Assembly (NCBI GenBank): GCA_018335195.1
Contig: JAGXKN010000022.1
Location: 1-55,560 of the forward strand
Direction of reading: 5' to 3'
Length of the DNA: 55,560 nt
From: Desulfobacterales bacterium
GTDB taxonomy: Bacteria > Desulfobacterota > Desulfobacteria > Desulfobacterales > Desulfosalsimonadaceae
Part shown: in pieces, positions 1 through 55,560 of the stretch
Layout: each line of letters begins with the position of its first letter
How positions within the stretch are numbered: the stretch's first letter is position 1
The notes under the pieces: generated by a model
The model's database searches: none
Seen by the model: the letters and a program-made list of their open reading frames with translations, nothing else
What the model was told of the DNA's origin: nothing
Made by a program: the position numbers and the translations under genes

Positions 1-110
1 AGACAGTGTTAAGTTTTAAGTGATTAAATATTTAAGTAAAATCAAAATGTTGTATTTTAGTTGCTTGATGGGTATAAATATTTTTAAGACTTTTACGAAA
101 CCGTCAAAAG
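1..110. repeat. Diverged copy of TTAAG-type intergenic repeat (family A)
   Basis: This AT-rich stretch contains GTTAAGTTTTAAGTGATTAA near base 8 and ends with GACTTTTACGAAACCGTCAA at 88-107. The same start and end blocks occur near 13176, 16674 and 19750. The middle has diverged from the other copies. It carries no open frame with coding character. The left boundary may lie outside the window. Confidence 0.65.
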
Positions 111-405
111 ATGACGTCAGGTGACAGTTGAGTATACGATGTATTTCATAGCACACGCGTTTTAAAGAATCAAAATAATCATCCCGCGTTCGGCTGTCGT
201 TGACGGATCTGTTTAATCATGTTGCGCGCAATAGAAAATAACAAATTTCAATTCTATCTTCTGCAATAGCTGATTGTTTTATATAATTCATAATGATAGT
301 AGATAATATAGTATAATTTTAACCCGAGTTTCCGGTACAGCAGGGCAAACACGCAGGTGCGGGCCGAAACAAAGGCCTGAACCCAAAGGGGCACAAAACC
401 ATAAT
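111..405. other. Intergenic AT-rich stretch without a recognised gene
   Basis: Between the family A repeat and the GTAGGGGCG repeat I see no coding frame with a ribosome binding site and no RNA gene. A degenerate GGGCAAACACGCAGGTGCGGGCC hairpin-like block lies at about 343-365 and may be a decayed relative of the family C repeat that follows (only its two arms pair). Confidence 0.4.
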
Positions 406-510
406 TGTAGGGGCGGACCTGTGTGTCCGCCCCGGGCCTGTGTGTCCGCCCTGTATCCCGTCAATCACAGGGGCCTGCCTTTAGCGGGTCGGGATTCGCC
501 CGTCCCCTAC
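406..510. repeat. GTAGGGGCG-type palindromic repeat (family C), copy 1
   Basis: The element opens with GTAGGGGCGGACC and closes with CGTCCCCTAC, so its ends are inverted repeats. Inside, GGGCGGAC and GTCCGCCC can form a hairpin. Related copies are at 11269-11294 and 33580-33638. The terminal CTA at 507-509 is, on the minus strand, the TAG stop codon of priA, so the element has become part of that gene's 3' end. Confidence 0.75.
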
Positions 511-2951
511 ATCATGAAAAACGGATCCACGTCGATTGCGGTGTGGACCTCGCGGGCGGCAAACAGGGACGGGTTGTCGGCCACCAGGCGGCGCAAAAGG
601 CCCTTGACCGCATCTGCGGATTGGGATTTGAGAAGGATCTGCCAGCGGTATCTGCCGGCAATCCGGGTGACCGGGGATTCGATGGGGCCGAGGATCTGGA
701 CGGACCGGAAATTTCCGTTTTCGCTTTTTTGAAGCTGCTGGCACAGCCGGCCCAGGTCTTCTGCCTGCTGCCGGGTTTTGGTCTTGTCCCGGCCGGAGAT
801 TTTGAGCTGAGTCATGCGGGCAAACGGCGGGTACTGCAGGGATTTTCTGAACTTGATCTCCCGGTTGTAAAACGCCATGAAATCCTGGGCTTGTGCCGAT
901 TCAATGGCAAAGTGATCCGGGCTGTAGGTCTGCAGCACCACTTTTCCCGGGGCAGTACCCCGGCCGGCCCGGCCGGCCACCTGGGCCAGCACCTGGAAGG
1001 TCATTTCTCCTGCGCGGAAATCGGGAAACGACAGGGAAAGATCCGCGCAGATGATGCCCACCAGGGTGATGTTGGGAAAATCGTGCCCCTTGGCCACCAT
1101 CTGGGTGCCGATCAGGATGTCGATTTTCTGCTCCCGCAGGTCCTTTAAGATTTTCAGCAGTGTGCCCCTGCGGTTGATGGTGTCCCTGTCCATGCGCGCC
1201 ATCCGGGCCTCGGGATAAAGCGCGCGCACTGCCTCCTCGATTTTTTCGGTGCCCATGCCCAGCTGCTTGATCGAAGCCGAGCCGCACGTGTCGCATTTGG
1301 AAGCCGCGGCCCGGAAATACCCGCACATGTGGCACTTGTAGGTGTTGGCCTTTTTGTGCAGGGTCAGGGTGACGTCGCAGTGGCGGCATTTCAGTGCCTC
1401 GCCGCACTGGGCGCACACCGGGTAGCTGGCAAAACCCCGCCGGTTTAAAAACAGCAGCACCTGCTCGCCCCGGGTCAGGGTGGACCGGATTTCGGCGTCT
1501 AACTCCGGGGTGAAAAACCGGCGGTGGCCCTTGCGCTCCTTGTGCTGCCGGAGATCCACCACCTGCACTTCGGGCATGGCCTGTCTGCGGATGCGGCGGG
1601 TAAGGTTGAGTTCCCGGAATTTGCCGGCAGCCACGTTGTACACGGACTGCACCGAGGGGGTGGCCGATCCAAGCACTGCCGCGGCATCCGAGAGTTTGGC
1701 GCGCACCACGGCCATGTCCCGGGCATTGTAGTGGAGCCGGCCTTCCTGTTTATAAGAGGTGTCGTGTTCCTCGTCCACGATGATCAGGCCCGGGGATGAC
1801 AGCGGTGCAAACACCGCGGAGCGCGCGCCGATGACCACCGGTGCCGCCCCGCGGGCGATGCGCATCCACTGGTCAAACCGCTGGCCTGCGGAAAGGCCGC
1901 TGTGGAGTACGGCCACGCACGCGCCGAAACGCGCGCGAAAGCGCCGTTCAATCTCGGATATCAGGGCAATCTCGGGCACCAGGATCAGGGCGGTGCGATT
2001 TCGTTCCAGCGCGGCTGCAGCCAATTGCATGTAGACTTCGGTTTTGCCGCTGCCCGTAACCCCGGCCAGCAGATAGGCGCAAAAACCGGACTGCATGGCA
2101 TCGATGACTTCCCGCATCACTTGCTGCTGCTCGGCTGTCAGGCGGGGCGGGGTATCCGGGGTCACGGGGTCGCCGAAGGGGTCCCGGTACACCTCCTGCT
2201 GCCGGAGGCGCACATACCCCTGTTTGGCCAGCTCCCGGATATGGGCTGCTGCCGTGGGCAGGATTTCCTTTAGCGCGCGTACCGGGGTCTGCCCGGTTTC
2301 CTGCAGGTGCGAAAGAATCCGGCATTTCTGCTCGGACAAATGATTTTCCGGGATGTTTTCGCAGGCGATTTCCGCGCAGCGCTCGGTCCGGGTGCGCACC
2401 GCCGGCCGGTGCAGTTTCTGTTCCTTTTCGATCCATCCCCGGCGGACCATTTTCTGCAGCAGGCTGTGGGAAATGTTCTCCCCGGTTTTACGGCAAAGGG
2501 TCGCCTGCCGGCAGGGGGTGTCCTTGAGCACGCGCAGGATTTCCGATTCAGCCGCCGGTGTCCCGGGTTCCTGCATGGCTTTTTCTCCGGCTTCAGTGAG
2601 ATGGTACACGGCGTATTCCGCCGGGTTGATGCCCCCGGGCAGGGCCTCGCTGATCACCTCGCCGATGGGATGCATGTAATAATCCGCGATCCACCGGAAA
2701 AACGGGATCATTTCCGCGGGAAACACCGGGGTTTCGTCATCAATGACGTCGTCCACGGCCTTGATGTCCTCGCCCGCATCCCGGGTGTCCGGGCCGAGCA
2801 CGTACCCGGTCAGGCGGCGGCTGCCAAACGGGACCATGACCCGTTTGCCGGCTTCGATATCCCCGGTCATTTCCGGAGGTACCGCGTAGGTATAGGTCCC
2901 GAAGACCGGCATGGCCACGGCCACTTCAATGTATGGGTCAGAGTGCTGCAT
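507..2951 (-). CDS. priA: Primosomal protein N' (PriA helicase)
   Basis: A superfamily 2 DNA helicase that recognises abandoned replication forks and reloads the replisome. The 814-residue length is typical or slightly long. The Walker A motif GVTGSGKTEVY is at residues 297-307 and the DEEH box at 393-396. Eight zinc-binding cysteines sit at about 513, 516, 522, 525, 540, 543, 553 and 556, the normal PriA pattern. The ATG at 2951 has no strong Shine-Dalgarno sequence, but the protein start aligns with PriA N-termini. It lies 68 bp downstream of the malic enzyme gene on the same strand. Its stop codon lies within a palindromic repeat. Confidence 0.97.
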   Translation of the reverse strand: MQHSDPYIEVAVAMPVFGTYTYAVPPEMTGDIEAGKRVMVPFGSRRLTGYVLGPDTRDAGEDIKAVDDVIDDETPVFPAEMIPFFRWIADYYMHPIGEVISEALPGGINPAEYAVYHLTEAGEKAMQEPGTPAAESEILRVLKDTPCRQATLCRKTGENISHSLLQKMVRRGWIEKEQKLHRPAVRTRTERCAEIACENIPENHLSEQKCRILSHLQETGQTPVRALKEILPTAAAHIRELAKQGYVRLRQQEVYRDPFGDPVTPDTPPRLTAEQQQVMREVIDAMQSGFCAYLLAGVTGSGKTEVYMQLAAAALERNRTALILVPEIALISEIERRFRARFGACVAVLHSGLSAGQRFDQWMRIARGAAPVVIGARSAVFAPLSSPGLIIVDEEHDTSYKQEGRLHYNARDMAVVRAKLSDAAAVLGSATPSVQSVYNVAAGKFRELNLTRRIRRQAMPEVQVVDLRQHKERKGHRRFFTPELDAEIRSTLTRGEQVLLFLNRRGFASYPVCAQCGEALKCRHCDVTLTLHKKANTYKCHMCGYFRAAASKCDTCGSASIKQLGMGTEKIEEAVRALYPEARMARMDRDTINRRGTLLKILKDLREQKIDILIGTQMVAKGHDFPNITLVGIICADLSLSFPDFRAGEMTFQVLAQVAGRAGRGTAPGKVVLQTYSPDHFAIESAQAQDFMAFYNREIKFRKSLQYPPFARMTQLKISGRDKTKTRQQAEDLGRLCQQLQKSENGNFRSVQILGPIESPVTRIAGRYRWQILLKSQSADAVKGLLRRLVADNPSLFAAREVHTAIDVDPFFMM

Positions 2952-3019
2952 GAATCAGGATCAGGGCCTCAGGCCGGGTGGTTTGCGGACAATGATGAAT
3001 GCTGCATTACGGCTGCCGA

Positions 3020-5326
3020 TCAAACGGGTTCAAAGCCGGACAGCGGCAACTCGGCTTCTTTGCCGTACGGCTTTCGTTCATATTCCTGGGCCTGGGCCAC
3101 GGTAATGGCCATCACGTTGACCACGTTTTCCATGTCCGTTCCGCGCTGAAGCACGTTAAACGGTTTGCTGATGCCCATGAGCAGCGGACCCACCGCCTTG
3201 GCCCCGCCCAGCTGCTGCATGAGCTTGTAGGCGATATTGCCCGAGGCCAGTTCCGGGAAGATCAGCACGTTGGCAGGTGCGCCCAGGTTGTTAAACGGGT
3301 AGTGCGTCTGTAAAATATCTGCCACCACGGCCGTATCCGCCTGCATCTCCCCGTCGATGACAAGTGCGGGCTCTTGCCGGGCCGCGATCTCCACGGCCTT
3401 TTCCACCCGCTTGGCATCCGGGTGCCGGGTGTCGCCGAAATTGGAAAACGACAGCATGGCCACTCGGGGGTCAATATCAAAAAACCGGGCCATGTCCGCG
3501 GTCAGCAGTGCAATTTCGGCCAGGTCCTCGGAGGTCGGGTTGATGTTGACCGTGGCATCGGCAAATAGAAGGATCCGGTCCCGGAATATCATCAGGTATA
3601 CGCCGGAGACCTTGTTTACCCCGGGACGGCGGGAGATGACCTGGAGCACCGGCCGGATGGAATCCGGATAGGAGCGGCTGATCCCGTGAACCTGGCCGTC
3701 GACCATTGCCTCGTGGACCATCATGGCGCCGAAGACGAATCGGCTCTGGAGCTGATGCCGGGTTTCCGCGGGGCCCCAGCCTTTTCTCGCCCGCATCATG
3801 TGCAGCTTCTGCACGTAGTCGTCAAAAAGGGGGCTCTGCATGTGATCGATGATTTCAATGCCGTCCAGAGGCACATGCAGTTGATTGGCAAGTTTCTCGA
3901 TGGTTTCCCGGTTTCCCAGGAGTATGGGATGGGCAATGCCCTCGCTTGCCGCATGATGCGCCGCGCGCAGGATTACTGGGTGATCGCCTTCGGGCAGTAC
4001 GATCCGTTTGGGATTCTGCTGGGCCCGGGTGATGATCTTGCGCATGATTTCGCGTTCCGGCCCCAGGCGGGCCTCCAGGGATTGAATATAGGCATTGCGC
4101 TCGCCGATGGTGGTGCGCGCCACCCCGGTCCGAACTGCGGCTTCGGCCACTGCGGGCGTAACCTTCAGCAGGACCCGCGGATCCAACGGCTTGGGGATGA
4201 TGTATTCCGGGCCGAAGGTCAGGGTAATGCCGCCGTAGGCACGGATCACCGAATCCGGGACGTCCTGCCTGGGCAACTCCGCCAGGGCGTATACCGCGGC
4301 GAGCTTCATTTCCTCGTTGATGGCAGAGGCGCGCACGTCAAGGGCGCCCCGGAAAATAAACGGAAATCCCAGCACGTTGTTGACCTGGTTGGGATAATCG
4401 GATCGGCCGGTGGCGATAATGGCATCCGGCCGGGCCTTTTTGGCCTCGTAATAGCCGATTTCCGGCTCCGGGTTGGCCAGGGCAAAGATAATGGGATCCT
4501 TGCTTAATTCTTGAAGCAGTTCCGGCGTAAACGCCCCTTCTACGGACAAACCCAGCAAAACGTCCGCCCCGCGGGCTGCTTCGGTGAGGCTCCGGCGGTG
4601 GGTATCCCGGGCAAATACCTCCTTGTAGGGGTTCATCCCTTGTTTTCTGCCCTTGTAAATCACGCCCCGGGAGTCCACGAACGTAATGTTTTCCCTTTTG
4701 ACCCCGAGCAGGATGTACAAGTTGGCCGTGGCAATGGCTGCCGCGCCCGCGCCATTTACCACCACCCGCAGGTCCTCCGGTCTGCGGCCGGTCAGCCGGC
4801 AGGCATTGATCAGGGCGGCCGCCGAAATGATGGCCGTGCCGTGCTGGTCATCGTGGAAAACGGGTATGCTCGTTTCCCGGCGCAGGGTCTCCTCGATGTA
4901 AAAACAGTCCGGCGCCTTGATATCCTCCAGGTTGATGCCGCCGAAAGTGGGTTCCAGGCCCTTGACGGTCTGTATGAATTCGTCGGGATCTTCCGTGTTG
5001 ATTTCAATGTCGAAAACATCCAGGTCGGCAAAGCGTTTAAACAGCACTGCTTTTCCTTCCATGACCGGCTTTGCGGCAAGCGCGCCGATATTGCCGAGTC
5101 CGAGCACGGCCGTGCCGTTGGTGATGACCCCGACCAGGTTGCCCTTGTCCGTATAATCGTAGGATGCATTCGGATCCGCCTGGATTTTCCGGCAGGGCAG
5201 GGCCACGCCCGGCGTGTAGGCCAGCGCCAGGTCGCTCTGGGACAAGCACGGCTTGGTGGGGACAGTCTCGATTTTGCCGGGCCGCGGTTCGCTGTGGTAT
5301 TCCAGAATTTCGTCGTCCGTGGGCAT
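3020..5326 (-). CDS. maeB: NADP-dependent malic enzyme with C-terminal phosphotransacetylase-like domain
   Basis: Oxidative decarboxylation of malate to pyruvate in the cytoplasm, supplying pyruvate and NAD(P)H. The N-terminal malic enzyme region (to about residue 420) includes the nucleotide-binding motif GAGAAA at 192-197. The remaining ~340 residues, starting near [10 protein letters not shown] at 441, form a phosphate acetyl/butyryltransferase-like domain. In other MaeB proteins that domain is thought to be regulatory rather than catalytic. I chose the ATG at 5326 because GAGGAAA lies about 8 bases upstream; an in-frame extension of 12 codons is possible. The 768-residue length fits the MaeB class. 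Confidence 0.94.
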
Positions 5327-5490
5327 TGTCCGTTTCCTCTGTTCTGTATGAATTTGGGGCAATATGTATATCTATATCCGGAACCCGTGTCCTGTCAACC
5401 GGAGTACGTTCTGATAGCGGCGGCCTGATTTGCGGGATGTATCCACCCCCGCAAAAATCGGTATCGATATCGGGAAAGACAGGAATCCTG

Positions 5491-5518
5491 TTGAAAAATA
5501 TTTCTGGATGAGTAGAAT
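5491..5518 (+). promoter_or_regulatory. Sigma-70-like promoter of the MBL/acyl-CoA synthetase operon
   Basis: TTGAAA at 5491-5496 and TAGAAT at 5513-5518 are separated by 16 bases. Transcription would begin near 5525, about 55 bases before the first start codon. This is a consensus reading only. Confidence 0.5.
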
Positions 5519-5531
5519 AGGGCTTTTGCAA

Positions 5532-5553
5532 AAAACGAGAGAGCGCTCGTTTT
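5532..5553. promoter_or_regulatory. Inverted repeat, candidate repressor operator
   Basis: AAAACGAG and CTCGTTTT form perfect 8-base arms around a 6-base spacer, and GAGCGCTC inside is itself palindromic. The site lies just downstream of the predicted transcription start of the 5582 operon, where a TetR-like repressor could block transcription. No regulator gene is adjacent. Confidence 0.5.
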
Positions 5554-5581
5554 ATTTATCAACCTGGGAAAGGAAGCCGCC

Positions 5582-6553
5582 ATGGCTGAAGAGCTTTATC
5601 CGGGTTTTTACCGGCTGCAGATTCCGCTGCCGGGAAGCCCGCTGAAATCATTGAATTCATATGTTGTCCGGGGAAAGGCGCGCAGTCTCGTCATTGACAC
5701 GGGCTTGAACCGGGATGTCTGTAAGACCGCCATGATGGAAGGGCTTGCAGAAATCGGTGTTGGCCTGGACTCGGTGGATCTTTTTATCACCCACTTACAC
5801 GCGGATCATTTCGGGCTGGTCTCGGAGCTGGCCGGAGAGCAGACGCGGATCTATTTCAACCGGCCCGACAGCGAGCTCATTGAAAACTGGCAGGGATTTG
5901 AGCCCATGATTCAATACGGCGCCAAAAGCGGGTTTCCGGAAGAAGCCTTGCGCGAGGCACTGCACCAGCATCCCGGATTCAAGTACGGCACCGGCTGGAT
6001 GCCGGAACTGAGCATCCTCCGCGACGGGGACAAGCTGGTAGCGGGGGATTATGAATTTACCTGCATCCAGACCCCGGGCCACACCCAGGGGCATACCTGC
6101 CTGTGGGAGCCGGCCAGGGGGATTTTTGTTGCAGGCGACCACGTGCTTTATGATATTACCCCCAATATCCAGTGCTGGTCCGAGGACGACAACCCGCTGG
6201 GAGACTACCTGGCGAGCCTGGACAAGGTGCGCGGCCTGGACGTGGCCCTTGCCCTGCCCGGGCACCGCAGCCTGTTTACCGATTTCCGCGGCCGTATCGA
6301 CGAGTTAAAGCGCCATCATGCAAACCGGCTGGCCGAAGTGGAGCAGATCCTGGCTGCATCTTCGCCCATGCATGCCTTTGACGCGGCATCGCAAATGACC
6401 TGGGACCTGAGCACAAAGAACTGGGACGAATTTCCGGTCGCCCAGAAATGGTTCGCCACGGGCGAGGCCATTGCCCACCTGCGGCATCTGGAAGTCGAAA
6501 ACCGGATCCGGCGCGCCCGACTGGACCCGGTCATCATGTATGAACCGGCATAA
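5582..6553 (+). CDS. MBL-fold metallohydrolase
   Basis: A 323-residue metallo-beta-lactamase-fold hydrolase. The metal-binding motif HLHADH is at residues 71-76, with PGHTQGH, GDHVL and LPGH further on. The C-terminal extension of about 90 residues is typical of the LACTB2-like/hydrolase branch. AAGGAAG precedes the ATG. It is the first gene of an operon with the two subunits of an ADP-forming acyl-CoA synthetase (20 bp gap). An acyl-CoA thioesterase or related hydrolase role is therefore plausible, but this is inferred from context; the substrate cannot be read from the sequence. Confidence 0.85.
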   Translation: MAEELYPGFYRLQIPLPGSPLKSLNSYVVRGKARSLVIDTGLNRDVCKTAMMEGLAEIGVGLDSVDLFITHLHADHFGLVSELAGEQTRIYFNRPDSELIENWQGFEPMIQYGAKSGFPEEALREALHQHPGFKYGTGWMPELSILRDGDKLVAGDYEFTCIQTPGHTQGHTCLWEPARGIFVAGDHVLYDITPNIQCWSEDDNPLGDYLASLDKVRGLDVALALPGHRSLFTDFRGRIDELKRHHANRLAEVEQILAASSPMHAFDAASQMTWDLSTKNWDEFPVAQKWFATGEAIAHLRHLEVENRIRRARLDPVIMYEPA

Positions 6554-6573
6554 CACCAGCAAAGGAATGACGC

Positions 6574-7269
6574 ATGGATATCATTGATCAGGCGCTGGCC
6601 AGAAACCAGCGGGCATTGTCCGAACACGAAGCCAAGAACCTTTTGTCTGCCTACGGCATTCCCGTAACCCGGGAGATTCCGGCCACAAGCCGGGAGTCGG
6701 CTGTTGATGCCGCCGGGCAGCTCGGTTACCCGGTCGTGCTCAAGGGAACCGGCGCGGATTTGATGCACAAGACCGAATCCGGCGTGGTTTTTGTCAATAT
6801 CGAAGATGAAGCAGGCCTGACCGGGGCATATGACACCATTGCCGAGCGCCTGGGCAGTGCATTTGAGGGCGTGCTGGTCCAGGAAATGGTTTCCGGAAAA
6901 CGGGAGCTGGTGCTGGGCCTCCACAGGGAGCCGCAGTTCGGTCCCTGCGTGATGCTGGGCCTGGGCGGGGTGCTCACTGAAGTCATCAATGACACGGTTT
7001 TCCGGGTCGCCCCGTTTGACGAAGTCGAGGCCCGGGACATGGCCGCAGGACTGCGCAGCCGCGATATCCTCAAGGCCTTCCGGGGCGAGGCAGCCGCGGA
7101 CATGGACACCCTGGTCCACTGCCTGCGCACCCTGGGCCGGATTGGACTGGAACACGACAGCATTGCGGAAATTGACATCAATCCCGTGATCATTACACTG
7201 GATGGCGGCCTGCGGGCCGTTGACGCGCTTGTGGTATTAAAGGAAGACAAAAATGATGCGCAAAATTGA
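6574..7269 (+). CDS. ADP-forming acyl-CoA synthetase, beta (ATP-grasp) subunit
   Basis: A 231-residue ATP-grasp protein matching the separate beta subunit of the archaeal-type acetate/acyl-CoA ligase (ADP-forming). Recognisable pieces are the ATP-grasp start (EHEAKNLLSAYGIPVT), the KGTGADLMHKTE loop, VQEMVSGKRELVLG and the C-terminal EIDINPVI. The enzyme family converts acyl-CoA, ADP and phosphate to acid, CoA and ATP, a substrate-level phosphorylation step in fermenters and anaerobes. AAGGA lies 8 bases before the ATG. It overlaps the next gene by 17 bases, so the two subunits are probably translationally coupled. Confidence 0.9.
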   Translation: MDIIDQALARNQRALSEHEAKNLLSAYGIPVTREIPATSRESAVDAAGQLGYPVVLKGTGADLMHKTESGVVFVNIEDEAGLTGAYDTIAERLGSAFEGVLVQEMVSGKRELVLGLHREPQFGPCVMLGLGGVLTEVINDTVFRVAPFDEVEARDMAAGLRSRDILKAFRGEAAADMDTLVHCLRTLGRIGLEHDSIAEIDINPVIITLDGGLRAVDALVVLKEDKNDAQN

Positions 7270-8713
7270 AGACTCCCCCTTATACGGAATCGCCAATCCC
7301 AAGAGCATCGCCATTTTCGGCGCATCCAACAGGTACACGGCAATGGGCACTGGCATTCTTACCTCGATTCTGCAGATGGGGTACGAAGGCCGGATATACC
7401 CGGTGCACCCCAGCGAAACCACCGTGCTGGGGCACACGGCTTACCAGTCGGTGCTGGATCTGCCGGAAACCCCGGATCTTGCCATTATGGTGCTGCCCAC
7501 GCGGATTGTGCCCGATGTCATGGAGGAATGCGGGAAAAAGGGGATCAAGTATGCCATCGTGGTTTCCGGGGGATTCAAGGAAACGGGCAGGGACGGGGCT
7601 GTGCTGGAAGACCGGCTCAAGCAGACCGCAGACAAATACGGGATCCGTTTTCTGGGGCCCAACTGCATCGGCGCGGTCAACACCCATTTAAAGCTCAACG
7701 CAACCTTTATGCCCTGCGAGCATCCCCCCGGATTTATCGGCATGGCTTCCCAGAGCGGCAGTTTTATCACCCAGATGTTTGCCTACCTGGGCAGGTACGG
7801 GATCGGCTTTTCCAACGGGTTCAGCGTGGGAAACGAGGCAAATATCGATATCGTGGACTGCATGGAGTACCTGGCCCAATGCCCGAACACGAAGGTCATC
7901 AGCCTGTATATCGAAAGCATCCGCCGCGGCCGGGAATTTATCGATACCGCCCGGAAGATCGCGCCCCATAAGCCCATTGTGGCCTATTACGCCGGCGGCA
8001 CCGAGGCGGGCCGCCGTGCCGGGCTTTCGCACACCGGCGCCCTGGCCGGTGAAGACCGGGTATATGAAGGGGTTTTCCGGCAAAGCGGGGTAATTCGCGC
8101 CCACAGCATTGAAGAACTTTTTGACTTCTGCTGGTGTCTGGGCACGTGCGACCTGCCCGCAGGCAACCGCGTGATCGTGCAGACCCATTCCGGCGGTCCC
8201 GGGGCGGTGGCAGCAGATGCCTGCGCCCGCAGCGGCCTGGAGCTTCCCGCCCTTTCCGAAAGCACCCGGCAGAAACTTTCCGAGTACCTGCCCCAAACCG
8301 CCAGCATGAACAACCCGGTGGATTTGACGTTTACCAAGAACAACATGGATTTTTTCGTGGAAATTCCGCGCATCTTGATGGCGGAGCCAAACGCGGACGC
8401 CCTGCTGATGTATTTAATGCTGCCGAGGCGCAACATTACCCGGTTTATTGAAAGCACGGGGCTTTCCACCGAGGCGGCCCGGGCTGAAACCGAGAAATTC
8501 ATCGCCGAGCAGAGCCGGCAGCTTGCCGAAGCGATGCTGGCCTCGGAAAAGCCCTGGGTGGGTTTTTCCTATTATTCCGGGGAAAGCCCGTTTATCCGGG
8601 GGCTCTACGATGCCGGCGCCCCGGTGCTGCCCGGACCCAACCGGGCGGCCCGGGCCATCGGGGCCATGGTGGAATACAAGCGCCTGCGGGAAAAGCTCAA
8701 CGCGAGTGCATAA
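7253..8713 (+). CDS. ADP-forming acyl-CoA synthetase, alpha (CoA-binding) subunit
   Basis: A 486-residue partner of the preceding ATP-grasp subunit. The CoA-binding Rossmann domain starts with IAIFGASN at about 19-26. The succinyl-CoA-ligase-like part carries GRRAGLSHTGALAG, whose His260 corresponds to the phosphorylated active-site histidine of the archaeal enzymes. SGGPGAV, a second ligase-domain signature, follows. Separate alpha and beta subunits are the Pyrococcus-like arrangement; many bacteria have a fused protein. The likely direction in an anaerobe is ATP formation from acyl-CoA, which is an inference. It ends before a 13-bp palindrome and a terminator. Confidence 0.9.
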   Translation: MMRKIEDSPLYGIANPKSIAIFGASNRYTAMGTGILTSILQMGYEGRIYPVHPSETTVLGHTAYQSVLDLPETPDLAIMVLPTRIVPDVMEECGKKGIKYAIVVSGGFKETGRDGAVLEDRLKQTADKYGIRFLGPNCIGAVNTHLKLNATFMPCEHPPGFIGMASQSGSFITQMFAYLGRYGIGFSNGFSVGNEANIDIVDCMEYLAQCPNTKVISLYIESIRRGREFIDTARKIAPHKPIVAYYAGGTEAGRRAGLSHTGALAGEDRVYEGVFRQSGVIRAHSIEELFDFCWCLGTCDLPAGNRVIVQTHSGGPGAVAADACARSGLELPALSESTRQKLSEYLPQTASMNNPVDLTFTKNNMDFFVEIPRILMAEPNADALLMYLMLPRRNITRFIESTGLSTEAARAETEKFIAEQSRQLAEAMLASEKPWVGFSYYSGESPFIRGLYDAGAPVLPGPNRAARAIGAMVEYKRLREKLNASA

Positions 8714-8722
8714 TTATATCGC

Positions 8723-8766
8723 TATCGGTATCGGGATCGGTCCCGAAATCGAACCCGATACCGATA
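8723..8766. repeat. TATCGGTATCGGG palindrome
   Basis: TATCGGTATCGGG (8723-8735) and CCCGATACCGATA (8754-8766) are perfect 13-base inverted repeats, 18 bases apart, just after the alpha-subunit stop codon. A shorter GGTATCGATATCGGG block occurs near 5459. Such ATCGATAC-type palindromes look like repetitive elements rather than coding sequence. Confidence 0.6.
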
Positions 8767-8795
8767 CCGATTACAAAGTAAGGGTTACATGCAAG

Positions 8796-8832
8796 ATGAA
8801 AGTGCATCTATAAGGTGGTGCACTTTCATTTT
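8796..8832. terminator. Bidirectional hairpin terminator
   Basis: ATGAAAGTGCA (8796-8806) pairs with TGCACTTTCAT (8819-8829) across a 12-base loop and is followed by a short T run. It lies between the convergent alpha-subunit and citrate synthase genes and could serve both. Confidence 0.7.
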
Positions 8833-8850
8833 GCCATCAACCAGTAAGGA

Positions 8851-10149
8851 CTAAGATGATTCCGGCTTTTCCCGTTCGTCAATCGGGACATACGGCCGGA
8901 GGTTGTATCCGGTGTAGATCTGCCGGGGACGGACCAGCCGCTGCTCCGGATCGATCAGGTTCTCCCGCCACTGGGCCACCCATCCCGGAAGCCGGCCGAT
9001 GGCAAACATCACCGTAAACATGTTGGTGGGAATCTGCATGGCCTTGAGCAGGATGCCGCTGTAGAAATCCACGTTGGGATACAGGTTGTTTTTCTGGAAG
9101 TATTCGTCGTTTACCGCGATTTCTTCGAGCTGCAGGGCGATATCCAGCAGCGGGTCGTCGATGTTGAGCTTGTCGAGCACCTCGTGCACGTATTTTTTCA
9201 GTATCTTGGCCCGGGGATCGTAGGTCTTGTAGACCCGATGGCCGAATCCCATGAGCCGGAACGGATCGCTCTTGTCCTTGGCCCGGGAGACAACGGTTTC
9301 CACCGACAGGCCCTGTTCGTGGATGTCGCTGAGCATCTGGACGACTGCCTGGTTGGCCCCGCCGTGCAGAGGGCCCCACAAAGCCGAGACGCCGGCGCTG
9401 AGCGATGCGTAAATGTTGGTCCGGGCGCTTCCCACGCCTCTGACCACGGCTGTGGAGCAGTTCTGCTCGTGGTCCGCGTGCAGTATCCAGAAGACGTTGA
9501 GGGCCTTGACCAGTTCCTTGCGCACGATATAGGGCTTGACCGGGGTGTTGAACATCATGTGCAGAAAATTGGCGCAGTAGGTGTAATCCGGCCGGGGATA
9601 CTCCACCCGGTGCCCCAGGGAAATCTTGTGGGCCATGGCCGCCATGGTGCGGACCTTGGATATCAGGCGCAGGAAGGTCTGTTCATATCCCTCGTCCGTA
9701 TTCAGCAGCTCCGGGTAAAAACTGCGCAGCGCGTTGACCATCGCCGAGAGGATGCCCATGGGATGGGATGCCCGGGGAAAGTTCTGGTAAAAATTCTGCA
9801 TGTCCTCGTGGACCAGGGAATGGTCGTTTAACTGGACGCTTGTTCGGTTGAGCTGTTGACGGGTGGGCAGCTCACCGTTGATCAGCAGGTAGGCGGTCTC
9901 CACGAATGAGGAGTGTTCCGCCAGTTCCTCGATGGGGATTCCCCGGTAGCGCAGAATGCCTTTTTCGCCGTCCATGTAGGTAATGGTGCTTCTGGTGCTG
10001 CCGGTGTTTGCAAATCCCGGGTCAAAGGTGACATATCCGGTTTCGGCCCGCAGGCGGCGGATGTCGATGCCTTTTTCGCCTTCGGCGCCCTCTATAACGG
10101 GCAGTTCGATGGTCTTCCCGTTGATGTTCAGGGTTACATGTTCACTCAT
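8851..10149 (-). CDS. gltA: Citrate synthase (type II)
   Basis: Condenses acetyl-CoA and oxaloacetate to citrate. The 432-residue protein has the long N-terminal beta-rich extension of the hexameric Gram-negative type (MSEHVTLNINGKTIELPVIE). The active-site regions LHADHEQNCST, GPLHGGANQA and FGHRVYKTYDPRA are present, with NVDFYSG carrying the catalytic aspartate. The ATG at 10149 is preceded by GGAG at good spacing, so the 12-codon upstream extension is unlikely to be used. It is monocistronic, convergent with the acyl-CoA synthetase operon. Confidence 0.97.
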   Translation of the reverse strand: MSEHVTLNINGKTIELPVIEGAEGEKGIDIRRLRAETGYVTFDPGFANTGSTRSTITYMDGEKGILRYRGIPIEELAEHSSFVETAYLLINGELPTRQQLNRTSVQLNDHSLVHEDMQNFYQNFPRASHPMGILSAMVNALRSFYPELLNTDEGYEQTFLRLISKVRTMAAMAHKISLGHRVEYPRPDYTYCANFLHMMFNTPVKPYIVRKELVKALNVFWILHADHEQNCSTAVVRGVGSARTNIYASLSAGVSALWGPLHGGANQAVVQMLSDIHEQGLSVETVVSRAKDKSDPFRLMGFGHRVYKTYDPRAKILKKYVHEVLDKLNIDDPLLDIALQLEEIAVNDEYFQKNNLYPNVDFYSGILLKAMQIPTNMFTVMFAIGRLPGWVAQWRENLIDPEQRLVRPRQIYTGYNLRPYVPIDEREKPESS

Positions 10150-10470
10150 TTGTGCTACTCCGAAAAAAAGCGGGTTATTGCCCATCCAGAAATTGCTAAT
10201 TTGCCCAATTTCTGCGTCAGGCTCAAATTTTAATCCTCAAAATACTTTGAGTATTCCTGCGGTTAAAATTTTCGCCTTCCTTGAACTTGAACAAATTATC
10301 TGATTTCTGGTGATAGGCACTGGTTAAGTATCAGGTCTTGTAATTTCTTTTCAAAAACGCTATTTACTTGTTCATAAAACCATTTACCTACACCAATTGC
10401 AAAAATCAGGTCAAGTATTTAATTTCCGTCGATTTTGCACTGAATGCGAAATACAGTTAAGGGAGGTCTC
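10150..10470. other. Intergenic region with nested inverted repeats
   Basis: Two inverted repeats are visible: CAGAAATT (10187-10194) with AATTTCTG (10207-10214), and AAATTTTAA (10225-10233) with TTAAAATTT (10263-10271), the latter enclosing TCAAAATACTTTGA. They probably form one palindromic repeat unit. A weak promoter for the rightward outer-membrane gene is possible at TTGCAA (10397-10402) with TAATTT (10420-10425), spacing 17. No gene is seen. Confidence 0.5.
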
Positions 10471-11259
10471 ATGCGAATTCGAAAAATGACGTTTGTTTTC
10501 TGTTTACTGGCGGTTTTGCCGATGTTGATGCCGGCTCCGGCCGCAGCCCTGCCGCTGATTGACATGGAGGCCGCCGTGGGCGGCTGGGGGGCCTCGGCTT
10601 CCGGGGGAGTGAAATATGACGGCGTTACTGAAGGCACGAACCTCGACCTGGAAGACGATTTCAACTATGACGATGAAACCGCGCTCACGGGGCGGCTGAA
10701 AATCGACATGCCGCTGGTGATTCCGAACCTCTACCTGATGGCCACGCCGCTGGACTACGAGGAAAAGGCGACTCGTTCACAGACCTTCCGCTTCGGCGAG
10801 GAACAGTATGACGCGAATGTTGAATACAACAGCCGCCTGACCCTTGATACCTACGATATCGGGCTGTTTTACAATGTTCCCCTGCTGGAGACCGTGACCC
10901 TGGGACGGCTGGGCATGGAAGCCGGTCTCAATGCAAGGATCATCGATGCCGAGGCTTTGGTTGAGCAGAAGGCCACCGGTTACTATGAAAAGAAATCCGA
11001 GACCCTCCCCCTCCCCATGCTGTATGTGGGGCTGGGGCTGTACCCGGTGGATCGTTTCGGGCTGGAAGCCGAGGCCCGGGGGATTTCCTACAGCGACTAT
11101 GAGCTGGTCAGCCTGATCGGGCGCCTGAAGGTCAACGTGTTCGGCCCGTTGTTTGTCTCCGGCGGATACCGGTATGACGCCTATGACATCGAGGAAGACG
11201 ACCTGGTCCTGGATGTGGATTTTTCCGGTCCGTTTCTGGAAACCGGCCTGAAATTCTGA
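10471..11259 (+). CDS. Outer membrane beta-barrel protein (TIGR04219-like)
   Basis: A 262-residue protein with a signal peptide (MRIRKMTFVF then a hydrophobic stretch ending in PAAA) followed by alternating amphipathic beta strands. It ends in FLETGLKF, with the terminal aromatic residue expected for BAM-dependent barrels. The composition and the acidic D-E-D loops, including IEEDDLVLDVDFSG, resemble the TIGR04219 outer-membrane family, which has no assigned function. The ATG at 10471 follows GGGAGG at ideal spacing. It is transcribed alone towards the terminator at 11353. Confidence 0.8.
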   Translation: MRIRKMTFVFCLLAVLPMLMPAPAAALPLIDMEAAVGGWGASASGGVKYDGVTEGTNLDLEDDFNYDDETALTGRLKIDMPLVIPNLYLMATPLDYEEKATRSQTFRFGEEQYDANVEYNSRLTLDTYDIGLFYNVPLLETVTLGRLGMEAGLNARIIDAEALVEQKATGYYEKKSETLPLPMLYVGLGLYPVDRFGLEAEARGISYSDYELVSLIGRLKVNVFGPLFVSGGYRYDAYDIEEDDLVLDVDFSGPFLETGLKF

Positions 11260-11268
11260 TGGTTTGCA

Positions 11269-11294
11269 GGGCGAACACACAGGTTCGCCCCTAC
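11269..11294. repeat. GGGCGAAC hairpin repeat (family C), copy 2
   Basis: GGGCGAAC and GTTCGCCC form an 8-bp stem around ACACAG, followed by CCTAC. This is half of the two-hairpin unit seen whole at 33580-33638. It sits 10 bases after the outer-membrane gene's stop codon. Confidence 0.7.
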
Positions 11295-11352
11295 AGCGTC
11301 GTGGCCCGGGTTATGCCGTTGATGGCTGTTTTTGCAAATATCGGCAAAAAGA

Positions 11353-11390
11353 AAAAAAGGGGCGGATTTTCAATCCGCCCCTTTTTTGTT
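11353..11390. terminator. Strong bidirectional terminator
   Basis: AAAAAAGGGGCGGATT (11353-11368) pairs perfectly with AATCCGCCCCTTTTTT (11372-11387) around TTC. With U runs on either strand it can end transcription of both the barrel protein gene and recN. Confidence 0.9.
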
Positions 11391-11404
11391 CCTGGATTTC
11401 CGGA

Positions 11405-13114
11405 TTATCCTTCGTGTGAATCCTTGAGCAATTCCCGGGCATGGGCGCGGGTGGTTTCCGTGATGGCCTCGCCGCCGATCATGCGGGCGGTTTCCTCCAC
11501 CCGGCCGGGTTCGTCCAGCCGGTCGATTCGGGTGGCGGTGCGGCCCTGGTCAACGGATTTGGTGATCCGGAAGTGCTGGTCTCCGAACTTGGCGATCTGA
11601 GCCAGGTGGGTGATGCAGATGACCTGGTTCTGCCCGGCGAGACCGGCAAGTTTTCTTCCCACCACCTCGGCCACCTCGCCGCCGATGCCCGCGTCCACCT
11701 CATCGAATACCACGGTTTCCACGGGTTCGGTGTCTGCCAGTATCGCCTTTAACGCCAGGATCACCCGGGATAGCTCCCCGCCCGAGGCGATCCGGGAAAG
11801 CGGCTTCGGAGATTCGCCGAGGTTCGGTGCGATCATGAACAGGGCCTGCTCGGTGCCCCGCTCGGTTACGGCCTTGCCGTCCATGCACAGCCAGTCCGGG
11901 GTGTCGGGCTGGGGCGGGTTGTCCCGGAAGCTCACCGTAAAGCGGGTATTACCCATTTTCAGGGATTCGAGTTCCGCCTCCATTCTGCCGGCCAGGTCTT
12001 CTGCCGCGGCCCGGCGTTTTTCGGAAAGTTCGGCGGCAAGCTCGCAGAGCCGTTGGCGGGCATCGGTAAGGGCGGCCGCGGTTTCGGCGATCCGGTCGTC
12101 GATGTTTTCGTTCTCAGAGATTTCGGTTTCGATCCGGTCCCGGTATTCCAGAATTTCTTCAATGGAGCCGCCGTATTTGCGTTTCAGCCGGTTGATGGTG
12201 TCGATTCTGGCGTCGAGTTCCTCGATGCGGCCCGGATCAAATTCAATACCGTCGATGTAGCCGCGCAGGTGATCCACGGTGTCCTCGACCCGGATGGCCG
12301 CTTCTGTCAGTGCCTCCGCGGTTTCCGCCAACCCGGGGTCGATTTCGGCCGCCTTTTCAATGTCCTTCTGGACCGTCTTCAGGCGTTCGGCAACCGCGCC
12401 TTCCCGATTGTAGAGCTCCTCCACGGCCCCGCCCACGGTTTGATACAAGGATTCGGCGTGTTTCAGACGCTTGCGGGTCTGCTGAAGCTCGGCGTCTTCT
12501 CCCGGGGAAATTCCGGTATCGTCAATTTCCTGCTTCTGGAAATTCAGCAACTCCATGCGCTCGGTCTGCTCGGTTTTTTGCGCCTTTAGCTCGTCGAGTT
12601 GCCGGATCCGGGGCAGTATTTCATGATAGCAGTCATGGAGCTTTCTGCGCAAAGGCGCCAGCCCGGTGAACTGGTCCAGGATGCGCAGGTGCTCGGATTC
12701 CCTGAGCAGGCGCTGGTGCTCGTGCTGGCCGGATATCCCGGCCAGGTTTTCCGTGACCCGGGAAAGGAGTTGCATGGTGGTCAGCTTCCCGTTGATGTAG
12801 ACCCGGTGCCGGTTGTTTTTGGACAGGATGCGCCGGATGATGAGTTCTTCTGCCGGATCAAGGCCTTGTTCGGCCAGCACTGCCGCTGCCGGGCCGTCCG
12901 GGTCCATGTCAAAAAGCGCCTCGAGCTCGGCGTCTTCCGCGCCGGTCCGGATCATGGAGGCATCCGCCCGGCTGCCCAGAAGCGTGTTCAAGGCTGTTAT
13001 GATAATGGATTTACCCGCACCGGTCTCACCGCTGAGGATATTTAATCCCTGCTCAAAGCCGACCCGCAGATCGTCGATGATGGCAAAATTCTTTATGGCG
13101 ATTTCTCTGAGCAT
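11405..13114 (-). CDS. recN: DNA repair protein RecN
   Basis: An SMC-like ATPase acting in double-strand-break repair. The Walker A motif GETGAGKS is at residues 29-36. A long coiled-coil region with many Glu, Arg and Leu residues fills the middle, and the ABC signature (ASGGELSRVILALK) and Walker B (VVFDEVDAGIGG) lie in the C-terminal part. Its 569 residues match the family. It is the only gene between two repeat-rich regions and ends at the shared terminator. Confidence 0.97.
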   Translation of the reverse strand: MLREIAIKNFAIIDDLRVGFEQGLNILSGETGAGKSIIITALNTLLGSRADASMIRTGAEDAELEALFDMDPDGPAAAVLAEQGLDPAEELIIRRILSKNNRHRVYINGKLTTMQLLSRVTENLAGISGQHEHQRLLRESEHLRILDQFTGLAPLRRKLHDCYHEILPRIRQLDELKAQKTEQTERMELLNFQKQEIDDTGISPGEDAELQQTRKRLKHAESLYQTVGGAVEELYNREGAVAERLKTVQKDIEKAAEIDPGLAETAEALTEAAIRVEDTVDHLRGYIDGIEFDPGRIEELDARIDTINRLKRKYGGSIEEILEYRDRIETEISENENIDDRIAETAAALTDARQRLCELAAELSEKRRAAAEDLAGRMEAELESLKMGNTRFTVSFRDNPPQPDTPDWLCMDGKAVTERGTEQALFMIAPNLGESPKPLSRIASGGELSRVILALKAILADTEPVETVVFDEVDAGIGGEVAEVVGRKLAGLAGQNQVICITHLAQIAKFGDQHFRITKSVDQGRTATRIDRLDEPGRVEETARMIGGEAITETTRAHARELLKDSHEG

Positions 13115-13149
13115 GCCGGTCCGGATAAAAAGTTTTAAGTTTTAATCAG

Positions 13150-13262
13150 CCTGTAAAAAGTCCTTTTTACAGGCCGTGTTAAGTTTTAAGTGATTAAGTG
13201 GTTAAGTAAAATCAGAAACTTATCATTTTATTGTCCGGCGATTATAACGGTTTCAGGACTTC
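13150..13262. repeat. TTAAG-type repeat (family A), copy 2
   Basis: Begins with the perfect hairpin CCTGTAAAAAG/CTTTTTACAGG at 13150-13173. GTGTTAAGTTTTAAG then starts at 13176, followed by the conserved block GATTAAGTGGTTAAGTAAAA, ATCAGAAACTTATC and GCGATTATAACGG. The block is almost identical to those at 16674 and 19750. Its right end runs into the family B repeat. Confidence 0.85.
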
Positions 13263-13463
13263 CAAGGAATCCTTTTTTTACGCTCTTGCGAAATTGTACT
13301 TCGTTGCCCTGGCGGCGGTGCGGAAAAGCGGGTTTCCGAGCGGAATTTGAGGCTCGAAGAGGCTCCTGGAGCGAGGAAACTCCTTTTTCGCGCCGCCGAC
13401 AAGCCAAGACGGTTACGGATTTCCTTTCTTCAAAAATACCGCGGCTTTTTACGCATGCATCAA
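13263..13463. repeat. ~200-bp dispersed repeat (family B), copy 1
   Basis: Contains TTGCCCTGGCGGCGGT, GGCTCCTGGAGCGAGGAAA, TTTTTCGCGCCGCCGA and TTCTTCAAAAATACCGC, in the same order as the reverse complement of 43684-43893. It ends with GGCTTTTTACGCATGCATCAAG, close to the end shared with other repeats. Short frames run through it, but they are repeat-derived and lack start signals, so I do not call a gene. Confidence 0.85.
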
Positions 13464-13733
13464 GTGTTAAGAGTTAAAAAATCAGGAACTTGTCTTTTAA
13501 GGGTACGGCAAAGCGGTATTTGAATTTTGCTGGCAAAGCCGTTATGTCTGAAATTTTTAGAAAAAAATTGACTCCGGGGCATGGATGGCGTAATATACAA
13601 CCATCTCTGCGTTCTTTCTTTATATCCGAATCGGGCCGGATGTCAAGTCAGGCAGCGCCCGGGGAGGGCAGCAAAGCGAGCAAAGAACGGGAGACAGGCT
13701 TTTTATTACCCGGAATAAAATAAGGAGGAAGTC
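13464..13733. other. Intergenic, no gene recognised
   Basis: I see no convincing coding frame or RNA gene between the family B repeat and the small exported protein gene. A strong AAGGAGG at 13722-13728 belongs to the next gene. Confidence 0.4.
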
Positions 13734-14042
13734 ATGCTTCTTGCAAAACGTTTGATTTTTTTCATCCTGATCGCGGCGTTCATCGCGGGTCCGTTAAGTG
13801 CCGCGGCAACCGCCGCCTCGGATGACTTCAAGCTGAACAGCGAACCGGACGGTGCATCCATGGCTGCCGATATTTTCTTTGTCCGGCCGCTGGCCCTGGC
13901 TTCCACAGTGTTCGGATCCGCCACCTTCGTGGTGTCGCTGCCGTTTTCCGCGCTGGGGAAAAATGTCGGCGATTCATACGACCTGCTGGTGATTGCCCCG
14001 GCCAGATATACTTTTGACCGGCCCCTGGGAAAGTTTGATTAA
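13734..14042 (+). CDS. Small exported hypothetical protein
   Basis: A 102-residue protein with a signal peptide: MLLAKRLIF, then a hydrophobic segment ending near AATAAS. The mature part contains a second hydrophobic segment, roughly RPLALASTVFGSATFVVSLP, and ends in YTFDRPLGKFD. AAGGAGG lies 5-6 bases before the ATG, which makes the start secure. Similar short proteins with the RPLG ending are found in Desulfobacterota without known function. It is convergent with, and only 3 bp from, the HNH gene. Confidence 0.75.
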   Translation: MLLAKRLIFFILIAAFIAGPLSAAATAASDDFKLNSEPDGASMAADIFFVRPLALASTVFGSATFVVSLPFSALGKNVGDSYDLLVIAPARYTFDRPLGKFD

Positions 14043-14045
14043 GAG

Positions 14046-14306
14046 TCAGTCCTTCCATTCCATGGGCAATTGGTCTTTTTTCCGGGTGTTGCAATCCTTG
14101 CAGCACGGGACCACGTTGCCGCGGGTACTTTTCCCGCCGCGTGCAATCGGCACGATGTGATCCATGGTCAGTTCTCCGGGCGGCACCTGCCGGCCGCAGT
14201 AGTGACAGACGCCCTTGGCGCACTTGCGTTTCCACCATTGGCTTGCCCGCAGCTCGCGGGCTTTCGCCTTTTCCCGCCGGATTTCCGTTTCATCTGCCAC
14301 GTACAT
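14046..14306 (-). CDS. HNH endonuclease family protein
   Basis: An 86-residue single-domain protein. CHYC (Cys34, Cys37) and CKDC (Cys69, Cys72) form the structural zinc site of the HNH fold, flanking the catalytic DHIVPIARGG (Asp49-His50) and the CNTRK motif with the terminal Asn. Stand-alone HNH proteins of this kind are common chromosomal genes with no assigned target, so restriction activity should not be assumed. It lies 3 bp downstream of an ATP-grasp gene in the engB-era operon. Confidence 0.85.
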   Translation of the reverse strand: MYVADETEIRREKAKARELRASQWWKRKCAKGVCHYCGRQVPPGELTMDHIVPIARGGKSTRGNVVPCCKDCNTRKKDQLPMEWKD

Positions 14307-14309
14307 GGA

Positions 14310-15143
14310 TTACCCCGTTTTTATGATCCAGCGGTCAATTTCCCGGCAAAGCAGCTCGTAGAACCGTTCTGATCCGCCGAGCCCCCGGCGGCCGAAAAAA
14401 TAATTGATCTCCAGCATCAGCGGCCCCCGGCCGGTTTCGGTCTCTGAAAAGATCAAATCCACGCCCGCCAGGTTGATGCCGGTGTGCGCGCACAAACGGC
14501 GCACCTGCTGTTTTCCGGCAGCCTGAAGTTCCGGAAAAGCGAGATGATCGATATCCGCACCCAGGGCGGCTGCTGTGCGAAAATTTCCCGGCGCCCGCTG
14601 AACGCGCCAGTAGGATACGAGCGTATCCCCGATAACCGCCACCCGCAGGCAGCGTCCCCCGGTTTCGATATACTCCTGTATCAGAAATCCGTACTGTCCG
14701 CTGCTTTCCCACTGCGCTGACATGGACAGCAACCGTTGAAAGTGCTGCAGGTGATCCACCTGCCACACGTTATCACCTTCTCCAGCCCCGTTATACTTGA
14801 ATACAAAGGGCGGGTCAAAACCCGCCGGCAGCCGCCCGGGTGCGCTGCCGCGCCGGTATTGCGCCAGGCTTTCAAAAACGGCCGTTTCCGGATGGGGCAG
14901 CCCGCAATGACGGAAGAGCCGGATCTGGCCGGTTTTATCCGGCCAGGCAAAACGGGCCCGGTAGTCCGGGAATACCCGGGCGCAATTGGCAGCGGCCGCT
15001 TCGAAAAGGGAGCGCCGGCAGCCCTGCGGCAGAATTACGGCGCGGGCGGCGCGCATCCGCGCCCGGTCCTTCTCGTCCGGGTCGCGCCCGGCGCACAACC
15101 GGTTTTGGTCGCCAATGTAGCAGGGATGAAACGAGAGAATCAT
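14310..15143 (-). CDS. ATP-grasp (RimK-like) ligase family protein
   Basis: A 277-residue protein with an ATP-grasp fold: FVFKYNGAGEGDNVW for the nucleotide-binding loop, LIQEYIETGGRCLRVAVIGD and the metal-binding C-terminal LMLEINYFFG. The pattern resembles RimK-type ligases that form amide bonds by acyl-phosphate chemistry. No substrate can be inferred. Its start overlaps the era stop codon (TGATG), indicating translational coupling with the GTPase genes. Confidence 0.75.
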   Translation of the reverse strand: MILSFHPCYIGDQNRLCAGRDPDEKDRARMRAARAVILPQGCRRSLFEAAAANCARVFPDYRARFAWPDKTGQIRLFRHCGLPHPETAVFESLAQYRRGSAPGRLPAGFDPPFVFKYNGAGEGDNVWQVDHLQHFQRLLSMSAQWESSGQYGFLIQEYIETGGRCLRVAVIGDTLVSYWRVQRAPGNFRTAAALGADIDHLAFPELQAAGKQQVRRLCAHTGINLAGVDLIFSETETGRGPLMLEINYFFGRRGLGGSERFYELLCREIDRWIIKTG

Positions 15144-16057
15144 CAGTAGCCGAGTTTGCGGATCGCCTTGGGGTTTTTGCTCCAGTTTTTCTCCACCCGG
15201 ACAAAGAGATTCAGCATCACCCGAGCGCCCAGAAGATGCTCGATGTCGGCGCGCGCGGCCGTTCCGACGGCCTTGAGCATCTGGCCGTGCCTGCCGATGA
15301 TGATGCCTTTCTGGGAATTGCGCTCCACGTGGATTGCCGCATGAATCCGGACGAGGCCCGCGGCTTCTTCCTCGGAAAAGCTTTCGATGGTCACGGCCGT
15401 GGAATAGGGAATTTCCTCCCCGGTGCGGGCAAAAACCTGCTCCCGGATCATCTCGGCGACGATAAACCGCTCCGGCACGTCGGTGATGGCGTCCTCGGGA
15501 TAATACGGCGGGCCCTCCGGCAGGAGCCCGGCCATGGCTGCAAGAAGCGTCGGCACCTGGATGCCGGTTTTTGCAGAAACCGGAACGATTTCAGAAAACG
15601 CAGCGGTTTTTGACCACTGGTCAATTTGTGTCAGCAGCCGGGGCTTTTCCACCAGGTCCACCTTGTTTAGCGCAAGTACCGCGGGGGTTCCGGCTTTTTT
15701 CTGAAGCTTTTCCAGGATGAGCGCCTCTGAGGCGGGGTCCGGGCTGTAAGCATCCGCAATGGCCAGGATCAAGTCCCCCTCGTCCATGGCGGCCAGGGCC
15801 ACGTCAACGATCCTGCGGTTAAAAATGCGCTCGCTGTCGTGGATGCCCGGGGTGTCTATAAAAACGATCTGGAATCCGGAACCGTGGGCAATGCCGGCAA
15901 TCCGGTTGCGCGTGGTCTGCGGCTTGGCAGAGGTAATGGAAATTTTCTCTCCGATCATCCGGTTGAGCAGGGTCGACTTGCCCACGTTGGGCGCGCCGGT
16001 AATTACCGCAAATCCGGAGCGAAAAGATTGTTCTTCATTTTCAGTGACTTTTGTCAT
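15143..16057 (-). CDS. era: GTPase Era
   Basis: Ribosome-assembly GTPase acting on 16S rRNA maturation. The G1 motif GAPNVGKS, the G3 motif DTPGIHD and the G4 motif NKVD are in order, followed by a C-terminal KH domain with IIGRHGQMLKAVG. I place the start at the ATG at 16057, which overlaps the engB stop as ATGA and gives 304 residues, the usual Era length. Upstream in-frame codons run back into engB and are not used. Confidence 0.96.
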   Translation of the reverse strand: MTKVTENEEQSFRSGFAVITGAPNVGKSTLLNRMIGEKISITSAKPQTTRNRIAGIAHGSGFQIVFIDTPGIHDSERIFNRRIVDVALAAMDEGDLILAIADAYSPDPASEALILEKLQKKAGTPAVLALNKVDLVEKPRLLTQIDQWSKTAAFSEIVPVSAKTGIQVPTLLAAMAGLLPEGPPYYPEDAITDVPERFIVAEMIREQVFARTGEEIPYSTAVTIESFSEEEAAGLVRIHAAIHVERNSQKGIIIGRHGQMLKAVGTAARADIEHLLGARVMLNLFVRVEKNWSKNPKAIRKLGY

Positions 16058-16662
16058 TTCGTCTGAATGTCCGCGGTTTCGGAGTCGAGCAGTCCGGCGA
16101 TCATCTCCCAGAGCGTATCCACTCCCCGGCGGGATTTTGCCGAAAAGCACACGATTTCATCAGCCTCCAGGCCCATTTCCTGCCGGATTTTTTTGGCCTG
16201 GGTTGCCTGCTTGTTATTGGAAAACTTGTCCGCCTTGGTGAGTACAAAGATTGCCGGGAGATTGTAATGCCCGAGGAAATCGAGCAGCTCGTTTTCTTCC
16301 TGGCCGGGCATCCGCCGAATATCCTGGAGCACGACAACGCCTTTGAGGGTCGGCCGGGTGCGCAGGTAAGTCTCGATCATTTTCCCCCAATGCTTTTTTT
16401 CCGATGCCGGGACCCGGGCATAACCGTAGCCGGGCAGGTCCACGAAGGAAAAGGCGTTGTTGACGACAAAGAAGTTGATTAGACGGGTTTTCCCGGGCGT
16501 CCCGCTGGTTTTGACCAGGTGTTTGCGGTTGAGCAGCGTGTTGATCAGGCTTGACTTGCCTACATTGGAACGGCCGGCAAACGCGATTTCCGGAAGCACC
16601 GCGGGCGGGTACTGGTCCGCGCGCGCGGCGCTCTTGTCGAATGTGGCGGATTTGATTTTCAC
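16054..16662 (-). CDS. engB: Ribosome biogenesis GTPase EngB (YihA/YsxC)
   Basis: A 202-residue small GTPase required for 50S subunit assembly. GRSNVGKSS (G1), DLPGYG (G3) and TKAD (G4) are present. The N-terminus MKIKSATFDKSA matches the family and fixes the start at a GTG codon at 16662. Upstream of it there is no Shine-Dalgarno sequence, only a pyrimidine-rich run and then a family A repeat 12 bases away. It is the first gene of the engB-era-ATP-grasp-HNH operon. Confidence 0.95.
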   Translation of the reverse strand: MKIKSATFDKSAARADQYPPAVLPEIAFAGRSNVGKSSLINTLLNRKHLVKTSGTPGKTRLINFFVVNNAFSFVDLPGYGYARVPASEKKHWGKMIETYLRTRPTLKGVVVLQDIRRMPGQEENELLDFLGHYNLPAIFVLTKADKFSNNKQATQAKKIRQEMGLEADEIVCFSAKSRRGVDTLWEMIAGLLDSETADIQTK

Positions 16663-16673
16663 GGAAGAAGAAA

Positions 16674-16776
16674 GTGTTAAGTTTTAAGTGATTAAGTGGT
16701 TAAGTAAAATCAGAAACTTATCATTTTATTGTCTGGCGATTATAATGGTTTCAGGGCTTTTTTCGAAACCATCAAG
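16674..16776. repeat. TTAAG-type repeat (family A), copy 3
   Basis: Begins GTGTTAAGTTTTAAGTGATT and carries the conserved TTATTGTCTGGCGATTATAA block. It ends GGCTTTTTTCGAAACCATCAAG at 16755-16776. It fills most of the gap between hisG and engB and lies right at the engB translation start. Confidence 0.85.
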
Positions 16777-16844
16777 TCTTAAGATATTAAGTGTATTCGC
16801 GAAATTGTGTAGAAATCAACGGTATTGTCCGGCATAACATTCCG

Positions 16845-17720
16845 CTACAAAACCTTGTTCAGGGGGTATTCGATGATGCCTTCGGCGCCGTTTTCCATTA
16901 AGACCGGAATCAGGTCCCGGACCGTGTCCGAGCTGACCACGGTTTCCACCGAGTACCAGTCGCTGTGGTAAAGCCGGGCAATGGTGGGCGCATTAAGACT
17001 CGGCAGCAGGGAAACGATCCTGTCCAGTCCGGACTCCGGGACGTTCATCTTCAGGCCGACCATTTTTTCGGCAACCAGGGCCCCTTTTAACAAAAGGGAG
17101 AGCTGTTCGATTTTTTTGCGTTTTTCCGGGTTCTCCCATGCCGCGTGATTGGCAATCAGTTGGGTGTTGGTCTGCATCATCTCGTGAATCACGCGCAGCC
17201 CGTGGGCCCGGATGGTGCTCTCGGTTTCCGTGATTTCCACCACGGCATCTGCCAGTCCGGATACCACCTTGGCCTCTGTGGCCCCCCATGAGTAATCTAT
17301 AGTGACATCAATGCCTTTTTCCGCAAAGTAGCGCCGGGTGTACTGGAGCAGTTCCGTAGCGATTTTTTTGCCGGCCAGGTCCTCGATTTTCTGCACGGGC
17401 GAGTCGCTGGCCACCGCCACGACCCAGCGCGCCGGCCGGGCGCTGGCCTTGGAGTATACCAACTCCGAGACCACGCGGACATCGGAGTTGTTCTCGGCAA
17501 TCCAGTCCTTGCCTGTCAGGCCGGCATCCAGGGTGCCCGATTCCACGTAAACCGCCATCTCCTGGGCACGGCACAGGGTGCAGTCAATTGCCGCATCGTT
17601 GATATCCGGGAAATAGCTCCGTCCGTTGACGTTGATTTTCCATCCGGAGCGCCGGAAAAGTTCAATTGTCGAATTCTGCAGGCTTCCTTTCGGGATGCCG
17701 AGTTTCAGTGTTTCGGTCAT
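16845..17720 (-). CDS. hisG: ATP phosphoribosyltransferase (long form HisG)
   Basis: First step of histidine synthesis: ATP plus PRPP to phosphoribosyl-ATP. The 291-residue length and the C-terminal ACT-like domain (from about [13 protein letters not shown]) show the long, histidine-inhibited form that works without HisZ. The catalytic-domain pattern [13 protein letters not shown] and the PRPP-binding region [13 protein letters not shown] are visible. Its ATG overlaps the hisI stop codon (ATGA), so the two are co-translated. Confidence 0.95.
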
Positions 17721-18094
17721 TTTTTATACACCTCGTCTGGATCGAAAATCCGCTCTTCTGCAATAACCGCCTTGTTGTCTTCAACCTTCCGGTAAAAGCA
17801 GGACTTGTAGCCTTTATGGCAGGCAGCGCCGCCAAGCTGCTCCACCTTGAGCAGAATGGTGTCACTGTCGCAGTCAAACCGGACCTCCCGGATTTTCTGG
17901 ATGTGTCCGGAGGACTCGCCCTTGACCCACAGCTTGTCCCGCGATCGGCTATAATAGGTGGCTTTTCCGGTCTTCAGGGTATTTTCCCATGCCGCCGGGT
18001 TCATGTAGGCGAGCATGAGCACCTCGCCGGTTTCAAAATCCTGCACAATGGCCGGCAGCAGGCCTCCGCCCTTTTCAAAGTCGAGTTCAACCAT
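17717..18094 (-). CDS. hisI: Phosphoribosyl-AMP cyclohydrolase
   Basis: Opens the adenine ring of phosphoribosyl-AMP in histidine synthesis. The 125-residue stand-alone enzyme lacks the HisE pyrophosphohydrolase domain. The metal ligands are in FDCDSDT and in the [10 protein letters not shown] cysteine pair. AGGA precedes the ATG at 18094. It pairs with hisG in a two-gene unit; the other his genes are not in the window. Confidence 0.95.
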
Positions 18095-18205
18095 CGCGTT
18101 GTCCTGAAAGTGTTTTTAAACTATTGCGTAAAGCCATAATGTTTTTGTTTCGCTCGGGGCGTTTCAATGTGTTTTCATCAAGCCCCCAAGTTGATTAAAC
18201 ATATA

Positions 18206-18234
18206 ACATTAATGGATAAATGACGTTGCGTCAA
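18206..18234 (-). promoter_or_regulatory. Candidate hisI-hisG promoter
   Basis: On the minus strand TTGACG (18229-18234) and TAATGT (18206-18211) are 17 bases apart, about 110 bases upstream of hisI. No histidine-rich leader peptide is apparent. Confidence 0.45.
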
Positions 18235-18324
18235 TAATTTTTGTTTTCCATGGCGGGACGGCAAGTTTCAGAAGCCCGGCCCGGAAAAACTTTTGTTTTT
18301 GAAAAACCGGTTCAGATGGTTACC

Positions 18325-18354
18325 TTGACATAGACAAGCAGGCTGTAGTATAAA
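18325..18354 (+). promoter_or_regulatory. Promoter of trxA-trxB
   Basis: A consensus TTGACA (18325-18330) and TATAAA (18349-18354) are separated by 18 bases, about 100 bases before the trxA start codon. Confidence 0.6.
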
Positions 18355-18453
18355 AGTACGTTATGGCCGAAAATGGCATTTCGCCGGTTGCCCTGCAGGC
18401 GGGCAGAAACAGCAAGTGCCGACAACAGCAAATATTTGAGGAAGGATGGAAAA

Positions 18454-18780
18454 ATGGCCGAAGCAATCAAGGAAATCAGCGACGATACATTTGACCAGGA
18501 AGTGTTGAAAGCTGATAAGCCGGTACTGGTGGATTTCTGGGCGCCGTGGTGTGGTCCCTGCAAGGCGATCACGCCGGTGCTCGAGGAACTCAGCAAGAAT
18601 TACGAAGGAAAAGTCAAGATTGTTAAGTGCAACGTGGATGATAACCCCGCCACCCCCAGCAACTATGGCATCCGGGCAATTCCGACCCTGATCCTGTTCA
18701 AGGAGGGCGAAAAGAAGGAACAGATCGTTGGGATGGTCCAGAAGGCCAAGCTCGAGGAAGCCATCAACAACAATTTGTAG
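18454..18780 (+). CDS. trxA: Thioredoxin
   Basis: A 108-residue thioredoxin with the canonical redox site WCGPC (Cys33, Cys36) and the cis-proline loop AIPTLILF. It reduces cytoplasmic disulfides and is recharged by the reductase encoded 9 bp downstream. GAGGAAGG precedes the ATG at 18454; the in-frame upstream extension includes no alternative with a comparable ribosome binding site. Confidence 0.97.
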
Positions 18781-18789
18781 CGGGGGGCA

Positions 18790-19719
18790 ATGGAACGCAG
18801 GGAATATGACCTGGTGATCATCGGGGCCGGTCCGGCCGGACTTACAGCCGCCATATATGCCGCCAGATCGCGGCTTTCCGTGCTTGTCCTGGAAAAAGCG
18901 GCCCCTGGCGGGCAGATCCTGGTCACCGACTGGGTGGAAAATTATCCCGGCTTTCCCGAGGGCATCAGCGGCGGGGACCTGATGATGCGAATCAGCGAGC
19001 AGGCCACCCTGCAGGGCGCCGAGATCGTGACCGAGGAGGTTACCGGGCTGGCGTCGGGCGACGGCATGAAGACCGTCCGGCTCGGCGATGCCGAGATATC
19101 GGCAAAAGCCTTGATTCTCGCCCCAGGGGCATCACCGCTGAAACTCGGGGTGCCCGGTGAAGATCGCTATTACGGACAGGGAGTCTCCACGTGCGCCACT
19201 TGTGATGCACCGTTTTTTAAAGACCAGGTGGTCGCGGCAGTGGGCGGCGGCGATACAGCGGTTAAGGAAAGCCTTTATTTGACGCGGTTTGTCAAAAAAG
19301 TTTACCTGATTCACCGCCGTGACGAACTGCGGGCGACCCGGATTCTCCAGGAGCGGGCATTTGCCAATGAAAAGATCGAGATCCTCTGGAATTCCCTCCT
19401 GACGGAAGTCAAGGGCGGCGACGCCGGTGTGCAGGGCATATCCGTCAAAAACGCTAAAACCGGCCAGGAAAGCCAAATTTCGGTTGACGGATGCTTCATA
19501 TGGGTGGGCGTGCGCCCGACCACCGACTTTTTACAGGGCCTGGTTGACCTGGATGAACGGGGGTTCATCCGGGTCAACAAGCGCATGGAAACTTCCGTGC
19601 CGGGCGTATACGCGGCCGGGGATGCAAGAACCACCCCCCTGCGGCAGGTGGTAACCGCCGTGGGAGACGCGGCGATTGCAGCCAGCGAGGCGGCCGATTA
19701 CATCGCGGCCAATGCCTGA
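18790..19719 (+). CDS. trxB: Thioredoxin reductase
   Basis: A 309-residue FAD/NADPH flavoprotein that reduces thioredoxin. The FAD-binding [10 protein letters not shown] is at 12-21, the redox-active CATC at Cys135 and Cys138, the NADPH-binding GGGDTAVKE follows, and the C-terminal FAD motif is [10 protein letters not shown]. It directly follows trxA with a G-rich ribosome binding site, forming a dedicated trxA-trxB operon. A hairpin within a family A repeat lies just after the stop codon. Confidence 0.97.
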
Positions 19720-19723
19720 TCAT

Positions 19724-19850
19724 CCTGTAAAAAGTCCTTTTTACAGGCAGTGTTAAGTTTTAAGTGATTAAGTGGTTAAGTAAAATCAGAAACTGATCAT
19801 TTATTGTCTGGCGATTATAATGATTTCAGGACTTTTTCCGAATTCATCAA
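19724..19850. repeat. TTAAG-type repeat (family A), copy 4, with terminator-like hairpin
   Basis: CCTGTAAAAAG/CTTTTTACAGG at 19724-19747 is the same perfect hairpin as at 13150 and may terminate trxB transcription. The conserved family A block follows from 19750, and the unit ends GGACTTTTTCCGAATTCATC plus AA at 19850. Confidence 0.85.
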
Positions 19851-19881
19851 TTCCTGATGCAACAACAAGGAGAGGGCGGAT

Positions 19882-20700
19882 TTGAAAACCGTTCCCGATC
19901 CCGCTGAGGCGGCACAAACCTTTTTTACTGGATTGTCAGATATGCATCATAAAATGAAGACGTGCGGCATCGCACTGCTGTGCCTGGCGCTGGTACTTGG
20001 CGCCACCGGGTGCGCCTGGTTCGGCAAGCAGGAAGAAAAAACCGCGGCAGAGCTTGCCGAAGAGGGCAACACGCATTTCCAGGAAGAAAAATACTCGAGG
20101 GCCATCAAGACCTATGAACGCCTCAGGGACTGGTACCCCTACAGCCCCCATGCCAAAACCGCGGAACTGCGGATTGCCGACGCCCATTATCACCTGGCGG
20201 AATACGAGCAGGCCCTGTCTGCCTATCAACAGTACGAGCGCCTGCATCCCGGCGATGATAAGATCCCGTATGTGATTTATCAGAGCGGCATGTGTCATTA
20301 TGAGCGTTTAAAAAGCATCGACCGGACGCAGGTGCCCGCCCGTAATGCACTTGAAGCCTTCAATCGGCTTCAGTCCCGGTTTCCGGGCAACGCATACGCG
20401 GAAAAGGCCGAGCCGAAAATCCGGGAATGCCGAAAGCGTCTGGCAGGACATGAATTTTATGTCGCCCGGTTTTATTTCAAGTCCGAACATTATAAGGCAG
20501 CCCTGGAACGGTTTGAAAACGTTCTGGAAAAATACCCCGAGGTAGAGGGCTACAACCGGGAAGCCCAAAAGTACGCAGCGCAATGCAGGGAATTTCTGGC
20601 GGAAATGGATGAAAAGTCCAAAGGGGAGGATCCCGCGCTACGGCCCACCGAGGCCAGGGAAACCGGGCCTCGGCGGGCTCCGGTCGTTCCCGGGCAGTAA
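19882..20700 (+). CDS. bamD: Outer membrane assembly lipoprotein, BamD-like
   Basis: A lipoprotein with TPR repeats that resembles BamD/ComL of the beta-barrel assembly machine. The lipobox LGATGC places the acylated Cys at residue 44. Several TPR-like helices follow (EEGNTHFQEEKYSRAIKTYE and DAHYHLAEYEQALSAYQQYE). A TTG at 19882 is best supported by AAGGAG about 9 bases upstream, which leaves an unusually long n-region. The internal ATG at 19954 would give a normal signal peptide but has no ribosome binding site. It is monocistronic. Confidence 0.88.
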   Translation: MKTVPDPAEAAQTFFTGLSDMHHKMKTCGIALLCLALVLGATGCAWFGKQEEKTAAELAEEGNTHFQEEKYSRAIKTYERLRDWYPYSPHAKTAELRIADAHYHLAEYEQALSAYQQYERLHPGDDKIPYVIYQSGMCHYERLKSIDRTQVPARNALEAFNRLQSRFPGNAYAEKAEPKIRECRKRLAGHEFYVARFYFKSEHYKAALERFENVLEKYPEVEGYNREAQKYAAQCREFLAEMDEKSKGEDPALRPTEARETGPRRAPVVPGQ

Positions 20701-20714
20701 AAAAGCTCTTTACA

Positions 20715-20778
20715 AACCGGGGAAAGTTATGCATATATGTCCATTTTCAATGGCCTTGAAAATGGGCCGACCGGTTTA
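20715..20778. other. Nested hairpin upstream of rpmB
   Basis: CCATTTTCAA (20742-20751) pairs perfectly with TTGAAAATGG (20757-20766), and AAACCGG (20715-20721) with CCGGTTT (20772-20778). The structure sits between the BamD-like gene and rpmB. It may be a terminator or part of an rpmB leader; no known riboswitch is recognised. Confidence 0.5.
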
Positions 20779-20842
20779 TAAAGGCATAACACCTTAATTT
20801 TATATAATATTTAATAAATCCAATCTTTCAGGAGTACCGGAA

Positions 20843-21034
20843 ATGTCAAAAATCTGCGATATATGCGGTAAACGGCCCCTGGTGGGCAGCAACGTGAGCC
20901 ATGCGCACAATGTCACCAAGCGGCGATTCAATCCGAACCTGCAGCGCGTGCGCGCGGTTCATAACGGAAGCGTGAAGAAAATTACCGTATGCACCCGCTG
21001 CATCAGAAGCGGTGGGGTGGTCAAGGCGCCCTGA
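20843..21034 (+). CDS. rpmB: 50S ribosomal protein L28
   Basis: A 63-residue L28 protein. It keeps four cysteines in two pairs (CDIC near the N-terminus and CTRC near the C-terminus), the zinc-binding C+ form. Such forms are usually replaced by C- paralogues under zinc limitation. AGGAG precedes the ATG. It is convergent with the stringent-response gene 17 bp away. Confidence 0.97.
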
Positions 21035-21051
21035 CAGGGGCTGCTGGTTTT

Positions 21052-23196
21052 TTATGTCCTTTTTACGTCCTGGACTGTGGAGATCTTCTTGAGCTGGGTC
21101 ATGACCTTGTTCAGGTGCGCCAGGTCCTTTACCAGGATTGTAAACTCCCCGTAAATATACTTGTTTTCTCGGTTTTCCAGGTGGACGTTATGGATGTTGG
21201 CTTCCGCCTTGCTGATTTCCGTGGAGATTTCCGCAAGCAGCCCCACCCGGTCATGGGCGGTGATTTTCAGGGAAACCGGGAAGTGGCTGTTTTCCGCTGT
21301 CTTCCATTCCACGTCGATCTGTCGGTCCGGGTTTAATTTCAGTGCGTTGACGCACCCGCTGCGGTGCACCGTAACGCCCTGGCCGTGCGTTATATACCCG
21401 GTGATGGGATCTCCTGGCACGGGGTTGCAGCACTTGCCAAAGCGGATCAGAATGTCATCCATCCCATGAACGGATACTCCGGCGGCGTCCTCCTGCCGCT
21501 TGCGCTCCCGCGGGCGCATAAGCCTGTCAATCAGCTTGGATTCCTTCTTCTCCTGGGTCTGGGGAGCAATTTTGCGGATAATCTGCAGGGGCGTGATCTT
21601 GCCGATGCCCACGTTGATGATCAGATCGTCGACGCTCTTGAAATTAAAGGCTTCCGCGGCTTTTTCCATCTCCGGGGTGTGGATCATGGCTGAAAAGTTC
21701 ATCTTGTGTTTCCGGAAAGCCTTTTCGCACAATTCCCGTCCCAGCGACAGGCTCCGTTCCTTTTCCTGCCTCCGGATCCACTGGCGGATCCGGGATTTGG
21801 CCTTGACGGTTTTGACAAAGTTGAGCCAGTCCTTGCTCGGCTGATGGCCCTTGGTTGTCAGGATTTCCACGCTGTCCCCGGTTTTGAGTTCGTACTGCAG
21901 GGGCACCAGGCGGCCGTTGACCTTGGCGCCGGTACACTCGTTGCCCACCTCGGTGTGGATCAGGTAGGCAAAGTCCACCGGCGTGGCCCCCTTTGGCAGG
22001 GATTTCACCTCTCCCTGGGGCGTGAAGACGAATACCTCGTCCGGGAACAGGTCGATGCGAACGTTTTCCAGGAATTCCTCGGGATTGCCGAAATTTTTCT
22101 GGTTTTCCACCAGGTTGTGGATCCAGGCGAACGTGTTTTCCGTGTTAATCCCCTGGGTTTTGCCTTCCTTGTAGCTCCAGTGCGCGGCAATTCCGAATTT
22201 GGCCACGTGATCCATTTGCCGGGTCCGGATCTGGATCTCCATGCGTTCTCCGTAAGGCCCGATGACCGTGGTATGCAGGGACTGGTACATGTTGGGCTTG
22301 GGCACTGCAATGTAATCCTTGATCTTGGTGGGGATGGGCTTCCACTGGGCATGGACGTGCCCCAGGGCTGCGTAACACTGGGCCACGTTTTCTACGATGA
22401 TCCGGAATGCGATGATGTCGTAGATCTCGTCGAATTCCAGATTCTGGGACATCATTTTCTGGTATATGCTGTAATACTGCTTGTTCCGGCCGAGCACCTC
22501 TGCAGGAATGTCGGCTTCGGCAAGTTTTTCTTCGATCAGGGTTTTGACCGTGGTCACGTACCTTTGCCGCTCTTCCCGGTTTTTTTCCACCAGGTCCTGC
22601 ATCCGCTGGTATTCTGACGGGTCGGCATAGTAGAAGGCATTTTCCTCCAGTTCATTCTTGAGCCAGTATATACCGAGGCGGGCAGCGATAGGCGCGTAGA
22701 TGTCCAGGGTTTCCTGGGCGATGGCGTGCTGTTTTTCCGGGTTCTTGTGGTAATGCAGGGTACGGATGTTATGGAGGCGGTCTGCCAGCTTGATTAAAAT
22801 GACCCGGATATCATCGGCCATGGCCAGGATCATTTTGCGGATGTTTTCCGCGTGACGCTGCTGGTCCGTGCTGAACGGCAGCACGCTGATCTTGGTCACA
22901 CCCGCGACAATATGGGCGATTTCATTTCCGAAAATGTTGTAGATTTCATCGATTCCGGAGTGGGTGTCCTCCACAACGTCATGGAGCAGCCCGGCGGCGA
23001 TGCTGACCGGATCCAGCCGCATGTCCGCCAGCAGGCTGGCCACTTCCAGAGGGTGCGACAAGTATGGCTCACCGGAAAGACGCATCTGTCCGGCATGAAC
23101 CCTCGCCGAATAGATGTATGCCCGATCGATGATATCTACGTCCGCGTCCGGGTAATATTCGTAAAGTTTGTCCAGAATATCTGTAATTCGGGTCAT
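21052..23196 (-). CDS. spoT: RelA/SpoT family (p)ppGpp synthetase/hydrolase
   Basis: A long RSH protein (714 residues) that makes and degrades the alarmone (p)ppGpp. The HD hydrolase domain has HDVVEDT at 72-78. The synthetase region (KDYIAVPKPNMYQSLHTTV and the RTRQMDHVAKFG block) follows, then a TGS domain (VFTPQGEVKSLPKGATPVDFA) and a C-terminal ACT domain. An intact HD site suggests a bifunctional enzyme. I start at ATG 23196; the in-frame extension upstream overlaps proS. It follows proS by 31 bp. Confidence 0.93.
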   Translation of the reverse strand: MTRITDILDKLYEYYPDADVDIIDRAYIYSARVHAGQMRLSGEPYLSHPLEVASLLADMRLDPVSIAAGLLHDVVEDTHSGIDEIYNIFGNEIAHIVAGVTKISVLPFSTDQQRHAENIRKMILAMADDIRVILIKLADRLHNIRTLHYHKNPEKQHAIAQETLDIYAPIAARLGIYWLKNELEENAFYYADPSEYQRMQDLVEKNREERQRYVTTVKTLIEEKLAEADIPAEVLGRNKQYYSIYQKMMSQNLEFDEIYDIIAFRIIVENVAQCYAALGHVHAQWKPIPTKIKDYIAVPKPNMYQSLHTTVIGPYGERMEIQIRTRQMDHVAKFGIAAHWSYKEGKTQGINTENTFAWIHNLVENQKNFGNPEEFLENVRIDLFPDEVFVFTPQGEVKSLPKGATPVDFAYLIHTEVGNECTGAKVNGRLVPLQYELKTGDSVEILTTKGHQPSKDWLNFVKTVKAKSRIRQWIRRQEKERSLSLGRELCEKAFRKHKMNFSAMIHTPEMEKAAEAFNFKSVDDLIINVGIGKITPLQIIRKIAPQTQEKKESKLIDRLMRPRERKRQEDAAGVSVHGMDDILIRFGKCCNPVPGDPITGYITHGQGVTVHRSGCVNALKLNPDRQIDVEWKTAENSHFPVSLKITAHDRVGLLAEISTEISKAEANIHNVHLENRENKYIYGEFTILVKDLAHLNKVMTQLKKISTVQDVKRT

Positions 23197-23227
23197 TTTG
23201 TGTCCGTCCGGCTTCGGGCCGGACCCG

Positions 23228-24748
23228 TTAATAGGCTTTCGCGAATATGACGCGTCCTTTGCCCGCTGCCCCGCATTCGATGCATTTGCCGCCGTCGGCT
23301 TCCCGGTCAAAAGGTATGCAGCGTACCGTCACATTCAGGCGATCCTTAATGGCCAGTTCGCACTCGGTGCTTCCGCACCAGGGAGACCGGGCGAAACCGC
23401 CGTGGATCTCGGGCCGCTGTGGGTCGGCCGGGGTAAAAAACGCATCGAACTCGCCCTTTTCGTCAATGTCCCGGGTATGCTCCCGCTGAAACGCCAGTGC
23501 CTTTTCATAGAGCCGGGATTGCATTTCGTCAAGGATGGTGTCTATTTCGTCCACGAACGCGTCTTTCTGCATGGATACGCTGTCTTTTCGATCCTTGTCG
23601 CGCCTGGAGACGTAGACCGAATCCTTGGCGATGTCCTTGGGACCGATTTCCACACGCAGGGGGATGCCTTTTTTGATCCATTCCCAGTTCCGCGCCCCCC
23701 CGATATTGCGTTCGTCGATTTCCACGCGAACGGGGGTGCCGTGGTAGTTTTTCCGCCGCAGTTTTTCCGCCAGTTCCCGGGTAAAGGCCATCACTTTTTC
23801 ATTCTCATCGATGTTCTTGAGAATCGGCAAAAGAACCACGTGGGATGAAGCCACCCGGGGCGGCAGGATAATGCCGTTATCATCACTGTGGGCCATGATC
23901 AGGCCGCCGATCAGGCGGGTGGAAACGCCCCAGGAGGTCGTCCATCCGAATTCCTCGGTTTCCATGGCGGATTGAAATCGAATCCCGGAAGCCTTGGCAA
24001 AGTTCTGGCCCAGGAAATGGGAAGTGCCGGCCTGCAATGCTTTTCGGTCCTGCATCATCGCCTCGATGCAGGTTGTCATCTCCGCGCCGGGGAATTTTTC
24101 CGCTGCTGATTTTTCTCCTGTAATCACCGGCATGGCCAGGTATTCTTCGGCCATTCGTATATATACATTAAGCATCATGTAGGTGCGGTCAATGGCTTCC
24201 TGGCGGGTGGCGTGCACGGTGTGGCCCTCCTGCCACAAAAATTCGCTGGTGCGCAGAAAAATTCGGGTACGCATCTCCCAGCGCACCACGTTTGCCCACT
24301 GGTTAATGAGCACCGGCAGGTCCCGGTAGCTTCGGACCCACCTGGAAAAGGCGTCTCCGATAATGGTTTCCGAGGTGGGGCGCACGATCAGGGGCTCGTT
24401 CAGTTTGCCGGCAGGCACCAGTTCGCCCTGTTGATCTTTTTCCAGCTTGTGATGCGTTACCACGGCGCATTCCTTGGCAAACCCCTCAACATGCCGGGCT
24501 TCTTTTTCCAGGAAGTTCACCGGGATAAAAAGCGGGAAATAGGCGTTTTTCACGCCCGTGGCCTTGAACATGTCATCCAGGGCGCGCGATATGTTCTCCC
24601 ACAGGGCATACCCCCAGGGCTTGATCACCATGCATCCCCGGACCGGGGAAAGTTCGGCCAGATCCGAGGCCCGGATCACCTGCTGGTACCATTCCGGATA
24701 ATTTTCCGCCCGGGTAGGGCGGATTGCGGTTTCGTGCTTTTTTGCCAT
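23228..24748 (-). CDS. proS: Prolyl-tRNA synthetase (archaeal/eukaryal type)
   Basis: Class II aminoacyl-tRNA synthetase charging tRNA-Pro. The 506-residue size, the absence of the large bacterial editing insertion, the C-terminal zinc-like domain with GGKCIECGAAGKG and the terminal AKAY are hallmarks of the archaeal/eukaryal subclass (ProS type 3). Class II motif 2 (RWEMRTRIFLRTSEFLWQEG) is intact. Several bacterial lineages carry this form. Confidence 0.95.
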   Translation of the reverse strand: MAKKHETAIRPTRAENYPEWYQQVIRASDLAELSPVRGCMVIKPWGYALWENISRALDDMFKATGVKNAYFPLFIPVNFLEKEARHVEGFAKECAVVTHHKLEKDQQGELVPAGKLNEPLIVRPTSETIIGDAFSRWVRSYRDLPVLINQWANVVRWEMRTRIFLRTSEFLWQEGHTVHATRQEAIDRTYMMLNVYIRMAEEYLAMPVITGEKSAAEKFPGAEMTTCIEAMMQDRKALQAGTSHFLGQNFAKASGIRFQSAMETEEFGWTTSWGVSTRLIGGLIMAHSDDNGIILPPRVASSHVVLLPILKNIDENEKVMAFTRELAEKLRRKNYHGTPVRVEIDERNIGGARNWEWIKKGIPLRVEIGPKDIAKDSVYVSRRDKDRKDSVSMQKDAFVDEIDTILDEMQSRLYEKALAFQREHTRDIDEKGEFDAFFTPADPQRPEIHGGFARSPWCGSTECELAIKDRLNVTVRCIPFDREADGGKCIECGAAGKGRVIFAKAY

Positions 24749-24848
24749 CAGCGTAACCTCGTCGGAAAGTGCAACGTTTAATGTTTCGTCCCGGCAAAAT
24801 TCAATTCGCAGGGCGTTTAAGATTTTGATATGTTAAGTGTTAAGTTTT

Positions 24849-25002
24849 GATGGCACCGTAAAAAGTCCAATATCTGCGTTACGCGCAATTTCTCAGAATT
24901 TCACGTACGGCTAAGTACGCTGCATTCTTCGAAATTGCGCAAGCCTTGATCTTGAACTTTTTACGGCGCCATCTGAAATCAGACTTTTTACGAGAGCATT
25001 AA
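24849..25002. repeat. Palindromic MITE-like repeat (family M), copy 1
   Basis: The core 24849-24973 has 18-bp terminal inverted repeats, GATGGCACCGTAAAAAGT and ACTTTTTACGGCGCCATC, with one mismatch. Inside it, GCGCAATTTC pairs with GAAATTGCGC and ACGTAC with GTACGC. A further conserved tail GACTTTTTACGAGAGCATTA runs to about 25002. Copies 2 and 3 are at 29214 and 39185. There is no coding capacity. Confidence 0.88.
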
Positions 25003-25053
25003 GTTTTAAGATAAAAAAGGATTTTTTCCTTATTTCCTTAACCACTTAATCAC
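25003..25053. repeat. TTAAG-rich tail
   Basis: Contains CCTTAACCACTTAATCACTT, the reverse complement of the GTGATTAAGTGGTTAAG module of family A, directly after the family M element and reaching the ispG stop codon. Confidence 0.55.
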
Positions 25054-26130
25054 TTAACCACTTTCTTTTTCCATCTCTTCTATCGCCGCCAACAGTTCTT
25101 CTGCCAGCCGGTTTTCGGGGAATTTCCGGATCACCTGCCCCTTTTTAAACAGCACGCCCGTGCCGTCGCCGCCGGCAACGCCGACATCCGCCTGGCGGGC
25201 CTCGCCCGGGCCGTTGACCGAGCATCCCATGATCGCGACCCGTATCGGGCTGCGGCTGGTTAAAAGGGCCTTTTCCACGGTCTCTGCAATGGAAAACAAG
25301 TCGATCCGACATCGCCCGCAGGTGGGGCACGAGATAATTTCCGGCCCGCGGCGGCGAATGTCAAGTGCCTTTAAGATCTCATATCCCACCCGGACTTCCT
25401 CGGCCGGGTCCCGGGTCAGGGACACGCGCAAGGTATCGCCGATGCCGTCGAGCAAAACTGCCCCGATGCCCACGGCGGACTTAACGATCCCGGAATACAG
25501 CCCGCCGGCCTCGGTGATTCCCACGTGCAGGGGCACATCGGTTTCCCGGGAAAGCAGGCGATAGGCTTCGATCGTCTGCAGCACATCCGAGGATTTTATG
25601 GCCACCTTGATTTCGTGGAAATCCATGTCCGCCAGGTCGGCGATTTGCCGAAGGGCGCTTTCAACCAGGGCCCGGGCCTCGGGGACCCCGTATTTTTCCC
25701 GCAGGTCCCGGTCCAGGGAGCCGGAATTCACACCGATGCGGATGGCAATACCGTGACCCCGCGCGGCCCGGACCACTTCCCGGACTTTTTTTTTGGCACC
25801 GATGTTGCCCGGATTGATTCGCAGTCCGTCTGCACCGGCGTCTGCTGCGGCAACGGCCAGCCTGTGGTCGAAGTGAATATCCGCGATCAGGGGGATTTGG
25901 ATCTGTTTTTGAATGACTGCAATGGCCCGTGCAGCCTCCGGATCCGGTACGGCCACCCGGATGATTTCGCAGCCTGCCGCCTCCAGGCGCCGGATCTGTG
26001 AAACAGTGGCATCCGTGTCCGCAGTGGGCGTATTGGTCATGGACTGTACGGCAATCGGGGCGTCTGCACCGACGGGCACCGACCCCACATGGATTTGGCG
26101 GGTTTTTCGACGCTTTATGGACAACGGCAT
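25054..26130 (-). CDS. ispG: 4-hydroxy-3-methylbut-2-enyl diphosphate synthase (IspG/GcpE)
   Basis: Penultimate enzyme of the MEP isoprenoid pathway, a [4Fe-4S] reductase. The cluster ligands are in CPTCGRC (about Cys268 and Cys271) and GCSVNGPGE (about Cys303 and Glu310). The 358-residue compact bacterial form lacks the plant insertion. A GTG immediately precedes the ATG; I take the ATG at 26130. It is monocistronic between repeat elements. Confidence 0.96.
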   Translation of the reverse strand: MPLSIKRRKTRQIHVGSVPVGADAPIAVQSMTNTPTADTDATVSQIRRLEAAGCEIIRVAVPDPEAARAIAVIQKQIQIPLIADIHFDHRLAVAAADAGADGLRINPGNIGAKKKVREVVRAARGHGIAIRIGVNSGSLDRDLREKYGVPEARALVESALRQIADLADMDFHEIKVAIKSSDVLQTIEAYRLLSRETDVPLHVGITEAGGLYSGIVKSAVGIGAVLLDGIGDTLRVSLTRDPAEEVRVGYEILKALDIRRRGPEIISCPTCGRCRIDLFSIAETVEKALLTSRSPIRVAIMGCSVNGPGEARQADVGVAGGDGTGVLFKKGQVIRKFPENRLAEELLAAIEEMEKESG

Positions 26131-26351
26131 CACGAATTCCAGAAAAATATTGAATCATGCGACCCTGCGGCGGTGCAAGGATGTAACCGCCTGCATATTC
26201 ATTAATAATTAACAAAGGGGGGTCTGATGTTCAAGTTAAAAGAAAGGCGGTTGGTATTTCCCGTGAGGCCGCTTGTTTTTTTGCAGCCCCTGTGAAAATC
26301 CTGGAAGACTCTTTTCTTCTGCTTAAAACAACTGAACAGGTTCTGTAAAAA

Positions 26352-26380
26352 TTGACAAAATAACAGATCTCCGTGATACT
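26352..26380 (+). promoter_or_regulatory. Promoter of the duplicated-domain small protein gene
   Basis: TTGACA (26352-26357) and GATACT (26375-26380) are 17 bases apart, about 44 bases upstream of the start codon at 26424. Confidence 0.55.
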
Positions 26381-26423
26381 GGAGCGGAATATTAACGCAA
26401 AAGCGGGAATGGAGACAGTGTAT

Positions 26424-26813
26424 ATGGAAAAAAATGATCCCCGGATCAGAGAGCGCCTGGCCGAACGGGCACCCGACGGGGAACTGCCGTGCGCCGTGGC
26501 CTTTGCCCTGGCAGAAGAACTCGAGACGTCTCCGGCAACAATCGGCGCCTGGGCGGATGAATTGCAGATCCGGCTGGTCAAATGCCAACTGGGGCTATTC
26601 GGATACGCGCCGGAAAAAAAGATCGTAAAGCCCCGCGAATCCGTGCCTGATGAACTGCGCCGGGCGATTGCCGAGCGCCTGGAAAACGGCCGCCTGCCAT
26701 GCCGGGCGGCTTTTGCCGCTGCCGAGCTTTTGGGAATCCGGAAAATGGATGTCAGCGGGGCCTGCGAAACCCTGGATGTCAAGATCAAGCCTTGCCAGCT
26801 CGGGGCCTTTTAG
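26424..26813 (+). CDS. Hypothetical protein with tandemly duplicated domain
   Basis: A protein of about 129 residues made of two similar halves. Each half has an RxxxAER-type helix, a (G/E)LPCxxAF segment, a second helix and a KxCQLGxF end (LPCAVAFALAEELE and RLVKCQLGLFG; LPCRAAFAAAELLG and KIKPCQLGAF). GGAG about 9 bases upstream supports the ATG at 26424 over one at 26409. The fold looks all-helical and small-DNA-binding-like, but I recognise no named family. It has its own promoter, so it is probably a genuine expressed gene. Confidence 0.7.
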   Translation: MEKNDPRIRERLAERAPDGELPCAVAFALAEELETSPATIGAWADELQIRLVKCQLGLFGYAPEKKIVKPRESVPDELRRAIAERLENGRLPCRAAFAAAELLGIRKMDVSGACETLDVKIKPCQLGAF

Positions 26814-26836
26814 TCTACACCCGCATGAAAACCTTC

Positions 26837-27457
26837 TTACTGAAGGAACGGATTTGCGCGCTTTTCCCGGGCGATGGTGGTCTCCGGGCCGTGACCCGTA
26901 TACACGATTGTGTCATCTCCCAGCGGCAGCAGCTTGGACTTGATGCTTGAAATCAGGGTATTGTAGTCGCCGCCCGGCAGATCGGTCCTGCCGATTGAGC
27001 CGGCAAACAGGGTGTCGCCCACGAAAACCATGCCGTCGGTGTGCAGGGAGATGCCGCCCGGGGAATGACCGGGTGTGGCAAGCACCTGCAGGGAGATATC
27101 GCCAAAAGAGATCATATCTCCGTCATCCACGGTCTGATCCGGCGGCGGGGAGTTTTCCGCAGACAGCCCGAAGGCCCCGGCAGCCCTGCCAAGATCGGCC
27201 AGCATGGGGGCATCTGCCTGATGAATGACCAGGTCGGCGCCGGTAGCCTTCTTCAATTGGGCGTTGCCGCCGACGTGATCAAAATGTCCGTGCGTGTTGA
27301 TGATGTACTTGACAGTCAGGCTGTCCTCGGCCAGTTTCATGAGGATTTTGTCTGCGTCGTCTCCGGGGTCTATCACCGCTGCCGTTTTTGTGCGCGCGCA
27401 GCCGAGCATGTAGCAGTTGGCCATGATCGGGCCGACAGAAAGTCCTTTTAAAATCAA
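26837..27457 (-). CDS. MBL-fold hydrolase, hydroxyacylglutathione hydrolase-like
   Basis: A compact 206-residue glyoxalase II-like hydrolase with THGHFDHVGG, TPGHSPGG, FVGDTLF and TGHGPETT metal-site motifs. Short bacterial forms act on varied thioesters or persulfides, so the substrate is not certain. The ribosome binding site GAGGAGG lies 7 bases before a TTG at 27457, which I take as the start. The longer in-frame extension would run through that ribosome binding site. Confidence 0.85.
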   Translation of the reverse strand: MILKGLSVGPIMANCYMLGCARTKTAAVIDPGDDADKILMKLAEDSLTVKYIINTHGHFDHVGGNAQLKKATGADLVIHQADAPMLADLGRAAGAFGLSAENSPPPDQTVDDGDMISFGDISLQVLATPGHSPGGISLHTDGMVFVGDTLFAGSIGRTDLPGGDYNTLISSIKSKLLPLGDDTIVYTGHGPETTIAREKRANPFLQ

Positions 27458-27522
27458 AATCAAACCTCCTCGTTCGTGCAAATTCGAAGTGCGCCAAATT
27501 TAGAACAATACCGACTTCGGAT

Positions 27523-27786
27523 TTATTTATTTTTTTTTGCTTCTTCCGCGATTTCCACGATGGTGGCCACCTTGGACCGGGGTTGGGCTGTTACCAGTTT
27601 GTTGTACGCCTCGGCCGGAAGATTTTCCTTTAAATAGGCATCCACGTCAAAGATTTCCCACCAGCAGTCCATGATTTTCATGCACGGCAAATCCCCCTCT
27701 CCGCTGATCAGGCAGTAGCGGAACGGGATTAGGCTGCCCAGGCGCGGACACCGGAGTTCCATGTTATCTATATTCGGATCCGACAT
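27523..27786 (-). CDS. Conserved small cysteine-containing hypothetical protein
   Basis: An 87-residue protein. Four cysteines are spread over the first half: CPRLG (Cys13), RYCLIS (Cys25), LPCMKIMDCWW (Cys35 and Cys41). The second half is helical and lysine-rich. The spacing suggests a metal or redox site but no family name is recognised. It starts 3 bp after the trpB2 stop codon, so it is probably co-transcribed with it and with the MBL hydrolase downstream. Confidence 0.7.
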   Translation of the reverse strand: MSDPNIDNMELRCPRLGSLIPFRYCLISGEGDLPCMKIMDCWWEIFDVDAYLKENLPAEAYNKLVTAQPRSKVATIVEIAEEAKKNK

Positions 27787-27789
27787 AAT

Positions 27790-29166
27790 TTATCTGCTTT
27801 TCAGGTGCTGCGGCTTGGGATAGTCCGCATATACTTTTTCCGAGCCGTGCAGGTCTTCCGGGGACAGCTCGATGTCCTTGATGTTGCCGGCAAGATAAGC
27901 CTCGTATGCGCCCAGATCCAGTTGCCCGTGGCCGCTCCAGTTAAACAGGATAACCTTTTCCTTTCCTTCTTCCCTGGCCTTCTGTGCTTCTGCAATGGTC
28001 AGGGCCAGGGCGTGAGTGGTCTCCGGTGCCGGGATGATGCCCTCGGTGCGCGCCACCAGGATGCCGGCCCTGTATGCATCGCTCTGGGTCACGGACCGGG
28101 CCTCGAAAAGGCCTTCATCCACCAACTGGCTCACCGTGGGCGCCATGCCGTGATAGCGGAGCCCCCCGGAGTGGAAGGGCGGCGGAACAAACGTGTGGCC
28201 CAGGCTGTACATGGGCAGCATCGGGGTGTACTTGGCCGTATCCCCGTGATCGTATACAAAGGGCGCCTGGGTCAAAGTCGGGCACCCGGCAGGCTCCACC
28301 GGAAGGATGTCGATCTGCCGGCCGTTGATCTTGTCCTGGGTGAACGGAAAGGCCAGCCCCGCGAAATTGCTTCCGCCGCCGGCACACCCGATAACTACGT
28401 CCGGGTAGTCGCCTACTTTTTCGAGTTGTTTTTTGGCCTCCAGGCCGATAATGGTCTGGTGAAGCATCACGTGGTTGAGCACGCTGCCAAGGGAATAGCG
28501 GGTTTGACCGGAATCGTCCGCAACTGCCGCCTCTATGGCTTCGCTGATGGCTATGCCAAGGGTGCCGGGTGTGTCCGGGTTTTGCTCGAGCGCGTCCCTG
28601 CCGGCCTTGGTTTCATTGCTGGGGCTGGGCACGCAGTTGGCGTCCCAGGTAGCCATCATGGTTTTCCGGTAGGGCTTCTGGTCAAAGCTGATGCGCACCA
28701 TAAATACCCGGCACTCGATCCCGTACTGGCAGCAGGCAAAGGCCAGGGCGCTGCCCCACTGGCCCGCCCCGGTTTCCGTGGTGATCTTTTTGATGCCGAA
28801 TGCCTTGTTGTAATAGGCCTGCGGAACCGCGGTGTTGGGCTTGTGACTGCCCGGCGGACTTACCGATTCGTTTTTGAAATAGATTTTCGCAGGGGTGCCC
28901 AGGACCTTTTCCAGGTTGTAGGCCCGCACCAGCGGGGTGGGGTGCCAGATGGACAGCACGTCGAGGACTTCGTCGGGAATATCGATCCAACGCTCGGTGC
29001 TGACTTCCTGCTCAATTAAGTTCATGGGAAATACCGGGGCGAGCTGATCCGGTGAAATCGGCTTGCCGTCCGGGCCAAGCGGGGGGTTGATCTTGATGTC
29101 GGCCAGTATATTATACCATTGTCTGGGGATTTCCTCCGGTTTCAGGAAGATCTGTCTGTTTCGCAT
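27790..29166 (-). CDS. trpB: Tryptophan synthase beta-like enzyme (TrpB2)
   Basis: A PLP enzyme of the TrpB2 branch, longer (458 residues) than TrpB1. The PLP lysine is in [12 protein letters not shown] (Lys109), and the phosphate-binding loop is [11 protein letters not shown]. TrpB2 proteins often occur without a TrpA partner and are proposed to act as indole-salvage or serine-deaminating enzymes; no trpA is nearby here. It heads a small operon with a Cys-containing protein and an MBL hydrolase. Confidence 0.93.
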
Positions 29167-29213
29167 CAGGCGCTCCTTTTTCGGTTAAACGTACAAAACC
29201 CGCTTTCAATGTT

Positions 29214-29367
29214 GATGGCTTCTTAAAAAGTCCAATATCTGCGTTGCGCTGCATCCCTGCGGAATTTCACGTACGATAAAGTACGCTGCATTCCTCGGGA
29301 TTTGCGCGCCTTGATCTTGAACTTTTTACTTTGCCATCCCAAAATTGTCTTTTTACGGGACTGTCAA
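29214..29367. repeat. Palindromic MITE-like repeat (family M), copy 2
   Basis: GATGGCTTCTTAAAAAGTCC at the left and ACTTTTTACTTTGCCATC at the right bound a 125-bp palindromic core (29214-29338). The conserved tail GTCTTTTTACGGGACTGTCA ends at about 29367. The core differs from copy 3 at only about seven positions. Confidence 0.9.
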
Positions 29368-29379
29368 TTCCTGGAATCG

Positions 29380-29823
29380 CTAATCATCCCCGGATACGTT
29401 TTCGGTTTCCGGCTCCCGGCTGCCGTATTGCTGCCGGATATTGTCGAGAATGCCGTTGATAAAGGCACCGGATTTTTCCGTACCGTATTTTTTGCCGATA
29501 TCAATGGCCTCGTTAATGGCCACCCTGGCGGGGACCTTGTTGCAGAAAAGCATCTCGTAGACGGCAATCCGAATGATGTTGCGGTCCACGTAATCCATGC
29601 GCGCCAGCTTCCAGTTGCTGGATACCGCGGCCAGACGGCCGTCAATTTCAGCCCTGCAGGCGGCCACGCCCTTGACCAGCTCGAGTCCGAACGGCTGTAC
29701 CCTTTCCGACGGCTTCAATAGAGAGCAGAGCTCTTCGATCAGCGCGTCTGCGTCATCGTCGAGCACGTCCATGCAGAAAAGGACCTGCAGTGCCATTTCT
29801 CTTGATTTGCGGCGAATACTCAT
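29380..29823 (-). CDS. nusB: Transcription antitermination protein NusB
   Basis: An all-helical factor for rRNA transcription antitermination. The N-terminus MSIRRKSREMALQVLFCMD and the C-terminal GAFINGILDNI match NusB. I take the ATG at 29823; a GTG two codons upstream is also in frame. As in many Desulfobacterota it closes the riboflavin cluster, 14 bp after ribH. Confidence 0.95.
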   Translation of the reverse strand: MSIRRKSREMALQVLFCMDVLDDDADALIEELCSLLKPSERVQPFGLELVKGVAACRAEIDGRLAAVSSNWKLARMDYVDRNIIRIAVYEMLFCNKVPARVAINEAIDIGKKYGTEKSGAFINGILDNIRQQYGSREPETENVSGDD

Positions 29824-29837
29824 TGACACCGATGTCG

Positions 29838-30305
29838 TTAATGGATCAGATCGAACAGATTCGCCATTTCCACGGCTGAAATCGCGGCATCCCAGCCCTT
29901 GTTGCCCGCCTTGGTTCCGGCCCGTTCAATCGCCTGTTCAATGGTGTCTGCGGTGATCACCCCGAAAATGACCGGCACGCCGGTATCCATGCCGGCTGCG
30001 GCAATTCCCTTGGAGACCTCGGCGCTGACGTATTCGAAATGGGGAGTGGATCCCCGGATGACCGCCCCCAGGCAGATTACGGCGTGGTGTTTTTCCTGCA
30101 GGGCAAGCTTTTTGGCAACCAGGGGGATCTCGAAGGATCCGGGCACCTTGATCACCTCGATATCCGCATCCTTTGCCCCGCTGCGCAGCAGGGCATCCAG
30201 GGCGCCGGAAAGGAGCTTTTCTGATATAAAATCGTTGAAACGGCTGACCACAATGGCAAACCGCTTGCCCTCGGCAATCAGGTTGGCTTCAATGATTTCA
30301 GGCAT
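29838..30305 (-). CDS. ribH: 6,7-dimethyl-8-ribityllumazine synthase
   Basis: Condenses the RibBA product with the pyrimidine from RibD in riboflavin synthesis. A 155-residue subunit of the icosahedral enzyme with [18 protein letters not shown] and [14 protein letters not shown] motifs, including the conserved His. The ATG at 30305 has GGAAGAAGG upstream and overlaps the ribBA stop codon by 8 bases. Confidence 0.96.
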
Positions 30306-31545
30306 GGGCCTTCTTCCCTTTTGTTTTGGATTTTTCTTTCGGATCAATGCTCAGGTAGTGTCCCATCTTGAGCTGTTTGCATTCCAGGTAGCACCGGTTG
30401 TAATCGTTGGGCTCGGTCCGGATGGGGACCTGATCGGTCACGCTCAGGCCGTAGCCCTCCAGCCCGACGATTTTCTTGGGGTTGTTGGTGATCAGGCGCA
30501 TTTTCCGAACGCCGAGATCCGCCAGGACCTGGGCGCCGATGCCGTAATCGCGCAGATCGGCTTTAAATCCCAGCTTTTCGTTGGCCTCCACCGTATCGTA
30601 GCCTTCATCCTGAAGCACATAGGCCTTGAGCTTGTTTACAAGGCCGATGCCGCGCCCCTCCTGGCGAACATAGAGCAGCACCCCGTTGCCCTCCTCCGCC
30701 ATCATCATCATGGCCTTGCGAAGTTGCTCGCCGCAATCGCAGCGCTGGGAGCCGAAGATATCCCCGGTGAGGCATTCCGAGTGAACCCGCACAAGCAGCG
30801 GCCTCTCGGGGTCAATTTCTCCCTTGACCAGGGCAATGTGCTGGAAGTCGTCCACGTCGTTTTCATAAACCATGACCTTGAAATCGCCGGCAAAAGACGT
30901 GGGGATGGTGGTTTCCACGACCTTGCGCACAAAGGATTCGGTGCGCATGCGGTATTCGATCAAATCGGCGATGGTGCATATGCCGATGCCGTGTTTTTCG
31001 CTGAACTCTTCCAGGGAAGGCATGCGGGCCATGGTGCCGTCATCATCCATGATTTCGCAGATGACACCGGCCGGCTTCTTGCCTGCAAGCCGGGCCAAAT
31101 CCATGGAACCTTCGGTCTGGCCGGTACGAACAATTACACCGCCCCGCCGGGCCCGCAGGGGGAAAACGTGGCCGGGCATAACCAGGTCATCGGCGGTGGC
31201 GCCATCGGCAATTGCAGTTTGAATGGTGGTTGCCCGGTCTGCAGCGGAAATGCCGGTTGTCACCCCGTGCTTGGCCTCGATGGAAACCGTGAAGCCGGTT
31301 TCAAATGGCGAGGTGTTGTGCCGGACCATCATTGGAAGTTCCAGATTCTCGACAATTTCCGGAGTCAGGGAAAGGCAGATCAGCCCCCGGCCGTATTTGG
31401 CCATAAAATTAATCGCTTCCGGGGTGACCGCCTCGGCAGCCATGGTGAGGTCTCCCTCGTTTTCCCGGTCCTCGTCGTCGACCAGGATCACCATCCGGCC
31501 CTCCCGGATTTCATGGATGGCCTCTTCAATTGTTAAATGTCCCAT
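30298..31545 (-). CDS. ribBA: Bifunctional DHBP synthase / GTP cyclohydrolase II
   Basis: Supplies both precursors of riboflavin. The N-terminal 3,4-dihydroxy-2-butanone-4-phosphate synthase domain has [11 protein letters not shown] and [11 protein letters not shown]. The C-terminal GTP cyclohydrolase II has the zinc site [15 protein letters not shown] and QEGRGIGL. The GGAG upstream supports the ATG at 31545, giving 415 residues. Both domains look intact. Confidence 0.96.
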
Positions 31546-31667
31546 TATTATTGCTCCGTTCACTCCCGGCGCACGAAACCGGCCATGCGGGTTTATATCT
31601 AGTTTCGTGCCCTGTATTTGATTGTAAATTCGAAATTCGGATTTTGCGGGGAAAAATTTTTCCGATT

Positions 31668-32321
31668 TTACAGAAACCCGGCTTTTGCCAGAAACTCCTT
31701 GTCAATGCCACCCGGTTCCGAATTGTCGGGATTTTCTCCCTTGACGAATTTTTCCACGTACTTTCCGATGAGATCGGTTTCAATATTGACCCGGTCTCCC
31801 GGGTTTTTCCGGCCGATGGTCGTGATTTCGGCTGTATGCGGAATCACGGCGATTTCAAACGCGTCCCGGCTGCAGGTGTTGATGGTCAGGCTGATCCCGT
31901 CAACCGCCACCGATCCCTTGGGAATCATGTACCGGCTCAGTTCCGGGGGCACCCGGAACCCGATGACAAGGCTGCCGCCCATATCCTTTTTGTAATGGAC
32001 GCGGGCCGTTCCGTCAATATGACCGGAAACGAGGTGACCGTCGAGCCGGTCTGACAGTCGCAGGGACCGTTCCAGGTTTACCCGGTCACCGGATCGCGCC
32101 TCTGCCAGTGTGCTGCGCGCAACGGTTTCCCCGGAAACGTCGACTTCAAAGCGATCTCCCGAGATTTCCACAGCGGTCAGGCACGCGCCGTTGACAGCAA
32201 TGCTGTCTCCGATCCGCGATCCGCTCAGGTCAAATCCGGACCGGATCGCCAAGCGCCGCCCGGCACCGGCCGGCCGGATATCTGCAATGGTTCCCAGGCT
32301 TTCGATAATGCCGGTAAACAT
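31668..32321 (-). CDS. ribE: Riboflavin synthase alpha subunit
   Basis: Dismutates two lumazine molecules to riboflavin. The 217-residue protein has the two tandem barrel repeats, starting MFTGIIESLGT and with the second around GHLVSGHIDGTARV. The SIAVNGACLT and SVAVDGISLT signature pairs are present, one per repeat. It lies between ribD and ribBA. Confidence 0.96.
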   Translation of the reverse strand: MFTGIIESLGTIADIRPAGAGRRLAIRSGFDLSGSRIGDSIAVNGACLTAVEISGDRFEVDVSGETVARSTLAEARSGDRVNLERSLRLSDRLDGHLVSGHIDGTARVHYKKDMGGSLVIGFRVPPELSRYMIPKGSVAVDGISLTINTCSRDAFEIAVIPHTAEITTIGRKNPGDRVNIETDLIGKYVEKFVKGENPDNSEPGGIDKEFLAKAGFL

Positions 32322-32437
32322 TTTTGATCACACCATCATTAAAAAATATGTGTAAGAAACTAAACTTACAAAAAGACAGTGTAAATGGCAATCACGTTTT
32401 GCAAAATGCGGTCGGCTTTTATGTAAGCTTTTGAAAT

Positions 32438-33532
32438 TTATTTAATATAGCCTTCAACCAGGATGTCCTCGTCAAAATGGGAAATCCGGATGTCTGTCAC
32501 CGCCTTTGCCCCGGCCATGGCCCGTGGCCCGGGGCCGCTGCAGATCGGGATGCCCTCGCCGCCCAGGATTTTGGGCGCATAAAAAAAACAGATTTTATCC
32601 ACCAGCCGTGCCGACAGGAAGGCGCCGGAAACCCGGCTGCCGCCTTCCACCAAAAGACCGGTGATGCCCATGTCGCCCAGCTTTTCCACCAGGGTTGCCA
32701 GGTCCACGCCGCCGTCCCCGGCCGGCAGGTGTAGCACGCGAGCACCCATTTGCCGAAGGCGTGCGGTTTTCTCCGGGTCCGCCTGTTCGCCGGCGGCGAT
32801 AATGGTCTCCGCGCAAGAGGCCTGCCGGAGCAGACGGGCATCATCAGGGATGGAAAGCCGCGTGTCAAGTATTATCCGGATCGGGTCCCGACCGGTTTTG
32901 TCTTCCAGGCGCGCGGTCAGGCTGGGGTCATCGGTCCGGACCGTCTGTATGCCCACCAGGATGGCATCCAACCAGTGCCGCAATTGGTGCACGTGCTTTC
33001 TGGCGGCTTCTCCGGTAACCCACCTGGAATCCCCGCTGCAGGTGGCAATCTTGCCGTCAAGGGTGGCTGCGCATTTCAACACCACAAAAGGGCGGCGGGT
33101 GGCTGTGTACTTGATGAAGCACTCGTTCAAACGTTTTGCCCGGGCCTCGCAGATGCCGATTTCCACGTCCACCCCGTTTTCAGCCAGGTATGCGGCACCG
33201 CCGCCGGCGACATCGGGATTCGGGTCGGCCATGGCGCAAACCACCCGGGTGATTCCGGCCGCCAGGATCGCTTCGGTGCACGGCGGGGTCCGGCCGTGGT
33301 GGTTGCAGGGCTCAAGCGTGACATACATGGTCGCCCCCCGGGCCTGGCCGCCGGCATCGGCAATGGCGTTAACCTCTGCGTGGGCGCCGCCCGCCTCCTG
33401 GTGCCAGCCCTGCCCCGCGATCTGACCGTGTTTTACGATCGCCGCGCCGACCATGGGATTCGGGGAGGTATACCCGCGTCCTTTTTCCGCCAGCTCCAGG
33501 GCGATTGTCATGTAATCCGTATCGGTAGACAT
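32438..33532 (-). CDS. ribD: Bifunctional riboflavin deaminase/reductase RibD
   Basis: Deaminates and then reduces the GTP-derived pyrimidine. The N-terminal zinc deaminase shows GAHAEVNAI and PCNHHGRTPPC. The C-terminal reductase carries LLVEGGSRVSGAFL. The 364-residue length is normal and the TSPNPMVGA start fits the family. No Shine-Dalgarno is visible before the ATG at 33532; the codon directly abuts TTAAG repeats. No FMN riboswitch is recognisable upstream. Confidence 0.95.
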   Translation of the reverse strand: MSTDTDYMTIALELAEKGRGYTSPNPMVGAAIVKHGQIAGQGWHQEAGGAHAEVNAIADAGGQARGATMYVTLEPCNHHGRTPPCTEAILAAGITRVVCAMADPNPDVAGGGAAYLAENGVDVEIGICEARAKRLNECFIKYTATRRPFVVLKCAATLDGKIATCSGDSRWVTGEAARKHVHQLRHWLDAILVGIQTVRTDDPSLTARLEDKTGRDPIRIILDTRLSIPDDARLLRQASCAETIIAAGEQADPEKTARLRQMGARVLHLPAGDGGVDLATLVEKLGDMGITGLLVEGGSRVSGAFLSARLVDKICFFYAPKILGGEGIPICSGPGPRAMAGAKAVTDIRISHFDEDILVEGYIK

Positions 33533-33566
33533 TTAAGTGGTTAAGTTTTAAGTGGTTAAGTGATTA
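33533..33566. repeat. TTAAGTGG tandem tail
   Basis: TTAAGTGGTTAAGTTTTAAG and TGGTTAAGTGATTAAG are repeated directly upstream of ribD (plus-strand orientation). They match the TTAAG module of family A. Confidence 0.6.
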
Positions 33567-33579
33567 AGAAGCATCGGTT

Positions 33580-33638
33580 GTAGGGGCGGACCTGTGTGTC
33601 CGCCCGGGGAAAAGGCGAACACACAGGTTCGCCCCTAC
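33580..33638. repeat. GTAGGGGCG-type palindromic repeat (family C), copy 3
   Basis: The complete unit: GTAGGGGCG at the left, CGCCCCTAC at the right, with two inner hairpins GGGCGGAC/GTCCGCCC and GGCGAAC/GTTCGCC. This two-hairpin, mirror-like layout is what REP-type elements look like. Confidence 0.85.
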
Positions 33639-33798
33639 GTATATACCGTATGGCAATGTCTGCATTGTTCTGCAAAAATCAATGATTCGAATTTATCCGA
33701 GTTCTTCGTGATTCCATTTAATGTATTTTCAAAAAAGAAAGGTTCCGCGATAATGACTGCGGAACCATATTTCAGTTTTCAATAACAGCGGGGGACGT
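33639..33798. other. Spacer between nrdR and ribD
   Basis: A near-palindrome GGTTCCGCGATAATGACTGC GGAACC lies at about 33750-33773 downstream of nrdR (minus strand) and could form a terminator hairpin (GGTTCCGC/GCGGAACC arms). I see no gene. Confidence 0.4.
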
Positions 33799-34254
33799 TT
33801 ACCGGTGGTCCAGCAGGGTTCTGAGCTCGGTGACAAAGTCGTGGACGTCCTTGAAATCGCGGTACACCGAGGCAAACCGGACATAGGCCACCTTGTCGAG
33901 CTCGTGGAGTTTGGCCATGATCTTTTCGCCGAGGACCCGGGAGGGGATCTCCTTTTCCTCGGATTCCCGGAGATCTCTTTCGAGTTCCTCGATAAAGGTT
34001 TCAATGATGTTCATGCTGATTTCGCGTTTTTCGCAGGCCTTTTTGAGACCGGAGCGGACCTTGTCCCGGCTGAAAACCTCCCGTCGCTTGTCTTTTTTGA
34101 TGATCATCAGCGGCATTTCCTCCACGATTTCATAGGTGGTAAACCGCCGGGCGCAGTCAATGCACTCCCGTCGCCGGCGGATGGCGTTGCCTTCCTTGCT
34201 CAGCCGGGAATCAATGACCTTGTTGTTGTTTTCTCCGCAAAACGGGCATTTCAT
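33799..34254 (-). CDS. nrdR: Transcriptional repressor NrdR
   Basis: A regulator of ribonucleotide reductase genes. The 151-residue protein has the N-terminal zinc ribbon (CPFC at Cys3/Cys6 and CIDC) and an ATP-cone domain beginning VIKKDKRRE-like ([16 protein letters not shown]). Its start overlaps the dCMP deaminase stop (ATGA). Its target nrd genes and NrdR boxes are not in the window. Confidence 0.96.
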
Positions 34255-34718
34255 CCGGAACCTCCTTTGACCTCCCGCAGAATGATGCCGGCCTCATCGA
34301 GCAGAGACCGCGACAGTTGGTCGGCATAGCCTTCCTGGTAACAGATTTCCGAAATACCGGCATTGATGAGCATCTTGGTGCAGATTGCACACGGCAGGTT
34401 CGTACAGTAGAGGAGGGCGCCGCGTATGGGCACGCCGTGGTATGCCGCCTGAATGATGGCGTTTTGTTCCGCGTGAATGCCCCTGCACAACTCGTGGCGC
34501 TGGCCGGATTCAACGTTCATGGATTCGCGCAGGCACCCGACTTCTGCACAATGGCGGATTCCGGCGGGTGCGCCGTTGTATCCGGTGGCCAGAATGCGGT
34601 GCTCCTTGACGATGACCGCGCCGACCGCACGCCGCAGGCAGGTGGAACGTTTGGATACCAGGTTGGCGATATCCATGAAGTAAGCGTCCCACGATGGCCG
34701 CTGACCGGTTCGGGTCAT
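34251..34718 (-). CDS. Deoxycytidylate (dCMP) deaminase
   Basis: Zinc deaminase converting dCMP to dUMP for thymidylate synthesis. The HAEQNAI and PCAICTK motifs hold the catalytic glutamate and zinc ligands; an additional Cys/His set ([11 protein letters not shown]) is typical of ComEB-like enzymes. A 155-residue protein, translationally coupled to nrdR, a sensible pairing in dNTP supply. Confidence 0.93.
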
Positions 34719-34792
34719 GGTGTCTAATGCCCTTTCATGGCAAAGCGCCCGCCTGGCAATGAATCAGCGCCCGAAGGGATAAAGGCGGGCGG

Positions 34793-36088
34793 CTATGCGG
34801 TTGCATCATACAGCGGGAATCCGGAGCACAAGGTTTCCACCTGTTTTCGGATTTGATCGATCCGGTCCGCATCATCGGGGTGCTTTAATACATCCGCGAT
34901 ATACCCGCCGATTTCCTTGATTTCTGCTTCTTTCATCCCCCGGGTGGTCACCGCCGGCGTACCGATCCGGATGCCGCTGGTCACAAACGGGCTTTCCGTA
35001 TCAAAAGGGACAGCATTTTTGTTGACCGTAATACCGGCCATACCCAGCACTTCCTCGGCCTTTTTTCCGGTAATGTCCAGGTTGCGCAGATCGGCAAGCA
35101 TCATGTGGTTGTCTGTGCCCCCGGAGATCAGTTCAATGCCGTTTTCCTGCAGTGCCCCGGCCAGGGTCCGCGCATTGTGGACCACCCTTGCCTGGTAGTC
35201 CTTGAATGACTGGGACTTGGCCATTTTGAAAGCCACTGCCTTGGCCGCGATCACGTGCATCAGGGGGCCGCCCTGGATGCCCGGGAAAATTTCCTTGTTG
35301 AGCTTCTTGTCAAGGTTGGTCTTGGCCAGAATCAATCCGCCCCGGGGGCCGCGCAGGGTCTTGTGCGTGGTTGAAGTAACGGCATCTGCGTGGGGTACGG
35401 GGGAAGGATGCTCGCCTGCGGCGATAAGCCCGGCGATATGAGCCATATCCACCATGAAATAGGCGCCCGCGGATTTTGCGATTTCGGAAAACCTTTTAAA
35501 GTCAATGATCCGCGAATACGCGCTGGCCCCTGCGATAATCATTTTCGGCCGGTGCTTTTCGGCAAGCGCGGCCACCTGGTCGTAGTCGATTCGGCCGGTG
35601 TTTTTGTCCACGCCGTAGTGCACGAACTTGTAAAACCGCCCGGAAAAACTGGCTGCCGCGCCGTGGGTGAGGTGTCCGCCGTGGGCCAGGTCCATGGCCA
35701 GGATGGTATCCCCGATTTCCAGCAGCGCAAAAAAGACCGCCATGTTGGCCTGAGAGCCGGAATGCGGCTGCACGTTGGCATATTCGGCGCCAAAGAGCTC
35801 TTTTGCGCGTTCGATGGCCTTGGTTTCGGCAATATCGACGAACTCGCATCCGCCGTAATAGCGCTTGTCCGGATATCCTTCTGCATACTTGTTGGTCATC
35901 ACGCTTGCCTGGGCGGCCATGACCGCCGGGCTGACGATGTTTTCCGAGGCAATTAGCTCCAGGGTGTTTTTCTGCCGGTCGTATTCGTCTGAAACCGCCC
36001 CGGCGATATCCGGATCGATTTGTTCCAAGGCGCTCATCTTTAAAACCAGGTCGCTGGCTTTTGCGGTTTTATCCGTAATATCCGTCAA
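34793..36088 (-). CDS. glyA: Serine hydroxymethyltransferase
   Basis: PLP enzyme interconverting serine and glycine with transfer of a one-carbon unit to tetrahydrofolate. The PLP lysine lies in [14 protein letters not shown] (Lys243). GAGGAAA eight bases upstream supports a TTG start at 36088, which gives 431 residues with a short extension; the ATG 17 codons later has no ribosome binding site. It sits between rpiB and the dCMP deaminase gene. Confidence 0.95.
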
Positions 36089-36153
36089 TTGCTGTTTCCT
36101 CTCGTCTGGTGGTTGTCCGGCCGGGCTGCAGAAACCGTGCAGGAATGCGGGGC

Positions 36154-36588
36154 TTAGAATGCGCAGAATTTCTCCAGTCGCTGATGATGGCGTCCCCCTT
36201 CAAACGGGGTTTCCAGCCAGGTCCGCACGATTTCCCGGGCCAGTTCAGAACCGATTACCCGGCCGCCCATGATCAGGATATTGGCATCGTTGTGGCGCCG
36301 GCTCATGATGGCGGAAAACAGGTCGTTGCAGAGCGCCCCGCGTACCCCGGCAAACCGGTTGGCCACCATGGACATCCCGAGGCCGGTGCCGCAAATCAGA
36401 ATTGCCCGGTCGTATTCGCCCTTGTCAATGCTTCGGGCCACCCGGCTGCCGAAGTCCGGATAATCCACGGAAGCCTCGCTGTGGGTGCCGAAATCCGCGA
36501 CTTCGCATCCGAGCGTGTCCAAATACCCCTTGATGGTCTCCTTGAGTTCGTATCCTGCGTGATCGCATCCGAGGACAACTGGGCTCAT
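36154..36588 (-). CDS. rpiB: Ribose-5-phosphate isomerase B
   Basis: Pentose phosphate pathway isomerase of the RpiB/LacAB family. [10 protein letters not shown] at the N-terminus and the [19 protein letters not shown] active-site region are intact. I choose the ATG at 36588, giving 144 residues with family-like start [10 protein letters not shown]; a second ATG six codons upstream is possible. Confidence 0.94.
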
Positions 36589-36656
36589 GGTGTTTTCCCG
36601 TATCATCTGCCTGGTGTTGGATGGTGCCTGCTGTAAAAAGAATTCCTACAGCCGGA

Positions 36657-36893
36657 TTAGGCCCGGGTTTTTTTCTGGATATATTTGATGGCGTCTTCCA
36701 CGGTTCGAAGCTGTTCGGCGTCGTCATCCGGCACCTCGATGTCAAACTCCTCTTCCATGGTCATTATCATCTCCACGATGGCAAGGGAGTCCGCGCCCAG
36801 GTCGTCGATGAGCGAAGCCTTGGGGACCACGTCGCCCGGGTCAACCTCGAGTTTTTCCGCAATCAGCTTTTTGACTTTATCTTCAATGTTCAT
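36657..36893 (-). CDS. acpP: Acyl carrier protein
   Basis: A 78-residue acidic carrier for fatty acid synthesis. The phosphopantetheine site is Ser36 in [10 protein letters not shown]. It follows rpmF by 142 bp, without the plsX and fab genes that usually lie between and around them. Confidence 0.97.
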
Positions 36894-37035
36894 AAGTGCA
36901 ACTCCTCAGTGTCTATATGCAAATACCGCCGCCTTTTCCCGATTGAATCCCGTAGGTGTCTTGTCTGCGCATTCCGGAGGCATGTTGAAAGCGGCCATGA
37001 TGCGGATGGACGCACGAAATGCGCGGGCGTGAAAA

Positions 37036-37215
37036 CTATTCTTCCACGTTCATGACGCTGCGGCCCCGGTAATGCCCGCATTCCGGGCATGCCCTGTGGG
37101 ACATGACGGTTTCGCCGCACTGGGTGCACCGGGTCAGTCCCGGTAAATCGGCTTTCTGGTGGGTCCGGCGCTTGTCCCGCTTGGATTTGGATACTTTGTG
37201 CTTGGGTACGGCCAT
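37036..37215 (-). CDS. rpmF: 50S ribosomal protein L32
   Basis: A 59-residue protein read directly from the minus strand. It starts MAVPKHKVSKSKRDKRRTHQ and has zinc-ribbon pairs CTQC and CPEC, ending VMNVEE. GGGAGAG precedes the ATG at 37215, and the stop is TAG. It is the promoter-proximal gene of the acpP-rpiB-glyA cluster. Confidence 0.97.
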   Translation of the reverse strand: MAVPKHKVSKSKRDKRRTHQKADLPGLTRCTQCGETVMSHRACPECGHYRGRSVMNVEE

Positions 37216-37294
37216 TTTGATTCTCTCCCAACTATTTGAAATTTATTTTAATTTTACGAAGCCAGCCAAAAAAGGTTATTACGTCTAGTATGTT

Positions 37295-37323
37295 AAAATC
37301 CTTATGTTGTCAAGGGATTTCAG
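37295..37323 (-). promoter_or_regulatory. Promoter of the rpmF cluster
   Basis: On the minus strand TTGACA (37318-37323) and TACTAG (37295-37300) are 17 bases apart, about 75 bases upstream of rpmF. It is divergent from the gltX promoter. Confidence 0.5.
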
Positions 37324-37343
37324 GGCGGCTTTTAAAAGCGTCC

Positions 37344-37372
37344 TTGATTTTACCGCGCGTGTCAGTTATAAT
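37344..37372 (+). promoter_or_regulatory. Promoter of gltX
   Basis: TTGATT (37344-37349) and a perfect TATAAT (37367-37372) are 17 bases apart, 82 bases before the gltX ATG. Confidence 0.65.
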
Positions 37373-37453
37373 GATCTATTTTTGAGTTCACATCGCAGAG
37401 CCTTGCAGGTAAAAAGCAAGGTTAAAATAACAGGAATATACAGGATAGTCAAA

Positions 37454-38869
37454 ATGGATCCGATAGTCACCCGCTTTCCCCCCAGCCCGACCGGGTACCT
37501 TCATATCGGGGGCGCCCGCACCGCACTTTTTAACTGGCTGTATGCCCGGCATCGCGGCGGCAGTTTCATTCTCCGGTTCGAGGACACGGATGCGGAGCGT
37601 TCCACTCAGCAGCACGTGGATGCCATTTTCGAAGCGCTGCGCTGGCTGGGTATTGACTGGGACGAGGGACCTTATTACCAGTCCGCCCGGCTGGATATCT
37701 ATAAGCAATATATTCAGCAGCTCATTGATACCGGCAACGCCTATTACTGTACCTGCTCCAAGGAGGAAGTCGAGGAGATGCGCCGGAAAGCCAGGGAAAC
37801 CGGCGGCAATCCCGGATACGACGGCACCTGCCGGGAAAAAAATCTTCCCCCGCAGCCCGGGGCGGTGGTGCGGTTTAAATCCCCCCGGATGGGCAACACG
37901 GTTGTTGGGGATAAAATCCGCGGCAATATCGTGTTTCCAAACGCCGAACTCGATGATTTCATTATCCAGCGGGGTGACGGCATGCCCATATACAACCTGG
38001 CAGTGGTGGTCGATGACATCACAATGGGGGTCAACACCATCATCCGGGGCGATGATCACATCAGCAACACCCCGAAGCAGATCCTGCTCTACCGCGCCCT
38101 GGAGGTGCAGGTGCCGGATTTCGGCCACGTGCCCATGGTGCTGGGCCATGACAAGGCCCGGCTGAGCAAGCGTCACGGGGCCATGTCGGTGACCGCCTAC
38201 CGCGACATGGGGTATTATCCGGACGCACTTTTGAATTACCTGGTGCGCCTGGGCTGGTCCCACGGGGATCAGGAGTTTTTCACCCGGGAGGAGCTGATTG
38301 AAAAGTTTGACATCACACACATCGGCCGTTCCGCCGGCGTGTTTAACCCGGAAAAGCTACTGGCCTTAAACGCCGAGCATATCCGAAACGCCGCGGAAAA
38401 GGATCTGGGGCCCCATTTGATTCCATTTCTGCGGCAGCGGGGAATTGCGGCCGAAGACAACCAATACCTCTACAGGGTGATTCAAACATTGAAGCCCCGC
38501 AGCAAGACCTTCGTGGAGATGGCCGACGGCGCGGAATTCTATTTCAGGCCCCCGGAGACCTATGAGGAAAAAGGGGTGAAAAAGTTTTTCAAGCCCGGGC
38601 TGATCGAGCCCCTGCGCCAGCTGACAAAAGCACTGGAGAAGACCGGGCCTTTTGAAGAAAAGCAGCTGGAGGCGGCTTTCACGCAGGTCATGGAAGATTA
38701 TGATCTCAAGTTCGGCAAGATCGCCCAGCCCGTGCGCCTGGCCCTTTCCGGCAAAACCGTGAGCCCGGGGATTTTTGAAATGATCGAGGTGCTGGGCCGC
38801 GAGGAAACCCTTGCCCGGCTCAACCGGGCCATTTCGTTTATGGCCGAACAGGTCTCGGCAGAGGCCTGA
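37454..38869 (+). CDS. gltX: Glutamyl-tRNA synthetase
   Basis: Class I synthetase charging tRNA-Glu. The HIGH-type motif is PPSPTGYLHIGGARTALFNW and the KMSKS-type motif is ARLSKRHGA. The start at ATG 37454 gives 471 residues beginning MDPIVTRFPPSP, normal for the family, whereas the in-frame extension is not conserved-looking. A tRNA-Gln gene follows 65 bp downstream. If the genome lacks GlnRS, this enzyme would also misacylate tRNA-Gln for GatCAB amidation; that cannot be judged here. Confidence 0.96.
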   Translation: MDPIVTRFPPSPTGYLHIGGARTALFNWLYARHRGGSFILRFEDTDAERSTQQHVDAIFEALRWLGIDWDEGPYYQSARLDIYKQYIQQLIDTGNAYYCTCSKEEVEEMRRKARETGGNPGYDGTCREKNLPPQPGAVVRFKSPRMGNTVVGDKIRGNIVFPNAELDDFIIQRGDGMPIYNLAVVVDDITMGVNTIIRGDDHISNTPKQILLYRALEVQVPDFGHVPMVLGHDKARLSKRHGAMSVTAYRDMGYYPDALLNYLVRLGWSHGDQEFFTREELIEKFDITHIGRSAGVFNPEKLLALNAEHIRNAAEKDLGPHLIPFLRQRGIAAEDNQYLYRVIQTLKPRSKTFVEMADGAEFYFRPPETYEEKGVKKFFKPGLIEPLRQLTKALEKTGPFEEKQLEAAFTQVMEDYDLKFGKIAQPVRLALSGKTVSPGIFEMIEVLGREETLARLNRAISFMAEQVSAEA

Positions 38870-38889
38870 GCGCGTTTTCAAAAATTGCC

Positions 38890-38917
38890 TTGACACCGCC
38901 GCCTTTTTTGCTATTCT
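38890..38917 (+). promoter_or_regulatory. Promoter of tRNA-Gln
   Basis: TTGACA (38890-38895) followed after 16 bases by TATTCT (38912-38917), ending 17 bases before the mature 5' end of the tRNA. Confidence 0.5.
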
Positions 38918-38934
38918 ATATAATTACAACTTAT

Positions 38935-39008
38935 TGAGGGTTGGTCTAGTGGCAAGACGACGGGTTCTGGCCCCGTTAACCCAGGTTCGAATCCTGGACC
39001 CTCAGCCA
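38935..39008 (+). tRNA. tRNA-Gln (anticodon CTG)
   Basis: The acceptor stem TGAGGGT pairs with ACCCTCA. The anticodon stem ACGGG/CCCGT encloses the loop TTCTGGC, giving anticodon CTG. The T arm has CCAGG TTCGAAT CCTGG. The discriminator G at 39005 is followed by an encoded CCA. The D loop contains GGTCTAGTGGCAAGAC. Confidence 0.96.
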
Positions 39009-39020
39009 GTTCAATGCAAA

Positions 39021-39050
39021 GGGTTATGGCTCCGGTCATAGCCCTTTTTT
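39021..39050 (+). terminator. Terminator of tRNA-Gln
   Basis: GGGTTATG pairs with CATAGCCC (one G-T pair), followed by TTTTTT. Confidence 0.8.
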
Positions 39051-39184
39051 GTTTTGCCGTCCGTAAACAGCTACACCGGGATTGTAAAAAATCCTTCAGA
39101 AAAAAATTATTTGGGATCTTTGTGACGGCCGGCTTTGAAAAAAAGTGGTAACCCCCGCCAACGGCATTATAATTAATCAGAATG

Positions 39185-39336
39185 GATGGCTTCGTAAAAG
39201 TCCAATATCTGCGTTGCGCTGCCTCCCTGCGGAATTTCACGTACGATTCAGAACGCTGCATTCCCCGGGATTTGCGCGCCTTGATCTTGAACTTTTTACT
39301 TTGCCATCTCAAAATTGACTTATTACAAAACCGTCA
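39185..39336. repeat. Palindromic MITE-like repeat (family M), copy 3
   Basis: GATGGCTTCGTAAAAGTCC and ACTTTTTACTTTGCCATC bound the 124-bp core (39185-39308), followed by the related tail GACTTATTACAAAACCGTCA. It is nearly identical to copy 2. Confidence 0.9.
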
Positions 39337-39396
39337 GAGTGGATTGCCGGTTCCAATAAGCGGCTTGAAGCTGCAAACAAGCCACAAGGGGGTGTC

Positions 39397-39714
39397 ATGA
39401 ACAATACCAACAAGGGGTGCAGGCGGGTTGTTTTCCGGCTGACCGCGCCGGATGCCACCGAGGTTTGTGTCAGTGGGGATTTCAACAAGTGGGATGAACG
39501 CAGGCATCTTTTAAAACGAAAACCCGGCGGTTTCTGGGAAAAAACCGTGATGCTGCCGCCGGGCCGTTATGAGTACAAGTTCCGCGTGGACGGCAGCTGG
39601 CTGCTTGATCCCGCCAATGGTCTTTCATGTGAAAATTTATACGGCAGCCGGAACTCGGTGGTCGAAGTGGATGCCCGAGCCGCGTGGGTGCAAAAGAAAA
39701 GACCGCGGGGCTAA
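39397..39714 (+). CDS. Stand-alone glycogen-binding (CBM48/AMPK-beta-like) protein
   Basis: A 105-residue protein that is essentially one early-set carbohydrate-binding domain. VVFRLTAPDATEVCVSGDFN, the GxFWEKTVMLPPGRYEYKF strand pair and DPANGLSCENLYGSRNSVVEV match the CBM48 core with its aromatic sugar-contact residues. There is no catalytic domain. AAGGGGG precedes the ATG. Such small proteins may anchor glycogen metabolism or act as a regulatory adaptor; the context gives no partner. Confidence 0.85.
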   Translation: MNNTNKGCRRVVFRLTAPDATEVCVSGDFNKWDERRHLLKRKPGGFWEKTVMLPPGRYEYKFRVDGSWLLDPANGLSCENLYGSRNSVVEVDARAAWVQKKRPRG

Positions 39715-39722
39715 GCTCCCGG

Positions 39723-40346
39723 TCATTCCTCCGGGACATGGACGGCAAAGCACAGGCCGTCGTGGCTTGCCGAGTGCATGGGCAGAAAGGAAAGAATTTG
39801 GACGCTGCGCCAGGCGGGATTATCGAAAATGGCCCGGTTAAAGGCATTTGTGTCCCGAAATCCAGTGTTGTCGGCGATCAGAAGCCCGCCCGGGCGCACG
39901 ATACGGGATAAGGCGGACAAGGCGGGCTGGTAATCCTTTTTTTCAATATCGAGAAAAACGAAGTCAAACGGTCCTTCAAGTTTAGGCAGCGTCGCCAGCG
40001 CATCTGCCGTGCGAACCGAGACCGTTTCTGACAGGCCGGCTTCCTGCAGGTTCCGCTCAGCCCGGGCAGCCATGTCCGGATCATTTTCCAAGGTTACCAT
40101 GCGGCCGCCTGCGGGCGCACATGCCCGGCCCAGGTAGACGGCCGAGTACCCGGTGGCCGTTCCCAGCTCCAGGATGCTTGTCGCCCCCGTGGCCCGGGCC
40201 AGCACGAACAACAGCTCGCCCACCACCGGCCCGATTATCGGGATCTGTTCTTTTTCCGCTTCCGCCTCGAGTTTCCGCAAAAGCCCGTCCCGCTCCGGGA
40301 TGAACCCGGAGAAATAGGTTTCCGGGTGCTTGACCATATCCGACAT
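39723..40346 (-). CDS. SAM-dependent O-methyltransferase (catechol/caffeoyl-CoA type)
   Basis: A 207-residue class I methyltransferase of the O-methyltransferase family 3. Motif I is LELGTATGYSAVYLG, and the metal/substrate region DFVFLDIEKKDY and LIADNTGF follow. GGAGG six bases upstream fixes the ATG at 40346; longer in-frame versions are not real. Substrate unknown. It is convergent with the CBM48 gene, 8 bp apart. Confidence 0.88.
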   Translation of the reverse strand: MSDMVKHPETYFSGFIPERDGLLRKLEAEAEKEQIPIIGPVVGELLFVLARATGATSILELGTATGYSAVYLGRACAPAGGRMVTLENDPDMAARAERNLQEAGLSETVSVRTADALATLPKLEGPFDFVFLDIEKKDYQPALSALSRIVRPGGLLIADNTGFRDTNAFNRAIFDNPAWRSVQILSFLPMHSASHDGLCFAVHVPEE

Positions 40347-40538
40347 GCCTGTCCTCCGAATTGTACGAAATTTTCCGCAGTATATCCTTGTTCCCGGGCA
40401 ATACCGTTGATGTCTATCCGATTTTGTAAATATTGGTAAAAATAACATGCATGCATTTGAATGCAAATTTGTGCGGCAGCAGTCCGAAAAGGCGGCAAGT
40501 TTCTTGATTTTTGCGGAAATATCGGTCAATTTAAGAAA

Positions 40539-41146
40539 ATGAAACTCTTTATCGCCTTATCGCTGGTGATCGCGGCGGCATTCGGCGGCTACCATCTGAG
40601 TTTCCGCAGAATTGCCGGTCGCCGCAGCAGGTTTTCCCGGCTTCACCTGATCGGCCTGGAATTCCTGATCATTGGTCTGATTTTGGGCCCCGGGTTCCCC
40701 AGTATTCTCGATGAGACCACCATCGCCGAACTTGCGCCGTTTTCCGGCCTGGCCCTTGGGGGTCGGCCTGCTGGCCGGATTTCAGTTTGAGGCGGCCTTG
40801 ATCCGGCGGTTTCCCCCGCCTTTTTTTCTTGCCGTGTTGCTGGAAAGCGGGGTGGCGATTTTGATCGTGTTTTGCTGCATGTACCCGCTCCTGCCCCTGT
40901 TTATTCCCCTGCCCGGCGCTTTGCAGGTCATTGCCGCACTGGTGCTTTCCGCGGCCGCTGCATGCACCGCCCAGTACGGGCTGGTGCTCACCGGGACCGG
41001 ACATACAGCCACCGGGAACAACATTCTGCCTGCATACAGTGGTGCTGGCAGCAATTGCCATTAATCAGATTGCGGGGCCGGTGCTGTTTAAGGTGGCCCT
41101 GCACCGGGTCAACGAAGCCGGTCGCAGCCGACATGAATCGGTGTGA
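40539..41146 (+). pseudogene. Decayed cation/proton antiporter-like membrane protein gene
   Basis: Three reading frames must be joined to follow one protein. Frame 1 (40539 to about 40755) reads MKLFIALSLVIAAAFGGYHL and GLEFLIIGLILGPG. After a run of five G the second frame continues LGVGLLAGFQFEAALIRRF and several hydrophobic segments to about 41010. The third frame gives VVLAAIAINQIAGPVLFKVA to 41146. The joined order resembles the ends of a ~400-residue CPA-type antiporter with the middle lost. A sequencing error could explain the first shift but not the missing centre. Confidence 0.7.
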
Positions 41147-41232
41147 TTTGACGGATCAGGAAAGTTCGTATTATATTAAAATATATAATATGGGGTATTG
41201 GTAGGAAACGTCAAGCAAGGGGGTTTTGGCAA

Positions 41233-42804
41233 ATGAATCGCGTTGAGCTGACCAGTTCGGATCTCGCCCGGATACAGGCGCACGGTTTGGATGTGGCGGA
41301 AGTGGAAAAGCAGGTGGGGATTTTTGAAAAGGGCGCCCCGTATGTGAATCTGGATCGGCCCTGCACGGTTGGCGACGGCATCAAGCGCTTGTCCGACCCG
41401 GATCTTGCAGAATATATCCGCATGTACGAACACGCGGCGGGGCGGCGGGAGGTTACAAAATTCGTTCCCGCCTCGGGTGCGGCAACCCGCATGTTCCGCG
41501 CTTTGCTGAAAATCGCAAATGATCACGAGAAGATCGAATACGACGCCATCGCGGCACTGGCCGGAAAAAAGGATGGAGATTATGCCGAGGTGCGCACCTT
41601 CATGGACAACATTGAACGGTTTGCCTTTTATGAATCCCTGCGTTCGCGGATGAAATATGACGGGTACAACCTGGAAGAACTCCGGCGAAAGGGGGATTTC
41701 ACGCAGATTATTGATTACGTGCTCACGGACAAGGGGCTGGGGTATGCGTCAAAGCCCAAGGGTTTGATCCAGTTTCACAAGGATAAATCAGGCGCGCGCA
41801 CGGCCTTTGAAGAGCACCTGGTCGAAGCCGCGGCCTATGTCAAGGACAGGAAGGGCATCTGCCGCCTGCACTTTACCGTTTCCCCGGAACACCGGGCCGG
41901 CTTTGAGGGGCTGCTGCGCCGGGTGGAAGGGGATTATGAAAGTGCCAACGGGATAAAATATGATGTGGATTTTTCCGAGCAGTCCATGTCCACGGATACG
42001 ATCGCCGTTGACATGGAAAACCGTCCGTTCCGGGATCCGGAGGGGAACCTGGTTTTCCGGCCGGGCGGGCACGGTGCGCTTATCGGCAACCTCAACCGGC
42101 TTGCCGGGGATGTGATTTTCATCAAGAACGTGGACAACGTGGTTCCGGATCGGCTCAAGGATGAAACCCACCGTTGGAAAAAGGTGCTGGGCGGGTACCT
42201 TGTGATGATTGAAGAAAAAATCCGTGAAATGCTGGATCGCATAGCAGGCGAGGATGCCGGGCAAAGCGATATTGAAGCCGCGGCTGCGTTTGTGAAAAAC
42301 GAGCTGTGCATCGGCATGCCCGAGCATTTGGAAAATGCCCCGCCCGAGGAACAGCGCCCGTTTTTAAAGGAACGGCTGCAGCGTCCCCTGCGGGTGTGCG
42401 GCATGGTGCCCAGTACGGGCGAGCCCGGGGGCGGCCCGTTCTGGGTAAAGGACCGGGAGGGGGGCACATCCATCCAGATCGTGGAAAACGCCCAGATTGA
42501 CCCGGGTGACCCGGACCAGCAGGCCATTTTAAAACGGCTCACCCATTTTAACCCCGTGGATATCGTGGCCAGCGTTCGGGAGCGTAGCGGCAACCCGTAT
42601 GATCTGCATCAGTACGTGGATCACGAGGCGGTTTTCATATCCGTGAAATCCAGGGACGGTCGGGATTTGAAAGCCCTGGAGCATCCGGGGCTGTGGAACG
42701 GCGGCATGGCAAAGTGGAACACGATATTCGTGGAGGTGCCACTGATCACCTTCAACCCGGTCAAAACCGTAAACGATCTGCTCCGGGATGAACACCAGGG
42801 ATAG
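41233..42804 (+). CDS. DUF4301 family protein, nucleotidyltransferase-like
   Basis: A 523-residue protein matching DUF4301. VPASGAATRMFRALL near residue 80 resembles the glycine-rich nucleotide loop of sugar nucleotidyltransferases, and GGHGALIGNLN plus VIFIKNVDNVVPD resemble the UDP-sugar pyrophosphorylase core. The family's reaction is unassigned. AAGGGGG lies upstream of the ATG. It overlaps neither neighbour and is 9 bp from the SMP-30-like gene, so the two form a unit. Confidence 0.82.
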   Translation: MNRVELTSSDLARIQAHGLDVAEVEKQVGIFEKGAPYVNLDRPCTVGDGIKRLSDPDLAEYIRMYEHAAGRREVTKFVPASGAATRMFRALLKIANDHEKIEYDAIAALAGKKDGDYAEVRTFMDNIERFAFYESLRSRMKYDGYNLEELRRKGDFTQIIDYVLTDKGLGYASKPKGLIQFHKDKSGARTAFEEHLVEAAAYVKDRKGICRLHFTVSPEHRAGFEGLLRRVEGDYESANGIKYDVDFSEQSMSTDTIAVDMENRPFRDPEGNLVFRPGGHGALIGNLNRLAGDVIFIKNVDNVVPDRLKDETHRWKKVLGGYLVMIEEKIREMLDRIAGEDAGQSDIEAAAAFVKNELCIGMPEHLENAPPEEQRPFLKERLQRPLRVCGMVPSTGEPGGGPFWVKDREGGTSIQIVENAQIDPGDPDQQAILKRLTHFNPVDIVASVRERSGNPYDLHQYVDHEAVFISVKSRDGRDLKALEHPGLWNGGMAKWNTIFVEVPLITFNPVKTVNDLLRDEHQG

Positions 42805-42813
42805 CAGCGGCAT

Positions 42814-43677
42814 ATGGATATATCCCGGATAAATACCCTCGGCAGCGGTCTGGCCCGTCCCGAGGGAGTCATGGCGCTTGCCGACGGTACGGTTTTTACA
42901 GCAGATGCGCGCGGATGCTGCGGCCGCATTCGTTCGGACGGAACCACCGGGTTTTTCGGGGATGTGGGCGGGGTGCCCAACGGCATCTGCCTGGATCGGC
43001 ACGGCAACTGCATCATTGCCAATATCGGAAACGGGCGGGTGCAGTCGCTGGCCCCGGGCGGAAAGCACACGGATCTGTTTGCCGAGGCAGACGGCAGGCC
43101 GGTAAATACGCCCAATTTTCCGTTTATGGACAGCCGGGACCGGCTCTGGGTTTCCAACTCCACAGCCGGGGACCTGGAAGCCGCACTCCGCAAACCTGCT
43201 GCAGACGGCTGCGTGGTTGTCATGGAAGGCCGCCGGGCCCGGGTTGCGGCAGACGGGCTTTATTTTGCAAACGGCATTGCCGTTGACGCGGAAGAAAAAT
43301 ACCTGTACGTGGCCGAAACCACCCGGCGGGCGATCACCCGGTTCCGCATCGGCCCGAAAGGCGACCTTGGCAGCCGGGAGGTCTATGGCCCCGAACCCCT
43401 GGGAGACCTCGGATTCCCCGACGGCATCGCCTTTGACGAAGTCGGCAATCTCTGGGTGACGTTTCCGGTCTGGGGGGCGGTGGGATACGTGGCCCCGGAC
43501 CGGCGGCTTCATATAGTGCTCGAGGATCCGGGCATGGAAGTGCTCAGGCGGCCCACCAACATCTGTTTCGGCGGCGAGGACCGCAAAACCGCTTTTATCG
43601 GCAGCCTGGAAGGCCAGGCAATTCCGTATTTCCGCGTGGAACACCCGGGCCAGGCCCTGGTCCATCAGCACCAGTGA
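42814..43677 (+). CDS. SMP-30/gluconolactonase-like beta-propeller protein
   Basis: A 287-residue six-bladed propeller of the SMP-30/LRE family. Blade repeats end in GTVFTADARG, GNCIIANIGNG, DRLWVSNST, KYLYVAETTRR and NLWVTFPVWG. Relatives hydrolyse sugar lactones using a metal ion; here the exact substrate is unknown. No signal peptide is visible, so it is cytoplasmic. It follows the DUF4301 gene by 9 bp. Confidence 0.87.
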   Translation: MDISRINTLGSGLARPEGVMALADGTVFTADARGCCGRIRSDGTTGFFGDVGGVPNGICLDRHGNCIIANIGNGRVQSLAPGGKHTDLFAEADGRPVNTPNFPFMDSRDRLWVSNSTAGDLEAALRKPAADGCVVVMEGRRARVAADGLYFANGIAVDAEEKYLYVAETTRRAITRFRIGPKGDLGSREVYGPEPLGDLGFPDGIAFDEVGNLWVTFPVWGAVGYVAPDRRLHIVLEDPGMEVLRRPTNICFGGEDRKTAFIGSLEGQAIPYFRVEHPGQALVHQHQ

Positions 43678-43683
43678 CTTCCC

Positions 43684-43893
43684 GATGGATTCGTAAAAAG
43701 CTGTTTATCTTGCCTGGGCGGTATTTTTGAAGAAAGTAAATCCGTAGCCATCCTGGCTGATCGGCGGCGCGAAAAAGGAATTTCCTCGCTCCAGGAGCCT
43801 CTTCGGGCCTCAATTTCCGTTCGGAAATCCGCTTTTCCGAACCGCCGCCAGGGCAACAAAGTGCAAATTTCGTTAGCGCGCAAAAAAAGCCTT
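43684..43893. repeat. ~200-bp dispersed repeat (family B), copy 2, opposite orientation
   Basis: Begins GATGGATTCGTAAAAAGCTG, the reverse complement of the shared repeat end. It contains TCGGCGGCGCGAAAAAGGAA and TTTCCTCGCTCCAGGAGCC, then ACCGCCGCCAGGGCAA. This is the inverse of 13263-13463. A TTAACCACTTAATACTTAAT tail lies at 43921-43940. Confidence 0.85.
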
Positions 43894-43935
43894 CATGGAA
43901 AATCGATTTCTTCTTAAAACTTAACCACTTAATAC

Positions 43936-45414
43936 TTAATCACTGTTTTCTTCCTTTGTCATTCCCGCAACCTTGCGTACCATGTCCCGCCGGGCGTTGA
44001 TGTCGTACTGGCTGGTAATGGCGATTTTTTCCATCATCGGCGAGCCGCCGCCGTGCAGGGCACCGTACATGGAGCATCCGCCCTTGGCGGATATGGCAAT
44101 ATCTCCGATGTGGCGCCAGAGCTGGGCCTGGTTTTCGTGGGACATGTTCGGGTTGCGCGTGGTGTACTTTACAGCCAGATCTTTTACTTCCGGATTGACG
44201 AATTCGCCTTCGTACGGGAAGGTTGCAGGCATGCCGCCGGAGATTTCCGCCAGGATCTCCATTTCGTGAAAGACCGACTCCCCGGTCAGGCATCTGCCCA
44301 CATTGCAGTATATGGAATGCGGGATCATGTTACCCGGGCCGTAGGGACGAAAGCCCACGCCCGGGATATATAGCTCAGGCTTGCCCTTGGCAGATGCTGT
44401 AAAACCGGCCGCGTATGCCAGCTCCGTGACCTTGATGATCTCTGCGAATTTGTCTGTGACGTGCTTGGCGCGGGCAATGCCGTTGCAGTCCGCGGCCAGG
44501 GCGCAGGTGCCGAGCATCAAATCTCCCAGTGCCGGCTTGCAGCCCGAGTAGCTGTGCCTGTGGAAAAGGGCGAACAAAAGTGCCAGGATGCCGCCGTGCT
44601 GGTTTTCGCCGCACAAAAACACCCGCTCCCAGGGCACGAACACATCGTCGAAAATCACGTAGGAGTCACAGCTGCCCGCGTTGAAGCCTTTCTTGAAATA
44701 CTTGCGGTCCCGGTAGTTGTGAATGGTCAGCAGGTGCTTGACCCCTTCCCAGTCGCCGGGCAGGGCAAAGGATACGGCATAATCGCTGTCTTCTTTCATA
44801 AGTGCACGCGTGGGGGTGACCAGGATCTCGTCGGCAATGGCGGCTTCGGATATGTGCACCTTGCAGCCCCGCACCACGATGCCATCGTCTCTTTTCTCCA
44901 CCACGCGCAGGTAAGAATCCGGATCCGGCTGCTGGCTGGGCCGTTTCATTCGCTCGCCCTTGACGTCGGTCTGGGCGCAGCAGCCCACCAGGTCCTCGCT
45001 TTGGAAGCGCGCAAGCCATTTCTTGAAGTTTTCGTGGTATTGTGTGGCCCCCTGGTTTTCGCGGTCGGCCTCGTAGGATACCGTGTAGATGGCATTTAAG
45101 GCGTCAACGCCCATGCACCGCTGGATGCATCCGCCCACTTCCTGGCACAGCAGGCGGGTCATGTCCTGCTTTTTGTGCAGGTCTTCCACGCTCTGGTGGA
45201 CATGGCAGAACCGGTTGATTTTTTTCCCGGTCAAGTGTGATGTAGCGGTGAGCAGGTCCTCGTGTTCCGGATTTGCGGCCATGTCAAATGTCATGCCCAT
45301 GACATTGATACTGGGAATCAGCCGCTCGTCGTCGCGGCCGATTTTCTCTCCGCCGATGTAGAGGTTGGATTTCATCCTGTGAATGCCGTCCACCCATTGC
45401 TGCTTGGTTCTCAT
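43936..45414 (-). CDS. 4-hydroxybutyryl-CoA dehydratase family protein, paralogue 1
   Basis: A 492-residue FAD/[4Fe-4S] protein of the HpaB/AbfD superfamily. Cys96 and Cys100 (GGCIQRC), His285 and Cys292 (FHRHSYSGC) match the spacing of the four cluster ligands of clostridial AbfD (Cys99, Cys103, His292, Cys299). That points to radical dehydration of an acyl-CoA, not oxygen-dependent hydroxylation, in an anaerobe. It is far closer to paralogue 2 than to paralogue 3. AAGGAG precedes the ATG. The substrate is unknown. Confidence 0.88.
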   Translation of the reverse strand: MRTKQQWVDGIHRMKSNLYIGGEKIGRDDERLIPSINVMGMTFDMAANPEHEDLLTATSHLTGKKINRFCHVHQSVEDLHKKQDMTRLLCQEVGGCIQRCMGVDALNAIYTVSYEADRENQGATQYHENFKKWLARFQSEDLVGCCAQTDVKGERMKRPSQQPDPDSYLRVVEKRDDGIVVRGCKVHISEAAIADEILVTPTRALMKEDSDYAVSFALPGDWEGVKHLLTIHNYRDRKYFKKGFNAGSCDSYVIFDDVFVPWERVFLCGENQHGGILALLFALFHRHSYSGCKPALGDLMLGTCALAADCNGIARAKHVTDKFAEIIKVTELAYAAGFTASAKGKPELYIPGVGFRPYGPGNMIPHSIYCNVGRCLTGESVFHEMEILAEISGGMPATFPYEGEFVNPEVKDLAVKYTTRNPNMSHENQAQLWRHIGDIAISAKGGCSMYGALHGGGSPMMEKIAITSQYDINARRDMVRKVAGMTKEENSD

Positions 45415-45436
45415 AATACCGTCTCCTTTTTCACCT

Positions 45437-45627
45437 AAATTGAGCGTTTCAGATTTTTAAAAGCAATTGATTTGAAAGGATAACATCATTTCTATGTTAA
45501 AAATCTGAAACCCTCCGGGATCTTCAATTTTACCGCATCTACTGCGTCAGATACAGCCTCGCATAGTTGACTATAGCGACTCTGCATCTTCCTTGTATCT
45601 GCGGCAAACTTGAAAATCGCTCAATTT
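45437..45627. repeat. 191-bp palindromic element between dehydratase paralogues
   Basis: AAATTGAGCG (45437-45446) and CGCTCAATTT (45618-45627) are perfect outer inverted repeats. Within it GTTTCAGATTTTTAA (45446-45460) pairs perfectly with TTAAAAATCTGAAAC (45497-45511). A second half contains GCATCTACTGCGTCAGATAC and GTATCTGCGGC arms. It lies in the 5' region of paralogue 1. It is most likely an intergenic repeat; a long-leader regulatory role is an alternative. Confidence 0.7.
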
Positions 45628-45835
45628 CGGTTTCATTTTGTTGTAGTAGAACCGGTTTGTGCAAATCGGTCCGCGAAAACCCGCATACGGGGGGATTCTT
45701 GGTTTGCCCTGTTTTCATCCGGCGATGAGAGTATAACGCCTGGCCTTTTTATGATTAAAGTGCGAAATGGAGTCATTTGTCAAAAAGGAGGTGAAATAGA
45801 ATTGCGGCGGGCTCCGGGGCGGTTCTCTCCTTCAC
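45628..45835. other. Intergenic, no gene recognised
   Basis: An AAAAAGGAGGTGAAATAG block near 45782 looks like a plus-strand ribosome binding site, but the only frame after it lacks a plausible protein and runs into a terminator. Nothing else is seen. Confidence 0.4.
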
Positions 45836-45876
45836 GCAAAAAAGGCACTCCGCCGGTTTTGCTGGCGGAGTGCCTT
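45836..45876 (-). terminator. Terminator of dehydratase paralogue 2
   Basis: AAGGCACTCCGCC (45842-45854) and GGCGGAGTGCCTT (45864-45876) form a perfect 13-bp stem. On the minus strand it is followed by a T run (45836-45843), 11 bases after the paralogue 2 stop codon. Confidence 0.9.
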
Positions 45877-45886
45877 CTGATTCCGA

Positions 45887-47350
45887 TTATTTTTCAATTC
45901 CGGCCAGTTTTTTGACAAGGCGCTTGCGTTCCTTGATGTCGTACTGGGAAGTAATGGCGATCTGCTCCATGATGGGCGAGCCCCCGCCGTGGTAATTGCC
46001 GTAGTTCATGCTTCCGGCCGCGCCGGTGCAGGTATTGTCGATAAAGTAGAGCCAGAACTTGATCTGGTCTTCAACCGGCACATCGGGATTGCGCTTGAGG
46101 TATTTTTCCAGGATCGGCTTGATTTCCGGATTGGTAAGATCCTGCTCAAACGGGAAGGTGGCCGGCAGGCCGCCGGCGATGTTGCAGAGCATTTCCTGCT
46201 CGTGGAAAACCGCCTCTCCTGTCAGGCACCGGCCCACATTGGCGTAGATGGAATCCGGGATGTAGCTTCCCGGTCCGTAGGGCGCCTTGCCCATGCCCGG
46301 GATATAAACCTCCGGCCTGCCGAAATCCGAAGCGGTATAGCCGGCAGCATAGCCGAGCTCGGTGACTTTGATGATTTCGGCAAACATTTCCCGCACATGG
46401 GAGGTCTTTTCAATGCCGTTGTATTCTGCGGCCTGGGCGGCCAGCCCGAGCAGAATATCGCCCAGAGCCGGCTTGCAGCCGGAGTAGCTGTGACGATGAA
46501 ACAGGGCGAAAAGCAGTGCGCAGATGCCGCCGTGGTCGTTTTCGCCGCACAGAAATACCCGGTCCCAGGGGATGAACGTATCCTCAAAAAGAATGTAGGA
46601 GTCGGTGTATCCGCCGTCAAATCCGCGCTGGAAATGCTGCCTGGGCCTTGCGTTGTGCGGATGGACTACCTGGATGAGCCCCTCCTGGTCTGCGGGCACG
46701 GCAAAAGCCACCGCGTATTCCTTTTCATTGGGACCGAGGGCCCGGGTGGGCACGACCAGGATTTCATCTGCAATGGATGCCTCGGAGATGTGCAGCTTGC
46801 AGCCCCGGACCACGATGCCGTCATTTCGTTTTTCCGTGACATGCAGGTACATGTCCGGATCGCTCTGCTCGGCGGGCCGCTTCATTCGTTCGCCCTTCAT
46901 GTCGGTCTGGGCACAGCATCCCACCAGGTCGTTGGTCTGGAAGTATTCCAGCCACTTCTGGAAGTTCTTGTGGTATTCCGTGTCGCCGTTGTTCATCTTG
47001 TCAGCCTCGTAGGAGACCGCATTGATGGCGTTGATTGCGTCAACCCCCATGCATCGCTGGATGCAGCCGCCGACCTTTTTGCAGAGATAGCGGGTCATGT
47101 CCTGCTTTTTGTGCAGGTCTTCAATGGACTGGTGTACATGGCAGAATCGATTTATGGTCTCCCCGGTGAGGTGCGACTTGGCGGTGCACAGTTCCGCGCC
47201 CTCAGGGCTGGCGGCCTCTTCAAAAGTCAATCCCATGACGTTTAAGGCGGGCATCTGCATTTCATCATCGCGGTCGATTTTCCCGCCGTTGTAATACAGA
47301 TTGCGCCGCAGCTTTTTCAATCCCTGGATATACTGCTCTTTGGTTCGCAT
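45887..47350 (-). CDS. 4-hydroxybutyryl-CoA dehydratase family protein, paralogue 2
   Basis: A 487-residue sister of paralogue 1: 66 of the first 100 positions are identical without gaps. The ligand set is Cys96, Cys100, His285, Cys292. HVHQSIEDLHKKQDMTR and FALFHRHSYSGCKPALGD are shared, marking a distinct subgroup from canonical AbfD. GGAGG precedes the ATG. It has its own promoter, an upstream palindrome and a strong terminator, so it can be expressed separately from both neighbours. Function inferred from family only. Confidence 0.88.
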   Translation of the reverse strand: MRTKEQYIQGLKKLRRNLYYNGGKIDRDDEMQMPALNVMGLTFEEAASPEGAELCTAKSHLTGETINRFCHVHQSIEDLHKKQDMTRYLCKKVGGCIQRCMGVDAINAINAVSYEADKMNNGDTEYHKNFQKWLEYFQTNDLVGCCAQTDMKGERMKRPAEQSDPDMYLHVTEKRNDGIVVRGCKLHISEASIADEILVVPTRALGPNEKEYAVAFAVPADQEGLIQVVHPHNARPRQHFQRGFDGGYTDSYILFEDTFIPWDRVFLCGENDHGGICALLFALFHRHSYSGCKPALGDILLGLAAQAAEYNGIEKTSHVREMFAEIIKVTELGYAAGYTASDFGRPEVYIPGMGKAPYGPGSYIPDSIYANVGRCLTGEAVFHEQEMLCNIAGGLPATFPFEQDLTNPEIKPILEKYLKRNPDVPVEDQIKFWLYFIDNTCTGAAGSMNYGNYHGGGSPIMEQIAITSQYDIKERKRLVKKLAGIEK

Positions 47351-47382
47351 GATGCCTCCGATATGGATTGTGAATGGTGTTT

Positions 47383-47405
47383 ATTGTTCGGTTGCACCGA
47401 ACAAT
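47383..47405. promoter_or_regulatory. Perfect palindrome in the leader of paralogue 2
   Basis: ATTGTTCGGT and ACCGAACAAT are perfect 10-base arms around TGC. It lies about 30-53 bases after the predicted start of transcription and 33 bases before the start codon. It could be a repressor operator or a leader hairpin. A half-site-like CTTGTTCGGATT is near 47479 beside the -35 box. Confidence 0.6.
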
Positions 47406-47442
47406 CGTTGTAATCTTGGATATAAAAAAAGAATTTTTCTTT

Positions 47443-47471
47443 AGAGTAAAACTCCAATATGATTCTGTCAA
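47443..47471 (-). promoter_or_regulatory. Promoter of dehydratase paralogue 2
   Basis: On the minus strand TTGACA (47466-47471) and TACTCT (47443-47448) are 17 bases apart. Confidence 0.6.
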
Positions 47472-47542
47472 TCATAATCTTGTTCGGATTAAAGAAAGAA
47501 TTATACAGGTGGATTTTGAAAAATCATTTGCAAATAGTGTAG

Positions 47543-47854
47543 TTATATGCAGGATTCCTGGAGTGCTTTTGCCGCCGTTTTTGCCAGGTCCTGCTTCTCA
47601 ACGGGCTCCCGATTCACCCGGAGGCCCTGGATGGAGATCACCGGTTCCGGGTCTGCCGACGGGCTTTCCTCATCCAGGCACGCATGCGCGCATCCGCATA
47701 CATGCAGCGTCAGATCCGCCGAAAGGTTGGGGTCGAAAGTGGTGTTCATCCGTCCCTTGAGAAGGGGGATCACCTGCTGCGCGGTTTCTCCCCGGTCAAT
47801 TTCCGGGTTGCATCCGCCGCAAAATCGAATTCTCACCAGGGCGGGACGGCTCAA
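47543..47854 (-). CDS. Small CGGCNP-motif cysteine protein
   Basis: A 103-residue protein with two cysteine clusters: CGGCNPEIDRG (Cys12, Cys15) and VCGCAHACL (Cys53, Cys55, Cys59). The pattern suggests a metal or redox role; related CGGCNP proteins of unknown function occur in anaerobes. The start is a TTG at 47854 with GGAGAAG six bases upstream. It lies 32 bp after paralogue 3, so it is probably its co-transcribed partner, perhaps in cluster handling or electron transfer; that role is speculative. Confidence 0.7.
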   Translation of the reverse strand: MSRPALVRIRFCGGCNPEIDRGETAQQVIPLLKGRMNTTFDPNLSADLTLHVCGCAHACLDEESPSADPEPVISIQGLRVNREPVEKQDLAKTAAKALQESCI

Positions 47855-47886
47855 TCCACTTCTCCGGATCCGGGTTCTTGGGGGTT

Positions 47887-49416
47887 TTACCCGTGGTGCT
47901 GCTCGGCAATTCTGGCGGCCACGTTTTTCCAGTAATCGGTTTCCGGGAGACCGACAATTTTTTCAAAGTATTTATCCGGCCGGATCCGGGCAATGGTTTC
48001 GGCAAGCGCCCGTTTTTGTTCAATTCCGCTTCTGCGCGCGATCATGATTTTCTGTGCGGCAGGCGATCCGGCCCCGTGCATGGCCTCGGGCAGGCCGGCG
48101 CCAACGGACATGTTTTCAATCAGCCGGAGCATTTTAAAGATGTCGTCCACATCCACACCTTCCCGGCCCCGGAAGCATTCATTTAAAACCTCCCTGAGTT
48201 CCGGCTGGGTCAGGTCCATCTCGGATGGCAGCGTGATGATTTTTCCGCCGGCAATATCCTGGGCAATCCGCATCCATTCATACACCATGCGGGTGATGTT
48301 GAGCTTGGTGACGTTGGCCAGCATGGGATTGATGTTATATGCCCCGGAAGGGGTTTTTGCACCTTCGTAGGAACATGCCAGGGCACAGGACCAGCAGGTT
48401 TCGGCCATTGAAATCATTTCCGTGAGCTTGTCCACGATATGCGATGCCCGGCCGACCCCGTGGGCGTCGGCAACCCAGTCAGAGGCGCCGATCACCACAT
48501 CTGCCAGGCCGACCTTGCACCCGCCGTAGTTGGATCGGTGATATCCCGCAAAGGTTTCCACGATCTGTCCGGCATACTCGTGTTCGCCTGCCATAAAGAC
48601 CCGTTCCCAGGGAACGAAGACATCCTTGAAAACAATGACCGCCTCTCCGCCCACGATGGCATACTTGGGGTTGCCCGAGTCCAGGGGGCTGTCAAGGCGC
48701 CGGGTGTCGTTGGTCTGGCGGGAAAAGATATACTTTACGCCCTCGGTGTTGACCGGAACGGCAAAGGATACCGCGTAATCCGCGTCATCGGCACCCATGG
48801 CCCGGGTGGGCAGCACGACAATCTCATGAGAGTTGATTGCGCCTGTGATATGGGCCTTGGCACCGCTGACAATGATGCCCTCGTTGGTTCTTTCCTTGAT
48901 GTGCAGGTAGGCATCCGGGCTGTTCTGCTTGGAAGGCCGCAGGCTTCGATCGCCCCGGGGATCAGTCATGGCGCCGGCGGACATCAGGTCCTTGGACTGC
49001 ACATGGGCAAGAAAATTTTTAAACTTTTCGTGATAATCGGTGCCGCGGTCCCGGTCCATGTCAAAGGTGGTGACATAAATGGCATTCAGGGCATCGAGCC
49101 CCACGCACCGCTGAAAGCAGGTACCGGTTTTCTGGCCCAAAAGCCGCATCATGCGTACTTTTTTTACCAGATCGTCGATGCTTTGATGAATGTGGGTAAA
49201 CCGGTTGACCGTCTCCCCGGTCAGGTTGGAGGTGGCGGTCATGATCTCCCGGTATTCCGGATCATTGGCCAGTTCATAGGTCATGGCCGCGGTGTGGATA
49301 TGGGGCTGGAACATGGGCTCTTCTGTCACCCGGGTGATTTTTTGGCCCATGAAATAAACTTCCAACTCCAGTTCGCGCAGAGACTCAATGTATGCTTGTC
49401 CGGTCATTAATGCCAT
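47887..49416 (-). CDS. 4-hydroxybutyryl-CoA dehydratase/vinylacetyl-CoA isomerase-like, paralogue 3
   Basis: A 509-residue member closer to canonical AbfD than the two other paralogues. Cys100 and Cys104 (CFQRCVG), His293 and Cys300 (YHRSNYGGCKVG) form the cluster-ligand set, offset by one from the clostridial numbering. AAGGAG supports the ATG at 49416. AbfD dehydrates 4-hydroxybutyryl-CoA to crotonyl-CoA through a ketyl radical. The neighbouring acyl-CoA ligase and SDR fit a CoA-ester route, but the exact substrate is not shown by the sequence. Confidence 0.87.
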   Translation of the reverse strand: MALMTGQAYIESLRELELEVYFMGQKITRVTEEPMFQPHIHTAAMTYELANDPEYREIMTATSNLTGETVNRFTHIHQSIDDLVKKVRMMRLLGQKTGTCFQRCVGLDALNAIYVTTFDMDRDRGTDYHEKFKNFLAHVQSKDLMSAGAMTDPRGDRSLRPSKQNSPDAYLHIKERTNEGIIVSGAKAHITGAINSHEIVVLPTRAMGADDADYAVSFAVPVNTEGVKYIFSRQTNDTRRLDSPLDSGNPKYAIVGGEAVIVFKDVFVPWERVFMAGEHEYAGQIVETFAGYHRSNYGGCKVGLADVVIGASDWVADAHGVGRASHIVDKLTEMISMAETCWSCALACSYEGAKTPSGAYNINPMLANVTKLNITRMVYEWMRIAQDIAGGKIITLPSEMDLTQPELREVLNECFRGREGVDVDDIFKMLRLIENMSVGAGLPEAMHGAGSPAAQKIMIARRSGIEQKRALAETIARIRPDKYFEKIVGLPETDYWKNVAARIAEQHHG

Positions 49417-49526
49417 TTCAGATAACTCCTTGTTGGATTCTTATGCAAAAGCGGTCAGTCTGCTATATGCATCTCATATCATAAAATTATCATAACCACG
49501 AAGTTTCAGAAGTCTATGAAGCAATT

Positions 49527-51203
49527 TTATCCGGAACCATCTGTCCGGAGTTCTCTGCGGAGAATTTTTCCGGTGGGGGTTTTCGGCAGCCGGTCCATGA
49601 TCTCGATTTTTCGCGGATATTTGTAGGCTGCCATGCGTTCCTTGCAAAACTGGATCAACGCCTCCGGCGTGACCTGGGCTGCATATTCTTCATTGATGGA
49701 AACAAAGGCCTTTACCGTTTCCCCCCGGTATTGGTCGGGTATGCCAACCACGGCCGCCTCTTTTACGCCCGGATGCTGGTAAAGCACGTCTTCAACATCT
49801 CTGGGCCACACCTTGTATCCGGACACGTTGATCAGATCCTTTTTCCGGTCCACGATATAGCACCAACCCTGTTTATCGATCTTGGCCACATCGCCTGTAT
49901 AAAACTTTCCGTCCCGGATCGCCTTTGCGGTTTCCTCCGGCTTTTGCCAGTAGCCCTGCACAATGCTGGGTCCGCGCAGCACCAGTTCTCCCTGCTGGCC
50001 CGGCGGGAGGATTTTTTCCGGATCATTTACGTCTGCAATCCATGCTTCCAGCCCGGGAATCACCAATCCCACGGACAACGCCCCGGACTCCTCGTCCACC
50101 GGCCCTTCCTCTCCTAGCGGTGTAATCGTGGCTGGCGAGGTGCTTTCCGTGAGACCGTAGACGTTATAAATTTTTAACCCCATGGTTTCCTGGAACTTTT
50201 TGACTGTTCCGGGTGCAACTGGAGCGCCGCCGCTATACGCCTTCTGAAAATTTGAAACATCACGGTTTTTATGATCTGGATGGTCCTGTAGTGCGATATA
50301 TGCAGTAATTGGGGCTACTGTGAATGTGATACGGTATTTTTCAATTAATCGGAGCACGTCTGCAGGATCAAATCGGTTATGCAGGGCCACGGGGATGCCA
50401 AGGTGAAATGCAACGGCTTCATGGGCCACAATGCCTGTAATGTGGAACAGCGGGGCCGCGCCAAGCACGGCATCCGACCGGTTGAGCCGGCAGGCTGATT
50501 CGTAAACACAGCAGGTGTAATCGATATTTGCATGGGAGACCATGGCGCCTTTGGGCGGCCCCGTGGTACCGGAAGTGTAAACGAGATAAGCAAGATCGCC
50601 GGCTGCCGGCGGGATGTCTTCAGGGGTGCGGTCTCCGGCCTCTTGTACAAGCGCCAGGAAATCATAGGTTTCTTCGAATTGCTGTTTTTGTAACCCTTCC
50701 AGCTGTTTTGGCGGATTTTCTGTCTCGCCGAGAAAATCCAGAGCAGATGTGGTAATTACAGGCAGATTGCCGGATATGGGTTTGATCGCTTTTTCAAAAA
50801 GTCCCTCCTCGCATATGATAATTCTGGCATCGCTGTCGGCGAGCAGGTGATCGATTTCGCGGGCGGTATACATGGGATTGACCGGAACCACGATGGCACC
50901 GCGCATCCAGGCGGCCAGCGTGGCGATTACGGCCTGGGGAATATTTTGCAGCACGAGCATGAGCCGATCCTGTTTGCCCAGCCCTGTTTCTGCGAGTTTG
51001 ACTGCCAGGGCGCAAGCCATCTGCTCGATTTTGCCGTAAGAAAATGATGTGTCAAAATAGTGAATACAGGGCGCATCCGGCTCAGATCCGGAGATCCGCT
51101 TGAATTTGTCAAGCACGCTTTCCCGTTTTTGCGGCAGGTCCGGGGAGAACCACGCCGGGTAGCTCTTGAGCCAAGGCTTGGCATCGTATGCGGTCTTCAT
51201 CAT
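49527..51203 (-). CDS. AMP-forming acyl-CoA synthetase
   Basis: An ANL-superfamily ligase of 558 residues that activates a carboxylic acid with ATP and CoA. P-loop YTSGTTGPPKG at 209-219, YGLTES, YTGDVAKID and the catalytic PKTPTGKILRR (Lys546) are intact. Substrate range cannot be read reliably; annotation pipelines often call such proteins long-chain fatty-acid CoA ligase. AAGGAGG precedes the ATG pair at 51203. It sits between the SDR and paralogue 3 in the liv-dehydratase gene series. Confidence 0.92.
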   Translation of the reverse strand: MMKTAYDAKPWLKSYPAWFSPDLPQKRESVLDKFKRISGSEPDAPCIHYFDTSFSYGKIEQMACALAVKLAETGLGKQDRLMLVLQNIPQAVIATLAAWMRGAIVVPVNPMYTAREIDHLLADSDARIIICEEGLFEKAIKPISGNLPVITTSALDFLGETENPPKQLEGLQKQQFEETYDFLALVQEAGDRTPEDIPPAAGDLAYLVYTSGTTGPPKGAMVSHANIDYTCCVYESACRLNRSDAVLGAAPLFHITGIVAHEAVAFHLGIPVALHNRFDPADVLRLIEKYRITFTVAPITAYIALQDHPDHKNRDVSNFQKAYSGGAPVAPGTVKKFQETMGLKIYNVYGLTESTSPATITPLGEEGPVDEESGALSVGLVIPGLEAWIADVNDPEKILPPGQQGELVLRGPSIVQGYWQKPEETAKAIRDGKFYTGDVAKIDKQGWCYIVDRKKDLINVSGYKVWPRDVEDVLYQHPGVKEAAVVGIPDQYRGETVKAFVSINEEYAAQVTPEALIQFCKERMAAYKYPRKIEIMDRLPKTPTGKILRRELRTDGSG

Positions 51204-51224
51204 TGCCTCCTTGTATTTTTCGGC

Positions 51225-51989
51225 CTACCAGATGGTCCAGCCGCCGTCTATGAGAATGCGCTGACCGGTAATAAAATCCGAGGCGGGGCTTGCCAGGAAA
51301 ATCACGATGCCTTCGAGTTCCTCGAGTTTGCCCCATCGACCCATGGGCGTGCGTTCGTTGATGAAATTAAAGCGCTCCTTGTCCTCTGAGATCTGTTTGA
51401 CCATTTCCGTTTCAAAGTAAGTGGGCGCAATGGCGTTAACCCGCACGCCCTTCTGGGCCCACTCGATTGCCATAACCTTTGTCATTTGATTCACACCGCC
51501 CTTGGATGAGGCGTATGCGAGCTGGTTGGCCAGGGCCACGGATCCGAAAATCGAACTGATATTGATGACTTTCCCCCAGCCCCGCTCAATCATCTGGGGC
51601 ACGAGGGCCTGGGTGACCAGATAGTAGCCCTTTAAATTGGTGTTAAGCACGCGGTCCCATTCCTCTTCCGGATACTCCAGCACCGGCACGCGGTGATTGG
51701 TCCCAGCATTGTTGACCAGGATATCGATTTTGCCGAAGTGATCCAGGATTTCATCTGCGCCTTTCTGGACAGTCTGTCTGGAAGTCACTTCCAGCTCAAA
51801 TCCGGCGCAATCGCGTCCGAGATCTTTAATCTTTCCGACGACCCGATCGATGTCCGGGCGTTTTCTCCCGCAGATAGCCACGTCTGCCCCGGCTTTGGCC
51901 AGCGCTGTTGCCGCGGTTTCGCCGAGCCCCTTGGAACTGCCGGTGACGACTGCTGTTTTTCCCGTCAAGTCGAACTGTTCTAAACCCAT
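51225..51989 (-). CDS. SDR-family oxidoreductase
   Basis: A 254-residue short-chain dehydrogenase/reductase. The NAD(P) motif TGSSKGLG is at 16-23, NNAG at 93-96, and the catalytic Ser145/146, Tyr159 and Lys163 (YASSK) are in place. Similar proteins act as 3-hydroxyacyl or alcohol dehydrogenases. The start at ATG 51989 has GAGAAAGG upstream; longer in-frame versions overlap the preceding gene. It could oxidise or reduce the CoA-ester of the operon's substrate (inference). Confidence 0.92.
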   Translation of the reverse strand: MGLEQFDLTGKTAVVTGSSKGLGETAATALAKAGADVAICGRKRPDIDRVVGKIKDLGRDCAGFELEVTSRQTVQKGADEILDHFGKIDILVNNAGTNHRVPVLEYPEEEWDRVLNTNLKGYYLVTQALVPQMIERGWGKVINISSIFGSVALANQLAYASSKGGVNQMTKVMAIEWAQKGVRVNAIAPTYFETEMVKQISEDKERFNFINERTPMGRWGKLEELEGIVIFLASPASDFITGQRILIDGGWTIW

Positions 51990-52030
51990 AACCCCTTTCT
52001 CCGATTTTGATTGGATGGATTTTATTCGTC

Positions 52031-52588
52031 TTATTGCGCTGCCGGCGAAAATTCCAGATTCGTGCCGGCTGCCTCGAGTTCTTCGAGTAGGATTTCGGCG
52101 GCCCAGCGGGCTCCCCGACCGACCACTTGCGGGCATTTGTGGCTGTGTCCGCCGTCCTGCACGAATATTTTAAAAGCTTCCGGATCATACAGCGGGTAGG
52201 AACGGCCCATGACCTGATGCTGAATCCCTGCGCATATGCCGCTGCCGTATTCTGCAGCAAAGCGATCCTGGAGACGTTTGGCCAACCTGTAGGATGTGAA
52301 TCGTTTGCCTTCAGGGTCTCCAAAGGCCTCCAGTTCGCGGCCGAAAAAAAGCCCGATGGCCAGCACCCCTCCTGCCAGAGCGCCGCAGGTGCCTTCTGTG
52401 GAAAGCCCCACGCCGCCGCCCAGGCCGGAGGCCGCCCGGAAGGCTTCGGGATTTCGGATTTGCGGGAAGGTTCCCATCAGCGCGGCCAGAGCACACTGGG
52501 CGCATCCGTGGTAGTCCTGCTCGAATCGGTGGGCACTTGCTTCGGTATCCGCCAGGAGTGCGTCTTTTGAGACAAAGGCGAGTTTCAT
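52031..52588 (-). CDS. C_GCAxxG_C_C-type redox-like protein
   Basis: A 185-residue protein with the family layout: Cys29 and Cys32 (HGCAQC), Cys68 in TEGTCGALAGGVLAIGL, Cys119 (SGICAG) and Cys152 (CPQVV). The family name describes the conserved pattern; its function is not established, though the cysteines suggest a metal or thiol role. It lies between livF and the SDR, so it travels with the transporter-catabolism unit. Confidence 0.82.
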   Translation of the reverse strand: MKLAFVSKDALLADTEASAHRFEQDYHGCAQCALAALMGTFPQIRNPEAFRAASGLGGGVGLSTEGTCGALAGGVLAIGLFFGRELEAFGDPEGKRFTSYRLAKRLQDRFAAEYGSGICAGIQHQVMGRSYPLYDPEAFKIFVQDGGHSHKCPQVVGRGARWAAEILLEELEAAGTNLEFSPAAQ

Positions 52589-52617
52589 GGCTGAATTCTC
52601 TTTTGTATCAGACAGGT

Positions 52618-53304
52618 TTATAATGCGAGAAATTTCTCGATTTCTTCCTTTTTGATTTCTTCCTTGGTTCCGGAGCGTTTGATGCGCCCGCCGTCCATGA
52701 TGTAAATTCTGTCTGCAATGCTTAAAATAAAGGCCAGATTCTGGTCTGCCACGATCAGGGAAATTTTTTCCTCCAGCTTATTGATGGCTGCGGCGATGTC
52801 CTTGACCAGAGAAGGCGCAAGGCCCTCGGAGGGCTCGTCGATAATCAGCATGTCCGGGTTCATTAGCAACCCCTTGGAAATGCCTACCATTTTTCTTTCT
52901 CCGCCGCTCAGGTGCGCCCCTTTTCTTTTGAGAATGTTTTTGATTTTCGGAAAAAGCTCGAACACGTAGTCCCGGGAAAACGCGCCTTCGCGTTCGGATA
53001 CTTTGAAATTGTCTTCCACCGATAGGTTGTGAAAAACCCCGCCGTTGTCCGGAACAAAGGTCAGCCCGGATTTTGCGATCCGATGGGGTTGCAGGTCGCT
53101 AATATCCTGGTTTTTAAAAAACACCCGGCTCTCTTTTTTGTCCACATATCCCATTACGCTTTTCAGGGTCGTGGTTTTGCCCACGCCGTTTCTTCCCACC
53201 ACAACCGCTACTTCTCCGGGATTGACGGAAAAGTCGATGTCAAACGTGATCTGGCTTCTGCCGTAAAAAGCGTTCAGCGATTCCACTTTCAGAATTTCGT
53301 TCAT
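52618..53304 (-). CDS. livF: ABC transporter ATP-binding protein LivF
   Basis: One of two ATPases of a branched-chain amino acid-type (HAAT) importer. Walker A GRNGVGKTTT, signature LSGGERKM and Walker B LIIDEPSEGLAP are present in 228 residues. It follows livG with a TAATG overlap. HAAT importers also carry other small acids, so the substrate need not be an amino acid. Confidence 0.95.
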   Translation of the reverse strand: MNEILKVESLNAFYGRSQITFDIDFSVNPGEVAVVVGRNGVGKTTTLKSVMGYVDKKESRVFFKNQDISDLQPHRIAKSGLTFVPDNGGVFHNLSVEDNFKVSEREGAFSRDYVFELFPKIKNILKRKGAHLSGGERKMVGISKGLLMNPDMLIIDEPSEGLAPSLVKDIAAAINKLEEKISLIVADQNLAFILSIADRIYIMDGGRIKRSGTKEEIKKEEIEKFLAL

Positions 53305-54017
53305 TAGACTTCCTCTTTCAGGTAAATCTTGCGCACGAACGCATTGGACTTGATTTCCTCCGGACTGCCCTGGGCGATAACTTCGCCTTCATTCATTACG
53401 ATGATCCGGTCCGCGATTCGAAACACGGTTTCCATGTCGTGTTCAATGATGGCGGTGATCATGTTTTTGCCTTTAAAACGCTGCACGGTTTCAATGATCT
53501 TTTCCTTTTCTTCCATGCCCACACCTGCGGTGGGCTCGTCTAAAAAAAGCACCTTCGGCGCCACGGCGATCGCCATGGCCATTTCCAGCAGCTTTTGATC
53601 CCCGTGGGAGATGTTTACCGCCCGGGTATCCCGGAACCGGGCCAGGCCGTAGGTGTCAAGCAGCGCATCTGCGGCCTCTTCCACTTCGGTTTTGTGCCGG
53701 GCATAGAGCAGGGGAACCCGGATGTTTTCACGAACAGTGAGTTCCGGGAAAATGTTGACGATTTGAAATGTGCGGGCGATGCCAAGTTGGACCCGCTTGT
53801 GGGAAGGCTGTTTTGTGACGTTTCGGCTGTCAAAGAACAAGCCTCCGCTGTCCGGGGGAAACATCCCCGTGCAGACATTGACAAGGGTGGTCTTGCCTGC
53901 GCCGTTGGGACCGATAATTGCAGAGATGAGGTCTTCGTCGAGCTCCGTGCTGACCTGGTTTAAGGCGGTGAATTTGCCAAAGGCTTTGGTGATGTTTTCG
54001 ATTCTGAAGCTGGCCAT
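53304..54017 (-). CDS. livG: ABC transporter ATP-binding protein LivG
   Basis: Second ATPase of the HAAT importer, 237 residues. Walker A GPNGAGKTTL, a signature variant ISHGDQKLLEMA, Walker B VLFLDEPTAGVG and the switch His in IIEHDME are visible. The signature differs from the usual LSGG but this is common in LivG proteins. It lies 8 bp downstream of livM. Confidence 0.94.
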   Translation of the reverse strand: MASFRIENITKAFGKFTALNQVSTELDEDLISAIIGPNGAGKTTLVNVCTGMFPPDSGGLFFDSRNVTKQPSHKRVQLGIARTFQIVNIFPELTVRENIRVPLLYARHKTEVEEAADALLDTYGLARFRDTRAVNISHGDQKLLEMAMAIAVAPKVLFLDEPTAGVGMEEKEKIIETVQRFKGKNMITAIIEHDMETVFRIADRIIVMNEGEVIAQGSPEEIKSNAFVRKIYLKEEV

Positions 54018-54025
54018 GGTTTTTT

Positions 54026-54940
54026 TTATTCTCCCCTGCGAAGCATTTTCAATGATCCCACGATGCCGCCCCTGAAAAACAGGACCACCACCAGGATGAC
54101 GATGCCCAGTATAAGCTGCCAGAAAAGGGTGTATTTCGTGATGATTTCCAGTGCCAGCACATATATGAGAATGCCGAACATGGGCCCGGAGAAAAAGGCG
54201 GGTCCCCCGATCAGGGAGGCGATCACCGGGACCGCGGAAAATGTCCAGTGGGAAACCGTGGGATCAATGCACCCGTCTAAGAAGAGATACAAGATGCCGG
54301 CAATCCCGGTGAAAAAAGCGGACAGCATCATGGCATACATTCGGTATTTGACCACGGAATGCCCGGAGAAGCTGACCCTTGTTTCATTTTCCCGGATGCT
54401 TTCCAGCAGCAGCCCGAAATTGGAATGCAAAATTTTATAGATGGCAAAAAGGGATATGATCACGATCGGAAGGATCAGATAATAGTACTGGTGCAGGCTC
54501 ATCATCCTGGGGATCCCGGTGATGCCGTCTTCCCCGCCGGTCACGGATCGCCACTTCATGACCACGCCCCAGAATAGCATGGAAAGCGACAGCGTGATCA
54601 GGGCAAAGTGGATATCCTTGTGCCGCAGGGAAAGGAATCCGGTTACCGCGCTTAAGACCAGGACCGCCAAAACTGCCAGGATCAGGCTCGCCCAGACCGG
54701 CAGGCTGCATTCGGTCAGGCATATGGCCACTGTATAGGCCGCGCCGGAAAAAAACAGCGCATGCCCGAAGGAAAGCAGCCCCGTGAATCCCAGCAGAATA
54801 TTGAAAGCCACGGCGAATAAGGCAAGGATAAGAATTTTGCTGAGCAGGTATACATTATAATTGCCCATGAATATCGGAAGGGCCAGCAGCAGTAGTATGA
54901 TCGCCGCGGCTGCGCCGAGATTTTTATAATTTTTCACCAT
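54026..54940 (-). CDS. livM: Branched-chain amino acid-type permease LivM
   Basis: Inner-membrane permease subunit with about 8-10 hydrophobic segments. AFNILLGFTGLLSFGHALFF is the LivM signature, and the C-terminal LFFRGGIVG matches the family. The ATG at 54940 has GGAGGGG upstream and gives 304 residues; it overlaps the livH end by 17 bases. Confidence 0.94.
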   Translation of the reverse strand: MVKNYKNLGAAAAIILLLLALPIFMGNYNVYLLSKILILALFAVAFNILLGFTGLLSFGHALFFSGAAYTVAICLTECSLPVWASLILAVLAVLVLSAVTGFLSLRHKDIHFALITLSLSMLFWGVVMKWRSVTGGEDGITGIPRMMSLHQYYYLILPIVIISLFAIYKILHSNFGLLLESIRENETRVSFSGHSVVKYRMYAMMLSAFFTGIAGILYLFLDGCIDPTVSHWTFSAVPVIASLIGGPAFFSGPMFGILIYVLALEIITKYTLFWQLILGIVILVVVLFFRGGIVGSLKMLRRGE

Positions 54941-55560
54941 ACAACCCCTCCGGCTTGACAATTAGTACCGCTGTAAAGAGAAGATACGGAATCGCCAGTG
55001 TAAAGCTTGGAATTAAAAGTGTTCCCATTGCTTCGCCGATCCCCACGATCAGTGCGGCGATAAACGCCCCGGGTATGCTGCCGAGGCCGCCCATGACGGT
55101 AATGATAAAGGCATAAATGATGATGTGTTCCCCCATGCCGGAGGAAGCCGAGGAAATGGGCAGTACCAGCGCTCCGCCGAAACCCGCCAGGCAGGAGCCC
55201 AGCAGAAAGGCAGAGGCGTAGAGCAGATTCGGGTTGATCCCGGAGGCCTGTGCCAGTTCGATATCCGAAGTCAGGGCGTTGATCATCTTGCCCCACATGG
55301 TTTTCGTAATCACAAGGTACATGAGAATGGCGATAAATATACCCAGCAGGATGATAAGAATCGAGAAGTTCGGGCATATCCGTCCCATGATTTTGGTATG
55401 CCCCAGACTCAGGGCCGGCATCATCCGTGGCACCGTGCCCCACACGTATCGGGTGATGTCATTGAAAATCAGGACCAGCCCGTATGTTAAAATGAGCTGG
55501 AACAGGATGTGGAGGGCATAGACGCGCTGGATGAAAAGCCTCTCGCAGATGACCCCGCCC
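54924..55560 (-). CDS. livH: Branched-chain amino acid-type permease LivH (N-terminus outside window)
   Basis: The reading frame stays open to the window edge, so the gene is cut by the window, not truncated in the genome. The visible part includes LHILFQLILTYGLVLIFND near the edge and GGLGSIPGAFIAALIVGIGE and the C-terminal KPEGLYGEKL, typical of LivH. Substrate-binding protein (livK) would be expected upstream but lies outside. Confidence 0.94.
   Translation of the reverse strand, partial: GGVICERLFIQRVYALHILFQLILTYGLVLIFNDITRYVWGTVPRMMPALSLGHTKIMGRICPNFSILIILLGIFIAILMYLVITKTMWGKMINALTSDIELAQASGINPNLLYASAFLLGSCLAGFGGALVLPISSASSGMGEHIIIYAFIITVMGGLGSIPGAFIAALIVGIGEAMGTLLIPSFTLAIPYLLFTAVLIVKPEGLYGEKL

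What the first reader, a model, noticed from the sequence alone, without database searches (positions are those of the whole stretch)
43936..55560. Transporter-ligase-SDR cluster with three 4-hydroxybutyryl-CoA dehydratase paralogues
One strand carries a HAAT importer, a C_GCAxxG_C_C protein, an SDR, an acyl-CoA ligase and three AbfD-superfamily proteins, two of them a distinct subgroup. All three keep the four ligands of the AbfD [4Fe-4S] cluster, so they are probably anaerobic radical dehydratases/isomerases rather than monooxygenases. The order fits import, CoA activation, redox chemistry and dehydration of an unidentified hydroxy- or unsaturated acid. Three such enzymes in one locus is more than a standard 4-hydroxybutyrate route needs. 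The pathway assignment is inference.
Basis: partly seen in the sequence, partly recalled or inferred. Interest (0 to 1): 0.8.

Follow-up and report, generated by a model that had tools for sequence, protein, structure and literature searches.

The report
Anaerobic acyl-CoA operon, altered radical dehydratases
A gene cluster in an anaerobic bacterium carries one enzyme of the radical 4-hydroxybutyryl-CoA dehydratase type, two cousins from a widespread, apparently unstudied branch that kept the iron-sulfur cluster site but lost a key catalytic residue, and a small unnamed cysteine-rich protein that often travels with such enzymes.

Summary
The genes are there, but "three AbfD paralogues" is really 1 + 2. 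P3 (47887-49416) is AbfD-type: all four cluster ligands plus T190, E257, Y296, K300 and E455, inside the AbfD clade. P1 and P2 belong to a separate subfamily (48 of 48 tree rows one clade, 100/100). 127 of 127 aligned subfamily rows keep the ligands, Y296 and K300, but have Q149, H294, G460 and no Glu455. They are not HpaB monooxygenases and most likely not 4-hydroxybutyryl-CoA dehydratases. The subfamily is common in Desulfobacterota and occurs in Bacillota, Chloroflexota and Asgard/Bathyarchaeota. In 38 of 71 loci a beta-oxidation-type gene lies within 5 kb, against 1 of 20 control stretches. It has no Pfam, NCBIfam or PDB-sequence match. In 297 genomes, 34 of 57 matches lie within 600 bp of an AbfD-type gene, all on the same strand. 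Best reading: an anaerobic operon for uptake, CoA activation and flavin/Fe-S radical elimination or isomerisation of a hydroxy- or unsaturated acid. Substrate unknown; P1/P2 chemistry and the helper role are inferred.

The parts
43936..45414 (-). P1: HpaB/AbfD-superfamily protein of the Glu455-less subfamily (492 aa)
   Evidence: Pfam HpaB_N/HpaB; ligands kept, E455->G; tree; AF2 model nearest 6vjr/1u8v, Z 49
45887..47350 (-). P2: second member of the Glu455-less subfamily (487 aa)
   Evidence: 64.1% identical to P1, but in another clade within the subfamily
47543..47854 (-). small CGGCN...CGCxxAC protein (103 aa), putative [4Fe-4S] helper
   Evidence: ORF; no Pfam/NCBIfam/PDB sequence match; linked with AbfD-type genes; AF2 model pLDDT 84.7
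47887..49416 (-). P3: AbfD-type protein with the recalled mechanistic residues (509 aa), four residues shorter just before Glu455
49527..51203 (-). acyl-CoA ligase, AMP-forming
   Evidence: PF00501+PF13193; 63% identical relative beside SDR, P1-like and P3-type genes in G012
51225..51989 (-). SDR oxidoreductase (ORF 51225-52136; probable start 51989)
   Evidence: Pfam matches begin at residues 60-68; 71% identical relative beside the ligase in G012
52031..52588 (-). C_GCAxxG_C_C putative redox protein
   Evidence: PF09719 E 7.8e-22; TIGR01909 50 bits over its cut-off 47.4
52618..53304 (-). LivF-like ABC ATPase
53304..54017 (-). LivG-like ABC ATPase
54026..54961 (-). LivM-like permease
   Evidence: PF02653
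54924..55559 (-). LivH-like permease, cut by the contig end
   Evidence: PF02653; contig length 55560

Best explanation
A catabolic operon of an anaerobic Desulfobacterota. A carboxylic acid (hydroxylated or unsaturated, not identified) is imported by the HAAT system, activated to its CoA thioester by the ligase, and handled at the hydroxy/oxo level by the SDR. P3 works like AbfD: a flavin/[4Fe-4S] enzyme that removes water from, or moves the double bond of, a 4-hydroxyacyl- or 3-enoyl-CoA. It is served by the small CGGCN protein, probably a [4Fe-4S] helper for cluster assembly, protection or electron supply. P1 and P2 are a separate subfamily that keeps the cluster ligands, the radical-site tyrosine and the lysine, but has no Glu455 and a rebuilt proton relay (Q149, H294, G460; in P1/P2 also S190, D257). 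They most likely do a redox-neutral flavin/Fe-S radical isomerisation or elimination on another acyl-CoA of the same route, feeding beta-oxidation. Shown: gene content, residues, phylogeny, linkage statistics. Inferred: cofactors, reactions, substrate, helper role.
For: Domains. P1/P2/P3 residues mapped on AbfD; 127 of 127 subfamily rows (fetched by likeness) with ligands, Y296 and K300, and without E455. Subfamily one clade, 100/100; AbfD-type one clade, 100/99. P1 model fits 6vjr (Z 49.3) and 1u8v (Z 49.1) better than HpaB and relatives (Z 35.4-41.2). 38 of 71 subfamily loci have at least one of thiolase, HBD, ECH, ACAD, DCR within 5 kb against 1 of 20 control stretches (p 4.8e-5); two or more: 20 of 71 against 0 of 20. 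Same-genus G012 pairs SDR (71%) and ligase (63%) with a P1-like and a P3-type gene and a TRAP importer instead of HAAT. CGGCN matches: 34 of 57 within 600 bp of an AbfD-type gene, 34 of 34 on the same strand, 26 downstream and 8 upstream; 50 of 53 CGGCN genomes have an AbfD-type match against 78 of 297 overall (Fisher 1e-32).
Against: 33 of 71 subfamily loci show none of the beta-oxidation genes, among them all seven archaeal loci in that list, so the link is not universal. The window itself has only the ligase of that panel. No substrate-binding protein and no 4-hydroxybutyrate genes are among the ORFs scanned. P1 is 472 bp from P2 and may be a separate unit. CGGCN also occurs away from AbfD: 23 of 57 matches not within 600 bp, and a second copy in this genome lies between a crotonase-like ORF and a ligase-like ORF. 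Seven of nine other genomes with a subfamily gene had no CGGCN match. Bound Fe-S and FAD were not tested.
Confidence: 0.5

Rival explanations
1. All three are ordinary 4-hydroxybutyryl-CoA dehydratases with redundant or paralogous roles in 4-hydroxybutyrate/GABA/succinate use.
For: All keep the four cluster ligands, Y296 and K300; the P1 fold is nearest to 4HBD.
Against: P1/P2 lie outside the AbfD clade and lack E455; none of the ten ORFs scanned is a CoA transferase or an aldehyde or iron-type alcohol dehydrogenase, unlike Cetobacterium, where the abfD-like gene sits with an acetyl-CoA hydrolase/transferase-family gene and 4-hydroxybutyrate dehydrogenase. The same genome has, on C57, an enzyme nested with 1u8v and 6vjr in a 10-row clade that leaves P3 out.
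Confidence: 0.12
2. P1/P2 are non-catalytic or regulatory partners (subunits) of P3, forming mixed tetramers; the loss of E455 reflects loss of dehydration.
For: P1/P2 and P3-type genes are neighbours in the window and in part in f40 genomes; E455 is absent in 127 of 127 subfamily rows.
Against: Many fetched stretches carry a subfamily gene with no P3-type gene in view; the ligands, Y296 and K300 are invariant, which a dead subunit would not need.
Confidence: 0.13
3. P1/P2 are O2-dependent aromatic monooxygenases of the HpaB family.
For: Pfam names HpaB_N/HpaB.
Against: Far below the curated cut-offs (HpaB-1: 148.2 and 139.3 against 480.2 bits; HpaB-2: 55.5 and 39.2 against 885.2); ligands present; clade separate; hosts named include Desulfosporosinus, Dehalococcoidia and Asgard archaea, anaerobes by general knowledge; no reductase among the ten ORFs.
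Confidence: 0.03
4. The cluster is a mixed neighbourhood without one pathway: HAAT/ligase/SDR belong together, the P genes to something else.
For: P1-P2 gap of 472 bp; P2-like genes stand alone beside a 523-aa ORF in several genomes of the genus.
Against: SDR+ligase+P3-type+P1-like recur in G012; same strand and mostly short gaps from LivH to P3.
Confidence: 0.2

Closest known systems
4-Hydroxybutyryl-CoA dehydratase AbfD, Clostridium aminobutyricum (PDB 1u8v)
   Same: Fold (Z 49.1 for P1), four cluster ligands, Y296, K300; P3 also T190, E257, E455 and clade
   Different: P1/P2 lack E455, have Q149/H294/G460 and an 11-residue insert at about P1 348-358; P3 is four residues shorter before E455 and has no 4-hydroxybutyrate gene among the ORFs scanned
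Nitrosopumilus 4HBD / vinylacetyl-CoA isomerase (PDB 6vjr)
   Same: First structural match of the P1 model (Z 49.3, tied with 1u8v), same ligands
   Different: 33.7% identity to P1; has E455
HpaB 4-hydroxyphenylacetate 3-monooxygenase (2yyg, 9lft)
   Same: Overall fold (Z about 40), Pfam family
   Different: No cluster ligands; O2 chemistry (general knowledge); NCBIfam cut-offs not met
IspG (GcpE) C-terminal [4Fe-4S] domain (3noy)
   Same: First VIA match of the CGGCN model (Z 8.4, rmsd 2.8, 85 residues, chain 257-351); CxxC...GC order of cysteines
   Different: Sequence profile match not significant (probability 3%, E 0.016); Z is near the noise level; CGGCN stands alone and has a further Cys near where IspG has (recalled) a Glu ligand
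BbuA gamma-butyrobetainyl-CoA TMA-lyase (PMC8364193, passages read)
   Same: Flavin-dependent C4 elimination from an acyl-CoA in an acyl-CoA-dehydrogenase-like fold
   Different: No Fe-S cluster mentioned in the passages read; about 10% identity to 4HBD by that paper

Membership tests
AbfD / 4-hydroxybutyryl-CoA dehydratase (P3) | cluster ligands C99, C103, H292, C299 | tested here: met
AbfD / 4-hydroxybutyryl-CoA dehydratase (P3) | T190, E257, Y296, K300, E455 (importance recalled, mainly from Zhang 2015) | tested here: met
AbfD / 4-hydroxybutyryl-CoA dehydratase (P3) | placed in the AbfD clade | tested here: met
   100/99
AbfD / 4-hydroxybutyryl-CoA dehydratase (P3) | 4-hydroxybutyrate genes beside it | tested here: not met
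   none among the ten ORFs; the contig ends 6 kb upstream
AbfD / 4-hydroxybutyryl-CoA dehydratase (P3) | activity, FAD and [4Fe-4S] content | not testable with these tools
   needs protein
AbfD / 4-hydroxybutyryl-CoA dehydratase (P1, P2) | four cluster ligands, Y296, K300 | tested here: met
AbfD / 4-hydroxybutyryl-CoA dehydratase (P1, P2) | catalytic E455 | tested here: not met
   G in P1 and P2; no Glu in 127 of 127 subfamily rows
AbfD / 4-hydroxybutyryl-CoA dehydratase (P1, P2) | inside the AbfD clade | tested here: not met
   separate clade 100/100
HpaB monooxygenase (P1, P2, P3) | NCBIfam HpaB-1/HpaB-2 curated cut-off | tested here: not met
   HpaB-1 best 169.3 (P3) against 480.2 bits; HpaB-2 best 101.9 (P3) against 885.2
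HpaB monooxygenase (P1, P2, P3) | no Fe-S ligands | tested here: not met
   ligands present
HAAT importer | two ATPases and two permeases | tested here: met
   (LivH cut by contig end)
HAAT importer | substrate-binding protein | tested here: inconclusive
   not among the ORFs scanned in the cluster; the contig ends inside LivH
IspG-like [4Fe-4S] domain (CGGCN protein) | sequence profile similarity | tested here: inconclusive
   E 0.016, probability 3%; three column shuffles gave E 0.27-0.41
IspG-like [4Fe-4S] domain (CGGCN protein) | same fold | tested here: inconclusive
   Z 8.4, the first row, but the next, unrelated rows reach 7.4; Foldseek found no match at E<=0.001

The most novel reading that the evidence does not exclude
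The Glu455-less subfamily is a new class of flavin/[4Fe-4S] radical acyl-CoA enzymes with a reaction other than 4-hydroxybutyryl-CoA dehydration, spread through anaerobic bacteria and Asgard/Bathyarchaeota and open to misannotation as 4HBD or HpaB. The CGGCN protein is a dedicated [4Fe-4S] partner of AbfD-type enzymes that has not been recognised.
Probability: 0.35. Interest if true: 0.8.

Novelty: new variant of a known kind. Interest (0 to 1): 0.6.

Why it matters
[quoted passage not shown] A large subfamily that keeps the cluster ligands but has no Glu455 could give false positives and can be told apart by a few residues. It also offers natural variants that test how the flavin/Fe-S radical is made without Glu455. 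If the CGGCN protein is an Fe-S helper, it may bear on producing AbfD-type enzymes in foreign hosts.

Tried and rejected
Rejected: HpaB monooxygenase reading. Rejected: P1/P2 as a recent tandem duplication; in the tree P1 groups with L124 (79%) and L055, P2 in another 13-row starred set. Promoter scan: 8 found against 6.5 expected; terminator-like sites 18 against 12.0 (sd 3.8); no use. Rfam over 38000-55560: only a tRNA. Plasmid collection: 201 records with a P1 match, all under 60% identity. Foldseek for the CGGCN model: no match at E<=0.001. IspG kinship of CGGCN: suggestive only. A first neighbourhood count on 50 deduplicated loci, which had lost many well-flanked ones, gave a weaker contrast: two or more categories (ligase counted, 6 kb, E<=1e-20) in 13 of 50 against 1 of 20. 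The 20 control stretches come from 12 genomes of the window's phylum, while the 71 also include other phyla. The CGGCN family in canonical 4-hydroxybutyrate stretches: one ORF in Fusobacterium vincentii about 3 kb after the abfD-like gene, none found in 25 kb of sequence around that of Cetobacterium. A Bacillota-wide CGGCN search was not done (searches failed). Not in print: (abfD, small protein) found no paper and (CGGC, 4-hydroxybutyryl, dehydratase) one lake CO2-fixation paper, not opened; searches found none; searches listed no paper whose title or abstract start speaks of the subfamily. Passages only were read of PMC13101534, PMC12316311, PMC8364193, PMC7078158, PMC3949148 and PMC9686372. 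The library lacks most subscription journals.
Full report
WHAT IS THERE. The window is one whole contig of 55,560 bases in a genome of 3,285,447 bases and 99 contigs, 99.74% complete. On the minus strand, in order of transcription: LivH (cut by the contig end), LivM, LivG, LivF, a C_GCAxxG_C_C protein, an SDR, an AMP-forming acyl-CoA ligase, P3, a small CGGCN protein, P2, P1. Gaps are 41 bp or less from LivH to the ligase, then 110 bp ligase-P3, 32 bp P3-CGGCN, 192 bp CGGCN-P2 and 472 bp P2-P1 (coordinates, SDR from 51989). The SDR ORF is listed from 52136, but its two best Pfam matches begin at residues 60 and 68, so 51989 is the likelier start.

P3 VERSUS P1/P2. I aligned 158 distinct full-length relatives from the loci held then, plus four PDB references, and read out the AbfD positions. 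AbfD 1u8v: C99 Q101 C103 M149 T190 E257 H292 R293 Q294 Y296 C299 K300 E455 H458 A460. P3 has all of these except Ser at 294. P1 and P2 keep C99, Q101, C103, H292, R293, Y296, C299, K300 and H458, but have Q149, S190, D257, H294, G455 and G460. Of the 162 rows, 24 bear the ligands and E455 (two of them the references 1u8v and 6vjr), 11 lack the ligand set (two of them the HpaB references), and 127 belong to the P1/P2 type. All 127 keep C99, C103, H292, C299, Y296 and K300; all have Q149, H294 and G460; none has Glu at 455 (G, A, S or D); 190 is S or T and 257 is D, E or H. The rows were fetched by likeness to P1/P2, so these counts describe the subfamily and not its share in nature. From memory (Zhang et al. 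2015, AEM 81:1071; not held; reference 50 in PMC8364193), the AbfD variants E455Q, E257Q and Y296W had no measurable activity, and Y296, E455, E257 and T190 were proposed to make the flavin semiquinone. The ligand numbers themselves are recalled from Martins et al. 2004. The subfamily thus keeps the cluster ligands and the tyrosine but not the recalled base. P3 is four residues shorter just before E455, as are two of the other 12 AbfD-type rows of the tree, one in G012 and one in G285.

TREE. On 69 rows (80% redundancy cut, HpaB 9lft included), IQ-TREE gives the subfamily as one side of a branch (48 of 48 rows, 100/100, all 200 bootstrap trees) and the AbfD-type rows as another (13 of 13, 100/99), P3 among them. 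The eight rows without the ligand set are not resolved as one group, and HpaB 9lft has a very long branch. P1 groups with L124 and L055; P2 lies in another 13-row starred set, so the pair is not a recent duplication. A predicted P1 structure (39 rows, mean pLDDT 93.1) fits the 4HBD structures 6vjr (Z 49.3, rmsd 2.0, 475 residues) and 1u8v (Z 49.1, rmsd 1.7, 472 residues) better than HpaB and its oxygenase relatives (Z 35.4-41.2).

SPREAD. A P1 search at E<=1e-108 matched 55 of 395 genomes of the phylum, the window's own included; in 44 the best row is 60% or more identical, in 11 it is 40-51%, and some of those are AbfD-type. Within the window's family the 60%-or-more type was found in the genus and in one partial gene outside it.

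NEIGHBOURS. In same-genus G009 the order P3 (cut by the contig end), CGGCN, P2, P1 is kept; G015 has CGGCN, P2, P1 without a P3 in the fetched stretch. In G012 a P1-like gene (48%) is followed by DctQ, DctM, a universal stress protein, an SDR 71% and a ligase 63% identical to those of the window, DctP, and a P3-type gene (51%). In family f40, G381 and G346 have a P3-type gene, a CGGCN gene, a TetR gene, a subfamily gene and an SDR in one stretch; G065 has the P3-type, CGGCN, subfamily and SDR genes; G285 has two subfamily and two AbfD-type genes with an enoyl-CoA hydratase and a protein of the domain make-up of 2,4-dienoyl-CoA reductase (my naming from PF00724+PF07992). In family f17 (annotated on L105) the subfamily gene sits with acyl-CoA dehydrogenases, enoyl-CoA hydratases, 3-hydroxyacyl-CoA dehydrogenases, thiolase and HAAT-like permeases. 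Counted over loci with more than 5 kb on both sides: at least one of thiolase, 3-hydroxyacyl-CoA dehydrogenase, enoyl-CoA hydratase, acyl-CoA dehydrogenase or dienoyl-CoA reductase in 38 of 71 against 1 of 20 control stretches (Fisher p 4.8e-5); two or more in 20 of 71 against 0 of 20 (p 0.0034). At least four of the 71 repeat a contig; without them 35 of 67 and 20 of 67. An earlier, stricter count was weaker: 13 of 50 against 1 of 20. So the link to acyl-CoA degradation is real but not universal: 33 of 71 loci show none, among them all seven archaeal loci in the list. In the window only the ligase of that panel is present.

THE MISSED GENE. The 103-aa ORF at 47543-47854 has no Pfam match at E<=0.01, no NCBIfam match at E<=1, and its profile matches no PDB sequence at E<=1. 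The window's protein and five relatives share CGGCN, DR and CGCxxAC; a wider set of 31 keeps C9, G10, G11, C12, R18, G51, C52 and C56. A profile of those six, all taken from stretches with subfamily genes, gave 57 matches in 53 of 297 genomes of the phylum. A query with the AbfD-type enzyme of contig C57 over a draw of the same size, with the same handles, gave matches in 78 genomes at E<=1e-120; I call these AbfD-type by score and did not check E455 in each. Of the 57, 34 lie within 600 bp of an AbfD-type gene, all 34 on the same strand, 26 downstream and 8 upstream; 4 more lie within 5 kb; 19 do not. 50 of the 53 CGGCN genomes have an AbfD-type match, against 28 of the other 244 (Fisher 1e-32). 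Of nine further genomes with a subfamily gene, two had a CGGCN match and seven had none: in Desulfallas a CGNCN relative lies just before an ORF whose start reads like AbfD (residue 455 lies beyond the stretch); in a Bathyarchaeote no such ORF is in view. In Fusobacterium vincentii a CGGCN ORF lies about 3 kb after the abfD-like gene, in a stretch that also holds what looks to me like a NifU-type ORF (read by eye, not searched); around the Cetobacterium gene none was found. A second CGGCN protein of this genome lies between what look like an enoyl-CoA-hydratase ORF and a ligase ORF, so the family is not bound to AbfD alone (those two names are read by eye).

WHAT THE SMALL PROTEIN MAY BE. The AF2 model of 100 residues from five sequences has mean pLDDT 84.7. 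The first structural match by VIA is the C-terminal part of IspG (3noy_D 257-351, Z 8.4, rmsd 2.8, 85 residues); the next, unrelated rows reach 7.4 and Foldseek has nothing at E<=0.001. From memory the IspG cluster is held by C265, C268, C300 and E307 in that very stretch, and the ranges put CGGC on C265-C268 if the alignment starts without a gap. The profile comparison is end to end but weak (E 0.016, probability 3%; three column shuffles E 0.27-0.41). I take it as a likely stand-alone [4Fe-4S] protein, about 0.6, kinship to IspG unproven.

MECHANISM. Most likely: uptake, CoA activation, redox at a hydroxyl or oxo group by the SDR, and flavin/[4Fe-4S] radical chemistry. P3 as in AbfD: alpha deprotonation, one-electron oxidation by flavin, loss of the beta proton, and elimination of the gamma hydroxyl or protonation (mechanism recalled from the AbfD literature). 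For P1/P2, Y296, K300 and the ligands are there but the recalled base for Y296 is not; the conserved H294 close to it could take over. That is inference. I favour isomerisation or another elimination on a further acyl-CoA, because these genes sit with beta-oxidation and dienoyl-CoA genes in part of the genomes. BbuA (PMC8364193, passages read) shows that a flavin enzyme of this fold class can eliminate another C4 group.

VERDICT. A real, partly conserved anaerobic acyl-CoA operon; one AbfD-type enzyme; two members of a widespread, apparently unstudied subfamily; and a small protein linked with AbfD-type genes that the scanned libraries do not name. New variant of a known kind. Substrate unknown.

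Noticed in passing
G000 C61:32311-32574 (L250): Second CGGCN protein of the same genome, between what look like an enoyl-CoA-hydratase ORF and an AMP-ligase ORF; the same arrangement shows in G008 (L245), G011 (L248) and G012 (L246).
   Followed up: partly
G000 C84 (L053 11454-12890) and C95 (L054 5939-7387): Two HpaB-superfamily proteins without the cluster cysteines in the same genome; role unknown.
   Followed up: partly
window 41233-42804: A 523-aa ORF that recurs near subfamily genes in six genomes of the genus, the window's included (cluster c12); not annotated here.
   Followed up: no
L117, L118, L119: Subfamily members (about 49% identical to P1) in family f23 with no beta-oxidation gene of the panel within 5 kb (a Mg-chelatase-like and a glycosyltransferase gene annotated in L117).
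   Followed up: no
L235 5454-5771: A NifU-type-looking ORF directly after the abfD-like gene in Fusobacterium vincentii (read by eye).
   Followed up: no
window 38935-39005: tRNA gene near the cluster.
   Followed up: no
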